Shown: positions 1 through 64,000 of the stretch, in pieces | How the letters are laid out: every line of letters starts with the position of its first letter | Numbering within the stretch: position 1 is the first letter of the stretch | From: Rhodocollybia butyracea | Lineage: Eukaryota; Basidiomycota; Agaricomycetes; Agaricales; Omphalotaceae | Reading direction: 5' to 3' | DNA: 64,000 nucleotides | NCBI GenBank assembly: GCA_015501585.1 | Contig: JADNRY010000236.1 | Coordinates: 1-64,000, forward strand | The notes under the pieces: generated by a model | The model's database searches: none | Told to the model about the DNA's origin: nothing | The model's input: only the letters and a program-made list of their open reading frames with translations | Position numbers and translations under genes: made by a program

Positions 1-1402
1 GACCTTTGAAATTGTTAGCATGAAATTGTGCAACCCTGGTGCAATCATGGCACCAACTGTAGATTATCTAGCAGTATTCAACATATACAATGGCTGTAGG
101 ACCAGGCTTAGCAGCAAGATCACTTAAGTATGCTTCCTGTATGGAGCTAATGAATCTCATGAATATTCGAGGGTAGCAACATCATGATTAGCAATAGGAA
201 CGGATGATAAGTAAACATATAAGCAAAGTGAACTATAAAGCCAATAGAGAAATTAACGTGAGTAACACAGGGTTGACACAGGGAGTGCCTAGACATTGAT
301 CTTGTAGTCGGGGATTGCTGCGCAGCAGCATTAAGGATGCCGTTACTACCGGCAACGGGAGTGTTGCCGGGAGCGCACAAAACTCAGCGCCAACTTACGG
401 CAGGACATACGTGTCCTTTCTTCCCTTCACCAACACCTCACTTCACTCATTTCCTTTTTGTGCCGAGTCTCAAAGCTCTTATATCATTATAGCATGGGTT
501 AACAGCTATGATCAACAGTATTTCAGGTCACACGAGGCTTCGAAAGGTGCGCAACTGTATCGTTGACACTGCAGTTCAGATTCTTATTGTTTTCGCAGGA
601 TTTCCTACTTTAGGCGACTCTGTACACTAGCATTTTCGCTTATCAGGGCCTCAGTGGTCCATGGATATGATGCGAATTGTCCTGACATGACCAGTCATCG
701 ATGTGGGAAGCTACATATCTAGGTACATGGTCTCTCACCTGAATGCCATTGCTCGCTTACATTCTCCCGCTGTTTCATAGCTGCTTTATCTTCTCGCTTC
801 CTATTTTTTGGTGTGTTCCTTTTGCTTTTGCTTGAATGCTATTCTTGAGCTAAGTTTTTTTTTTGCAGGTCGCTGGAGTTGGATGTTCATAGCATGTTGT
901 TAGATGGCTTGTTGTTAGAATCCAGTTTTTGTAGCTTGTAGTTGCATGTACTTTGTAGCAATAATAACTATCATTCTTCACTTTCCTGTTGTTTCTTTGA
1001 CTCTTCTTTGAGTCTTCTAAGTTCTGTCCCAATAGCATTGAATAATTGCTATGTAATGGTCTGCTATTTAAGTCTAACTTACTGTTAATTTCTGTTAATT
1101 TCTGTTAATTTTGAATAATATGCTGAGGGGGGCCGCAAAATTCCTTGTAATACCTCGTAAGTTTATGACTTGGGTAATTTCTGATAACTTCAGCTAAGTT
1201 GGAGTAATATTCAATACATTACTCTAGGACTGTTTTCCTGATGTGAATGCGGCCCCACCTTCAAGATTGCCTTCTCTGAATTGTTGGCCTGAGACTAAAC
1301 ATCACACTGTCTAGTTCAGCCTGTTCGCACCAGCACACTGAATTATCCCTGGGGCCAGATCCAGCCGAATGGGGGCTCCATGTAACTAGCTTTGACCATA
1401 TA
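1..1402. other. Left flank without a recognisable gene
   Basis: No reading frame here is convincing; the open stretches are under 90 codons and have no recognisable motif. The only local pattern is a short tandem run of the unit tgttaatttc at about 1084-1113. The stretch ends at the left LTR of the gag element. Confidence 0.5.
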
Positions 1403-1656
1403 TGTAACGCCTCCGCCTCTCCATAATCACCACTGACCGTATCCGGCAATACGGTCATCCTAGACGCCGCCGATAGACCAAACGGTCTATCTTATCATTC
1501 TATTTATTATTAATTATATAATAAATCCATTACTATAAGTATTGTACGATTACTTAAGAGTCTAGTTAGTCTTTTACACCGTCGTACACACAATAGTATC
1601 CTATTTGTCGTGTTCACCGGTGTTCTTAAGGACTTTGCCCATAGGGCGCGTTATAC
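1403..1656 (+). repeat. 5' LTR of the gag-only element
   Basis: It is the direct-repeat partner of 4508-4645 plus 6529-6644, with one A/G change in a hairpin loop near 1448 and one C/T change near 1581. The ends form an imperfect inverted pair (TGTAACGC and GCGTTATAC). Two hairpins lie inside: 1436-1455 (stem 7) and 1472-1491 (stem 8, loop AAAC). Confidence 0.85.
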
Positions 1657-1824
1657 TTTTTTGAACATCAAAAAAATTACTATTGTGTGAATAACACAAA
1701 GCTATTAGTTTAACAAGCTAAAAACAGTTATACTACCAAGTATAACAACCATTATTCCAACTCACTACACAATCTACACAAACCCGCTCCATTTTTCCGT
1801 CCCGCTATATCATTTGCTGTCTCA

Positions 1825-4167
1825 ATGACCTCTCGAAATCAATCAGAGAAGTCATATCGGAGCGTGCGCGATCGCGCACCTTCCATTCGTGGTGACGTGT
1901 CACCACAATCAATCTATTCAGTCGCATCAGCGACTCATTCCGTGCGTGCGTCTGAAGGACGGCACTACAGGCAGGACAAAAGTCCACCTAATGAACAGTA
2001 TATGACTATTCGTAAGAAACGGCCGACCCGAGAGGGTTTAAGTGAGATTTCTTCTGCGCTACGAGATGTAGCGGCATCACTTGACAAGAGTACGCAAGTA
2101 CTCAATCGTATTCTCAATATAACTGAGAAATGGGATGCATCTAGCATCCGATCTAATGAAGAAAGATCTTCTTCATTGAGAAACAGCAATAGAATCACTA
2201 TTGCTGCACCCACACCGAGACAGCCTGCCGTCACACCGCCGGTATTGCACAATGCAGCACCATCTGTTCCTACCGAGGCAAACAACTTGGTACGCCAATG
2301 GCGTGAGACTGTGCCCAAGGCACTGTCAGTCCAACAATCACTGTTGGACGAACAGTATTCACAAGGGATGACCAAGTCACCCCGTCATGTTCCTGTATTC
2401 CGACAGGAATACGCACCAGTGTCAGTAACTATACCCACACCCATCTACACATCCCGCATGAGACAGAGTCCCAATGCGGAGGCAGCGTCTCAGAGACTGC
2501 AAGGTCCCAGGCCATTACCGGTGACCAAATCTTGCTCACCACAAAACGCGGTGAACATTAAAAGTGAACCGAAGTTACCTCGTAACTTCAATCAGGTAGT
2601 AGCGATACCACCACAGGAAAGTACAATGTACTTCCCTACTGCAAGGGCGCCAATGGTACCCAATATTATTACACCTCCAGTAGTTGTACCAAACACTACT
2701 GGAAATCATTCCAGTATGGGACCGCAACACGGTACCCTTCCGGTAGTTCCTACTACCATATCCATCGCCCCAGCAACACAAAGTGTTGCCCCTCCGGTAG
2801 TACACACTACCGTAAGACTGCCCAAATTGCCGCCCAGCAATGCGCCAGAGCCAAGTTCAATGCCAGTACCAACAGTATTGGCCGAGTTGCAACCACAGCC
2901 GCTTCCGTTGGGAGTAGCTAAAGATTGGATGAGTCGCATAGCGATTCAACGCCAACATAACACCAGTCTCCGAGATTTCGGATTCGCGCCATCTGGGCTT
3001 CCCGACCAAATGGTGGGATATAATGTCGACGGAATACCCGTTGATAAATTGACTACTCCCAGAGAAATCTGGGATCGATTTTACATTCCACCCGCTGAGT
3101 CCTTTCCAGGACCAAGCAATAATGCCGGAGCGAAAGCGCCTAGCAAAAAATCCCGTGAAGGGGGGAGGAAGCACAAGAGTGCTAAATCCAAAGGCCGCAA
3201 ACGCAGGCCATGGTCGGATGAATCATCTGACTCTAGTGATACCGAGTCAAATACTGACTCTTCGTCTGATGCCTCTTGGCTAGACAAATTTGCTACCCGT
3301 AAGGGTAAAATTACTCCTAATGAGCGCCGTAAAATACTGCGTTCACTTGCATCTAAGATGCGAGAAACAACAGGTGACGATGAACATCGTTCCCGATGGA
3401 AACACAAGGTACACAAAGTGTACCGTAAACAAATTCGAGATAAGGTAGAGAATCCTATCCCTCCCATTGAAAGCCGTAAAGCTCTTAAAGTTCCATCTCC
3501 GGAGGTCTATGACGGATCTCCGGATGTCGATGTCTTTGAGCGGTGGCTAATGTCACTTCTCCAATGGATGGTAGTCAACCGCATGTGCGGTGACGATTAC
3601 GATGCTACACGGACTGCCGTGCTTGGCATGTTTCTAAAGGGCAAAGCCCTTGACTGGTATAACGACGAAGTCGCTGGTATACACCGCACTGTCCTTAAGT
3701 GGACATTTGAAGGCGCCATCATTGGTGTCTTTGATGGTTGCATCCAAGCAACGACCATTCATCAAGCTGCACGGCAGTTTGACCTTATTGAGTATTCACC
3801 CGATACGGGTGTGAGGGATTATTATTCCTCACTTACACGATGGGCATCACGGATGCTCCAAACACCGGATGATGCAACAATGCGGAAATGGTTCATTGAG
3901 GGATTACCCTTCAATATTATCAGGCAACTCACGAACGAGGGGATCGTTCCGGAGTATGCCAAATTAGAAGTGATGGTCAGAGCCGTCACACGCATTGAGG
4001 ACCACACGGCCCTCACTAAATATTATGTCTCTTCTAGGAATAGAGACGATGAACTTGAATCATCAGAACACCCCGATGAGTTGGACACCGAGAACATTAA
4101 AAATGTTCTTGAGCCAATTGAGGAGGACACCTCCTTAAGTATCGGAAAGGATAAACCTTCCGAATGA
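1825..4167 (+). CDS. Retrotransposon Gag-like protein
   Basis: This 780-residue ORF has no introns and fills the space between the LTRs. The first 440 residues are Pro/Ser/Thr/Val-rich and probably disordered. Residues about 445-500 are very basic and then acidic-serine-rich (SKGRKRR, then a run of SSDSSD type). From about residue 550 to 730 there is a compact domain of the retrotransposon Gag capsid type: a PEVYDG start, a WLMSLLQWM helix, LKGKALDWYND, then a WASRMLQ helix and an EGLP motif. In this family the region forms the capsid-like particle that packages element RNA. I see no CCHC zinc knuckle, and the C-terminus is acidic. The start ATG at 1825 is the first in frame, about 170 bases after the LTR. 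The coding sequence is saturated with short perfect hairpins (see findings). It is intact, with no stop or frame break. Confidence 0.8.
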   Translation: MTSRNQSEKSYRSVRDRAPSIRGDVSPQSIYSVASATHSVRASEGRHYRQDKSPPNEQYMTIRKKRPTREGLSEISSALRDVAASLDKSTQVLNRILNITEKWDASSIRSNEERSSSLRNSNRITIAAPTPRQPAVTPPVLHNAAPSVPTEANNLVRQWRETVPKALSVQQSLLDEQYSQGMTKSPRHVPVFRQEYAPVSVTIPTPIYTSRMRQSPNAEAASQRLQGPRPLPVTKSCSPQNAVNIKSEPKLPRNFNQVVAIPPQESTMYFPTARAPMVPNIITPPVVVPNTTGNHSSMGPQHGTLPVVPTTISIAPATQSVAPPVVHTTVRLPKLPPSNAPEPSSMPVPTVLAELQPQPLPLGVAKDWMSRIAIQRQHNTSLRDFGFAPSGLPDQMVGYNVDGIPVDKLTTPREIWDRFYIPPAESFPGPSNNAGAKAPSKKSREGGRKHKSAKSKGRKRRPWSDESSDSSDTESNTDSSSDASWLDKFATRKGKITPNERRKILRSLASKMRETTGDDEHRSRWKHKVHKVYRKQIRDKVENPIPPIESRKALKVPSPEVYDGSPDVDVFERWLMSLLQWMVVNRMCGDDYDATRTAVLGMFLKGKALDWYNDEVAGIHRTVLKWTFEGAIIGVFDGCIQATTIHQAARQFDLIEYSPDTGVRDYYSSLTRWASRMLQTPDDATMRKWFIEGLPFNIIRQLTNEGIVPEYAKLEVMVRAVTRIEDHTALTKYYVSSRNRDDELESSEHPDELDTENIKNVLEPIEEDTSLSIGKDKPSE

Positions 4168-4507
4168 TTTATTGGTTTATTCCGACGCCCAGGTAATATG
4201 CCTTACCTGGGCATCACTACTTATCCTCAGCCCGGATTCTCACTGAGAATCCTCATTAAGCAATACTCGGAAACTTCCGAGTCTGCGCGTTGAACATTCG
4301 GACATTTCCGAATCAAATCATGCTCTAGTGGTACGCCCCACTATCGTTTGATTCGGACAAGTCCGAAAGTCTGATGCGCCGCATCAATTAATCCCGTACT
4401 TGATACGGGATCATTCTATGTTAAACCAAATTAAAAATGGTTTGGATGGTGATGATGTCATTACCATTTTTGATTCACATCCCTGATGTTAATCTGGTGG
4501 GGGAGGG
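4168..4507 (+). other. 3' non-coding region and polypurine tract
   Basis: Between the gag stop and the 3' LTR lie six hairpins almost end to end: 4187-4212 (stem 10), 4234-4252 (8), 4265-4282 (8), 4296-4313 (7), 4352-4367 (7) and 4391-4411 (8). The last bases, 4496-4507 (GGTGGGGGAGGG), are a purine run directly against the LTR, as expected of a plus-strand primer for reverse transcription. Confidence 0.65.
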
Positions 4508-4645
4508 TGTAACGCCTCCGCCTCTCCATAATCACCACTGACCGTATCCGGCGATACGGTCATCCTAGACGCCGCCGATAGACCAAACGGTCTATCTTAT
4601 CATTCTATTTATTATTAATTATATAATAAATCCATTACTATAAGT
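4508..4645 (+). repeat. 3' LTR, first part
   Basis: It matches 1403-1540 of the 5' LTR. It includes the hairpins 4541-4560 (ACCGTATC / GATACGGT) and 4577-4596 (GATAGACC / GGTCTATC). It is cut at 4645 by the retroposed insert; the last 14 bases (4632-4645) are repeated at 6515-6528. Confidence 0.85.
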
Positions 4646-6514
4646 TTTTTTTTTTTTTTTTTTTTTTTTTGGAATCTTTTAAACCGTGCGTACAGGTAAG
4701 ACTAAGTACCAAGACACGGGGAGGTGCAGCAGGCTGCACCTCCATTCTATGTAGTGTATGTATTGGGGAGGGTCTTTGGGCGTTGGTGTAGCTACAGGTA
4801 TTGGTGGTGGGTATCAGGAGGGATGTGTAGTTAATCGATGGTCAGGCCCGTGGCCTTGGAAGTATAGAATAAATAGAACATAGCATATGGAACTTGAGCA
4901 TAATTGTGTCGCACATGCTGCCCCAAAATGAAGAGAAGTGTTAGGGCAAAACCAAGTCTACATTCAGGCGTAACCGCGCTGTGGCCATTTGGCTCTTGCT
5001 AGATCTCGGACAGCATCCCCAGCATTCCTCGTATGCTAGAGACACCAAATCCCACGCTACCGGCGGCAAAACCGGCGCACCAACACTCCAGGGTTTAATG
5101 TGGACACCTCGAGCAGAGGCTGGTACAAAACAGCCAGTGATGGGTTGGGTAGATGGTCGGGTAGCCAAGTTAAAGGGTTCTGTTGCCAGGCCCACCACTT
5201 ATTGGTCACCATCGGGGTTATCCCAGCAAGCGCCCTGACTGCGGCTTTCTGCAGATTCCTCCCAAAAAGGTATTCCTGCCGATATATGCCCAGTGCCCCG
5301 GACTGATGACAGTACTAACGCTCTGCAGAGCTCCCAAATTGGTGCAGGGGGGATCTCACCTGCTGCGCCACTGGACCCTCAGGATTTATCCCAATCAAAT
5401 GTACAAGGGAATCAACTCAAGCAGAAACTCCAATTTACCCAGAGTTTCCACCGACGAAGGATTTAGTCCTCTCGGGCCAGCAAATGGAGACTGTCCAAAG
5501 CTGCCACGGCTCAGAGTTGGTATATGCCACCACAGCAAACGGGCCATAGCCCTTCCAGTCCTCCTTCCCGTTCCAAGGCAAGTGCTTCGCTGATGCCAAT
5601 TGGCGCGGATCCGCGACTTGTCCCCGATCTCCGTCTCACCTACCCAGAAAAATCCGAGTAGACTAACCACCTCTATAACATAGAGGCCGATGGTGGCCTG
5701 TCAGCGCTAGCTGTCGGCTGGTTATTGCCCCAAACGCCATCAGTTATTGGACCTTTATCTCTAGGCAGACCTGGAATGCCATCATCGAGTCCCTTTTGGG
5801 AGAGTAGTTACCACCCGGTGCCACAGATTAAGGTAGAAGGATAACACACAGAGATTGAGAACTTACACTGTGTCCTTCACGGTAGGTATTAGAGAGTGTG
5901 GCTACTGCCCCTGCGAACCTTGGATACCACCCAAGGGCTCCCCAATGAGTTTAATGTCTAGAATCAACCACCAACCCATGCTTGAGCAGAGTCAAGAGCT
6001 ACAGGGCTAAAGAACCAGACAGTGCATCTAAAATCCAGAGCTTGACCATCTGCCATTGCAAACCTCCTTTGCCAAGGGAGGGCTCAGGAACTGGAGCTTG
6101 GCCATTTGCCACTGCGAACCTCCTTTGCCAAGGGAGGGCTCCAGAATGTATGAAAATATACCAGGGAAGCTTGGCCATTTGCCAGAGACATGTACATGTA
6201 TCTTCCTTTGCTAAGGGAAGACTCACCCAGTAAGTGCATTTATAGTCCCAGGCCATGTCTGTTATGGTTACCTGAGACTCGGAAATATGGCGCCAGTACT
6301 CCGGCTTTAAGTCTCCCTTACCACAGGAGTACCATAGATCCGGCGCTAGGACGATGTGGCGACTTTCACAGCCATACTTTCCCAGAAGTAGATAGATAAT
6401 ACTATCTTGTACGGATGGAAATGGCCCTTCTTGCTGCCAGCGAATCGAAAAAACAGACGCGTAAGCGTGAGAAAGTTCCGAGATGATGGTGGTTACAGAT
6501 CAAGAAGCGTCGTG
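4646..6514 (-). mobile_element. Retroposed 1.87 kb sequence inside the 3' LTR
   Basis: The insert starts on the plus strand with about 25 T (to 4670), so its sense strand is minus with a poly-A tail. It is flanked by a 14-base target duplication, CCATTACTATAAGT (4632-4645) and CCATTACTACAAGT (6515-6528), with one mismatch. These are marks of LINE-type target-primed insertion. No long ORF exists on either strand, so it is non-autonomous or a processed copy of some RNA. A strong hairpin with a 10-bp stem lies near the tail (4720-4743). At about 6040-6225 there is a degenerate tandem repeat of about 60 bases containing CTTGGCCATTTGCCA and CCTTTGCCAAGGGAGG. I do not recognise the source. Confidence 0.7.
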
Positions 6515-6528
6515 CCATTACTACAAGT

Positions 6529-6644
6529 ATTGTACGATTACTTAAGAGTCTAGTTAGTCTTTTACACTGTCGTACACACAATAGTATCCTATTTGTCGTG
6601 TTCACCGGTGTTCTTAAGGACTTTGCCCATAGGGCGCGTTATAC
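6529..6644 (+). repeat. 3' LTR, second part
   Basis: It matches 1541-1656 of the 5' LTR with one C/T difference. Together with 4508-4645 it restores a full 254-base LTR, which proves that the intervening sequence is a later insertion. Confidence 0.85.
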
Positions 6645-6835
6645 CATAGCTGCAGATTTCCAAAGTGATGTACATTGTATGCATAGCATAAGTATGATTG
6701 AGTAGCGATATTTTAGCCTAATAGTAACAATGATTTTAAAGAATACTAATGCTACAGCACCGTTCACACATACCATGATATAATTGTCCAAGAATGCGAA
6801 GATCAGCAGAACTAGTGCAAAAGGTTCTTAGCTCA

Positions 6836-8379
6836 TTAGAAGCTCCGAAGGGAGGAGTCATAATCTCTCTCAATGTTGACAACGTAGTCAATATGAACTG
6901 CGGAAGGTAACATTACGGGCTTAGTTTCCTGTGGGATAACTGGAGCCATTGAATTGTTGTGCTTCTTTCTCCAGAAAAGCCAGACTACAAGGAGATCCTA
7001 TAGAGGGTATTCAATTCATAGTAAGCAATACATTCATCACAACGATTACACTTACTTTATGGGTTCCAAAGATAACCACAGCAGCGACGGGAACTGGATT
7101 TCGTAAGGTATGAGCTTTAACTCGATATTATGAATTCTTACTCATAGATAGAACAATGTCTAATTCAACTAGGCCACTATTAGAGTTTTCCTCGTTGAGG
7201 AAAGCAACCACAAAGAAGAGGAGTCCAATGCTATTGCATTTCAAGATAACATCGATTAGTATTCTCAACGAATGAGCTTGATCACTCACGCTACAGAGAT
7301 GACACCAAAAAGCACGAATACAGACACCCGAATAAACATTGAGTTGAAGTTTCCTGCGCGCAGCATTGACCTGTGCTTGCGAAAACGCAGGTATATCAAA
7401 ACTGCGAGTTTAAAGGGACCATTGGTACTAGGAATGAATTTATAAGCTCGAAGGCAGCCTACAATTTAAGACAAGTATTGGAAGGACGAAAATGATATCG
7501 AGTGCTGAAGTTATTCGGCCACTAAAAGAGAAATGAGATGGAGATAAGTAATAACATTATAACTCACGGGACATGGTTCTCCAGTGAACAATATGAAATC
7601 GAAGAGAATTTGGCATTGGGAGAAGCAAGGGCTATCTGTGGAAAGGTCATTCCTAAGCGGGATGGTAAGAAAATTAATCAATGCTCACAATTGTGGACTC
7701 TATGACCACAAAAATAAAGATAGCGTATGGCGTTACAACTAGCTATAGAAGGGTAAAAGGTTAGGCTAGTAAACATGGTTGCAGGACAAGTAATAACAAT
7801 GATTCTCCAATATCTTGACCCTCCAATGGACTTTCCGGATAGCGTGGAGCTGATATTGAAGAATAGCTACATGACAGCGACAAAGGTAAGAAGTAAGAAA
7901 ACATAACAGTATAGAACTTGCCTGGGTAACTAATGCTAGCGCACAAGCGGTACAACTATTGAAAGGGCCTTGTCAACTAGTTACGCTCCTCAACGACGAA
8001 TCTCGAGCTCACAGTGGGGATGCGGCGTAAGTGAGGGACGATTGAATAATACAGAGAGGGAGTCCAGGTTCTCCGTCATATACATGTCCCGCGAAAAACA
8101 AGAGCAAGTATGACACGGTGAATACTACTAAACTCCCATGAGGTTATACCAAGTAGCCTGCCTTGGTTGGGAGGAAAAACGAGCGGCGACCAGCGTAAGT
8201 ACAGACCCAATAAGGCCTATCAACTGAAAAATATTGAAAACCAGTAGCTCTGGACCAAAATGCGTCACATCTATGATCGTGTCAACATGCGCCGAACCAA
8301 TACCTAGCATTTCAATGAAAAGTAATCGCACACCTTCGTTGGATGCAGACGGGTCAATATTCGCCAGATCCTGCGCCAT
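6836..8379 (-). CDS. Agaricomycete seven-transmembrane protein, probably intact apart from two indels
   Basis: Nine exons on the minus strand: 8379-8013, 7955-7922, 7866-7798, 7742-7689, 7635-7568, 7521-7290, 7230-7142, 7093-7056, 6997-6836. The chosen start is MAQDLANID at 8379. Hydrophobic segments in order include LLVFNIFQLIGLIGSVLTL, VSYLLLFFAGHV, YAIFIFVVIEST, ALDIIFVLPILVL, RVSVFVLFGVISV and IPVAAVVIFGTH, with a loop YCSLENHVPGR, ending in a basic cytosolic tail after LLVVWLFWRKK. I recognise this as a 7-TM family common in mushroom genomes; its function is not known to me. Intron 7867-7921 has a GC donor (GCAAGT). Two one-base frame breaks, at the A run 8130-8132 and the CC at 7458-7459, each fall within conserved segments, so they may be base-calling indels. 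It is divergent from the DUF3419 gene, 895 bases away. Confidence 0.65.
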
Positions 8380-9274
8380 GGCCTCCCTGTGTTCTGAAAC
8401 TGAAGAAAGAAAACAAAAGTAAGATGGCAATGGCAGAGAAAATCGAACATCTGCCAACCATGTTTAAGTACTCAATGAATACTCATAAGGTCGCAACGTG
8501 CTGCAGCGGCGAATATCATGCATCACGATGAACAATTATTTCAATTGAGTTCGATGAGCGGTTCTGTTAGTATCGACTTCAAGTGCACTGCATCTCAACA
8601 GAGTCCCCAGAAACTCCGAATACGTAAAAGTATTTACGCCGCGATTTGGTGGTTTCCTATCTTAAGTATTAGATGTATATTGGCACGTCGGTGCCGACTT
8701 GTCCGAGAGCGCTCTCGGTTTCTTATGGTCGGATGGAAACGAGCGTTGACCGAAGGAAACGATACTAGGGTCTCCCGATAAAGTATTGCTCGGTAGGTGT
8801 AGATTACCGGCTGACAGCCACAGGAACGCTCAGAAAGTATGTGTGTAGACTCGGAGACCAGAAAAATTGGACAGATAAAGCTTTGGGGTCCTCGACATCG
8901 TGATGAACGAAGTAACTGGCTGTGGGGCCCAGATATGGATATTGTTGTTATCATCGATTTGGCCAGCTAACCAGTGTTCAACGTTGCCAACGTTCAGGCC
9001 TGCAGGTCTCGCATGAGGTTGGTGATGCAATTGTAAACAGGACCATATTAGTGACTCTAGTGTGAAATCATTTCTCATAAGCTTTACACCTCAGAAAAGC
9101 CTTACCTTAAGAGTAGATAGAATCGTATAGTCATCAAGTAAGGTATTGATGATTACGAAACTACACGTGAATAAAAGCGAAGTACGGTTTGATGCTGTTT
9201 GATGCTGGGCTGCTTCTCATCAGATCTCGAAATGAGGCCCGCTAAAAGCTCATCATTCAAGTTGCTTCTAGCTT
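8380..9274. other. Divergent intergenic region
   Basis: This 895-base region lies between the 5' ends of the 7-TM gene (-) and the DUF3419 gene (+), and presumably carries both promoters. I see no clear TATA box, repeat or coding stretch. A near-repeat of GATGCTGTTTGATGCTG occurs at about 9191-9207. Confidence 0.5.
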
Positions 9275-10962
9275 ATGACTCTTGCTCAGGTTTATCAAGT
9301 TTTGGTCGACTGGTCTTCAGAATATCTTCCGGAGAATGAGAAAGCAAAGGTAGACGACAACGCGCCTGACGACTGTCACGACTCGGTATGTCTCCGTGTG
9401 CTCTCACAGAATCACTTGAACTGAATACTTTTCAGCTGTGGCGTAAGCCATACAACTCCGATGCTCATTGCGAAGAGCTCAACACCTTTATCTACTCGTT
9501 CACCTGGGTGTGTATATGAAGCCTATGTCTGATGTTTCTACGAACTAAATCGCCGCATAGGAGGATCCAGAAGTTGACATGCAACATCTCTCTCTCAGTC
9601 CTTCAGATTCAATGTTTGTTGTCACGTCTGCCGGAGACAATCCCCTACACTACTCCATTGCCTCGTCTCCTCGGAATGTAAGGCATTACCGCACAATATG
9701 CTCTAAGTCTGACAAGTCCACAGATATACTCTGTTGACATGAACCCTTGGTGCGCTGGAATTCCTCGAATGTAATCCTGGCATTCATTATTGTTCTCAGT
9801 CAAGGACATCTCCTGGAACTGAAGTTAGCTTCCATCAAATCCCTCGAGTTTTCCGATTTCTTTAGTTTGTTCGGTCGTGGTTGCCACCCTCATTTCCGAA
9901 AACTGCTCGATGACAAAATCCGACATTACCTTTCACGCGCGGCTTACCAGTTTTGGATCGAAAATGAGGCCGCGTTTTCATCGTCTTTCTACGAACAGGG
10001 CTATAGCGGAAGGGCAATTCGTCTCGGCCGACTTTTATTCAAGATAGCAGGAGTGCGCAAGCACGTTGAACGTTTATGCAGATGTGACTCGTTGGAGGAG
10101 CAAGTGCATATTTGGAGGACGAAGCTACGTCCAGTCTGGCTGAATCCGGTCGTAATCGCATTGCTACGAAACCCTGTATTCTGCTGGAATGCTTTGGGTG
10201 TGCCATTAAACCAGAGGAAAATGCTACTTGACGAAGGTACACAGTTCACTACAATCGTCCCCAGGCTGTACTAATCTTTTCGTATAGGTGGAGTGTATCA
10301 ATACGTCTGTGATACTCTAGACCCTGTTCTCTCAACGTATCTACTCAAAACCCAGAACTACTTTTACCTTTTGGTGAATATCTATAAGACATCAGTGTCG
10401 TCGTCTACTGATAAATGGCTTCAGCCTCTTCTAGGCCATTATACCCCAGAATGCTGTCCCTCCTATCTCACTCGTGAAGGCTTCGCCAAACTGAAAGCCA
10501 ACAACTGTGAACGCCTGAACGCCTTCCAATTACACACGGACTCCATTATAAAGTGAGCAGTATTCAAGCTTGTTCCTGTCGCAGTTCAAATTACATTGAG
10601 CATTTTGTTTTCAGTGTACTTCGCGGTATACCTCCCTCATCACTGACACGGGCACTGGTTATGGATCATTTGGACTGGTATGACCCTGCCTCGTGCGAAG
10701 CCAGAGCTGAGGTAATGGAACTTTCTCGAGTAATTGCTCCAGGTGGCCTTGTTTTCTGGCGTTCAGCGTCCCGATGTCCGTGGTACAACAAAGTCTTTTC
10801 GCAGAATGGATTTCATGTGGAGGCGGTAAGCATTCGAGAGCAGGGATCGAATGCCGCCCTTGACCGAGTCAACATGTGAGCTTGGTTGTGCTCTAATGCC
10901 CTAGAAAATTCACATTTATTTCTTCTAGGTATGCTTCGTTCTGGAAGGCCGAAAAGATATGA
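9275..10962 (+). CDS. DUF3419 / BtaA-like S-adenosylmethionine:diacylglycerol 3-amino-3-carboxypropyl transferase
   Basis: Nine exons: 9275-9385, 9436-9507, 9561-9677, 9724-9749, 9800-10236, 10288-10373, 10425-10552, 10615-10875, 10929-10962. The total is 1272 bases, 423 residues, with all splice sites GT-AG and the frame unbroken. Diagnostic BtaA/DUF3419 motifs are YSFTWEDP, the SAM-binding loop TSAGDNPLHY, VDMNPCQ (across an intron), ELKLASI, the GRG loop, YEQGYSG, SLEEQ, GVPLNQ, then CCPSYL and a C-terminal DHLDWYDP. In bacteria BtaA moves the aminocarboxypropyl group of SAM to diacylglycerol, the first step to the betaine lipid DGTS. Fungal Bta1 proteins usually fuse this part to the BtaB methyltransferase; this gene has no methyltransferase part and is about the length of bacterial BtaA. 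It may make only the first intermediate, work with a separate methyltransferase, or act on another acceptor. Confidence 0.85.
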
Positions 10963-12695
10963 CATAGCTTGAACCTTTTTTTTCCTCTTCGATTCTGTGT
11001 CGCATCTCTGTAATGCATAAATGAGCCAAGAATGCAGGGGTACGTATATGTATGGGTTAATTTTGAGATCCTCCTCGTTCTACTTAGATTAGAAGTAAGT
11101 AGCTTATTTCTGCGTAAGCCAGAAGGCCTGGCTCAAGGAAAAACGATATCGGACAATCTAATGAACTTGAAATCAAAGCATTTCCCGGCCTGCTCAGTGC
11201 ATGTACTTAAAATCTGGGTCGGCAGCTACCGTGGAACACTCAAGGACGTAGAACCTAGGTGGGTCACTGGGTCATGGTACGGCACAAGTGTTCAAGCACC
11301 TTGGCTCTGGGCGGCGGGCTGAATGGAAAGTTTCCCAGACAAGACTGTTCGAACAAGGGTCTCTGGGGGCCATCTGATGGACGGGAGAAGGAGATGGTAG
11401 CGCTTTAATAAAAGTCTCAAGCATGAAAGTAATCTCGCTGTGGGTCCTTGGACGGGTGCTCAAGCGCTCAAGTTTCAACTCGTTAGATGTTGTTGTCATT
11501 TTGCTGATATTAGTTCGAGCTATAGTGACGATCATCTTCAACGTATGAGGACGCTGTGCATGTAATTCGATGGAACCAGTGTCTATTCGATTCCGATTTT
11601 CCGAGGCCCGAAAGTTACGCTAGATGAATAGTGATCACGGGACTTGAACGAGTGCAAGTACACTGTACAGCGTTCACCGCGTCAACTTCGCATTTCAGGA
11701 ATACTCTGTTGTTTTGGAAAATCTTTCCATGTCCATTGTCCAGTGTGCATCTAATCGTCAACGCAATAGCCTGCCATTTCCAAATTACCAGCAACAAATT
11801 CCTCCGTCACCAATATCATAAAGGGGAGGCTGACACTCGCGCGCATCGACTGCTAAATCGAACTTTTAGTCCAAATTCCTATAGGACTTAAAGACGAAAT
11901 ATCGAGAGCTAACGGAATTAGACTTACCGCGTAGAAAAGAGTACCGCCTTCGAGTTTTCCGCTTGGCCATTCTCCCAGAGATCGTCACCTTTTTTGCTCC
12001 TCTCCGTCTCTTCTTCGCCTTCGTTCTTATCCATTGTGGTAAAGACGAAGATATTTAGGTTTGAAAGTTGAACATGCAAGCATCCTCAATCAATTGAAAG
12101 AGAGTTTCGAGCGATTTGTCGTCATCGAGCAGACCAGTCAGTGTCCTGTCGCTCGTACTTAGCTTCGTGGGCTGCTCGATGTGTTGGGAATTGGTTGAGA
12201 TAGTCTAATCGAGAGGTGCTCCGCGATTCGTCTTCGCGTTTTGCAGCACGGATTGTGTCGGCGAGTTGACCTATGATATATGAGGATGTAGCGAGAGAGA
12301 GGTCGTTGGTGCGGATCCAGGCTGCACGATGAATCCGGATGCCAGATAGAGGTTAAATTTCGGAAGAGCCTATAGAAGATCGTGACCGTGAAATCGTCGA
12401 GTACTCTGAATCATCATCTGGCGCCTACTATTCGGCTTTTTGGAAGCTTTGGAGCCCTCGAGCACCACTTGAGTAGCTTGAGTACGAGGAGATGATCGAT
12501 GAAATTTGAAACGCAAGAGGCTAAAAGTAGAATTGAATAAGTAGTAGCGCTAAGAAGGATAGTGATCACGAGCTTTTATGAGTCATAAATGCATAATACA
12601 CGGAACGTTGAACGAGCGCTTGATCGTCGAACTTGCCTCTTAACACCGTTCACCGCGTCAACTTTCTTTCAACTACCGATGTTTTTATCTCTTAC
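10963..12695. other. Intergenic region with a possible micro-gene on the minus strand
   Basis: There is no sizeable gene. On the minus strand an ATG at 12034 opens 35 acidic codons up to a GTAAGT donor at 11927; splicing to the next CTATAG gives a product of only about 39 residues, so I do not call it. Two related sequences, 11628-11700 and 12560-12668, share AGTGATCACG and GTTCACCGCGTCAACTT (see findings). The second lies just upstream of the RecQ gene. Confidence 0.4.
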
Positions 12696-16208
<3,513 letters not shown>

Positions 16209-16626
16209 GACGAACTCAAGCTTCGAGGGATATTGAGTTGTATATGTATATGTATTGGGCTCAGCGTAGTAATAATACAAGCTCGTTAAATCTGTACAAG
16301 TACACGTATATAAATAGTTTAATCTGTTACATAGTGTAGGTATGTGTATTTTTCGGGGGTCCTGTACCAACAGATAGATAGATAGTCAGTCAACGAAGTG
16401 AAGTAAATATGTAAGCGAATAAGTCAAATAAATATAGTACTTACTAGTTCGTAGCGTGTACCGATATGTTAAATAACTTATCGATATCACGACTGGACGC
16501 TATGCGATGCGATGCAATGAAATACAATGAAATGAAACGACTGGGTTAGACAATGAATCCAAATAAGCCAAATACTCCTCAACCCCAACCTCGACTACTT
16601 CCTCCGTCAAAACCCAACATCACCTT
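16209..16626. other. Convergent 3' intergenic region
   Basis: AT-rich spacer between the 3' ends of the RecQ gene and the low-complexity gene. It holds a short GATA run near 16372-16385 and an ATGCGATGCGATGC run near 16500. No gene is seen. Confidence 0.5.
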
Positions 16627-19600
16627 TCATCTCTTGACCTTCAACGCAGACCTCAACGGAGTCTTCGGAATCAACCGATGCGCCATATCAATCCTTACGC
16701 CCTCCTCGTTCATCCATCCCTGTCCATACTCTGGGTACTCATCCAGGTCTGGGGGATACTCTCCGCCATCCAAGGGACTCCTGAACGCGCCTCCGTTGGT
16801 CCATAGTTGATCCCTGTACGAAGTAACAGATGACGAAAAACAAGCATAGTCAGTTCAAGAGAATTTTCGAAACCATGGTATCCACTCACCCTCTCCGATT
16901 GAACCACCCCTTCCTCCTCTGACTCGGCCAGATAGGCGACGGACAAACAAGCTCCTCGGTCCACCGTACAGAGCGCAGCTGCAACGTATCGAGCGTAGGC
17001 TTGATCTGGATCCCCGCTGGCCTGTTGCTGCTGGTTTGAGGAACCTCAATAGAGCGGGAGCGGGTGGGTTCTGGACGGTCTTGGCGAGGGTTTTGGTTTT
17101 GGTTTTGGGTACCCTGGTTTGGGTTCTGATTTTGAGTACTCGGGTGCTGGTTCTGGTTCGAACTCGACTGGGTTGGAATAAACTCAGTCTGAAACGGCTC
17201 CGCCGATCTCCGCGTGGTACCCGTGAGGGAGGGGTTATCACCGTCCGAGTGACGTCGACGGGGTTCAGGGAGTGCTGGGGTAGAGCTCGATGGTCCCTGG
17301 TTCGGATTCTGGTTCTGGGGTATAGCAAAATTCGAGTTTAGAGGGGCACCCGCGATCGAGAATGCAGTAGCAGCAGCGGCGGCGGTAGAGGAATTGGACG
17401 GCGGGGAGCGTGATCGTCTTTCGCCATTAGAGGCGTCATTTGCATTAGTATTCGTGCTAGGATATGAATACCCAGACGGAGCGATATGTTGGTACAACGA
17501 TCGACTCAAGCGGCGGGTGGACGACGAAGAACCCATACCCACACCCATACCGATGCTGTCCTTCCTCACGCGCATTTGTACTGGTACAGGCTGCGGAGGC
17601 TGCGGAGGGGCAAGGACAGGGACAGCAGCAGGCTGAAGTGCAGGCTGGGGTGGTGGTGCAGCCGCAGCAGGTACAGGGTGGGGTGGTGGGGAGCTACCAT
17701 GCGGATTACGAGCCGTGACTGAAGGTCTCCGTGTTTGCATACCTGCTCCGTTGGTATTGGTATTGGTATCGGGACTACGACGTGATATGTTCAATGGATC
17801 TGCTGAGGCGAACGAGGTGAAAGCTGAAGACGAAGATGGGTATGTATTGTTAGATGGGTTAGATGTGTTGTTGTTCCCGAACGATCGATTCTGAGCAGCA
17901 CGAGGCATCGGATAACCCTGGCTCTGGTTCCCTTGACTCTGGTTGGCTGGATTCCCTTGACTCGCGGTATTCGTACTACTCGTGCTGGTCGTAGTTGAAA
18001 ATTGCGGTTCAGGAGAATCAGAGAGGACGGTGGCGTAGGTAGGGTTAGTAGGTATAGCTGAGGAAACCTTCGGTGATTGGGAGCGGTTTTGGGACTGACC
18101 AGTTGGATTTGGATTTGGGTTTGCATATGAAGATGAAGACGCCTGCGCCTGAGCCTGCGACTGAGCCAGAGGAGGAAACTGATCCTGCGCCTGCGGAGCA
18201 GAACTCGGAGCCGAAGGCCCAGACCTCCTCGGAGGAACCTCCAAAATCGAAAACTGCGAGCTCTGGGACGAAGTAGACTCTGATGCGCGTATAGGTATAG
18301 CACCGGGAGGTATAGGTATCGCAGGCGCGTTTATATTGTTTGCATTTCCATTCCCATTCCTATTTCCGATCCCGGTCCCGAATTCTCTAGCTCGTGCAGA
18401 GGACGCCCCCGCATCAGAGGCAGAGTCGAACGAAATCAAATCCCCACCACCACCCCCACCCGTACTGTAAGGCTGACCACCCATACCACCCCGACCCGCA
18501 CCACTTTGAAGATGATGAACACCATTATAAAAAACCAATGAATCCCTCGGCGAACGCCCAACGGAACCTATAGAAGGAGATACAGCCCGAGCCGGAACAG
18601 CCTGATCCCCTGCATAAGGTTCAGGATAATAATACGAATACCCCGCGTTCAGCGCTGTGTTCATCCTTGCGATGTGGTCGAATTCAGTGTCGGAGGAGGG
18701 TAAAGGTTGCATGTTGGGATTCGTGTTGGGGTTCGTGTTGCTGGAGTTCGACGAGAACAAACCCCGCAGGGCAGTCTGCGCTTGGCGTATCCCAGGGAGC
18801 GCACTGGGTGATGGCGTACTTGCTCTCAAAGGAGAAGGAGTAGTACCCCACCCGTCCCGTCCGTCCCTCTGATTCCTTCCATCCCTCTGATCTCGCCCAT
18901 CTCTTGGATCCCTAGGATCTAACGTCCCTGCCTGTCCTTGTCCTTGTCCTTGTCCTTGCGGAAACGGGATTGGCGTCTGCAATGTCACTGTACTATCCGT
19001 CGACATCGCCGGGGAGAACACTCCAGGAGAAGGCGAAGGCGAAGGCGAATATTCGGAATAAGCGTCAGACGCTTCGTAGATGTACATGTCGGTTGAGATG
19101 CCAGGGTGGATGGAGAAGTTGGACGAGTTAGGGGGATGTGTGGGATGGGAAGGATGGGAATGAGGCTGCTGCGGTTGCTGGGCATGACGTGGCGGTGGCT
19201 CCTGAACACGCGAAGATGTGCTGGAGGAGGGACGGACACCGCCCAAACCAAAGTGCGTCCCACCAAGTGTCGACGGATTTTGTTGATAATGAGATGACTG
19301 CTGCGATGCATAGACGTTACCACCCGGCACTTGCCAACTTTGTGGTTGCTGCTGGCCGGGGCCAGGCCCGGACCACGAGGAGGCGGAGGGGGAGGTCCAT
19401 TATGATTAACGCCCCGAGAAATGTCTGCTTGACTTGGACGGTATCCACCCCCAACGTCAAAAGAGTCGAAATGCGCATGGGCTGACATTGCACTGAATGG
19501 GTTCAAGCTGAATGCGGAGAGTGTAGGCCCTTTGAAGACGCGTACGCCTGATGAAAGGCCTTTTGGTGGTCCTTGCATGGCGAAGTTCTACACCAGAACA

Positions 19601-19698
19601 ACAGAACGAAGAGTTATTTGGAACACCAAAACATCGCAATGGATAAATGGGCTCACTTTGACTCCAGGGCCTGCTGGGCCATTTCTTGTAGAGAACAT
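16627..19698 (-). CDS. Large low-complexity protein of unknown function
   Basis: Three exons on the minus strand: 19698-19657, 19587-16890 and 16813-16627. With one restored base the frame and splice phases agree exactly and give about 975 residues. The N-terminus is MFSTRNGPAGPGVKNFAMQG. The body is dominated by Ser, Pro, Asn, Gln and Gly, with runs such as NTNPNTNPN, QGQGQGQG and RDQRDGRNQRDGRDG, and is probably disordered. The only ordered-looking part is the last 120 residues, with LQLRSVRWTEELVCPSPIW, a basic WFNRRG, then an acidic Asp/Glu/Tyr stretch and LIPKTPLRSALKVKR. No known domain is recognised. One frame break sits at CCC 19367-19369 in the proline-rich part. Its strand, spacing and tail suggest a normal host gene. 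Confidence 0.7.
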
Positions 19699-22600
19699 CG
19701 TCTACCCGTCCGTCTGTTTTTCTTTGGTTCCTTCGTCTTCCTTCGTTCGTTGGATGTTCAAGTAGCAGTGGTGAAGCAATATATAAGCAAGAAAAAAACT
19801 GTGCAGGCCGGTCCAGGATGCGAAAGGCTGAGGTGTTAAGGTTGAAAGCGATGGATAAAAACAAGAGGCCCAAACATTGGTCACGCCCAACCCAATCAAA
19901 GCCACACGTTCATTTCTCGCCTGCCAGGCTCTTGCACCGCGATTCGCTGGAGCCCAGCAGCACGCCATCATACATCAGGCCTTCAGGCATCAGGCCATGA
20001 GGTATACACAGAAAAAGAGAGTCCGACTCGGGCTGCAGCTGCAAAGTAAAAAATCGATTGATCAGATCAAAAACAAGTACCAGTAAAGCACGGTGAACGA
20101 AAAGAGGAAAAATGGGCAACACATGTACGACCCCGATCCGGTTTAGACGGGACCGCGGAAAGAAAGAGAGGAGGAGAGAACGTAAAATTCATATAGGTAG
20201 ACAGTACTAGTACTCGCTTGGAGTCTCAAGATCTTAATACCCCAAAAAGCGGAGAAAGATCCACAAAGTGAACAAAATGAACCCATGCAAGCGGCTGGTC
20301 ATTGTCAGCGACCGACGCGTGCGCGCCCCATGGCCATGGCCACAGGAGCCGAATCGAAATCGAAATTCTTTTGGGGAGGTGAACGGAATGCAACATACTT
20401 TCACAATTAATGAACTTGGCGCAGACTTGTAAGGAACACGTTTTATTGGCGCAGAGAAGGACGCAAATATTGCAGTGACCGCAGGGCTGCCGAGCAGAGG
20501 CGTCAGATGTGGACCAGGAAGTTATGGAGAGGTTGGCCGTGTGGGAGAAGTACTAACTGTTTGTAAGGAAAGATATTTACAGGAAAATAAGAAACATACT
20601 AGGCGAGTCGAATCATTCTATGGTCCGTTACACTTTGAGCAAATTCGAACCCAGATACTATAGATATAATCAGTCACCGAGAACTCACGTTAACGGTTAG
20701 AACACGTACCAGTCGGCATTATAACAATTCCGTCCATGTTCGAATTCCGTGCACTACTTCAAGACTCCAGAGCTCCATCCTCAAACACATAATCTAGATT
20801 CCATACGTCCACTCTTCGCTATTATCGTGGCACTCTGGTTCAGTGGTTGACGCCATTGGTGCAGAGGAAGAAAAAAAATAGCGCGTCACGTGCGATCAGG
20901 CGCCCGGCGCCAAACTGCCTCATTGCTTCGTTCAAATCGGGTGCTCACACACGGCGACACGGTATGTATTATAGTTCAAGACTTGAAACGTAGAGATCAT
21001 ATTACTAGCTCAGAGAAGCTCAGATCAGTTCCCCAGGCTCGCTACGCGCTATGCTTGATCCAGCTAGCCGTCTCCTCTTGCGTTTCATCTCCTCCGCCGA
21101 GCGGCGAGTCGTACTCGAGGGCCAGGTGGTGCTCACAAAAGCCTCCCAAAGCCCGCCGTTTCGAACAGGGGATCCTACAGCGATGTCTTCGCAAAGCAAG
21201 TTTGACGACTCCAGGGTCCACAGTTCATCATTTTGCGCCCTCGATTTGCACCTCGTCTCGACTCTTGCCTCAGGTTCTTGGCTAGCTCTAGATCCGTCCA
21301 CCAGTCTAAGGAATAGTCGAGGCTCAAGCGAGTATATCCCACTCTCCCAGTATCTTCCGAGTATTCAAACTATCCATCACTCAACGTGTTTCTTCAGAAT
21401 CATCACCTGGAGTCGAACCACAAGAAGAAAAACAGAGGCCTCTCTATATGAGGTCCACGCCCCCACGTCATAAGCTTTTTCTACAGAGATAGGAGCTTGA
21501 AATCGAGCTTCCTCCCAACAATCTAAACACTACCGACCCAATCTAATTTCGACAACGATAGACGTAAGAGCTCATCGACGCCAAGAGGTATTTCATTGAT
21601 CAAGATACTTTGCGAAATACGACTTCAGTTTGAGCTGATCGGTTCACTTTGAATAACTACAAAGATGACACCAATTAACTGGTCTACTCGACGACGATCC
21701 TTATTCGGACCTCTCAGGTTCCTCCATCATGATGGCCAATTCATTCATAAACAGTAAGTGTTCGTACGTTCAAACGTATTCTCGGTGCTTTACCCCCAGG
21801 ATGGAAGGCAAAGACTCACTGACAGAGCGGTAAAAGGGGTAGGTGAATGGCCTTGATTATCAGGAGGACTAATGGCCAAACGGAGAGCCCAAAGAATTTT
21901 GCGCATGTGCAGTGTGTCTATTTGTTAGTTAGGAGAACAAGTCACAAAATATGTACGTCTCAATCTACATACTCAGAAATAGTGTATAGCTCAAGCCTCA
22001 TGGTATCTAGTCACGAATCTAGAGGTCGCTAGAGGACTGAATTATATGACCGTGGCTGTCATGCAACGTATACCATGCTTCTATCTACTTCGTCAAGTTA
22101 TTCCTCGACTTCAACTCGTTGCACGACCTTATAATCGCGCTACACACCCACGCCGACTTTCTACGAATAACAGTTCACATTCCTTCCTGAACTTCGCCCC
22201 GTTTCTTTTGGTAGCAACGTGTTGATCATCTGCAACACTTCAGTCCCGCAGCTCGCTTCCGGCTCAAATACGCTCAAGCGCTTGGCGAAGGACGCCTGGC
22301 GGCCTGGTCAAAGCTGAGAGGATCATATGCAAAACTTTTGATGTTCTAGAGCATCATAAACTTGCTGGAAAGACTACCCCGAGGCCAAATTATCGTGTTC
22401 TAGTATCCTCTCGCGCTGCGAAAGCTGTCCTAGTTGTCACCCCTCTGGTTGCTCTCTTATGGCCTTGCAGGACCCAGGTAGAGGCTTCGTAGAAGAGAGG
22501 CATTCCAGGACTGAGTGTGAAGTGGAGGCCCATTTACATTACTTTCCATGTCTGTTTGTGGATACTTCTTTTTAATTATTGATTCCTGGTGTCTATAGAT

Positions 22601-23457
22601 ACATGAATTCGCGCGAAACATTAATCTCGTACCCAGATGTACGGAAACGCGGACCGCTACACAATAAATACAGACATAAACATCGAACAAACAAACAAAC
22701 AAACAACCGAGCGTTGTCTACGACGCAGCTCTGATGTTTGTTTTGTGTTTGGCAGATTGTGTATGTCTGTATTTATCGCGGCAGAGCGGTCCGCGTCGTA
22801 TGCATCTGGGAACGAGATTAGCGAAACATCAGGTTACTTAGTGTCATCTTGCAGAACTCCAGACTATAGATAGAAGACTCGGGTCCATGATCCCTGTTCG
22901 CATCATAAAAATGGAGGTTAACCCAAATCTGCAGTTCGCATCTTGACCAATGACAATGCCTTAAAGTTATAGTAGTGTCCACTGGCGTCTCAGAGCGTCT
23001 CAGGTCCCTTCAGGTCCCTTCTGGTCCCTGGAGAGATAGGGAAGGGTAGGGAAGGGTAGGGAGGGGTTCAGACTTCGCATCAAGTTGAGCGATCAACTAT
23101 AGTAGACTATAGTCACTAGTGATCAAGGGCGGCCGCGTCAGAGTTGAGCCACCCTGTCTTCCCAAGTCTGGCACTACACGGCCAGACGCTCAGATGCGCT
23201 TGGGTTCTGCCGATACCGGCAGTGCCTGGGCCAAATTTTCTTTTAGCCTAAACTTCATAAATTTCCAACTATGTCTGAAACACACTTAGTAGTCCCAAAA
23301 TGCAATTTTATTTACTTTTACGCCTCAACGGTTTCCTGATTGCACCTTGCACCAACCTGAGCTGAAGCGCTAAAGTTAAACTGGCCAATCCTTGTCCAAA
23401 TTAGGCTGTGATGTCATATCGAGTCCCAAAGTCAAAGCCGCAGGGTTTCGAAGATGA
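19699..23457. other. Long region without a supported gene
   Basis: The start holds the promoter of the low-complexity gene. The rest has only short, unconvincing open stretches. At about 21400-22640 it contains a degenerate copy of the block at 34550-35840 (separate entry). A CAAA microsatellite lies at about 22687-22706. At 22985-23065 there is a low-complexity run of CAGGTCCCTT and GGGAAGGGTA units. I found no end of the downstream transposon here. Confidence 0.45.
21400..22640 (+). repeat. Diverged copy of the spacer block at 34550-35840
   Basis: Colinear matches to the block downstream of the first GST gene include GAGTCGAACC followed by AGAGGC..CTCTATATGAGGTC, GACAACGATAGA, ACTTCAGTTTGAGCTGA, CAGTAAGTGTTCG, TATATGACCGTG, and TTATCGTGTTCTAGTATCC. 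No GST sequence is present. It shows that the block has moved or been duplicated across more than 12 kb. Confidence 0.65.
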
Positions 23458-26400
23458 ATGCACGTCTTTAATTCTTTTAATCAAGATATAGCCAAGTTGA
23501 TAGGGATTTATTTAGCTGTATGGCATCTAGTCTTTGACAAGAAGTTCCAGGAATGGCGTGTTCAGTGCAAACCCTGCCGCGCTGATAACCTACGAGTCGA
23601 CAACGCCCGGCGCCATGCTAATTCATCCAGGCATACCGCGAAAATGGAGGCGCATAAACGCCTAAGTTCTCACCCTGCCAACGTTCCTGATCCAGCCATT
23701 CCTATTGAGACTACTGCAGACCTATTCTCCACTCGTTTACTGGCTTACCTCAGTAGTGATCCAGAAGCCACCTTACGGAGCCTGCCTCCTATGGACTCCT
23801 TTCCTGACTCCTCTGCACCTATGTATGAAACCATGCAGACCTACAACTGGGATGGGCTCGATCAGCTAGATCCTCAATTTGTGGGCTCCCGCGAAGCTGA
23901 AGAGATGCGAGCTCTGAGCGACTACATGCTTGGAGTATACCAAAGAGGGCCTGATAACATCGACTCGGATGACGACCACTCTAATGCACCCACTGATACG
24001 TCGGAATCAGACATGGAGAACGACGCCCCTTCCTTTGAAGAAAGCAGAGGTACCGTTGAAAAAATTTACAGCCTATGTCAGCTGTACTAATGTGCTCCCA
24101 AAACAAAGGGGACGATGCATTCAACCCAAATGGCCTCAACCATAAGCGCGCTCGCACTACGGATTCCGCGTCTCGAGAATGGTTTCCGTGGAACAACAGA
24201 ACTGTAGCTCCTTTTTGTTGTTTATTGGGCTCTTATCTGACCACCTATTCAAGGAATGCACTGTTGATATTCTTATGCATCTTCCGCGCTCTGTATTTTC
24301 CACACGCCAGCTAGACCTTTTCCTCTGGATGCTCAAAGTATTGGGGGTAGACGATACTCCCTCTGTGAAACGAATGAACGACGTTGATAAAAAGTTGCAA
24401 GCACTATATGGCATACAGACCATTAAGTACAAAGGCGCTCTTGGACACACATACTACACGAACAGTTTGGCTGACATCATCTCCCAGGTATTTTTCTTAC
24501 TGTACTACTTTTCAAAGGCTTATTTCGCTTGCAGGAAATGGCCAATCCCAAAGTTCGTCCGCACCTGTCTTTTTATCCAGAACAGGTAGATCAGAGCCTC
24601 TCTGAAGCTCGTCAGTTTTCACACTGGCTTCATGAGGTCCCAGATGATGAAATGGGACCAATGTTGCGCGTTAGTGGTATGGACTACTATGTTTTTTGAG
24701 CCCGCTATGCTTCGGAGTGGGACAATCTGTATGCCTCACCGTTGGTTTATGCGTGGCAAACGCTTTTATGCTCGTTGCTGGGCTATGGAAGAAGTAATGA
24801 GGGAAGGGGGTCGAAAGTCGTGGAGAGTTATCAAAGGAGGTGGAGAAATCACCGTTGGAGAAGTTGAACTCTTGAAAAATTTTCCTCAGCTTATTTCTGA
24901 TGCTGCGTCGTATCCCCATTTTGAGCTTGTTTCAAACATTGAAGGTGAAAGGTTACGCTGAAGACTTATATCTGCTGCTAACCCCTTGCTGCAACAAGAT
25001 GTTTTCGATATATCCACCATGCCCCATACCGTTCAGCCCTGGAACACCACAAACCCAGTTCTAGGAAACCCTTGGCGTGAACGCGCTAACGGTGCCCAAT
25101 GCCTTTCATTTCCCATATGGCTTTACTGCGATGACACGTCGGGCAACACCTCTAAGAAATGGAATAAGCATAACAGCTTTTTGTTCACCGCAGCTGGGCT
25201 ACCTCGAGCTGAATCCTCTAAGGAGTACAACATCCATTTTTTATCAACCTCAAACATAGCTCCCCCCCTTGAAATGTTGGACGGCATTTCTGATCAGCTC
25301 AGGTTAGTGGTTGCAATTTGTTCCCATCTTTTTTAAGCTCACGAAATAGCAGCGATGCACAAGAGCACGGTATTTGGGGCTGGGACTGTATGACAGAGTC
25401 CCGGGTCTTGCTTATCCCTTGTGTTCTTGCTCTTCTTGGAGACAACCCGATGCAAAGCGAGTTTGCATGCCATATTGGTTTACGAGGGAAGTTCTTTTGT
25501 CGAGTATGCGGCGTGAAGGGGAAAGATGCAAAAGCCGAAGATTCAGCAGGCCGCTCACTCCATACCCGGGCTGTCCCTCCATCTTCCGATGAAGACTCTG
25601 ATGCCGACGCGCAGTCCATAGGCTCTGCTGATACACAGGGGAAGAAGAAAACTCGGACAAAGTTTAAAGAGGGGCTGGCTGCTATGACTGAGCGCGTAAA
25701 GGCGTTTGTCCAGGTACAGTAGAACCCTTGCTTTGACCAGCTTATGCCGCCCAACTGATCACCTATATAGCCAGGAAAAGCCAGGACAAAGGCTCAAACA
25801 ATTAACACGCTGAAGACACAATTTGTGACTGCACAGACTCCTGGATCAGGCACAAAAATCAAGCAAATGCGAACTGACAGTGGAATCAAAGACACGTATC
25901 AAAATTTCTTTATCGAAAGGCTTCTTAACTCTTATAAACGACGACGTGGAATTTCAGCTAGCACCGCGCGTGAAGCCATTTCTGACCTCCCCCCTGACAC
26001 AATGAGCCCAGTATGGAGAATTCGAGGTAAGCCTGTTTTGCTTCCCTGGTCCCTATTTAATTACCCCTCTAAGGCCTGGACCCCCACTCCGACACACCTG
26101 TGGAAATCCTTCACGTTATTTTGCTTGGCTTTGTTAAGTACCTTTGGCGCGATGTCATCGAGAACCAAATCAAGAAGAATCCTGAACGGCAAAAGGAGCT
26201 GATAATACGTCTGTCTTCCCTCGATGTTGAGGGGCTTGGCCTTGGCTCGAAACTCGCAGGCTCGACCATTGTTAACCACTACGGCTCCCTCACAGGTTCT
26301 GATTTTCGAAAGATCGCTCAGGTTGCGCCGTTTATTTTGAAAGGCTTTGTCGCTGAAGATTGCTTTTCAACGTGGGTGGCGCTGTCAAAACTCATTCCTT

Positions 26401-28395
26401 TAATTTGGCAACCTGAGATAAAGGAGCTTAAACCCTATCTAGTTATGGCCCTTCATATTTGGTGACGGCACTCCACGCTGACGTTTCCTTTTTTACTAGG
26501 CAACTTTAGAGAACGAAATACAGAACTTCCTCCTCTGTGTAGCGCGCTGGACTATTCGGTGGTTCAACAAGCCTAAATTCCATATTCTCGTTCATCTGCC
26601 AGAACACATCCGCCGTTTTGGACCGGCTATCCTTTTTGCTACTGAAGGGTTTGAGTCCTTCAATGCAGTCATTCGGGCTCAGAGCGTTCATTCTAACCGA
26701 CAAGCTCCATCTCGAGACATTGCTATTGCTTTTGCTAAGCAGAACCGCATTCGTCATCTGCTCAGCGGTGCCTTTTTCTTAGACCATGGAAAAATCCCCC
26801 CCGACATCGAAGGTGATAAAAACTTTATGGACTGTACACTTCCTCAGAGCGACCGAGTAACGGCGAGCCAGCGGTACTACCGCCTTGGAGGTTTCAGCCG
26901 CGACCATTTGGCTCGAGCAGGGCCTAGTCCTCTTGAGCTGCTTGAGCACTCAACAGCTACTATTGGGCAGTATCTTGGCCTAGCTTCTTCAAAACGTTTA
27001 TGTCTCACCTGGTAGGCTACGTTGTCATACCTACCTTATCTATCTTCTGTTCTTATCCATTTCTTGACAGGTACATGTACTTTAGATACAGGTGCGACTG
27101 CTCAGCGATGGCCCAATACCTTGTCAGGTAGACACGTATCTGCTTCCCCACTGTTTGGTGAAGACGAGGAATTGAATGGCACATTTCATCGTGCTAAAGA
27201 CCTGGTGCTGGGGAATAACGACAGGTGCTACCCAGAAACTTTTGTTGCCTGCAAAAACTTAGGAACAAGTGTGGCGGTAGATGGGGTGGACATTGCTCAG
27301 GTTAAGGAGGTGTTGTGGCGTTACCGTCCTAACACAATGCACAAGGTTGCAGACGCCGTGCTAGTGGAGGCTTACCAGGCTGGCCCGCAAACATCTATAC
27401 ATGGAATGCCGCGCCTCATCTCGTTAAAGAGCCTCCATCTCGTAGGGCCTGAGGTAAGTAGTTATTTGCGCATTTTCCATTCTACAGCTCATTTAGAAGT
27501 ACAGATGTTGCTTTGTACAACGAACGTTCAGCATGACTGCACCCGGAATTCCTGTACCATTGAATACGACGCCCCAGTTCGACAAGAACGTGAGCTGACA
27601 AGTCAATTCAAAGGCCAAGTTCACCATCGGGGAAACATCCTTGACCTAGTTCTCAATACTGCGCAAATGCGTGACGCTAAGTATATTCAGCGTTTTAGAG
27701 CCCCTCCCCAGCCATTGCCAGTCGACCACACTATCGAGTTAAGTGCTACTCGTGCATGGGATTTGGAAAATAAAAAAACAAAAGCCCGAAATCCTGCCTC
27801 TACTCCTGCATCTCCATCTCATAAAGGGTCTCCCTTGGCCACGTCGTCGTCGCGTATCACACACGCTCCCGCCCCTCAGCACTTGGAAACCCCGGCGTTA
27901 TCAGCGGAATGGCCTCTGTTGAACCGTTCTGCTACTCCGCACCGTCAAGAATCAGTATTCCAGCAAGGCTCCTCAAAACCACACCATATTTATCCCTCCT
28001 CCCCTATTCAGCAACCGCATTTGTGGCACCATGATCTTTCCAGCTCATATGCATCTCCTCCCCAACACCCACCAAGGCTTGCGACAACACCGGCTCACAT
28101 CTCTTCTCCCCCTGTATCTCCGTTTTTTCACAACCACCCTTCACTACATCGTTCTTTAGATGCGTATCCTCCGCCGCTGGCATACCAACCCCATACTTTG
28201 GCCTATTCGCCGCAGCACAGCCCGAACTATCCACCACAGCACAATTCCACCAGCATTTCGCACGTTTCTCAAGCTTATCACAACCCTCCAGCCCCAACAG
28301 CTGCCCAACCTAATCAGTACTTGAATGCAGCAAGGCCGTCTGGTGGCCAACTTCATGTCACCAGTATCCCGCCACCCCTTCCATTCAATCCTTAG
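23458..28395 (+). CDS. CACTA/EnSpm-like transposase (Agaricomycete repeat family), multi-exon
   Basis: This is a large split gene; exact ends are uncertain. Exons I can follow: about 23458-24050, 24110-24210, 24256-24488, 24536-25000, then further blocks to 26460, 26500-27010, 27070-27450 and 27510-28395. The N-terminus has a zinc-finger-like C-x2-C plus H-H pattern (VQCKPCR, RRHANSSRH). The core has WFPW followed by CTVDILMHLPR, HLSFYPE, SFPIWLYCDDTSGN, KWNKHNSFLFTAAGLPR, LALLGDNPMQSEFACHIG and FFCRVC. The C-terminus is a Pro/His-rich tail. I recognise it as a transposase repeated in mushroom genomes, probably of the EnSpm/CACTA-related KDZ-Plavaka group, from memory only. A one-base break is at the T run 24692-24697. 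Terminal inverted repeats were looked for and not found. Confidence 0.6.
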
Positions 28396-29367
28396 CCGCA
28401 GCCTCGTTTGCACCCTAGGAGCCGTTCCGGGGCCCACATCTCCATCCGAAGCTGGGGCATTTTGTTTGAGCGAAGGGGGTGCAAAGGGGGGGGAAAGGGG
28501 TAGTGCAGCAGGAGGGTCGGTGTTCTCGCCATCTTCTGCAGCTGAAAGATCTGACTCCGATAAATCTTCGCTGAGATATGCTCGCTGAAGCAACAGCCCA
28601 AGGTTGGCATTCGCAGATATCTCTGTGACCCAGCTGGCCGAAGACTTCTGAGTATTTGAGTTTAGTTATGCGGTAAGTCTGGGAGAGTTCATGTAGAGCT
28701 CACGTTGCCGTTGCCGACATCCATGGTCTAACGAAAGCCTACAAAAAAACGCGTCAGCCAGGGCCTAGGAAGCTGCATGCGCAGTGAGCAGGTAAAGTTT
28801 GCTGGGTGCTGGTTAAGTTTGCTGTTTTGTATGCTGGGTCCAGATGCAGTGCCGGATTTTGAAGCGTCCGAGTACCGAACACAGCAAAACGACACTACAG
28901 CTGGACCTTGCACAAAAGTGGCAAGTTAACGCGTCGCGTTAAACAGCTGGTGCCGTTTGAGGCCAGCGCAGCTCGGTTTTGAAGAGAACTTGGCTTAGTG
29001 AGAGACAAAATACACACCTTTCAAAAGCTGCAGGCAACAAAAGAAACCAAACCAAATAAAAAGTTTAAGGCGTTGGAAAGGAATGAACAAGCGGTGTTTC
29101 AGGCACAGACGCGTGTGTTTAAGTCACGGTCGCGTACGCCACATAATAGACGCCCACAGCTTGCTGTTCAGTGCAAGTTCAGCGTGCCGTTACAGCTTTA
29201 GTATCAGAGCTAAGACGTGTATGCCGTATCCCTTGATTTGTCGTTTCTTAAGTAGAGACGTTGAAGAAAAAGCGCGTTTTAAATAAGTAAATAAATCAGT
29301 AAACAAATCAGTAAATAAATCAGTACTTGAATCGTGTTAGCTGCTGCTACAGCCCCTTTCTCCCGCT
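28396..29367. other. Spacer within the putative transposon
   Basis: No gene is supported. A short direct repeat of the unit AAATCAGTAAA lies at about 29285-29325. An ORF-like stretch at 28325-28588 is out of frame with the transposase tail and is not credible. Confidence 0.4.
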
Positions 29368-30169
29368 CTATGCACAGCTCGCCGCATTCTCCAGCTCCCT
29401 ATGTGCAGCTTCCAAGCTCTTAATCACCTGGTCGACCTTTTCCTGAATACGCTCAGGGTTTTCTGCATGAACCGAGGGGGAGGTAAGGACAAATGCCAGT
29501 CGGGCAGACATGGCGAGAGTGGCCTTGGCCTTGGCCAGATCCTCGCGGGTCTCTGCAAGTACTTTTTGGAGATGGCGAAACTCCATGTTGCGGTAGTTGT
29601 TTTCGTGACACTCGTAATCGGCAGAAGCTCGCAAGGCGTCGTTGTTGGCCTCCGAGTTCTGAAGCTCTTCGTCTTTGGATTCCAGCTGAGTCTCTAGGTC
29701 GCGTACCCTTGCTTTGAGCGCCTTCACCTCAGGAGGTGGCCGCGACAAAGCTAACTTGTACGCCGCCTTGTACTGCTGAAGGTCGAGCTCCGTTTCCCTC
29801 AGCCTTAGCCGGGTCTCCCTCAGGTTTGTTTCTTGAACTGCGTCGGGCTCTCTAGGATAATTAATCAACACACTTGCTAAGAAAACCCAAAGAAGAGCAG
29901 ACTAACGGCGTAGGTGTACCATCTGAGCTGTTGCTCAACGTGGAAAGCTGGGTTGAGCTCGAGAGTAGGTCCGACGGCACCTTCTCCTCATTGGTACGTC
30001 TGCGTTTGCTAGGGGGAGGGCTGTCGACGTTCTCGTAGATTATAAATTGGTTTTTGTCGCCCCCAATGGCACAGGATTGGCCGAGTTTATACGGCTGGAT
30101 GGAGGTACGGCATTCAGACACGGTAAGAAGTTGTGAAAGAAAAAGACGTACAACTTCAATATCAGACAT
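29368..30169 (-). CDS. Coiled-coil protein of unknown function beside the transposase
   Basis: Two exons on the minus strand: from the start MSDIEVVRLFLSQLL at 30169 to a donor near 29907, then from 29854 to the stop at 29368. The junction joins SDGTPTP to EPDAVQETNLRE in frame. The first part ends in a basic PPPSKRRR stretch that could be a nuclear signal. The second part, about 160 residues, is a long heptad-rich coiled coil (ETRLRLRETELDLQQY; VKALKARVRDLETQLESK). It is divergent from the gene at 30429 with about 260 bases between starts. Domains are not recognised. A role in the transposon is an inference from position only. Confidence 0.55.
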
Positions 30170-30428
30170 TGATTTGAACTTAGTAGCAAGAGTCGAAAAT
30201 TTGCAGGCAAAGTGAGGAGCTTGTGAGGGAGCTGGGATGGGGCTTTGAAACACGAAACTTTCCGCCTTTATAGCCTTTTGCTGGTCACGTTCAGAGCACG
30301 GGAAATACCTTTGTTTATCCTTCAACGGCGCGTCTTCGTGTTCTGGCACGTTACCACCTACCGGCCTATAAAAGGGGCAAGTTTTTTGACGAGGTGTCTC
30401 AGTACACCCCATCGGCAAATATCCAGCC

Positions 30429-32009
30429 ATGTCCTCCAACTTTTCTTCTTCTCTGCATCACGCAGATTTTGCTCCGTACACGCCGTCGCCAGCTTCGGGC
30501 TCTGGCCTTTATCCATCCTATACACTGCCATCAGCTTCTCCAACTGCAAGCTCAACAGGCTCTGGCCCATATACGCCATCTCCGCCCCCTATAATCCAAC
30601 ACGAACGCAGCCGAATCGATTCACCCGCAGCGTTGACAGAGACGCCCTCTTTTGACGGCACTCCTATTGTCAGGCCTCTTTTTATTGACAACTTGGCCAT
30701 GGAGCACAAATTGACTGAGACTCAACGAAAAAAGCTGCACATCATGGCAAAGGTGCGCAGCGTTCTTCTCTGCAGGTTGTTGCATGCTCATGGCTTTTTC
30801 TAGTTTGCATCAGTCGAAGACGGGGTCAGGAAACCTGAACTTCTTGTCAAGCTGTACGAGATGTCGCTCCATTTTGAGCTCTACAACAACCCAAAAGCAG
30901 TTGAAGACCAAAACAGTACCGATACGTTGAGAGGAATGCTCCGGGACTTGCAGATCAGGCTGCAGCAGACGTTCGCCTTAACCCCTAATCAGAACGTGAG
31001 TTATTCAAAGCATTGCCGGCTTCGATGCTCAATAGAGAGGGTAGAAAACATCTCGGGCCATAGTCCAAGACTTGATCTATGACCCTTTGCGCACTTGCTA
31101 TCAAGACTTAGGGGCAGACGTTTTTGTACGGCGCCGTAGCTGAGACGTTTGCTTTATGCTCATGCAACCTTTCAGGACCATATAAAGAAGAACGCAAAGC
31201 AGTTTGGGTTTGACAACGTCTTTGGAGTTCCTGCATACGAGAAGGTCTTGGAGAAGTCAATTACAAGGCAGAGCTCCAGTGTACGAAACGGCCTGCGCCA
31301 GCATGTGAGGTATCCCTAGTATTTCAGTGATCAAGGCCGCTAACAACGCCTTCATAGCTCCGCGACGGAATGGGGCAAGGCGTTGGTGTTCTTGAATTCA
31401 CTGGCCGCATGAACCGTATCTATCTTCGTGCTGGAGGCCCTGCTCACAACCGAGAGCTCATCCTCAACAGGAACATTCTATTGGTACGTTTGTCTGCTAT
31501 AAATTCATCAGCTCATCAAGTAATTGTTTACCTACGTGCGCAGCGACACTTCATCCATCGAAATCCAAACGCAGTATGGATGGATGAGGAGCCCGAGCCA
31601 GAGAATGAGGAGGATTTTGCCCAACCTTCTACAGGAACCAAGAAAAGGAAGCTTAAGGCCACTGTAGGACGAGTGCCTAAAGGCCAAGATTTTTTGGGGT
31701 ATGGTCGATAAATGGTTTGCTGAAAAGATAGAGGCTTTCGGAAAGAAGATGACTGATCTAAGTTGGAAAGAGTACGTGCTTGTTCCGCTTTAGGGGGTTG
31801 TTCGATGGCGCTGACTTTAGTTGCGCAGATTCATCGATGAATGCCGTTGCCTCGATGAAGCAGGCTTTGATAGCTCTGCTCTGCATCAGGTTCCAATGGG
31901 CAATACCGAGCCTCCGTTGCCTGGTGCCGGCGTACCTCTTACTCAGGGCATAGCTTCGACTTCTAGACCTGCTGACGAGCGCATGCAGAGTCTCCTAGAT
32001 TGCGCATAA
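30429..32009 (+). CDS. Conserved-looking protein of unknown function beside the transposase
   Basis: Seven exons: the first ends at 30752, the second starts at 30804, and the others follow through GT-AG introns to the stop TAA at 32007-32009. The N-terminus is Ser/Pro/Thr-rich and disordered. The middle contains EMSLHFELYNNP, DHIKKNAKQFGFDNVFGVP, YEKVLEKSITRQSSSVRNG and LRDGMGQGVGVLEFTGRMNR. An acidic stretch EEPEPENEEDF is followed by a basic KKRKLK, a possible nuclear signal. The reading frame is broken by one extra T in the run 31690-31695; with five T it reads on into WGMVDKWFAEKIEAFGKKM. I do not recognise a domain; the regular splicing and clean frame argue for a real gene. Confidence 0.55.
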
Positions 32010-33425
32010 GCCTACGAATGTATAACCGTGCTCACTGCTCATAATATAGTAACCATACAACAAGTCTTGAGGTGTTGTATTATGTCTTGATTTACATAAG
32101 TTAGGCTACTTGAGAAAGGCTTTTATTACTCTTGGAGTTTTGTAAGACTGTGGCCTGTGTGCTGAAGTCGTGAAATCGCGTTCGCGGTGCAAGACGGAGG
32201 CAAATATACGGGTCCGGTTTGCACGTGATTGAGTTATTGGTTCAACTTCAACCACTTTGTCGCCTTCAAACTGCATTCATCTGGTCAAGATCTGTTCGCT
32301 CAAAGCCGCTCAAAACTCTCTCTAGTTCTCCCTAGTCCTATTCAACATGCTCAAGTTTCAAAGCAACCATACTGGTACAAGTACAAGATCCTCAACCTTC
32401 AACGCTTCAAAAAATGAATAGGACCCCAAGATTGTGTTTGCCTCAACGCGTTGACCTTTCTTCAAGTTTAACAGGGCTCTTTATTCAAGAACGCTCAAGA
32501 GCGCTCAAGTCTTTCGCTATAACGGTTGGTTCTGTTTTTCACAACGCTGACCAGTACTGACGTTGATCTCGCAGATATGTGGTGTACGGTAGGTTTTTTT
32601 TCTGTCTTCGCTAGCTGTTTAGCGACCTGTTCCTGTATGCAGTTGCCTTGTATAGTAGTCGCTTTGTAGTATAGTAATGGAATAGCATTATTATTACCAC
32701 TATTTGGAAGTATCGGGCCATCGGAATAAGAACCGGGAAAGAATCGGAACGGAAAGATTTGAAACAGATACAGTATACCAGGGGCCATCAGACACGAAGT
32801 GCTGGAGTCAAACTGTTTGCACTTGGGACAAGCTTGAGCCCAAGTACTGCCCCTCACTTCTGCCCTTAGTTGCAAAACGTTGGGGCCGCGGTTCATCAGC
32901 TCTGGGCTCTACTCAGGTTAATAGATTGGTCTGGGTGTGTACCTGGCATTACCTGGTATGTACCAGCTGATACCTTACCTGCCCCCAAACAATCAAGATC
33001 TCCCCGGGTTTTTGCGCTCTCCCCGTCAGCTTGGACTCTGCCACATACTGCGAGTGGTTCGCATCAGAGTGGACCATTTCAGAAAATTTGGAATCAGACC
33101 AATAGGCCGGGCCCTTATCTCGCTCAAAACTGCCTTATTCAAGCTTATTCATCGGTCAGCATTATGTGAGGTCCTTGGAAATAGTTAGAAATAGGAATCT
33201 GCTGAGCTTGTCAAGGCTTGTTATTGACAAAGATCGCTGTGCTATAAGCGATAATCGATTGGGACCCTGATCAGTCATCACACTCTAAGTAGTTTCATGA
33301 CTAAAAACTGGAGTTAGCGAGCTTATTCATACACTTTTCTTCTCTTAAAAGCAGGCCAGTTAGACTTCGAGATCCATTTTCTACCCACACTAACTCTTCT
33401 TCAGACTAGTCGCACAGAATTCGAA
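32010..33425. other. Intergenic region upstream of the GST array
   Basis: No gene is supported. The last 130 bases are the promoter of the first GST gene and match the promoter of the second copy (35950-36084), including CAGTTGGACTTCGAGATCC-type sequence. No transposon end was identified in the rest. Confidence 0.45.
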
Positions 33426-34428
33426 ATGGCCTTGGCTGAACCTCTCACTCTCTACGCTGCAAAGGTGAGTGGTGTACTCAGACTCTGTGTCCGTCGCTGA
33501 CCAGGACCCTTTGCATACTTTAGGTCTGCCCTTTTGCACACAGGGTGGGTCATAATTATCATCAATTGAATAGGTATAAATCTTAGACTTTCTTCCAGGT
33601 TGAACTAGCATTGGCGGAATCAGGATTGAAGAAGGATAAGGACTTTACACGATACGAGATTGATCTCCAGAATAAGCCAGAGTGGTACGAACCCAAAGTC
33701 AACGCGGCAGGCAAAGTGTGTCGTCGTTCCAATACTTACTGCTTCCTGAAATACAAAATCAATACTTATCATAACCTATCTACCCACCAAAGGTACCCGC
33801 AATCGCCTACGGCGGCCCAAAAGTCCCAGGAGATCAACCCTCCCCGGACTCCACCAAGCTCACCGAATCCCTCGTTCTCATCGAATTCGTCGCGGACCTT
33901 GTCCCAAACTCCTCTCTCCTCCCCTCCTCCCCAGTCCTCCGTGCCAAAACCCGGTTCTTCATAGACGCCTTCTCCACCCAATTCATGCCCCCAAGCTTCG
34001 CTTTCATATCCGGTAAAGGTCCCAGTGATGGACTTCTCAACGCTATCGAACAACTCCAAAACCTCATGGCCCCGTCGGGTTTCGTGATCGGTGATGGGAA
34101 GGAGTTCACCACCGCCGATGCGGCTATTATTCCTTTCTTTGCGCGAATGGAAGTAGGGCTGAAGAACGATTCGGGAGGATTTGAAGAGGGAGAAGGGACG
34201 AAGGCTTGGGAGGCGTTGATGACCGAGGGGAGGTTTGCGAGATGGAGAAAGTACTGGGCAGATGTTAAGGCAAGGGAATCGTTTAAGGACACGTTTGACG
34301 AGGTAAAGTACTGTTTTGAAATTTATTTGAACCCTCGTGTTAACCACAGTTCATCGTGATAGGAATACGTAGCACACTTCCAACGATTACACTGGGTGAA
34401 GGTGCGAGAGGAAGCTGCTGCGAAATGA
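33426..34428 (+). CDS. Omega-like glutathione S-transferase, copy 1
   Basis: Five exons: 33426-33464, 33524-33544, 33599-33715, 33793-34302, 34363-34428. The total is 753 bases, 250 residues, intact. The thioredoxin-fold N-terminus has the CPFAHR motif (in the second exon, encoding VCPFAHR) with a Cys in the place used as the catalytic residue by omega-class enzymes, then VELALAESGL and a helical C-terminal domain with FTTADAAIIPFFARME and RFARWRKYWADVKARESF. Omega-like GSTs catalyse thiol transfer and deglutathionylation; fungal ones act in stress and detoxification. A cytosolic site is likely because no signal peptide is seen. The promoter, exon structure and 3' end are shared with copy 2. 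It is followed by a block also found at 21400-22640. Confidence 0.85.
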
Positions 34429-34549
34429 CTCAAGTAGTTTGACTGAGCTTGCAAATCGATGAATAAATTGTACTTACTATTCAGGATCCGTTGTAACTTG
34501 CCAAGCAATATGTACCCTCTGAGAATGGTAGTAAGGTCCAACTGTGTAT

Positions 34550-35840
34550 GCTCATGAGGCAGGTTCATCACCCCGAGTCGAACCGCAAGAGGAAAAGCAG
34601 AAACAGAGGCCGCTCTATGAGGTCTACGCCTCAGGTCATAAGCGCATGCGAACTTGGAGTATGACTCTCCAAACACTCCAAGCACTACCGACGTGACTCG
34701 ACCTAATCTTGACAACGATAGATGTGAGAGATCATCGGCGCGAAGAGGTAGAAATGCTTTGCCAATACAACTTCAGTTTGAGCTGACTGCCTTAAAGTTA
34801 GTCTAAACTCACACTGATTCATTTACACCAGCTGGCGATCTACGTGACGACCACAACTTATTCGACCCTCTCTTCCATGGCTAGTTAGTTCATAAACAAT
34901 AAGTGTTCGCACATTCAAATATATTTCCGGTATTTTACCCCCAAGCAGGAAGGCGAAGAAGAGCTGCAAAAGAGACGGAGAGGCACGTTTGGATGACTCG
35001 GATTATGAGGGGAATTAATGGCCAAATATTCCATTTTTCTTTTTCGTGTGTTTTACTGGTTTTGTTCTACTCTTACTTTTCCTTAAGGCTGGAAGGAGAG
35101 GATGGCTTGAAAGTCAACTGGTATCAATTTATGGAGTCAGAAAGTTTTTGCACAGCCTCGCCACTTGCTCAAAGTAAAATCATAGTAAGCATGGCGTGTC
35201 ACGGTCTGTTTGTTTGAGGAAAAATTCTCACTCAGCTTGGCTAGCCGTCTTGTAGGTAGCGGAGAAGAGTCGTTTGCTAACAAAGTCTGGTGGCGACAGA
35301 CCCCAAATGATGACCGAATCATATGACCGTGCCTTCCACGCAACGTATCGTGTGCTTCTATTTCGTGACTCATAACTCGATTTTCCCCGACGAAATCTTA
35401 ACTTCCAGTGTCCATCTACGGAGAACCGCTTGTATTTTGTTGAAATTCGCCTTGGTTCCTCTGAAGCAACATGTCGAGTCACACTTCCGCCTGAAATAAT
35501 ATCACGCTTGAGGAAGGGCGCCTGATCATATGTATGCGAAACTTTCGATGTCCTAGGGCTGAAAGAGTACCAGAAACTCGCTGGAAGAATATACGGCGAG
35601 GCAAAACTATCGTGTTCTGGTATCCTAGGTAGAGCAGAAGGGAGACATTCCACCACTGGCTGTGAACATGTGAACAACGGACGGAGTACTGGAAAAATAG
35701 AGGATATACATGAGGTGCGTATCCCGGATTCTTTCTGTGGTGATATTTTTTATAATTGCTGGTCTATAGATATCTGATGAAGATGGCTGAATTCGCGTGC
35801 AACTTCGCGAAACTGCCGTATGAACAGAACACTATTTCAT
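34550..35840 (+). repeat. Duplicated non-coding block
   Basis: Colinear with 21400-22640. No intact ORF lies inside; both copies have many stops. Shared anchors are listed in that entry. It separates the two intact GST genes. Confidence 0.6.
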
Positions 35841-36084
35841 GAGAAAGTGCTTAGAAACAGGAATTTGTTGAGCGCCCACTGTACTAGAGTAGTGAATGGG
35901 GCGCTGCTGATTCACACTGTGGCGCCACGAAGTAGTAATCATCGTGCGTCATGATATCGCAATCTTCATAACCGGTACTTAAAGTTAGTGAGCTTATTCA
36001 TCCGCTTTTCTCACTTAAAAGTAGGTCAGTTGGACTTCGAGATCCATTTTTACCCACACCCAACTCTTCCTCACAGAAATCGAA

Positions 36085-37064
36085 ATGGCTTTGGCTGAAC
36101 CTCTCGTTCTCTATACTGCAAAGGTGACTAGTGTCTTCTGACTCTTATATCTCTTCTGACCCTTACAACTTTAGATCTGCCCTTATGCGCACAGGGTGTG
36201 TCCGAATTATCATCGATAATCAGTTTGATCCTAGACTTTCTTTCAGGTTGAACTAGCATTGGCGGAATCAGGATTAAAGAAGGATAAAGACTTCACACGA
36301 TACGAAATTGACCTCAAGAACAAGCCAGAGTGGTACCAACCCAAGATCAATCCAGCAAGCAAAGTGCGTCGTCGTTCCATACTTACTGGCCAATCCAATG
36401 CTTACCATAACCTACCAACCCACCAAAGGTCCCCGCAATCGCCTACGGCGGCCCCAAAGTCCCAGGAGATCAACCCTCCCCCTCCTCCACCAAAATCGCC
36501 GAATCCCTCGTCCTCCTCGAATTCGTCGCAGACCTCTTCCCAAACACCTCTCTCCTCCCCTCCTCCCCAGTCCTCCGTGCCAAAACCCGTTTCTTCATAG
36601 ACGCCTTCTCTACCAAGTTCACTCCCGCAAGCTTCGCTTTCATATCCGGTAAAGGTCCCAGAGATGGACTACTCAACGCTATCGAAAAGATTCAAGATCT
36701 CATGGCCCCGTCAGGTTTCGTGATCGGCGATGGGAAGGAGTTCACCACTGCTGATGCGGCTATTATTCCGTTCTTTGCGCGAATGGAGGTAGGGCTGAAG
36801 AATGATTTGGGAGGATTTGAGGAGGGAGAAGGGAAGAAGGCTTGGGAAGCATTGATGACTGAGGGGAGGTTTGCGAGGTGGAGGAAGTACTGGGCAGATG
36901 TTAAGGCGAGGGAATCGTTCAAGAATACGTTTGACGAGGTACAGTACTGTTTTGAAGTTCATTCGAAATCTCGTACTAACCACTGTTCATCATGATAGGA
37001 ATACATCGAACAGTCCCAGCGATCGCGCTGGTCGAAGGCACGAGAGGAAGCTGCTGCGAAATGA
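36085..37064 (+). CDS. Omega-like glutathione S-transferase, copy 2
   Basis: Five exons: 36085-36123, 36175-36195, 36247-36363, 36429-36938, 36999-37064. The exon lengths are identical to copy 1 (39, 21, 117, 510, 66 bases), giving 250 residues, intact. The active-site motif is CPYAHR instead of CPFAHR. The third exon and the C-terminal domain are very close to copy 1; the end EYIEQSQRSRWSKAREEAAAK differs more. The copy arose by duplication together with its promoter. It converges with a hydrophobin gene on the other strand (38385-37953). Confidence 0.85.
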
Positions 37065-37249
37065 CTCAGGAATCTGCTGTGAGGATAGTTCGACTGAGAC
37101 TGCGAATCGATGAATAAATTGTACTTACTATTCAGCATTCTTTGTGACTTGCAAAGCAACATGTACTTGTTTGTTTCTTCTATCATGTGAATGGTGGTAT
37201 CGCTATGACCCCTTGAAATTGCCTCTTCCATCCAAAAATACGTATGAAA

Positions 37250-37760
37250 CATTCATTCGGGCCGAATGAATGTCAAAGCGTAGTTTACCGGACGCTTTTC
37301 AGACCGCATGGAATTGTATCGATTGTAAGTATATTGCAGCCGAGTATGCCGTTGGGAGGGAGAACGCGGCTACAATAGCGAAGGCAAATGCTGGTGACAA
37401 AAGCCACTGTCCGTTCATCAGAACAACCTGAGCGAAGAATCGTCCTTTCACCCGTATAACGATCGCACTAGTGTAGAGCCCCTCTTAGAATATATCGTGA
37501 TTCTGTCAATGTATGTATCCTCTCCTTAGTGTTCTGTCAGGATCAAAACGAAAGCCTTTCAGAGCCCAGCTCGTTGGTAACAAGGGGGAGAAAGAAAGAA
37601 AGAAACACGCAGATCAATGCCTCGTATATATCTTTGCATGGGGAGATCCGGAAGTCAGAGTATACACAGAAAGCTGTCCCCCAACCCAATTTAACAATAT
37701 AAGCTGAACAGAGTCTATTAGAGCCTACTAGAACCCAGAAACAGCGTATCTCAGTGTCGA
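37250..37760 (+). repeat. Spacer repeat between GST and hydrophobin, copy 1
   Basis: This matches 43690-44190 and 54610-55140. Shared anchors include TATATCGTGATTCTGTCA, GTTCTGTCAGGA, GGGAGATCCGGAAGT, and AATATAAGCTGAA. No coding sequence. It marks the module boundary that has been duplicated. Confidence 0.65.
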
Positions 37761-37952
37761 TATTTTGTCACTAACGGCCAGGCCGGGCCACCTCAGAACT
37801 TTTGCAGGCAACCGGGTACTTCACGGCCGCTTCGTAGTCGTCGTATTCTCTTGCTATTCGCCACTCCTTCGAAGGTATTCTACTTTACAATTTACATATT
37901 CAAGTTGTTAATCAGCCTGTACGACTCATGAATGCGTACAGCTTGTTGCAGC

Positions 37953-38385
37953 TCATCGGAGGGTAACATGAGCGCAGCCGACGGAGACGATGTGATTACC
38001 TGCAAGGTTTCAGTCAGCAATGAAATCACGAACGTTCTGTATATTACCCTTCGTGCAGCAGACAGCTTCACCAGCGCTATGAATATAGTGATGAATATCG
38101 AACAAATATATATGATTAGAGCCTAATCACTTACCAGGAGCCGCCACCGGCAACGTTAATGTCAGAGCAACCAAAACCGACAAGGCCAGTTATATCCTTG
38201 GTGTTGATGCCAGCACGTTTAAGGAGCGCAACAATTGCGTGGTCTTTCAAAACTTTGGCAGCAGTTTCGGTCTTCTCGCAGCACTGAAGGGAACCAGTGG
38301 AGCAGATACTACTGGCCAGTGAAGTTGGGTTAGCAACTGCGAGAGTAGCGACAGCGGCAGTGACAAGAGCGAGCTTAATCTGCAT
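37953..38385 (-). CDS. Class I hydrophobin, copy 1
   Basis: Three exons on the minus strand: 38385-38135, 38076-38048, 37999-37953. The total is 327 bases, 108 residues. A signal peptide (MQIKLALVTAAVATLAVANP) is followed by the eight-cysteine hydrophobin pattern: C in SICSTG, CC in LQCCEK, C in GFGCSD, C formed across the first intron, CC in AVCCTK, and C in SVGCAHV. In hydrophobins these form four disulfides; the secreted protein coats hyphae and fruiting-body surfaces as an amphipathic film. A minus-strand TATAAAAG lies at 38473-38480, about 88 bases before the start. It is a paralogue of the genes at 40754 and 51335, with the same intron positions. Confidence 0.9.
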
Positions 38386-38472
38386 AACGGGTCTGAGTAA
38401 TGAAAACTCGGAGTACTTGAACGACGAGATTTGGTTGTTTGAGTGGAGAACATCCTCCCAACTTTGTGATAG

Positions 38473-38480
38473 CTTTTATA
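38473..38480 (-). promoter_or_regulatory. TATA box of hydrophobin copy 1
   Basis: TATAAAAG on the minus strand, 88 bases upstream of the ATG. The same motif at the same distance precedes hydrophobin copy 2. Confidence 0.6.
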
Positions 38481-38559
38481 CCTTTCCTCTGCTACATACA
38501 GATCTCGATCCTGCCTAAGTGGGATCCGATGTGTACTCAGTACTACCGGTCCCAGTCCC

Positions 38560-39400
38560 TAGAATGAATCTTGCCTGAACCACTTCATCATTACGAGTGG
38601 CGCAAAAAATGGCATAACAAATGATGTTATTGAGGTGGAACAAGTAACTCTTATAATATGTAGTACATTCAAAGCTTTCGGATCCTCATTTATTCTCGGA
38701 GGTCATGAAGCATTTCATCTTGGAGGTCGAAATTTGGTCGAAACTGACTTTACATTCCTTGATTCTTGAGTGGTATGTATTACTGCCCGTGGAATACAGT
38801 ACAACTGTACAATATAATCACAGCGACGATTACGAGTTGCTATTCGGTACGAAAACCAGTAAGTGCGCTATTATATACTCATCTGGAAGAATAATACAAA
38901 CATACCTCATTTGTTTGTCTCTCGAGCGCAGACCCGAAAATCTCTTGGCACTATGAGTCGCGATTACTGATTAGTCTACTACTAGACGGTCTAGATAGTC
39001 AAGTCAACATTAATTTGTTTATTGGCTGACTTGATAGTGGCAATATTCTCTTGTTACTGCCCAAGTATATCAACCAGCAAAAGTTGGGTTATGTAGGCAA
39101 CACTGGGGAGAGCTTGTCAGTGCTCTCAGCGCTTCCAGAGCCCCAGGACATTCTGCCGGTATGTATTCAATGCATTTTCCGGAGCAAATGCTTAAAACTC
39201 TGTACAGTGTATACAGGTATTGCTGATGCATTTTTCCAAATGAGTAGTAGTACACTTGATGGTTTTCGCTTGCCGAGTTACAGCAGAAACCAGTGCTTAC
39301 CACTCAGGTTAGACAGACAGACACATCATACATCGCCTCATTATTTTGTAGATCTCAAACCCGTCAATCATTGCAGAAGAAAGATGGGGTTGTATATATA
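38560..39400 (+). repeat. Duplicated block upstream of hydrophobin copy 1
   Basis: Colinear with 45235-46260. Shared anchors include TTTCGGATCCT, CATCTTGGAGGTCGAAATTTGGT, ACTGCCCGTGGAATACA, GATTAGTCTACTACTAGAC and TTTTTCCAAATGAGTAGTAG. The other copy has a 286-base insertion at 45651-45936 that is absent here. Nothing codes for protein. Confidence 0.65.
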
Positions 39401-39410
39401 GGGATATTCT

Positions 39411-39598
39411 GGCTGAGGGAAGGTTTGCGAGGTGGAGGAAGTAGTGGGCAGATACTAAGGCGAGAGAACCAGAGAGAATCGTTTAAGAATAATTCCTTTG
39501 AAACCTCGTATTAGCCACCGTTTATCATGATAGGAGTACGTAGAACAGTCCCAGCGATCGCGCTGGTTGAAGGCGCGAGAGGAAGCTGCTGCGAAATG
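39411..39598 (+). pseudogene. GST fragment (last exons only)
   Basis: It matches the end of exon 4, the last intron and exon 5 of the GST genes: GAGGGAAGGTTTGCGAGGTGG, then a premature TAG where copies 1 and 2 have TAC for Tyr (AAGTAGTGGGCA), a small insertion, and a last exon ending GAAGCTGCTGCGAAATGA. The first 80% of the gene is absent. Confidence 0.8.
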
Positions 39599-40323
39599 AC
39601 TCCGGAGCCTGCTTTGAGGATAGTTCGGCTGAGACTGCGAATCGATCAATAAATTGTACTTACTATTCAGCATCCTTTGTGACCTGCAAAGCAATATGTA
39701 CTTGTTTGTTTCTTCCATTAAGTGAACATTGTGGAATTGCTATGACCGTTTGAAATCGCCTCATCCGAAAATAGGTATCCAACGAAACCGTTCGTTCGGG
39801 CCGAATGAAGCCAAAGCGTAGTATACCAGACGCTTTTCAGACAGTGTATCGATTGTATCGACTGTGGGGGTTGTATCGATTTGTAGCGGTATTGCAGGGG
39901 AGTACGTTGTCCGAAGAAAGAAGGCAGCTGGAATAGCGGGGACCAAGGCTGGCGAATGAAGGTAATGGCACTTCATCGCTTTGCAAATGAATTTGCAAAT
40001 GAGCCAATCAGAACAGAAACCACGACAGCTTACTACAGCGCAGAGCCAGGTTGATATTCTTTCACTACAGGGCAAAAGCCACCCAAATCTTACAGGCAAC
40101 CGGGTACGCGCTGTTATACTGGCTCTTACGGTTCGGTACAGGTTGCTTCAACGGCCACAGTCACTATAGTCACCATACTTTCTTGGTATTTGCCACTCCA
40201 TCGAAGGCATTTTACTTTACTTTTACAAATTGCTAATTAATATGCCCTAAGGACAGATTACAACTTGTTTCGGGAATCTAATGATGCGCATGATGCGGAG
40301 TCAAGAGTCGTCGTTGTGTGGAC

Positions 40324-40754
40324 TCAGAGAGTAACAGGAAGGCATCCGACGGAGACGAGACCACCTGCAAAGAAGTTCCAGTCAGCAATAAAGTTAATGA
40401 ATCACGAATGTTTTGTATTATACCCTGGGCGTTGTTCTTGCAGCAGACAGTTTGGGCAGTGCTGCAAACACGATGAGTATCAACCTTAAAACAAATAAAA
40501 CACTAGAAGACGACTTACCAGGTTCCGCCGCCAGCAACGTTAACGCCGGAGCAATCGAGACCGACAACAGCTTTGACATCCTGGAGGACGATGCCAATAA
40601 GCCCTCCGATGAGCCCAAGGGTGTTACTGTCAGCGAGAGCTTGGGCCACAGTTTGGGTGCTCTGGCAGCACTGAATGGGACCAGTGGAGCATTTATCGCC
40701 AGCGGCCACGAGAGTAGCAAGAGCAGCGGTGATGAGGGCAAGTTTGAACTGCAT
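40324..40754 (-). CDS. Class I hydrophobin, copy 2
   Basis: Three exons on the minus strand: 40754-40519, 40461-40424, 40364-40324. The total is 315 bases, 104 residues. Signal peptide MQFKLALITAALATLVAAG. Eight cysteines: KCSTG, QCCQ, LDCSG, C across the first intron, VCCKNN, VGCLPVTL. Intron phases equal those of copies 1 and 3. A TATAAAAG lies at 40842-40849 on the minus strand, 88 bases before the start. Function and location as for other class I hydrophobins: secreted, self-assembling at hydrophobic interfaces. The mature part differs enough from copy 1 that the duplication is not recent. Confidence 0.9.
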
Positions 40755-40841
40755 AGTGAGAGTAGAGTAGTGAACGAAGAAGTACTTGAACGATGGGTGT
40801 TGGTTGTTCGAGTTGGGGAACTCCTGCTGACTTTGTCATAC

Positions 40842-40849
40842 CTTTTATA
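40842..40849 (-). promoter_or_regulatory. TATA box of hydrophobin copy 2
   Basis: TATAAAAG on the minus strand, 88 bases before the ATG, in the same context as copy 1 and the pseudogene near 45113. Confidence 0.6.
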
Positions 40850-41249
40850 CTTTTTCTTTGCTATAGAGCCCGCTCTTGCCAAGATGTCCTATGTGCACTC
40901 AGTAACTTCTGGCCCCCTCTAGCCCCGCTGACCCCAGCCTTTTTCCTGAAAATTAATCTCGCTTTACCCTCCTTGTCATTACGAGTGGCGCAAAAAAATG
41001 GCACGACAGATGGATGGCATTGAGGTATGTATGTAGAGCAAGTCAATCTTACATTATAGTACATTAAATGGAATACGAGACAATACAGTTAAGCCGTTAA
41101 TCAAGAGCTGTAATTCGGTACCCGAGAACTCGAAAAACCAGTATTGAAGAAGCATACTATCCTGCCATCTGGGCAATCTCATTATTCCCGCAAGACCAGC
41201 GTTTGAGAAAGGAAGATCATGTGCAAGGCAGAAGTGAATTTTGCGTCGT

Positions 41250-42540
41250 TAAGATCAGAAACAGATGGGTGGGGGCGGGTGTGACCTTAAATAAAGGAGA
41301 CAAGCAACGAGCTATGTGCTGTTCTCGCTAATCTAATATCCTTCGGGCACAAGTAAATTCGAATTCTAAACCAATTTTCATTAAACCCTATCCAGTAAGC
41401 AAATACCGAGGGGGAATTACGAAAGGAATATCCGGCGTGAAGGTAGTGCTAAAGGCGGAAGAGACAAAGAGCAAGCCAAGGTGGAAACAACGTATTGTCC
41501 GAGTTTCGAAACAGGGTCCAGTTTCGAGATGAAGTCAAGGCGAGATGAGACGGTCAGGCCGCAGGTTTCGAGATACAGTTAGCCCAATGAGCGCTAGCAC
41601 AGCACTACCTGGTCTTCTCGAACCACCTTTATCACACGTCCACCACTGTACCTCCTAGTCCTAGTCTTCGAAATTCTTTATCGCAAGCTGATCCCTTGAA
41701 TCCCAAGGAACCGGATCCGAGAGGAGGGAAACACGAAAATCCAAGAAGTAACTAGCACGCGACTGAACCAGTGGACGGAACGCGATAATGGAGGAGCGAC
41801 ATAGGGAGTGAACCAGGAAGGGGCCGAGGGGAAGATAACCAATAAACGGGTCGAGGCGAACTTGAAAAAAATCTCGACTGTACGTGTGGCGGTCCCGCAG
41901 CATTGGGCTCGAAAAGCCTTGCTCAAAATCCTGAACCATGCCTGGTCCTCGAATCGGACTGGTGGGCGCCGTTGCTCATACTAGAGCCTATTCCTAACCA
42001 ACGATGACACAGGTTTGAGATTCCCTGAAGTCGGAAGAGGATGGAGGAGGGAAAGAGGCTTGTGAACGAGTATGGTGCGTGCGCTCCCAGAACTGGGTGG
42101 CGGGCCGCAGCACAAGGTAAACGCCACAACGTTTTGAAAGGAAATGGGGTAGTTGTAATTCGGCGTTGATACATTTGTTCAGACATTGAGAGTATCGCGC
42201 GCCAGAAAAGCACCACGGCATGTCTACAGACTTCCCAACGTGCCAACGAAACCCTCATCGACATCCTCATTCAACAGGATCACAAACCATCCATGATCTT
42301 TGCTCCAGCCCCGAACCCGGTCGCACTCGAAGCCGAAGCTGTATGTATAGCAGAAGCGCGGTCGAGAGAAGCATAAAGAGGAACATCCATGCTTGTGAAG
42401 GAGTTCGTCGGACTGGATACTGTAGTTTCGTAAATCCCGATGTAAACGAGGCTAGTCAAGATGGATATTTCGAAGTTGTCAGAAGGCAAAGTGTCGCGAC
42501 AAAATGAGAAGTTGGCCGTCGAGCACAAGCAGGACTGTCC
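41250..42540 (+). pseudogene. Duplicated block with remains of an unknown gene, copy 1
   Basis: Colinear with about 48600-49640. A plus-strand exon-like stretch reads KRMEEGKRLVNEYGACAPRT but is preceded by an in-frame TGA here and lies between broken splice sites. Flanking parts (CTGTTCTCGCTAATCTAATATCC; CGGTCCCGCAGCATTGGGC) are also shared. I do not recognise the parent protein. Both copies look dead. Confidence 0.5.
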
Positions 42541-42569
42541 ACATGTCACTATGTCTAGGCCACCGAGGG

Positions 42570-42866
42570 TAGCTGAGTCGGATTGTCCACAAGTCAAAGG
42601 AAGATTGGAATAGCAGTTACAAGTGCCGCATGCTGGAAAAGCACTGCGGCCTCGTTCCAACTTCTCCAACGCTCTTTCCTCCGACTTTCCCAGAGGCGTT
42701 GCAACCTTCCCATCCATGTCCTCCAAGGTGGGTTCGAGCTTCCTGAATGACGAATAATCGAAAAAAGTCGAGGGGAGCGCGGATAGGAATGTCCAAAGAA
42801 TTCTTTGGTCATGAAGGTGGCCGGAGGTTGGGGCAGAGGCTGGGAAGGAGAGATTTAGATTTTATA
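42570..42866 (+). repeat. Duplicated block Y, copy 1, fused to a GST fragment
   Basis: Colinear with 52800-53015 plus 54411-54570. It includes AAGTCAAAGGAAGATTGGAATAG, GCGGCCTCGTTCCAACTTCTCC and CCAAAGAATTCTTTGGTCATG. In both copies it runs directly into GST sequence at GCTCGACATCGAA, so the fusion happened before duplication. Confidence 0.65.
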
Positions 42867-43620
42867 TAAGCACTCGACATCGAATTATTCGCAGACCTCT
42901 TCCCAAACACCTCTCTTCTTCCTCCCCAGTCCTCCGTGCCAAAACTTGCTTCTTCATAGACACCTTCTCTACATCGTTCCCGCAAGCTTCGCTTCCATAG
43001 CCGGCAGTGTTGGCAAAGTCGGCTGGCAGTCGGTACGGTCACTGACAGTCACTTCGTGAACTTGACCGTAATTTTCTGACCTGACCACGGCACATTGGTC
43101 CGGTGGGCCGCAGGGTTCCGATGGGCGTCAATAATAGACGCTGGTATTGCCGCTGTCACGGCCATTGTTCAAGAAGTAACAGAATACCCGTTCGCCGAAG
43201 GTCAGGTCAGTTCCGCTGAATAACTGACAGTCACCGACATGCCAGCAAAATGCTGACCTGACTTTTGACCCTGACCCACTGACCGTCCAACACGGTAATG
43301 CTCCCAGCGGTGGACTAGTCAACGGTATCGAGCAGGTCAAAGATCTCGTGCATCATGACCCCGTCGTCTTTCCGCGAATGGAGGTGGGACCAAAGTATGA
43401 TTCAAGAGGATTTGACGAGGGAGAAGCGAAGAAGGTTCGGGAGGCGTTGATGACAGAGGGAAGGTTTGCGAGGTGGAGGAAGTACTGGGCAGATGTTAAG
43501 GCGAGGGAATCGTTTAAGAATACACTCGACGATGCACAGCGCTGTTTTGAAGTTCATGGGAATACGCAGAAAAGTTCCGCGAGAGGAGGTGACTTGAAAG
43601 CCTTGTCTGAGATATTTTGA
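42867..43620 (+). pseudogene. GST pseudogene with a small transposon insertion
   Basis: Pieces of GST exon 4 occur at 42867-43004 (GCAGACCTCTTCCCAAACACC onwards) and 43296-43620 (GTGGACTAGTCAACGGTATCGAGCA through GCAGATGTTAAGGCGAGGGAATC). They are separated by a 291-base insertion. The part coding for the N-terminal domain is missing, several segments are deleted, and the last intron and exon are lost. It is not functional. Confidence 0.8.
43005..43295. mobile_element. MITE-like insertion in the GST pseudogene
   Basis: It begins CAGTGTTGGCAAAGTCGGC and ends CCAACACGG, an inverted pair with one mismatch over nine bases. The start resembles hAT-type ends known from fungi. The flanks join to an uninterrupted GST sequence (atagccgg + taatgctcc, compare atatccggtaaaggtcc in copy 2), so the borders are well set, but I see no 8-base target duplication. 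Confidence 0.5.
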
Positions 43621-43689
43621 CTGAGCTTGTGGAGCAATGGATAAATAAATTGTACTTACTATGCTCTTGTTCTTTTTCTTCCATCATGA

Positions 43690-44190
43690 GAATGGTGGTA
43701 ATATCGCTAAAGCTTCAAGGATGTTGCAGCCAAGTACCCCGTCGGGAGAGAGAACGCGGCTAGAATAGCGAAGACAAATGCTGGTGAAAACGCTAGCGGT
43801 ACTTTATCGATGCCATCGTTGAGAATGAATTATTACAATTGTACGGGTAACGGGATGAAAGAAAAACGAGAAACGATATGCTCACACGCTCTTGCGCTGC
43901 ACTGCCACTGTCCGTTAATCAGATTGTCCAAGAATCATCCTTTTCACCCATATAACGATCGTACTACTGTAGAGTCCCTCTTGGAATATATCGTGATTCT
44001 GTCAGGACCCAAACTTTCAGACTCGAGCCTAGCTCATTGTAACAAAGGGGAAAAAAGAAAGAAAGAAGCACGCAGATCATTGCCTCATATATAAGTATCT
44101 TTAGGGAGATCCGGAAGTGGAGTATACACAGTCGGAAAGCTATCAGTAATCTAACAATATAGCTGAATAGAGCCTACTAAACCCAGAGCC
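43690..44190 (+). repeat. Spacer repeat between GST and hydrophobin, copy 2
   Basis: Colinear with 37250-37760 and 54610-55140, placed between a GST pseudogene and a hydrophobin pseudogene exactly as copy 1 is placed between the intact genes. Confidence 0.65.
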
Positions 44191-44416
44191 AATGTATCTC
44201 AGTGTCGATAGTTTGTCAGTAAGGGCCAGACCGGGCCATCTAACTTTTGCAGGCAGCCAGGTACTTAACGGCCACTGCATAGTCATCATACTGTCTTGCT
44301 GTTTGCCACTCCTTCAAAGTTACTTTGACACATTGTTAATCAGTATAGGAACAGATACAACTTGTTGCAGTCCAACTATGCTCATGGAGCAGAGTCGAGA
44401 GTCACCATTGTTCAGA

Positions 44417-45021
<605 letters not shown>

Positions 45022-45234
45022 AATGGGTCTGGGTAATGGAGAGTAATAGAGTACTGAACTTCGACGAGTTTTGGTTGTTCGAGTGAGGAGCTTCCTCCCA
45101 ACTTTGTGATAGCTTTTATACCGTTTCTCCGAGTCTGCTACACACAGACCCGATCCTGCCGAAGTGGGATCCGATGAGTACTCAGTACTACTGGTCCCCT
45201 CCAGCCATGCTGACCCCCAGTCCCTAAAGTAAAT

Positions 45235-46260
45235 CTCGCCTGATTCTCTTCATCATTACAAGTGGTGCAAAAATGGCACGACAGATGGTTTGGTATTGAG
45301 GTCGTAAGAACATGAGCCATAACTCTTATACTATGTAGTACATTTAAAGTTTTCGGATCCTGACTCTTTATTCTCAGAGGTCATGTAGTACATTTGAAGG
45401 ATTTCATCTTGGAGGTCGAAATTTGGTCGAAATTGTCTTTGCATTCCTTGATTCTGGAGTGGTAGGCTGTGGTAGGTATGTTTTAAGTACTGCCCGTGGA
45501 ATACAATACAATCTACAGCAATTCAGAGCTGCTGTTCGGTACGAAAAAGCGGTAAGTGCGCTACTATGTAATCATCTGGAAGAATGATAAAAAGACAATC
45601 ATACCTGATTAGTTTGTCTCTCGAAGGCAGACTATCAGTCGAGATTACTGTAGAAGTCAACTACGCTCAGTTGAATGGAAACCAACTATATTTAGATAGT
45701 ATGTACCTGTAGAAGTCAACTACGCTACGAGGTTATTAGTGAATGATCTAAGTATAAAGTGTATACAAGCAAGCTCACCTCAGTTGAATGGAAACCAACT
45801 GAGGTGGCTTGAAGACACCGTCGAACGTGATATAGTAGGTACTGTACAGTTATCAGTAAGCACGGCGTATATCAAAAAGGATATGTCAAAGCAGGGAATA
45901 CTGTCCTGATAGAGCGTACGAAGTGATACTCCAACAATTACAGATTAGTCTACTACTAGACACCCTAGATAGTCAACAACAATTTATCTTTTGTCTGAGC
46001 CCCTTTGTCTTCGGTGATGGCAATTTTTTCTCTTGTTACTGCCCGAGTATATCAATCAGCAAAAGCCGGGTTGTGTACTAAGACAACGCTGGAGAGAGCC
46101 TGTCACTGCTCCCAGCGCTTCCAGAGCCCCATTCTGGTATTTATTCAATGCATTTGCTGGGGTAAATGCTTAAAATTTTATGTACAGGTTTTGCTGATGC
46201 ATTTTTCCAAATGAGTAGTAGTACACTTGCTGGTTTTTGGGTACCGAATTACAGCAGAAA
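45235..46260 (+). repeat. Duplicated block upstream of the hydrophobin pseudogene
   Basis: Colinear with 38560-39400 except for the insertion at 45651-45936. No gene. Confidence 0.6.
45651..45936. mobile_element. Small insertion with 7-base duplication and hairpins
   Basis: The paralogous block at 38960 reads ATTACTGATTAGTC without interruption. Here the same site is split, with ATTACTG at 45644-45650 and ATTACAG at 45937-45943 flanking 286 bases. The insert starts TAGAAGTCAACTACGCT, which recurs inside at about 45709. A hairpin with an 11-bp stem and 9-base loop lies at 45776-45806; half of it recurs at 45668-45687. No ORF. Confidence 0.5.
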
Positions 46261-48163
46261 CCCATTGAATTCACCATAGACCTCTTCCCAAACAAGAATC
46301 CGGATCTATATTTTTTAATCATGGGCGGTCATGTCCAAGTAATTTTAAACTTGTTTAAATCATCTCTGACTGTATTTAATCCACAGCTCTGCTCTACTAC
46401 GTTGCTCCACACTGATTGTACAGTTCTTACAGTTCTTCAATAGTATTTATTTAAACAAAGAGATTTAAGTAAAAGATTTAAACAAGTACTTTAATCGGAA
46501 GATTCAAGCAGTGGATCTAAACGAAAGCCGAATGAATTGCACCATGATTTAAACCAGAATTAAACAACGGTTTTGAACTTCGAAATACAATGCTTCATTC
46601 AAACATGGACTCTGGCCAAATTCAGAGTTGAAGGCACCTGAATATGACATCCTAACGCTGTTCACGAGTCGCACATACTTACCTAAAACTCTCGCCAATT
46701 GCTTCTGCCTCCTGACCTCTAGTCATGACTTGCTTGTGACTTGCCCTTCAAGACACTATTTTGTCAGTTAATGATCACGGAGCGAGTATAAGTAACAACT
46801 GCTACTCACTTCGTGCATTGAGATGAGGTAGCTAGTCTGGTGCCCGTACCTGGTGAGTGGTGCTGATGGTGGTGGTCAACAAGAGAAAGGCAAACAAAGT
46901 AGAACTGACTTCGCTAATGGCAGTGGACTAGCCACGTGCATCAGGCTGAACAATGGAATCAAACAATACTTAAACATTTGAATTTTTGAACGGTTTGGGC
47001 CATTGTAAGCCATTGTTTGATTTTATTGTGTAGTTGTGAGCCGGTAACCTGACTTCGAAAAGTTCTATTACCTTTGCTTATTTGCTTTTCTCTTGTCAAC
47101 TTTCACCACCTTCCACAGCACCACCCCTTTTCCACGGCCAGTTGCGGGCAAGCTAGCCACCTCATTTCGAAAATTTCGACGACTTCCACAGATAGAGTGC
47201 AACTCTGCACAAGTGTATGTGTAATTGGTGAGTTTTTTGAGCTCCTGATCGTCCCTGAAACTCGCAGCCTGTACTAAGATCTAAGGCTGAAGGATTTGGA
47301 GTGAGTGAATAGCGAGAGTCCCAGGCTTTGTCCCACAAGATAGCAATCGACCGTCTAATCAGGTTATCTTAATTTCGGTGAGTCTGCTTCGTGTGTGGCG
47401 TGTGTTTAAATAATAAGCTAAGTACGCCAAGTTGTGGTTTAGTGTACATAAGTTTAAATGGTGAGGATTTTTGACGCGGTCTTTGTTCAAAGGGTCTGGT
47501 TTAAATCACACAGTTTGTTCAAATATTAGTTTACTATGTTCTCACTTAAATGTTTTGTTTAAATGCTGGCACTTAAACTCGAAGTTTCCTTAGTTAGGTG
47601 TTTAGTTATGGTGTAGTAACTGTTTAAACAACAGTAATTAAACATGTTTAAATGGGCTTGGACATGACCGCCCTTGATTAAAAAATATAGATCCGGTATC
47701 AGCCCAAACACCTCTCTCCTCCCCTCCTCCCCAGTCCGCTCCCGCAAGCTTCGCTTTCATATCCGGTAAAGCTCCCAGCTATGGGCTACTCAACGCTATC
47801 GAACAGATCCAAAATCTTGATCGGTGATGAGAAGGAGTTCACCACCGCTGATGCGGCTATTATTCCGTTCTTTGAGCGAATGGAAGTAGAGCTGAAGAAC
47901 ATTTCGGGAGGATTTGAGGAGGGAGAAGGGAGGAAGGCTTGGGAGGCGTTGGTGACTGAGGGGAGGTTTGCGAGGTGGAGGAAGTATTGGACAGATGTTA
48001 AGGCAAGGGAATCGTCTAAGAATACGTTTGACGAGGTATAGTACTGTTTTGAAATTTATTTGAAACCTCGTACTAATCCCTGTTCATCATAATGGGAATA
48101 CATAGAACAGTCCCAGCGATCGCGCTGGTTGAAGACGCGAGAGGAAGCTGCTGCGAAATGACT
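46255..48163 (+). pseudogene. GST pseudogene split by a 1.4 kb inverted-repeat element
   Basis: GST exon 4 sequence ends at 46293 (ACCTCTTCCCAAAC) and resumes at 47703 (CCCAAACACCTCTCTCC). The remainder reads close to copies 1 and 2 up to GAAGCTGCTGCGAAATGA at 48163, but has deletions, several altered residues, and a last-intron acceptor changed from GATAG to AATGG. The N-terminal half is absent. Confidence 0.8.
46294..47702 (+). mobile_element. Inverted-repeat element A with TTTAAAC clusters
   Basis: The ends are AAGAATCCGGATCTATATTT on the left and, read inward from the right, CTGATACCGGATCTATATTT. They form an imperfect inverted repeat that continues for 45 bases and then loosely toward the centre. 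The flanking target duplication is CCCAAAC (46287-46293 and 47703-47709), and the intact GST genes show the empty site. Both ends carry clusters of GTTTAAA/TTTAAAC words. No transposase ORF is present. A 60-67 codon ORF (47074-47277) is shared with element B but may be incidental. A second copy lies at 53016-54410 in the opposite orientation. Confidence 0.7.
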
Positions 48164-50040
48164 CAGGAGCCTGCTCTGAGGGTAGTTTGACTGAGCCCTG
48201 CAAATCGATGAATAAATTGTACTTACTATTCAGCATCCTTTGTGACTTGCAAAGCAATATGTTTTGTTTCTTCCATCAAGTGAATGGTAGTATCACTTTG
48301 ACTGCTTGAAATTGCCTCGCTTTCATCCGAAAATAGGTATGAAACAAAACCTATTCGTTCGGGCCGAATGAATCATTTGCCAAAGCGTAGTTTACCGGAC
48401 GCTTTTCCAGACGGCATGGAACTCATCGACTGTACGGTTTGAATCGATCTTTAAGGGAGTACGCCGTACAGAGAGAAGGCGGTTAGAATAGCGAAGACTA
48501 ATGTTAGCAACAAAGGGTAGCGGTACTGCTTTGTTGAGAATGAATTATGTTGAAATTGACGATGACTGCCGAAATGTCAAATTCCTGACTATAAAGTCCG
48601 GAGACTTGAACGTGAAATAGATGGGTGGGGGGTCCTTAAATAAAGGAGACAAGTAATGGGTGGAGAAGCGCTATACTCCTGACACCGAGGTCAACTTACG
48701 CTAGAGAATATGCTAGATAAGCACTGTTCTCGCTAATCTAATATCCTTTGGGCACAAGTAAAACCAAAACCAAATTCCATTGGATCCTACCTGGTAAGCA
48801 AATATCCGATGAGAATTACGGAAGAGATATCCGCGTGAGGGTAGTGTGAAAGGCAGGAAAGACCAAGAAGAAGTTAAGGCAAGATAAGACGAGACGGTGA
48901 GGTCGCTTCGAATTTTTTTATTGCAAGCTGATCCCGCGAATCCCAAGGAACTAGCTAGCGCGTAACTGACCAGTGGACGGAACGCGATAACGGAGGAGCG
49001 AGATAGGGAGTGAATTAGGAAGGGGACTAGGAAGGGGCCGAGGGGACGATAACAAATGAATGGGTTGCGTACGTGTGGCGGTCCCGCAGCATTGGGCTCG
49101 AAAAGCCTTGCTCGAAATCTTGAGCCATGCCTGGTCCTCGAATCGGACTGGTGAGCGCCATTGGCTCGTACCACAACCTTTTCTAACCCACATTGACAGG
49201 TTTGAGATTGCCCAAAGTCGGAAGAGTATGGAGGAAGGGAAGAGGCTCGTGAACGAGTATGGTGCATGCGCTCCCAGAACTGGGTGGCGGGTACCAGATG
49301 GCGGCAGCACAAGGTAAACGCCACGACGTTTTGAAAGGAAATGGGGTAGTTCCAATTCAGCGTTGATACATGCCAGAGAAGCACCGCGGCATGTCTAGAG
49401 ACTTCCCAACGTTCCAATGTTCCAACGAAACCCTCATCCTCATCCAACAACATCAGAAACCATTCCTGATCTTTGTTCCAGCCCTGGACCCGATCGTACT
49501 CGAAGCCGTCCATTGAAGATCTCCCGAAGCTGTGTGTGTAGTAGAAACCATAAGGCTATAAGGTTACCGTGGTAAGAACTATGAACATCCGAGCTTGTGA
49601 AGGAGATCGTCGGACTGGATGCTGTATATTGAATGTTCATCGGAAGCCAAATTCAGGCCAAATTGGTTAGTGGAAAGAGTGGAAAGATGTCGAAGCGCCG
49701 AATGACTTTGAGCGCTTGATTTGTCACCGTCCTTCTACTTGAACCAAAAGTTTTCAAAAAGCAATCCAAAAGCCATTGCAGTCTGACGCTACCTCTGCAT
49801 TCGGTTGTGTCGTGGCTGTAAATTAATGTCAAGCTCATCTGGCCATAAATGTTCCTCCTGCTTGCTCGCCGTCATCGATCATCAGCCAACGTTCAACACT
49901 CTTGTTCATTGCGTTCATCGTTCAAGGATACAATATACCGACATTTGATTAATGCTATGCATTGATGCAAGAACTCATCACTGTCTGTGCTCACTGCTAT
50001 GTTGTAGGTTCTAGTTGGCATTGGCATCGAGCAATGATTC
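48164..50040 (+). pseudogene. Second copy of the unknown-gene block, plus spacer
   Basis: 48600-49640 matches 41250-42540; the exon-like stretch here reads FEIAQSRKSMEEGKRLVNEYG without the internal stop of the other copy, but no complete gene could be assembled. 48180-48500 resembles the GST 3' spacer (39600-39950). 49640-50040 has no recognised content. Confidence 0.5.
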
Positions 50041-50990
50041 GGCTTAGCGAAGAAGATATTGAACCATAGGTGCGCTTGCTCGTCTCATACTATAGATACT
50101 GACCTCAATAGCGTCGTAGATTTGCGTTGTATGACTTTCAAGAATCTACATCAGCTTGGATATGAACTACCTCGACGTCAACTTTTTGACACTGGCTCTC
50201 TTCCGAGTAACACCAAAGGCCTCGATAGAGGAACATTACATAGGATTCTACGACCTAGGCGTAGCGAAGGAAAACACCAACGATGGCAATGTAGCTGAGA
50301 ACACCGAAACCAATGAGACCGTGATCATTCAAGTTCCGTCAATGAAAGCCTTTCCGGCCAAAGTATCAAAATACACTGGAAGGAGGCTGGTGATGCCGTT
50401 CCTATCTCTGCAAGAAACGCACGGCTGTCGGCTCTTGTAACGTCCTCTGCCTGCTATCGTCGCCGCCTCTGCTGACCTGTTCATTTACAGGCATCACACT
50501 GTACAGAAGGCCGTCGCAGCAAAGTAAGTACTAAGTAGTCAACCTCCTTCCCATGACTGGCTCCTTAGCGCCTCAGGCCTCAACAGCCATTTTGTGGATA
50601 CCAAAAGTAAGGAAGACGCGTTAGCAGGGATGGCAGGTCGTTTACTTCGGTACGTTCGAGTTCCGTCTCAGTCTACGTATCTTACAGTCTGCAGTTTTGC
50701 CTGATACTCATGATAGTTCACTGCACTCTACGTCACTGAAGATTTTCTCGTTATTCCGTTTCCAAGAGCAGTGTATACAACAAAAATCCCACTTCCTACG
50801 TCATCCCCAACGGCAATAGTCTTGAAGCGCTCAGTCAATCTCTATACATCTTACTTCGTTTGTGAGATCTTTCAAAGACGGCTATCATGTCACTATATGT
50901 ACCACATGTCGAGTTTTACGCTGCCTATGTCCTCGCACTGCATTAACTGTCGAATGAATTTGGATTCATCTGATCTTCCAGTTTAATCTA
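50036..50990 (+). CDS. Possible small multi-exon gene, unknown
   Basis: Several exon-like stretches can be linked by GT-AG introns: MIRLSEEDIEP at about 50036, then HHTVQKAVAAK near 50490-50523, ASGLNSHFVDTKSKEDALAGM near 50570-50630, and VYNKNPTSYVIPNGNS followed by LEALSQSLYILLRL near 50770-50870. The pieces look protein-like and are separated by intron-sized gaps, but I could not fix one continuous model, and I recognise no family. It may be a degraded gene. Confidence 0.3.
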
Positions 50991-51251
50991 CCTTGGAAGC
51001 CCACGTTCTGAAATTCAGGGACACCAAATGATATTGCCTTGAAAAGAATCTGTTCAATCCCTCGTCCTTTTGGGTGACTTCAATGACCCAGACCTTCCAT
51101 TCTTCAAATAGGCTCCGTCTCAATATCAAATCTTCTTGTTGCTCCACTCGGACAGCTTTTCGCTGAAGATGACGAGGAAGTAGGATGGGTGGGCTATGTA
51201 CATCTGGGCAAGAGTGGTATCTTTAGGCAGGCTTTGTGGAAAACGAAAAGG

Positions 51252-51257
51252 TATAAA
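51252..51257 (+). promoter_or_regulatory. TATA box of hydrophobin copy 3
   Basis: TATAAA, 83 bases before the ATG at 51335, matching the position of the TATA boxes of the two minus-strand hydrophobins. Confidence 0.55.
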
Positions 51258-51334
51258 GGCTGGCCTAAAGTTGGAAGGAGTTCTTTACTCGAACAATTAA
51301 CACTCATCGTTCAATTACTCTTCACTACATCATC

Positions 51335-51777
51335 ATGCAGTTCAAACTCGCTTTCATTTCCGCTGCTCTTGCTACTCTTGCACTCGCCTCACCCGCTCCT
51401 CGTAATGAGCCCGCTAGCAGCTGCTCCACTGGTCCTGTCCAGTGCTGCGACAGCGTTCAAACTGCTTCGCAAGCTGGTGCAGACCCCGGCACCCTCATAC
51501 TCCTTGGGCTCATTGGTGTCCTCATTGGGGATGTGACTGGACTTGTTGGTCTTACATGCTCCGGCATTAACGTTGCTGGTGGAGGCACCTGGTAGGCTAT
51601 TTTTAATCATGTGTCAGACTTGAAACTCATCGTTCTTCTTGTTAGCTCTTCTCAAGCTGTCTGCTGTACCGACAACGCCACAGGTAAGGATGATACTCTA
51701 CATCTCATGGTTCTATTACTGACCGAAGCTTGGCAGGTGGACTCATCTCTGTCGGCTGTGTTCCTGTTACTCTCTGA
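51335..51777 (+). CDS. Class I hydrophobin, copy 3
   Basis: Three exons: 51335-51591, 51646-51683, 51737-51777. The total is 336 bases, 111 residues. Signal peptide MQFKLAFISAALATLALASP. Eight cysteines: SCSTG, QCCDS, LTCSG, C across intron 1, VCCTDN, VGCVPVTL, with spacing of class I hydrophobins. Exons 2 and 3 are the same length as in copy 2, and it resembles copy 2 more than copy 1. It is the only hydrophobin on the plus strand, so its module was inverted or moved. It is secreted and expected to form surface films. Confidence 0.9.
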
Positions 51778-52799
51778 GTTCAAACATCAGTGACTACCAA
51801 CTCTTCAGCTTGACCTGGATGCGTTCAAGTGGGACTTTTTCTATTGAAAATTGTATTCTAAAAAAATCAGTATATAAATATACACCAGTTTTTTATGCTT
51901 TCGGATATGCTTGTCAGCACGCATGGTGCTTTGTCCTTGAAGCAAATCATCTAAGGTGTTGAGTAAATTACGCTTTGACATTTGACCGGCCCGAATGCCT
52001 TGATTTCTTTTTTAAGAGTTACTAGTGGAGTGAGAGATAGCCCTATGAGGTATAAGAATTGAATATGTGTACCCACTAATACTTGTTCTTGGGCAAACCA
52101 GAAACCGAGTCACTCAGGCCTCAAATTTACCATTCACGTAACTTGGAAAATAAAGACAACAAGTACATCTCAATGACAAGTACAATTTGCCACTGTCGCC
52201 GTTCTTTATTGAGATATTGTAACACGAGCCTCGACTGAGGCTTAAATACATTCTCTAAATAGCATAGCATGATTCTTCAGGTTGATGTAGTGAATATAGT
52301 ACGTTCTGAAGATCCTGCAGACTAAGAAGGACCGAGTTTGTTATAGTCTGCATAGAGACCTCGCTATTGCCGAAGGGGCATTACTGTTGCCGACAGGATG
52401 ATGCAGAAGGTATAATTCTCGTTGTACAAACTGCTCTTCGAAGCGAGAGTCACGGTCTAATTTTCAGTGATGCTTATGCAGCTAGCTGCATGACATTATA
52501 CTCATGCGTGTACTAGATCTAAACTAGGACGTATGGTTGCAGAACTCGATCACAGCCCTACCTCGAACCAACAATCTGAGTTGTGAGTCGGGGACCTATG
52601 TCGTTACACGATATGAACTATCATTTCTATCGCTATCCACTCAGTGGCTTCCATCCTTGGGTAAAACAGTTTACGTCCACTTTGGCTGATAGCTATGAGA
52701 ACTTGCTACTCTTGACAAGCCAGACGAAACACCATAGCTGGAGATAGTCTAGATTTTCTCCAGTTTTTCTTCAAGCGTTTACTGCTATCATGTCCGTAG
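51778..52799. other. Intergenic region, nothing recognised
   Basis: AT-rich sequence after the hydrophobin 3' end. No ORF, repeat partner or RNA gene was noticed. Confidence 0.45.
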
Positions 52800-54570
52800 T
52801 AGGTCTGGGCCACCGAAGGTAGCTCAGTCAGAATGTCCGCAAGTCAAAGGAAGATTGGAATAGCAGTTTACAAATGCCGCGTGCTGGAAAAGCGCTGCGG
52901 CCTCGTTCCAACTTCTCCAACGTTCCTTCCTCCAACTTTCCCAGAGGCGTTCCAACCTTCCCACCCATATCCTTCAAGGTGAGTTCGAGCTTCCCGAATG
53001 ACGAACAGTTGAATGCTGATACCGGATCTATATTCTTTAATCAAGGGCGGTCATGTCCGAGCGCATTTAAACATGTTTAATTCTTGGTTTAATTACTGTT
53101 GTTTAAACGGTCACTACCACTACACCGTAACTAAACAACTATAGCTAAGGAAACTTCAAGTTTGAGTGCCAGCATTTAAACAAAACATCTAAATTAGAAC
53201 ATAAACCAATATTTAAACAAACTGGTTCACTGTAATTTAAACCAGACACTTTAAACAAAGACTGTGTCAAGAATCCTCACCGTTTAAACTTATGTACACT
53301 AAGCTAAACCACAACTTGGCGTAGCTCATTATTCAAACACACGCACGTCTCGGACTCGCCGAAATTAAAATAACCTGATTAGACGGAACTTGCCTGGAAC
53401 TCTCTGAGTCGTTGTCCAACTTCAAATCCTTCAGCCTCCAGATGTACGGTTAGATCTCAGTAAAGGCTGCAAGTTTCAGGGATGATCAGGATTCAGGAGC
53501 TCAAAAAACTCACCAATCAAACACAAAACGCTCGTGCAGAGATGTACTCTATCTGTGGAAGTCGTCGAAAATTTCGAAATGAGGTGGCTAGCTTGCCAGC
53601 AACTGGCAGTGGCAAAGGGGTGGCACTGAAGGTGATGGAAGTTGACAAGAGAAAAGTAAATAAGCAAAGGTGATAGATCTTTCCGTTACCGGCTGACCAC
53701 TACACAATAAAGATCAAACAATGGATTTTTTCCTTCTTGTGGCCCAAACCGTTCAAAAATTCAAATGCCCAAGTATTGTTCAATTCTATTGTTCAGTGCA
53801 CGACGCACGTGGCTAGCCCACTGCCATTGGTGAAGTTGGTTCTATTTTGTTTGCCTTTCTCTTGTCGACCACCACCTTCGGCACCACTCACCTAGCTTAT
53901 CTCAATGCACGATGTGAGTAGCAGTTGTGACATAAACTCGCTCCATGATCATTATCTGACAAAATAGTGTCAAGAGCAGCCTGCAGGTCAAGAGAGGCCA
54001 GGCGTTCAGAGGCAGAAGCAATTGGCAAGGTTTTAGGTAAGTATATGTGATTCGTGAATAGCATTGGGATGCCTTATTCAGGTGCCTTCAACTGAATTTG
54101 GCCGAGTCCATGTTTGAACAAAGCGCTGTAATTAGAAGTTCAAAACCTTTGTTTAATTCTAGTTTAAATCACAGTGGTGCGATTTTTTTCGGTTTTTGTT
54201 TAGATACATTGTTTGGATATTCTGTTTAAAGTACTTGTTTAAATCTATTACTTAAATCTCTTCGTTTAATTAGATATTGAAGAACTGTAGGAGCTGTACA
54301 GTCAGTGTAGAGCAGAGTTGTGGATTAAATACAGCCAAAGATGATTTAAACAAGTTTAAAATCACTTGGACATGACCTCCCATGATTAAAAAATATAGAT
54401 CCAGATTCTTTTGAATGGAGTCCGAAGAGGTAAAAGTCGGGGGAAGCGCGGCTATGGGCATCCCAGGAAAAGGAACGGTCCAAAGAATTCTTTGGTCATG
54501 TTGGTGGCCGGAGGTTGGGGCAGAGACTGGGAAGCTCTGGACGGAAGAGATTTAGGTTTGTAAGCGCTCG
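52800..54570 (+). repeat. Duplicated block Y, copy 2, split by element B
   Basis: 52800-53015 and 54411-54570 match 42570-42866. It ends, like copy 1, in GCTCGACATCGAA and about 30 bases of GST (ACCTCTTCCCAAACACCTCC to about 54600), the smallest GST remnant of the array. Confidence 0.6.
53016..54410 (-). mobile_element. Inverted-repeat element B with TTTAAAC clusters
   Basis: It is a 1395-base copy of element A in the opposite orientation, with ends CTGATACCGGATCTATATTC and, inward from the right, AAGAATCTGGATCTATATTT. The target duplication is TTGAATG (53009-53015 and 54411-54417). It has the same TTTAAAC-rich subterminal regions and the same small ORF (53667-53476 on the minus strand). It is diverged from A by substitutions and small indels; neither codes for a transposase. 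Confidence 0.7.
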
Positions 54571-54609
54571 ACATCGAAACCTCTTCCCAAACACCTCCCA
54601 GTGTGCACT

Positions 54610-55140
54610 TACTATGTTCTTGTTCTTTGTCTTCCATCGATTTGCTAGCATGTTGCAGTCGAGTATGCCGTCAGGAGGGAGAGTGCGGCTAGAATAGAGA
54701 AAAGAGATGCTGGTGACAAAAGGTAACGTTACTTCATCTATCATCGTTGAACTTTTGAACGTTGAGGTAGTAGTACGGGATGGAAAAGGAAAAACAAAAC
54801 ATACTCACACGTGCTCTTGCACTCTGTCAATCAAATGATTGTCCTGGACCTTTCACCCATATAACCATCGCACGTAGAGTCCCTCTTGGAATATATCGTG
54901 ATTCTGTCAATATGTACATCCTCTCCTTAGTGTTCTGTCAGGACCCAAATGACAGCCTCCCAGAGACCAGTTCACTGGTAACAGGGGGGAAAAAAGAAAG
55001 AAAAAAATGCGGAGATCATTGCCTCATATATAGGGAGATCCAGAAGTCGGAGTATATACGGAAAGCTATTCCCCAGCCCAATCTAACAATATAAGCTGAA
55101 TAGAGTCTACTAGAACTTACTAGAACCTGGTAGCTCCTCA
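54610..55140 (+). repeat. Spacer repeat, copy 3
   Basis: Colinear with 37250-37760 and 43690-44190. No hydrophobin follows it here. Confidence 0.6.
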
Positions 55141-56073
55141 GGAAGATGTGAATCATCCTTGGCAAAGGGGTGTTCTTCCGGATGAAAGGGGAGTATAAAT
55201 GGATACAGGGCATGACAACCAGTCTCATATGAAGAATGAGAAATTGACAAAAATTGCACACTGTGATGATTCCATTAAATTTCCTGACTGTATCTAAACA
55301 TCAGGTTGCAACTAATATACAGACCGAAAACCTAGAGAACAGCCTTTGAAAGGACCATGGAAAGTGTAAAAACACACACTTGTGCTCAGGAGAAATTGCT
55401 TGCCGTCCCTCACTATGCTGATTTGCTGGGAGATATGATAGATGAGGATGAAAACTGAGCATGGTCAAAAGCTCACTTTGAGTGAGAGCAGCTGGAGGAC
55501 GGAAATGGCAAAGTGGGTACACAAAGCTTGTGAAGCTGAGTGAGAGGAGGGAGAAGGAGATACTGAGCTACCTGAGTGTCCAGCACTAACTGCACCAATC
55601 ATCCCATCAACATCTCAGTCATCTTACTAACCTCTGAAGCTCACTCTTGCAGAGCTTTTTGGTGAGTTATCAAAGTGAGCGCAAAGGTCAAGGAGGGCTA
55701 TTTATCAAAAGGCAGAGCTTATGGAAGCTCTGGCTAACATTGATGAGGATTCTATCCTCGACAATGGTGCAATCAAGATTGATGATGATGAAGTGTATCA
55801 GGAATGATATTTGTAGCACAAATTCACACAGCTGTTTAAAATCAATAAAATTGATTTTAGGCCTTAAATAGACCTAAGCCTTTAAGGTCTGGGATTTCTT
55901 ATCTAAGGCCATAATGTAGAACACTGGAACTTATCACTCATTGTAGAACCTTTAAAAATGACCAGGAGGTCTTGGGTTCAAGTCTGGGTGTGACCAATGT
56001 TGCAAACGCTGGAGCAAGCACCCACCCGGCAGGTAAGTGCTCAGGAACTGGTACCTGTGTACATGTGGACTTA
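55141..56073. other. Intergenic region, nothing recognised
   Basis: Short ORFs only, the longest about 80 codons and without motifs. No match to the other blocks was noticed. Confidence 0.4.
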
Positions 56074-56222
56074 GTTAGGGTTAGGGGTTGGATTAGGGGT
56101 TAGGGTTGAGAATATCACTGAGGTGCATTTTAGGTTAGGGTTAAGATTACACCGACTTAACCCTAATTTAGGGTTAGGTTGTCTTAGGTTTGGGGCTAGG
56201 TTTGGGTTAGGGTTAGGGTCAC
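56074..56222 (+). repeat. Interstitial telomere-like repeats
   Basis: Degenerate TTAGGG units in both orientations: TTAGTTAGGGTTAGGGG near 56072, TTAGGGGTTAGGGTT near 56094, TTAGGTTAGGGTTAAG near 56131, AACCCTAATTTAGGGTTAGG near 56159 and GGGTTAGGGTTAGGGTC near 56204. TTAGGG is the telomere repeat of most basidiomycetes. Confidence 0.65.
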
Positions 56223-56556
56223 CCCAGGTTGGCAGCCTCAATCTTTTTTTTTTTTTTTTTTTTTGTGGAACGTTGCCAGAAACCAGCGACTTTTGTCGCT
56301 TTAATCTCTTAGCACCATTGGAGAACTCACATTGTCGTCCCCTCCCGGCCGTTAAGTTTGCAAGGTACGGGACCGAGCAACTTTTTAAGATTTCAACCAC
56401 CCGAGGGAATGCGTTACGCACTTGCCAGGTAGGCAGTCTGTGGGACTCCGGGCAGGCTCTCCTTCCATCTCCTTCCACTCTCCTATTTTTGTTAGTAAAT
56501 ATAAATCATAATTCTGTGTACCTTGCATAAACCCCCGCCTTCTTGTGCCCACCCGT

Positions 56557-57210
56557 CTACACCACTAAAACCCCGGGCCCGGCCAGTATAATTTGGTCGG
56601 GACTAAGATCTTCCTGGACTATGTGCACCCAAGTCGATCTCACCACGCCTTTGGATAGTTTCCGCTGGCCGTATTTGCTTGATGTGAGGAGGGTGTCCAG
56701 TCGGTACCGGCTTTCCAGTGTCCATCGCCACCGGTTCTCAATTTCTCGTTTTGATGGTGGGTTTTCCCCATTGATTACGCGTTTGTTTCTCATCTTCCAG
56801 ATCAAGTATGCGCTTTCTGATACAAGGATGCGGTATAGCCGTGATTCACCAGGGAGGGCTTTCCCATCCGCATCACAAAAGTTTGTTGTGCCACAGGCCA
56901 TCATTATTCCAAAGGTGGGCTCTATCCATTCTGTGGGTCGCTTCTCCCATGCCTTCTGGGCTAGCTCCCATACCTCCTTCTGACCCGGGCAGGAGCACTC
57001 AAAGAGGATGTGTTCCATGGTTTTGGGAACTTGGCAGATATTGCACCTCCCTCTATGTTCAAAATTTGGGACATTGTCCCAGAAGTCCCCTACCTTATAT
57101 GCATTATGGATAACCATCCATAGGAAGTATTGGAACTTCTTGCTGAAGTCTTTATGCCTGATCGATTTCCAGAGGGCTTCTTCAGACGGGATTGCTTCTG
57201 TTACGTTCAT
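56557..57210 (-). CDS. LINE C-terminal region with RT zinc-binding domain
   Basis: This 217-residue stretch starts inside the ORF. It has the zf-RVT pattern: WKSIRHKDFSKKFQYFLWMVIHNAYKVG, then CNICQVPKTMEHILFECSC, which gives C-x2-C and H/C ligands. Next comes a region ending WRWTLESRYRLD. In LINEs this follows RNase H. Upstream continuity is lost at 57210, where sequence of other origin begins. Confidence 0.7.
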   Translation of the reverse strand: MNVTEAIPSEEALWKSIRHKDFSKKFQYFLWMVIHNAYKVGDFWDNVPNFEHRGRCNICQVPKTMEHILFECSCPGQKEVWELAQKAWEKRPTEWIEPTFGIMMACGTTNFCDADGKALPGESRLYRILVSESAYLIWKMRNKRVINGENPPSKREIENRWRWTLESRYRLDTLLTSSKYGQRKLSKGVVRSTWVHIVQEDLSPDQIILAGPGVLVV

Positions 57211-57761
57211 GCCTTTCCATCATTATTCCGAGATGTTCCGGCTCATTCCGAGACTCTCCGAGACTCCTTCACCTTCTCTCACGGTCTCTCACGGCTCCGA
57301 TAGTTCCCACGAACTCTGGCGGCTCCGAAACTTCATTCTCTATTTTATCCCTTCCGATATACCTTTGGACTTCACAAATTCACTCCTACTTTAACACTCA
57401 CACTTCCGACGCCTTTATCGGCCATACCTTCGGCCCGATATATCGGCGGACTCTTTCGGTACTCATTACTTTCCCACGGCGGTCCGCAGTGCACTGACAT
57501 TCATCTCTTTTGTCTTTTCTACTCTATTGCCTATTGTTTTATCATTTGTATTGATTCCACCTCGTTCCGGCCTTGGCATTACCTCGGTCCGACTTTATTG
57601 TCTTTATTTAACAATTAGGTCACTTGTATATAAGCTAGGTACTTTGTACTATCGTTCCTCAGCCAAAAATCACGAGTTACACAAGTTACACGAATTATAC
57701 AAGTTATCATACTTTTCCGAGCTTTCCTTTAAGTCCTTTCTTTGTTCCTTATACTCGCCGT
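57199..57761 (+). mobile_element. Possible solo LTR
   Basis: It begins TGTTACG, contains a TATA-like TATATAAGC near 57627 with CT-rich sequence around it, and ends CGCCGTAA, a near inverse of the start. No partner LTR or internal region is present in the window. It sits between the two halves of the LINE. The borders are tentative. Confidence 0.35.
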
Positions 57762-58965
57762 AAGGGGCTGGATTGCAAAATATTTTTTGGATAACCTTTG
57801 ATTGTAGTGGATGAGGCCAAAGCTGTATGCCCATAAAAGGAAATCAATGAAAAGTGTTGAGTCTAAAGATTGCTTGATATAACATGCAGATTGGCATGGA
57901 TAAGGGTGATCCTTTTCATCCCCTGATGCCCTGATGTGCTGTCTACCCTTTCTGAGTCTCAGATATATTTAGATGGCCACTGGGAGATCAGTCTTTATTG
58001 ATCTTTGAACTTTCTCATCAAAAACCCTCATTTTTTCGAAATTAGAGGATAAGTATCAGAGCATCCAGGGCAGGGTGGGCCACAGGCTTCTAGGACATTG
58101 TACCCTGGTATAATAGGTACATTTAGACGACTCAGGAGTAGCTTATACTGTCCTGGGAGAGTGGGTGATAATTGATCTCTGTATATGTATGCATAAATTT
58201 CGCTTTTTGGACCATCAAATTGTTAATAGAGGCAGCTGTAGGCAAGGGATTGAGGAGAAACTCGAGGAATAGTGTACCAGGACTTGATATAGCATGTCTA
58301 TAACAAAATATTCTCACTATCTGAAGTTCAACATGTGATGATAAGTTTGACACAAGTATCAGACACTTAAGAACCCAGGAGTACTGGTACATCAAGATAA
58401 GGGAAGGGGTTATCAGGAAAAGGTTCTGATATCAATCTATGTATTTCTAGCATGCTATATGCCAAGCTAGACAGTCTTCTCTTGCCTACAGCTCCCACTA
58501 TTAATGATTTAACAGGCAAAAAAGCGAAATTTATGCCTAATTAGACAGGTATCACTTATTATCCACTCTCCCAGGACAGTATAAGCTACTCCTGAGTCGT
58601 CTAAATGTACCTATTATACCAGGGTACAATGTCCTAGAAGCCTGTGGCCCACCCTGCCCTGGATGCTCTGATACTTATCCTCTGATTTGGAAAAAATGAG
58701 GGTTTTTGATGAGAAAGTTCAAAGATCAATAAAGACTGACCTCCCAGTGGCCATCTAAATATATCTGAGACTCAGAAAGGGTAGACAGCACATCAGGGCA
58801 TCAGGGGATGAAAAGGATCACCCTTATCCATGCCAATCTGCATGTTATATCAAGCAATCTTTAGACTCAACACTTTTCATTGATTTCCTTTTATGGGCAT
58901 ACAGCTTTGGCCTCATCCACTACAATCAAAGGTTATCCAAAAAATATTTTGCAATCCAGCCCCTT
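57762..58965. mobile_element. Foldback element with 449-base inverted arms
   Basis: Arms 57762-58210 and 58517-58965 are inverted copies, with only scattered differences, around a 306-base spacer. Outer ends are AAGGGGCTGGATTGCAAAAT and its complement; inner ends are GCATAAATTTCGCTTTTT and its complement. No target duplication is evident. No ORF crosses the element. The arms contain the motif CAGCTTTGGCCTCATCCACT, which recurs in the flanking repeats to the right. Confidence 0.8.
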
Positions 58966-59430
58966 CCCACCACAGGATTGGCTTCATTTTAGGTGAGCAA
59001 CCTATTCTGTGTATAAACAAAAGGTCTGGATGTCTACCACAAGCTATTGTCCTTAGGAAAAGAGTGTACACAGTTTGTGTGTTCAGTTTTGTCATTTCTT
59101 AATTGGGTAGTGAAAACAGCTTTGACCTCATCCACTGCAAAAGATTTGTCATTTTTCAAATAAGTAATGAAATCAGCTTTGACCTCATCCACTGCAAATT
59201 TGTCACTTCTCAATTAGGCAATGAAAACAGCTTTGGCCTCATCCACTGCAAAAGTTTTGAACTTGCCTAATTAAGAAATAAAAGTCTATTGAAATAAAAT
59301 TGCCTAATATAGTAATTTATCAAAATTTCCAAATGTATCTAACTCTATTAAAAAAAACATAAAACCGGTTAAGGTGTTTGAAAATTGCCTTATTTGGTAA
59401 TAAAACAGCTTTGACCTCATCCACTGCAAA
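58902..59430 (+). repeat. Dispersed repeats of a GCTTTGACCTCATCCACTGC motif
   Basis: Copies lie at about 58902-58921 (end of the foldback arm), 59117-59139, 59174-59197, 59229-59250 and 59406-59430, irregularly spaced in AT-rich DNA. Confidence 0.75.
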
Positions 59431-59471
59431 AATGGAAAAATTTCCTAATTTAGTAATTTTTAAATTGGCTT

Positions 59472-60163
59472 GGGTCATGACCTAGGCCAGGTAGGTCATG
59501 ACCTAGTTCATCCAGGTCATGGCCTAGGTCAAGTAGGTCATGACCTAGTTCACCCAGGTCATGACCTAGGTCAAGTAGGTCATGACCTAGGTCAGGTAGG
59601 TCATGACCTAGTTCACCCAGGTCATGACCTAGGTCAAGTAGGTCATGACCTACCTGACCTAGGTCATGACCTAAAAAGTAGGTCATGACCTGAATCAGCT
59701 AGGTCAGGTAAGTCACATTCTTGCCTGACAACCCAGAACAGGGCACTGTGACTTAGCTTGATCTTGTCATAATCTACAGATATGTAAAAAATCCCAATAA
59801 TCCCAATATGTTACTACACATTTCTTGTCATGATTCTATGATATTTCATTCTTGCTTATATTCTCTATCTCACCATCCTCCACTCTCACCCTACACCTCT
59901 TAAACTAACTATATATCCCCCTCCTAGACCATAACCTCCTCCTCCTAGACTATACCCTCCCCCTCCTAGACCATCCCCTCCCTCACCTAGACCATCCCCT
60001 CCCTCACCTAGACCATGCCCTGCCCCACCTAGGCCATATCCTATCTCACCCCAGGCCATGACCTACCAACCCCAGGAAAAGACCAACCTGACCTAGGTCA
60101 TGACCAATTTTTTAGGTCATGACCTAATTCCCAGGTCATGACCTAAATCCCAAGGTCATGACC
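59472..60163. repeat. Array of the palindrome GGTCATGACC
   Basis: Perfect copies at 59473, 59494, 59536, 59557, 59578, 59599, 59620, 59641, 59662, 59681, and then at 60096, 60115, 60134 and 60154. A GGTCATGGCC variant is at 59514. The first group has a 21-base period, alternately followed by TAGTTCACCCA and TAGGTCAAGTA. Between the groups lies a CT-rich stretch with repeated CTAGACCATCCCCTCC (59920-60060). Confidence 0.9.
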
Positions 60164-61326
60164 TAGCTGCCCGGGTTTTGCCTAGGTTTTTGGGTCTTTT
60201 TAGTAAGGTCAATGTAACAAAAGTGCAGACTAATAAGACCAAATATGTGGGTGACTGAACTGCAAAATCTCTGTCTTCCCACTGTTGTAGGTGTTTTGTT
60301 AGTCCCTGTATACATGTTTGGGAGTCGCTATGGATGGAGATGTCAACATCTTTGGGCGCCCCACTCACACACTCCTTGATTGCAATGATTTCACCTGTCT
60401 GGTTACTCTGTTTAAATTGTTCAGGGATTTTGATGGTACGGTTTTGCTGGTTGTCGTTCTCGCAGTAAATTCCAGACCCTGTTGTTGGTCCTTCATTGCC
60501 AGTGTTTTTGTAAGACCCATCTGTGTAGAATCTAAGTTCCTCTAGCTTGTTTGCCTCCCATTCTTGTATGGGTATGCTATCACTTCTGTCTCCACTTGTA
60601 AATACTCGGAACGCATCTGCAAGGGTGCCACCTGTTGTAATTCTCCAGTCAAAGTACTCTGCATGTTCTGACCCGGTTGCAGGTATGTGTCCAGGTTCAA
60701 AGTCTTCTGGCAGCCGGGACATTGGGTTCCATTTCTGCGGAAGCTTTTGCAGAAGCTCACTTGCCTTCCGTATACATTTATACGGGCATGCACAGTTTAT
60801 CTCCCTCAATGAAGTGCAGCCGGCGCATCGGCAGTTTCGCCGCCCTGTGTGTCTCGCAGTCCTTGATAGTCTTGCAATGGCTTCCGTTTCTCCCACTGTT
60901 CTGACCTTGTGATTTTCACGCAGACAGCGGGTTTCTTTACTATTATGGATTGTTTGGATCCCATCTGCTTCCCGGTGCAGCCAGATAGGCATTTTGCGAA
61001 GGATGTCTCGTGAGAAGGCCAGACCCTCCATGCGGACGCCAAACTTTGCTGCCACATTCATCATGTCTTTAAGGTCTTGAGGGAGGTCTCCCTTCTTCAC
61101 ATTCCAGGATTGTAGAAAGACATTTATTTTTGACCATTCATCAATGTTCTCATCACATCGGGGGACATGCTTAGCTATGAGTTCGTCTGCAATATATGCC
61201 CATGTTGCTCTGTCTTCATTAAAGTTGAGGTAGGATCGCAGCCAGGTTACCATGATAGCCTCATTTCGGGCAACAATGTCTAGGACTTGTCGTCCCCCAC
61301 TCTCGATTGGTGCATCTACTGTCTCT
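60156..61326 (-). CDS. LINE RNase H region, truncated
   Basis: It is read on the minus strand from the RT end. A linker with cysteine pairs (CRCAGCTSL) and CACPYKC lies before the RNase H fold. RNase H motifs are FYTDGSYKN (first Asp), GEIIAIKEC (Glu) and IHSDSQTCI (second Asp). The final part of the fold is missing: the ORF runs into unrelated sequence near 60210 and stops at 60156 inside the palindrome array. Confidence 0.7.
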
Positions 61327-62835
61327 TTATTTACTCGGACAAAGTCTTTCTCTGCCCAGAGGAATTTTTTGATTTGTTTTTTCCAGTTTTGCCTCCACTT
61401 CTTTGGGCATCCCCTGTATCTTTGTGAGATATTGGGTCATGCCACCCACAATCATTGAGATGATTAGGCGTCTCCCTTCCATTGTAGGCATGCATTTTTC
61501 CCATCTAGCTAGAGATTGGTCTATTTGTTTGATTACTCTGGTCCATGGTTCAACTTGGCATATTCCATTGCCTATCAGTGCTCCAAGGGATCGGATGGCC
61601 TCGCCTTTGCGTGCTATTTTGATATGTGCGGGGATTTTATCCCCATCTTCTCCGTTCAAGAGTCTTTGTTGACAGAGTCTATCACGGTATTCAGGTGTGC
61701 CAATTGGAATTATTTCCGTTTTGTTAATGTTGAATTTTGCCCCAGACGCTAGGCACCATTCCTCTAGGATCATTTCTAGATCACTGAAGTTGTCTTCCTT
61801 TGAGAGGTACACAGTTGTATCATCTGCGAAGAAGGTCGCAATTAGCCGTTCAGCTTTTTTGGGGATATTCATCCCTTTTAGGTTGGATTGACGGAGTGCC
61901 TCACCTAAGGGCTCAATAGCAAGGTCAAACAGTAAGCATGATAGCGGGTCCCCTTGGCGGACCCCTCTCTTTACTTGGAAACCTGTGGAACTTTTCATTC
62001 CATTTACCATGACTACAGTGTATGCATTGGAATATAGGGCTTTTACTGTGTTAGTATATTCTTCGGGGAAGCCATAGGCTTGTAAAATTTGCCAAAGGTA
62101 GTCATGTTTTATCTTATCATATGCCTTTTCTTGGTCTAATGCTACAATTGCCCCATCTTGTTCCGTTACTTCTGCCAGGTTTATGACAAGTTTTGCGAGC
62201 CAGACTTGGTCAAATATTGGCCTTCCTGGAACAAAACCAGCCTGTGCACGGTCAATTAGGCCTGGTGCTACTTCCGCAAGTTTAATGGTGAGTGCCTTTG
62301 TCATGATTTTATAGTCGGAGTTCAGTAGGGAGATTGGTCTATAGTTGGGTATTTCTGCCTGGTCATTCTTCTTGTATAGTGGGCACATCCAACTTTCTGA
62401 GAACCCCGTGCCGGGTACCATTCCATGCACTTCGATGTCATTGTACACCATTCGTAATGTCCAGACTATGTTGAATTCCTCTTTTTCGTGGGCCTTGGCA
62501 TTTTTGTATCTGCGGTCGATGAGTTTCCATATCTCATAGCTGATCCCGTTTAGCCCTGGTGCTTTGTCATTCGCCGATAATTTGAGGGCTCTTGCTACGT
62601 CTTCATCAGTCAGATGATTTTTTAGTTTCTCCTGTTGTTCAGCCGTGAGTGTTTTATTCAGTCTTTGTAAGACCTGTCGGGTTGTTTCCTCTCGCACTGT
62701 TTCATTTGGCAATAGCTCATCATCTTGTAGCTTTCCGTGGTGATCTCTCATCATATCTGCCATGGTCTGTGAGTTTTTCTCATACTCAATTTCCGGTTCC
62801 CAAGCTCTATTGTTGCCATGTTGGTGTTGTTCCAC
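61327..62835 (-). CDS. LINE reverse transcriptase domain
   Basis: This 502-residue stretch has all the usual RT blocks: KLSANDKAPGLNGISYEIWK, MCPLYKK, NYRPISLLNSDYKI, AGFVPGR, VALDQEKAYD, GVRQGDPLSCLLFDLAIEPL, the catalytic FADD box (ATFFADDTTVYLS), then FNINKTEII and a GALIGNG thumb motif. The FADD box is intact. The C-terminal frame is shifted at the T run 61377-61382; with one base less it continues into FLWAEKDFVRVN and the RNase H linker. Confidence 0.85.
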   Translation of the reverse strand: MEQHQHGNNRAWEPEIEYEKNSQTMADMMRDHHGKLQDDELLPNETVREETTRQVLQRLNKTLTAEQQEKLKNHLTDEDVARALKLSANDKAPGLNGISYEIWKLIDRRYKNAKAHEKEEFNIVWTLRMVYNDIEVHGMVPGTGFSESWMCPLYKKNDQAEIPNYRPISLLNSDYKIMTKALTIKLAEVAPGLIDRAQAGFVPGRPIFDQVWLAKLVINLAEVTEQDGAIVALDQEKAYDKIKHDYLWQILQAYGFPEEYTNTVKALYSNAYTVVMVNGMKSSTGFQVKRGVRQGDPLSCLLFDLAIEPLGEALRQSNLKGMNIPKKAERLIATFFADDTTVYLSKEDNFSDLEMILEEWCLASGAKFNINKTEIIPIGTPEYRDRLCQQRLLNGEDGDKIPAHIKIARKGEAIRSLGALIGNGICQVEPWTRVIKQIDQSLARWEKCMPTMEGRRLIISMIVGGMTQYLTKIQGMPKEVEAKLEKTNQKIPLGRERLCPSK

Positions 62836-64000
62836 TGAGGGCGGGTTTGGTTGAGCAGGTTGGTGGTTTGGTTTTCTCAGTCGCCTGATGAGATCCCTTG
62901 GTTTTCGTTCCCGATGGATGTTTGACCTCGTCGCTCAGGGTGATATCATCTGTAACCAGCTTTATTTTTGCTTCCAGGTCCAACATTTGTTTCTCTAATT
63001 TGGGGACCACAATTTTTGCCCTCTGTCTTGCTAATTTGACAAATCGGGTTTGAAAGTCAGCCCAGATGGTCTGTGCATTTTGACCGGGGTCCCACTGTTC
63101 TTCATTTCCTAATCCAGTTATGTTGGCTTCAGTCTTCATGCCTTCTGAGTGTATGAACGCCTTTACTTCTTTGTCATATAGGATATGTAGAGGCATTTTC
63201 CACCGTCCGGGCCCCACCATTGGGGCTGCCTCACATGTGAATTTTACTGAGACCATCTCATGGTCCGTCCTAATCCAGGGTTTCTCGATTTTCCACTCAA
63301 GTTTGTGCTCAAGTTGTGATGCCTTTATATATATCCGGTCCAGTCTTGCCTGGCTAGGGCGTTGATCAGTCCTATTTTGTGTATATGTATACTCTTGGCG
63401 TAGTGGATAGGTGTCCCTCCAGCCATCGACTAGCTGGAGATATGTTTTAAGGTCGTCGAATGCCTCTGTTATTATATTTGGATCTTCCCTTTTTGGGTTC
63501 CGATCTAGCGATTCCTCAATCATATTTAGGTCTCTGAGGACAATCGCCGGTTTGGGGATCCTTGGGTTATTCTCGAAGAATTCCTCAATTTTAATCCAAA
63601 AGGCTGCATTTGATGTACTGTCGGAGCATGAGGCATAGATTGCCAGTATTGTTAGCTTTTCTGTACCGTACCAGGTGGTCTCCATTAGTAATGCATGGCC
63701 TGGTACAATTTCATGAGTTTGTATTCCCTCTGTGTTTGTGATATTCTTATTTAGGACTATAGCGACTCCAGCTGCATTTGCGGTCTCAGGCAATTTGGAA
63801 TAAAATATTTTTAAGTCAGCTCCATGTAGCTTCAGAATATCTTCTCGACGTTCGGCATTCATGTGTGCCTCGCCCACAACCAGTATTCCAATTTGTTGCC
63901 TCAGGATCATTTTCTTGATGGTTGACCATTTGTTTTCTTCATGGTTCACGTTAACGTTCCCGTGTCCTCTTATATTCAAGCCCACAATCTTTATGGAGGC
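62807..64000 (-). CDS. LINE endonuclease (EEP) domain, 5' end beyond the window
   Basis: The frame is open to the right edge and starts before it (SIKIVGLNIRGHGN reads through 64000). EEP endonuclease features: LNIRG start, VVGEAHM, AAGVAIVLNK, LLMETTWYG, ILAIYASC, RDLNM (usual GDFN, here changed), ARLDRIYI and RTDHEMVSV (catalytic Asp-His). It then has a linker rich in helices. RDLNM in place of GDFN may weaken activity. Confidence 0.8.
   Translation of the reverse strand, partial: ASIKIVGLNIRGHGNVNVNHEENKWSTIKKMILRQQIGILVVGEAHMNAERREDILKLHGADLKIFYSKLPETANAAGVAIVLNKNITNTEGIQTHEIVPGHALLMETTWYGTEKLTILAIYASCSDSTSNAAFWIKIEEFFENNPRIPKPAIVLRDLNMIEESLDRNPKREDPNIITEAFDDLKTYLQLVDGWRDTYPLRQEYTYTQNRTDQRPSQARLDRIYIKASQLEHKLEWKIEKPWIRTDHEMVSVKFTCEAAPMVGPGRWKMPLHILYDKEVKAFIHSEGMKTEANITGLGNEEQWDPGQNAQTIWADFQTRFVKLARQRAKIVVPKLEKQMLDLEAKIKLVTDDITLSDEVKHPSGTKTKGSHQATEKTKPPTCSTKPALSGTTPTWQQ

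Follow-up and report, generated by a model that had tools for sequence, protein, structure and literature searches.

The window analysed here, a stretch of 64,000 nucleotides, contains an LTR retroelement crowded with short perfect hairpins, raising the question as to whether this density exceeds what its composition and coding would give and, if so, what maintains it. The parts of the element are as follows.

1396..1400, no strand: target-site duplication CCATA, 5′ copy (from the sequence)
1403..1655, plus strand: 5′ LTR, TGTAACG...CGTTATA, 253 bp, also rich in hairpins (ends taken from copies with flanking duplications)
1657..1675, plus strand: hairpin TTTTTTGA-ACA-TCAAAAAA, immediately 3′ of the 5′ LTR (from the sequence)
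1683..4596, plus strand: array of perfect hairpins, 50 in number, with stems of 6-10 bp and loops of 0-10
1825..4167, plus strand: gag-only ORF, 780 aa, capsid-like part at about aa 500-760
4168..4494, plus strand: 3′ non-coding region, very high hairpin density (from the hairpin count)
4495..4507, plus strand: polypurine tract TGGTGGGGGAGGG
4508..4645, plus strand: 3′ LTR, first part
4646..6528, minus strand: nested insert within the 3′ LTR, poly-T at its head (from the sequence)
6529..6643, plus strand: 3′ LTR, remainder (from the sequence)
6644..6648, no strand: target-site duplication CCATA, 3′ copy (from the sequence)

The bases TA separate the 5′ CCATA from the 5′ LTR, and 5-bp duplications are readable at other copies of the element, of which the genome holds dozens. 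The nested insert has a 14-bp target duplication of its own (4632-4645 and 6515-6528, with one mismatch). With LTRs, a 5-bp target duplication, a polypurine tract and gag but no pol, the element fits the gag-only, non-autonomous LTR type. The TR-GAG elements of plants are likewise non-autonomous, with LTRs, a polypurine tract and a gag ORF but no pol; the window element resembles them in these features and differs in its probably fungal host, in its hairpin saturation and in a gag that ends before the zinc knuckle, the ORF stopping short of the knuckle and protease found in its relatives. A Retrotrans_gag-like capsid domain is matched in Pfam only below the cut-off, and the capsid part is 60% identical to P0001, whose closest matches in the genome belong to an autonomous Ty3/Gypsy family. 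This family, which has its LTR ends, its polypurine tract and the motif following the LTR in common with the window element, is likely to be the helper. On inspection, the sequence after the 5′ LTR, where a tRNA primer-binding site is expected, is CTTTTTTGAACATC and not TGG...; the hairpin at 1657..1675 occupies this position, and a near-identical sequence is present in the helper family.

The helper encodes gag, a CCHC knuckle, a protease motif, RVT_1, RNase H, H2C2 and an rve integrase, in the order PR-RT-RNase H-IN expected of Ty3/Gypsy, together with an extra 3′ ORF. RVT_1 (8e-28), RT_RNaseH (9e-28), Integrase_H2C2 (3e-16) and rve (6e-9) lie above the Pfam cut-offs; the knuckle and protease of P0001 fall below them (0.004 and 0.025), the motifs being visible nonetheless. 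LTRs flank the element, identical to one another over their first 181 bp, the whole span compared. Its nearest named public relatives, among the best 120 of 577 matches, are from Peniophora, Phanerochaete, Trametes and Armillaria, with 50-56% identity in RNase H-IN (50-61% for public relatives overall among the same 120). The helper shares its set of gag, knuckle, protease, RT, RNase H and integrase with Ty3/Gypsy elements of Agaricomycetes, and departs from them in its extra 3′ ORF, a post-LTR sequence that does not start with TGG, and its hairpin saturation.

We define a hairpin as a perfect inverted repeat with a stem of at least 6 and a loop of at most 10. Between 1660 and 4600 there are 50 of these, 26 with stems of at least 7 and 16 with stems of at least 8, which exceeds the figures of an earlier note on this DNA (at least 37, 12 of them with stems of at least 8); all 15 hairpins listed there are present where it placed them, two with stems longer than noted (2676-2703, stem 9 and loop 10; 4234-4252, stem 9 and loop 1) and the rest as described. 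The segment 1401-4645 contains 59, compared with 6.75±2.84 in 300 dinucleotide shuffles (maximum 17), and 21 with stems of at least 8 compared with 0.42. The same note had hairpins running throughout the coding sequence and the LTRs, and so they do: the ORF (1825-4167) has 37 versus 6.2±2.5 in synonymous-codon, protein-preserving shuffles (maximum 13 in 500), 4.8 in dinucleotide shuffles and 4.9 in codon-order shuffles, the 5′ LTR has 5 versus 0.74, the leader 2 versus 0.44, and 4168-4645 has 13 versus 1.4 expected. The codon-shuffle comparison, which had been proposed as a check, comes out clearly on the side of the original observation, as same-protein shuffles fall far short of the ORF's count. 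Predicted RNA folding in two parts of the element also lies far below shuffles (z=-12.4 for 1825-2800 and -11.1 for 3650-4640; 20 shuffles each). The saturation is real, and larger than first noted.

The nested insert and flanks, previously described as lacking this density, are indeed far below the element, but the insert (4646-6525; 8 hairpins versus 4.1±1.8) and the 5′ flank (1-1395; 7 versus 3.3±1.5) are raised about two-fold; the 3′ flank (6650-9590) has 7 versus 7.1±2.6. Other 2.9 kb pieces of the window contain 3-12 hairpins, barring two that overlap the element and two dense pieces. The first dense piece (52939-55879) has 23 hairpins, mostly with short stems; the second (58821-61761), with 43, is a palindromic minisatellite. 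The crowded stretch at 59.5-60.2 kb was rejected as an instance of the same phenomenon, since it is a tandem palindrome, TAGGTCATGACCTA.

The helper is saturated over 10.8 kb, and the 1.5 kb preceding it has 2 hairpins. Protein-preserving codon shuffles give 8.9 hairpins for gag-PR (51 observed), 3.6 for RT (19), 6.6 for RNase H-IN (30) and 5.3 for ORF3 (35). Six loci with RT identities of 66-81% contain 24-72 hairpins versus 7-10 expected, whereas five with identities of 33-44% contain 9-17 versus 6.4-7.5, an increase of 1.4- to 2.3-fold. The four best of 147 Pfam gag matches have 17, 10, 14 and 5 hairpins versus means of 8.1, 6.8, 8.1 and 6.6, and none of the remaining Gypsy families that we read from this genome shows the trait strongly. 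We therefore reject a general property of this genome's Gypsy elements, the distant RT loci being raised at most 2.3-fold and not six- to nine-fold; within this genome, hairpin saturation is a trait of one clade. A search of viral contigs for relatives confirmed none, and genome contigs yielded three distant Gypsy stretches (16-27 hairpins versus 9-16) in a bacterial assembly, where they are presumably misbinned.

Comparison of families and copies bears on whether the stems are maintained. Where both sides of a stem pair have changed between two families, the pair is Watson-Crick in 18 of 28 cases (null fraction 0.38, p=0.004), and in 24 of 34 in a second count that shares stems with the first (null 0.36, p=4e-5). 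Third codon positions change less within stems (0.369 and 0.379, versus 0.495 outside; p=5e-4 and 7e-4), as they do when stems of either family are taken (0.417, p=0.01); the test at fourfold sites is borderline (66/146 versus 128/231, p=0.058). Variants were counted, as were gains and losses of pairs, in 33 of 46 retrieved copies of the window's family, the window's own included, leaving out L038-L044 (seven, with split matches) and L049-L054 (six). Stems hold 89 of 330 private variants and 39 of 156 in two to three copies, with no avoidance of stems (p=0.66); the share is 11 of 75 for variants in four to seven copies (p=0.026) and 6 of 36 for those in 8-16 (p=0.23; 2 of 36, p=0.004, with a strict stem definition). 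Pairs lost come to 37.5 per copy, compared with 58.3 under random placement (6 replicates).

Exactly matching pairs, with stems of at least 5, number 36 between the window element and the helper (0-18 at shifted registers) and 61 between the helper and L058 (0-9). With stems of at least 6 the figures are 14 (0-12) and 26 (0-6), the 14 being barely above one shifted register. A single conserved fold is rejected, since only a minority of stems are common to families and most hairpins are not shared; the suggested check for paired changes speaks for a minority of stems, many others having turned over. Four results support selection acting to keep the nucleic acid folded: protein-preserving codon shuffles lack the hairpins, stem pairs covary, variants present in several copies fall in stems less often whereas private ones do not, and third codon positions within stems are slower to change.

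We consider it somewhat probable, as a joint proposition, that the window element is a gag-only, non-autonomous LTR element of a Ty3/Gypsy clade, and that this clade, the helper included, maintains short, local Watson-Crick hairpins in close array along its entire sequence under selection. Selection would be summed over many weak, interchangeable hairpins, each being born and dying, the favoured state being local folding throughout the nucleic acid. Genomic RNA and cDNA would most likely both be under this pressure, since Watson-Crick pairs are the only ones that fold equally well whichever strand is considered. More tentatively, the array would be kept over the entire genome of these elements, coding sequence included, by a pressure that bears on both strands, the cDNA as well as the genomic RNA, and that helper and passenger have in common in cis.

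Template switching, which the earlier note had offered as a cause, is a possible but rather unlikely alternative. Here the clade's reverse transcriptase would snap back on the nascent strand and copy one arm from the other, making or repairing perfect hairpins, and the passenger would be hairpin-rich because the same enzyme copies it. The Watson-Crick pairing without G.U preference, the nearly equal folding of both strands in two of three families, the restriction to short, local hairpins and the tracking of the RT clade in this genome would all fit, and compensations do occur. One study (PMC8794818) reports that RNA hairpins can arise and be kept up through template switching, with an intrastrand form that keeps the loop, so that single compensations without loop inversion are compatible with it; the window element has the perfect local hairpins and compensatory changes of that account. 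Compensation in blocks, inverted loops and copying of one arm, which would mark template-switch hairpins, were not found here. Newborn hairpins are not in excess (13.1 pairs gained per copy versus 13.7 under random placement, 33 copies), double Watson-Crick changes in at least two copies amount to 2 pair states versus 54 single-change states, arms are not overwritten from one side, and loops are identical in the forward direction in 92 of 132 cases versus 36 of 132 reversed. Each of 32 conserved stems has at most two compensations, mostly single, and slower third-position change in stems is unexpected under unbiased repair. Since there is no newborn excess, loop inversion or arm overwriting, selection is favoured and template switching disfavoured, even though some points remain for it.

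The other cause proposed earlier, a folded genomic RNA, has partial support: selection for a fold is supported, a genomic RNA as its plain target not fully. That the sense RNA alone is the target, for instance against silencing or for particle assembly by way of numerous dispersed hairpins, we regard as improbable. Some RNA viruses have genome-scale ordered RNA structure, with folding energies far below shuffles over their whole length, and the saturated families are similar, coding regions included: folding z per 120-nt window is about -3.1 to -3.5 in three families versus about +0.4 in control DNA. In the window's family the sense strand folds better than the antisense (-3.50 versus -2.64, overlapping windows). 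Loops are A-rich on the sense strand (0.40 versus 0.31). However, antisense folds as well as sense in the helper (-3.16 sense, -2.96 antisense, p=0.2) and the third family (-3.14 and -3.19), and G.U is kept in stems no more often than A.C (22 versus 34; 19 versus 33), so the target need not be sense RNA alone. The viral pattern, in which pairs of the transcribed strand are kept and G.U is tolerated, was not found in these LTR retrotransposons, in which G.U is not preferred and the strands differ little, the strand difference being confined to the window's family. Dispersed packaging signals have a shared loop motif bound by coat protein; the hairpin loops here have no fixed motif beyond A-richness (by eye, GNRA accounts for 6 of the 52 loops of four bases). 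Loops of length 3-5 are the commonest, the closing pair is C-G in 0.327 (0.208 in shuffles) and the outermost pair G-C in 0.332 (0.207 in shuffles).

An artefact of composition or amino-acid content, or a by-product of low-complexity coding, is very improbable and was rejected, for although P, S and T look abundant by eye in the N-terminal half of the window gag, no shuffle reached the observed counts for stems of at least 6 (shuffle averages were 4.8-6.2 in the window ORF and 3.6-8.9 in the helper ORFs), the helper's RT and IN are raised too, and the loci of other families, four for gag and five for RT, are near background, at most 2.3-fold above.

Returning to selection on locally folded nucleic acid, candidate benefits would be a compact form for loading into gag particles, protection against silencing or nucleases, and smoother reverse transcription. 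Our first guess is compaction and shielding for particle loading, because the trait persists in an element supplying only gag and cis signals. The genomic RNA of yeast Ty3 is described (PMC11381356) as a mosaic in which structured regions lie among dynamic ones, with up to 30% stably structured; the window element is of a related type with local RNA structure, and differs from that description in being a uniform hairpin array. A literature search, thin on subscription journals, listed no account of an LTR element saturated with hairpins. We know of no retroelement with a genome-wide hairpin architecture of this kind.

The hairpin density and covariation point to an unrecognised demand on the nucleic acid of the whole element. 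Because one genome holds saturated and unsaturated Gypsy families, a helper and its passenger, and enough divergence for covariation, it becomes testable whether whole-length secondary structure can be selected in a reverse-transcribing element, and on which molecule. If the pressure is on cDNA or on both strands, this would be a kind of constraint rarely considered for retroelements, and it would further constrain synonymous sites, an effect left out of account when such elements are dated by rates.

The gag-only element (1403-6643) is a single LTR element split by a nested insert, and its LTR ends recur in other copies, where 5-bp target duplications are readable.

Features of the window
1396-1400 and 6644-6648: CCATA target duplication of the window copy
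1403-1655: 5′ LTR, 253 bp, starting TGTAACG and ending CGTTATA
1825-4167: sole long ORF of the element, 780 codons
Directly after TGGTGGGGGAGGG: start of the 3′ LTR, which is broken after 4645 by a poly-T-headed insert and resumes at 6529
4646-6528: nested insert with a poly-T head, within the 3′ LTR
59473-59700 and 60094-60164: tandem palindromic minisatellite TAGGTCATGACCTA, adjoining non-LTR element ORFs

The nested insert is bordered by a 14-bp near-perfect duplication which, together with its poly-T head, indicates that it is probably a poly-A retroelement in reverse orientation. The ORF matches Pfam gag domains below the cut-off only, and no relative of the whole protein was found among 7992 scored candidates; its residues 500-760 share 60% identity with P0001, a protein of 1326 residues from a JGI contig. 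Past this part, P0001 contains a zinc knuckle (CYGCGKPGHFANDPTC) as well as a protease-like DSG motif, and the window protein ends ahead of both. TR-GAG elements, known from plants, are gag-only non-autonomous LTR elements, and the window element behaves like them, but with its gag truncated ahead of the zinc knuckle. Searches of the genome (95.6 Mb, 1381 contigs) gave 44 DNA matches and 63 protein matches, a lower bound on copy number since 40 of 537 and 58 of 714 candidates, respectively, were scored. The longest ORF is at least 780 codons in 10 of the 33 aligned copies, the window's included. Three copies (L034, L035 and L049) match the 3′ non-coding stretch a second time (query 2897-2970, 72% similar), and in L049 there are also overlapping matches at query 876-1025, which may point to small, local duplications. 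Among the 33 copies, C-to-T and G-to-A changes outside stems are about equally frequent and together account for 126 of 241 private variants and 155 of 211 shared ones, as expected from methylated-cytosine decay in a silenced repeat. The usual place of the tRNA primer site (1657-1675) holds a hairpin, TTTTTTGA-(A/G)CA-TCAAAAAA, as does the same place in L060, a locus of another family. The LTR stretch GTG(T/C)TC (about 1600-1610) is complementary, with one G.U, to GA(A/G)CAT, again also in L060, and the two families differ here in a matched way; self-priming would be possible, but the complement, spotted by eye, is only about 6 bases long.

Hairpins were counted by a fixed rule (perfect stem of at least 6, loop of 0-10, maximal). 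The earlier note had described a retroelement saturated with short perfect hairpins, and all 15 of those it listed are present; the rule finds 50 in 1660-4600, and 59 in 1401-4645 compared with 6.75±2.84 in 300 dinucleotide shuffles. The claim that the coding sequence accommodates them withstands shuffling that keeps protein and codon usage, with 37 hairpins in the ORF against 6.2±2.5 in 500 shuffles. In 120-nt windows the sense strand of the element has a mean folding z of -3.5, compared with about +0.4 for control DNA (8-16 kb). That the rest of the window is sparser is true of most but not all of it: 2.9-kb pieces mostly hold 3-12 hairpins, a range that leaves out two pieces overlapping the element and two pieces of 23 and 43. 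The piece with 23 (52939-55879), about two to three times the usual window level, has mostly short stems (at least 7 in 5 of the 23). The piece with 43 is the palindromic minisatellite, the densest hairpin patch of the window yet, as a tandem palindrome, a different kind of thing; ORFs on the minus strand at 60156-63985 resemble what we take to be a non-LTR retrotransposon endonuclease and reverse transcriptase (FADD-like motif).

A search of this genome with P0001, in which 35 of 744 candidates were scored, yielded 54 matches, the top ones listed being ORFs of the same architecture at 86-88%. The copy on contig C605 is a Ty3/Gypsy element, and its named public relatives, among the matches listed, are agaricomycete. 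The first 181 bp of its two LTRs are identical, and between the LTRs lie gag-knuckle-PR, RT and RNase H-IN ORFs and a third ORF of 714 residues (4093-6237 of the helper stretch L061), which has no Pfam family above the cut-off and a sub-threshold coiled-coil match only. Because this element and the gag-only element share the LTR start TGTAACGCCTCC, the LTR end GGGCG..TTATA, the sequence CTTTTTTGA(A/G)CATCAAAAA after the LTR and the tract GTGGGGGAGGG, we infer that the C605 family is the helper that mobilises the gag-only element. Helper hairpins run from LTR to LTR at 0-8 per 250 bases (mean 3.6), with 2 in the 1.5 kb upstream. The helper's 10,813 bases contain 154 with loops of at most 10, where the shuffle table adds up to about 22.6. 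With stems of at least 6, every helper ORF exceeds the maximum of 300 codon-preserving shuffles: gag-PR has 51 against a shuffle mean of 8.9, RT 19 against 3.6, RNase H-IN 30 against 6.6 and the third ORF 35 against 5.3. With stems of at least 8, the RT ORF has 2, equal to the highest shuffle and no excess over it. PMC11381356 describes yeast Ty3 RNA as a mosaic in which some regions are stable and others dynamic; among the papers listed, our literature search found nothing resembling a hairpin-saturated LTR element.

Of 451 candidates in an RT search, 104 were scored and 113 matches were listed; 11 places picked by identity were read. Six are close to the helper: L063 (RT 81%; 72 hairpins against 8.4), L064 (79%; 64 against 8.3), which by eye is of the same family as L063, L077 (75%; 44 against 8.2), L075 (70%; 47 against 10.1), L076 (66%; 31 against 6.9) and L070 (80%), the lowest with 24 against 8.7, in a locus that may be only partly element; counts for L063, L064 and L070 were taken in stretches of 3.6-3.9 kb. 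The gag-PR fragments L058 and L059 (RT there 84% and 77%) have 28 and 29 against 5.5 and 5.2. Five distant RT loci (33-44%) have 11, 14, 16, 9 and 17 against 6.7, 7.5, 6.9, 6.4 and 7.5, a 1.4- to 2.3-fold excess, and their folding z lies between -0.4 and -1.0; the best 4 of 147 Pfam gag loci have 17, 10, 14 and 5 against 8.1, 6.8, 8.1 and 6.6, and three distant Gypsy stretches from another source 27, 16 and 17 against 15.8, 10.4 and 8.9. Judged by these loci, a mild excess may be common; saturation is not common to the Gypsy loci read and is a clade trait, within the one genome examined. L063, from a second family of the hairpin clade, still has a pol reading frame open over 1282 codons or more, so recent activity may not have been confined to one family of the clade.

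The expectation that related copies keep stems by paired changes is borne out in part, in that pairs changed on both sides are Watson-Crick above the null, but most stems are not conserved between families. The gag proteins of the gag-only element and the helper are 45% identical over 743 aligned residues, and codon alignment gives 36 exact stem pairs (stems of at least 5) against 0-18 at shifted registers; the helper and L058 give 61 against 0-9. With stems of at least 6 the counts are 14 against 0-12 and 26 against 0-6. Thus only a minority of stems is homologous, with the clearest signal between the helper and L058, and the majority have turned over. The pol alignment of the helper with L063 covers 3559 bases at 75.8% identity; leaving aside stems that touch gaps, full pairing is also seen in the other family for 11 of 55 helper stems and for 20 of 64 L063 stems. 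In this single pair of families, Watson-Crick pairs account for 18 of the 28 pairs changed on both sides in one direction (null 0.378, p=0.004) and for 24 of the 34 in the other (null 0.358, p=4e-5), the two directions sharing stems and being non-independent; one-side-changed pairs fall below the null (0.232 and 0.247 against 0.356 and 0.360). The share of third codon positions that differ is 0.369 and 0.379 within stems against 0.495 outside, and that of fourfold sites 66/146 against 128/231 (p=0.058); second positions show no difference.

Among the 33 copies, private variants lie in stems in 89 of 330 cases, near the fraction of columns that belong to stems (0.247). The figure is 39 of 156 for variants in 2-3 copies, 11 of 75 for those in 4-7 copies, and 6 of 36 (broad stem definition) or 2 of 36 (strict) for those in 8-16 copies. 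Each copy has lost 37.5 pairs, against 58.3 when the same changes are placed at random (6 replicates), and gained 13.1 against 13.7, with no excess of new hairpins. For changes shared by at least two copies, stem pairs are in 54 single-change and 2 double Watson-Crick states. We read these variant classes, pair losses and gains, and pair states as stem-breaking variants dropping out of still-transposing lineages without immediate repair, with new hairpins arising no faster than chance.

According to PMC8794818, template switching is marked by several simultaneous compensations, stem extension, loop changes and loop inversion. Of 32 stems counted as conserved, having lost one pair at most, 20 have no compensation, 10 have one and 2 have two; their loops match forward at 92 of 132 and reversed at 36 of 132, and the arms in helper-L063 pol show no greater one-sidedness than displaced pseudo-stems do, all of which argues against hairpins made by a template-switching reverse transcriptase. 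However, within-strand repair of single mismatches would preserve the loop, and the preferences for loops of 3-5, C-G closing pairs, G-C outermost pairs and A-rich loops, which suggest that stability matters, could be shared by a copying mechanism requiring a stable hairpin. Selection fits the data better, and we consider template switching unlikely.

Selection aimed at the sense RNA fold should let changes to G.U survive more often than changes to A.C. Helper-L063 stems do not keep G.U over A.C (22 against 34; 19 against 33), stems with one inner mismatch total 19 G.U and 34 A.C, about the shuffle ratio, and G.U-keeping and A.C-making transitions in the copies number 36 and 34 when private, and 16 and 20, and 4 and 6, when shared. 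Predicted folds, independent of the perfect-stem search, have a G.U share below shuffles on both strands, and the sense and antisense strands of the helper and L063 differ little in folding, unlike those of the window's family. Selection on the sense RNA alone therefore seems quite improbable. Some RNA viruses have genome-scale ordered structure, with strand and G.U expectations; the hairpin array is similar in extent but fails these expectations. Undetected arm repair would also explain the G.U and strand pattern. We nonetheless lean slightly towards selection on a folded nucleic acid in both strands of these elements, where pressure on, for example, the genomic RNA and the single-stranded cDNA would explain this pattern.
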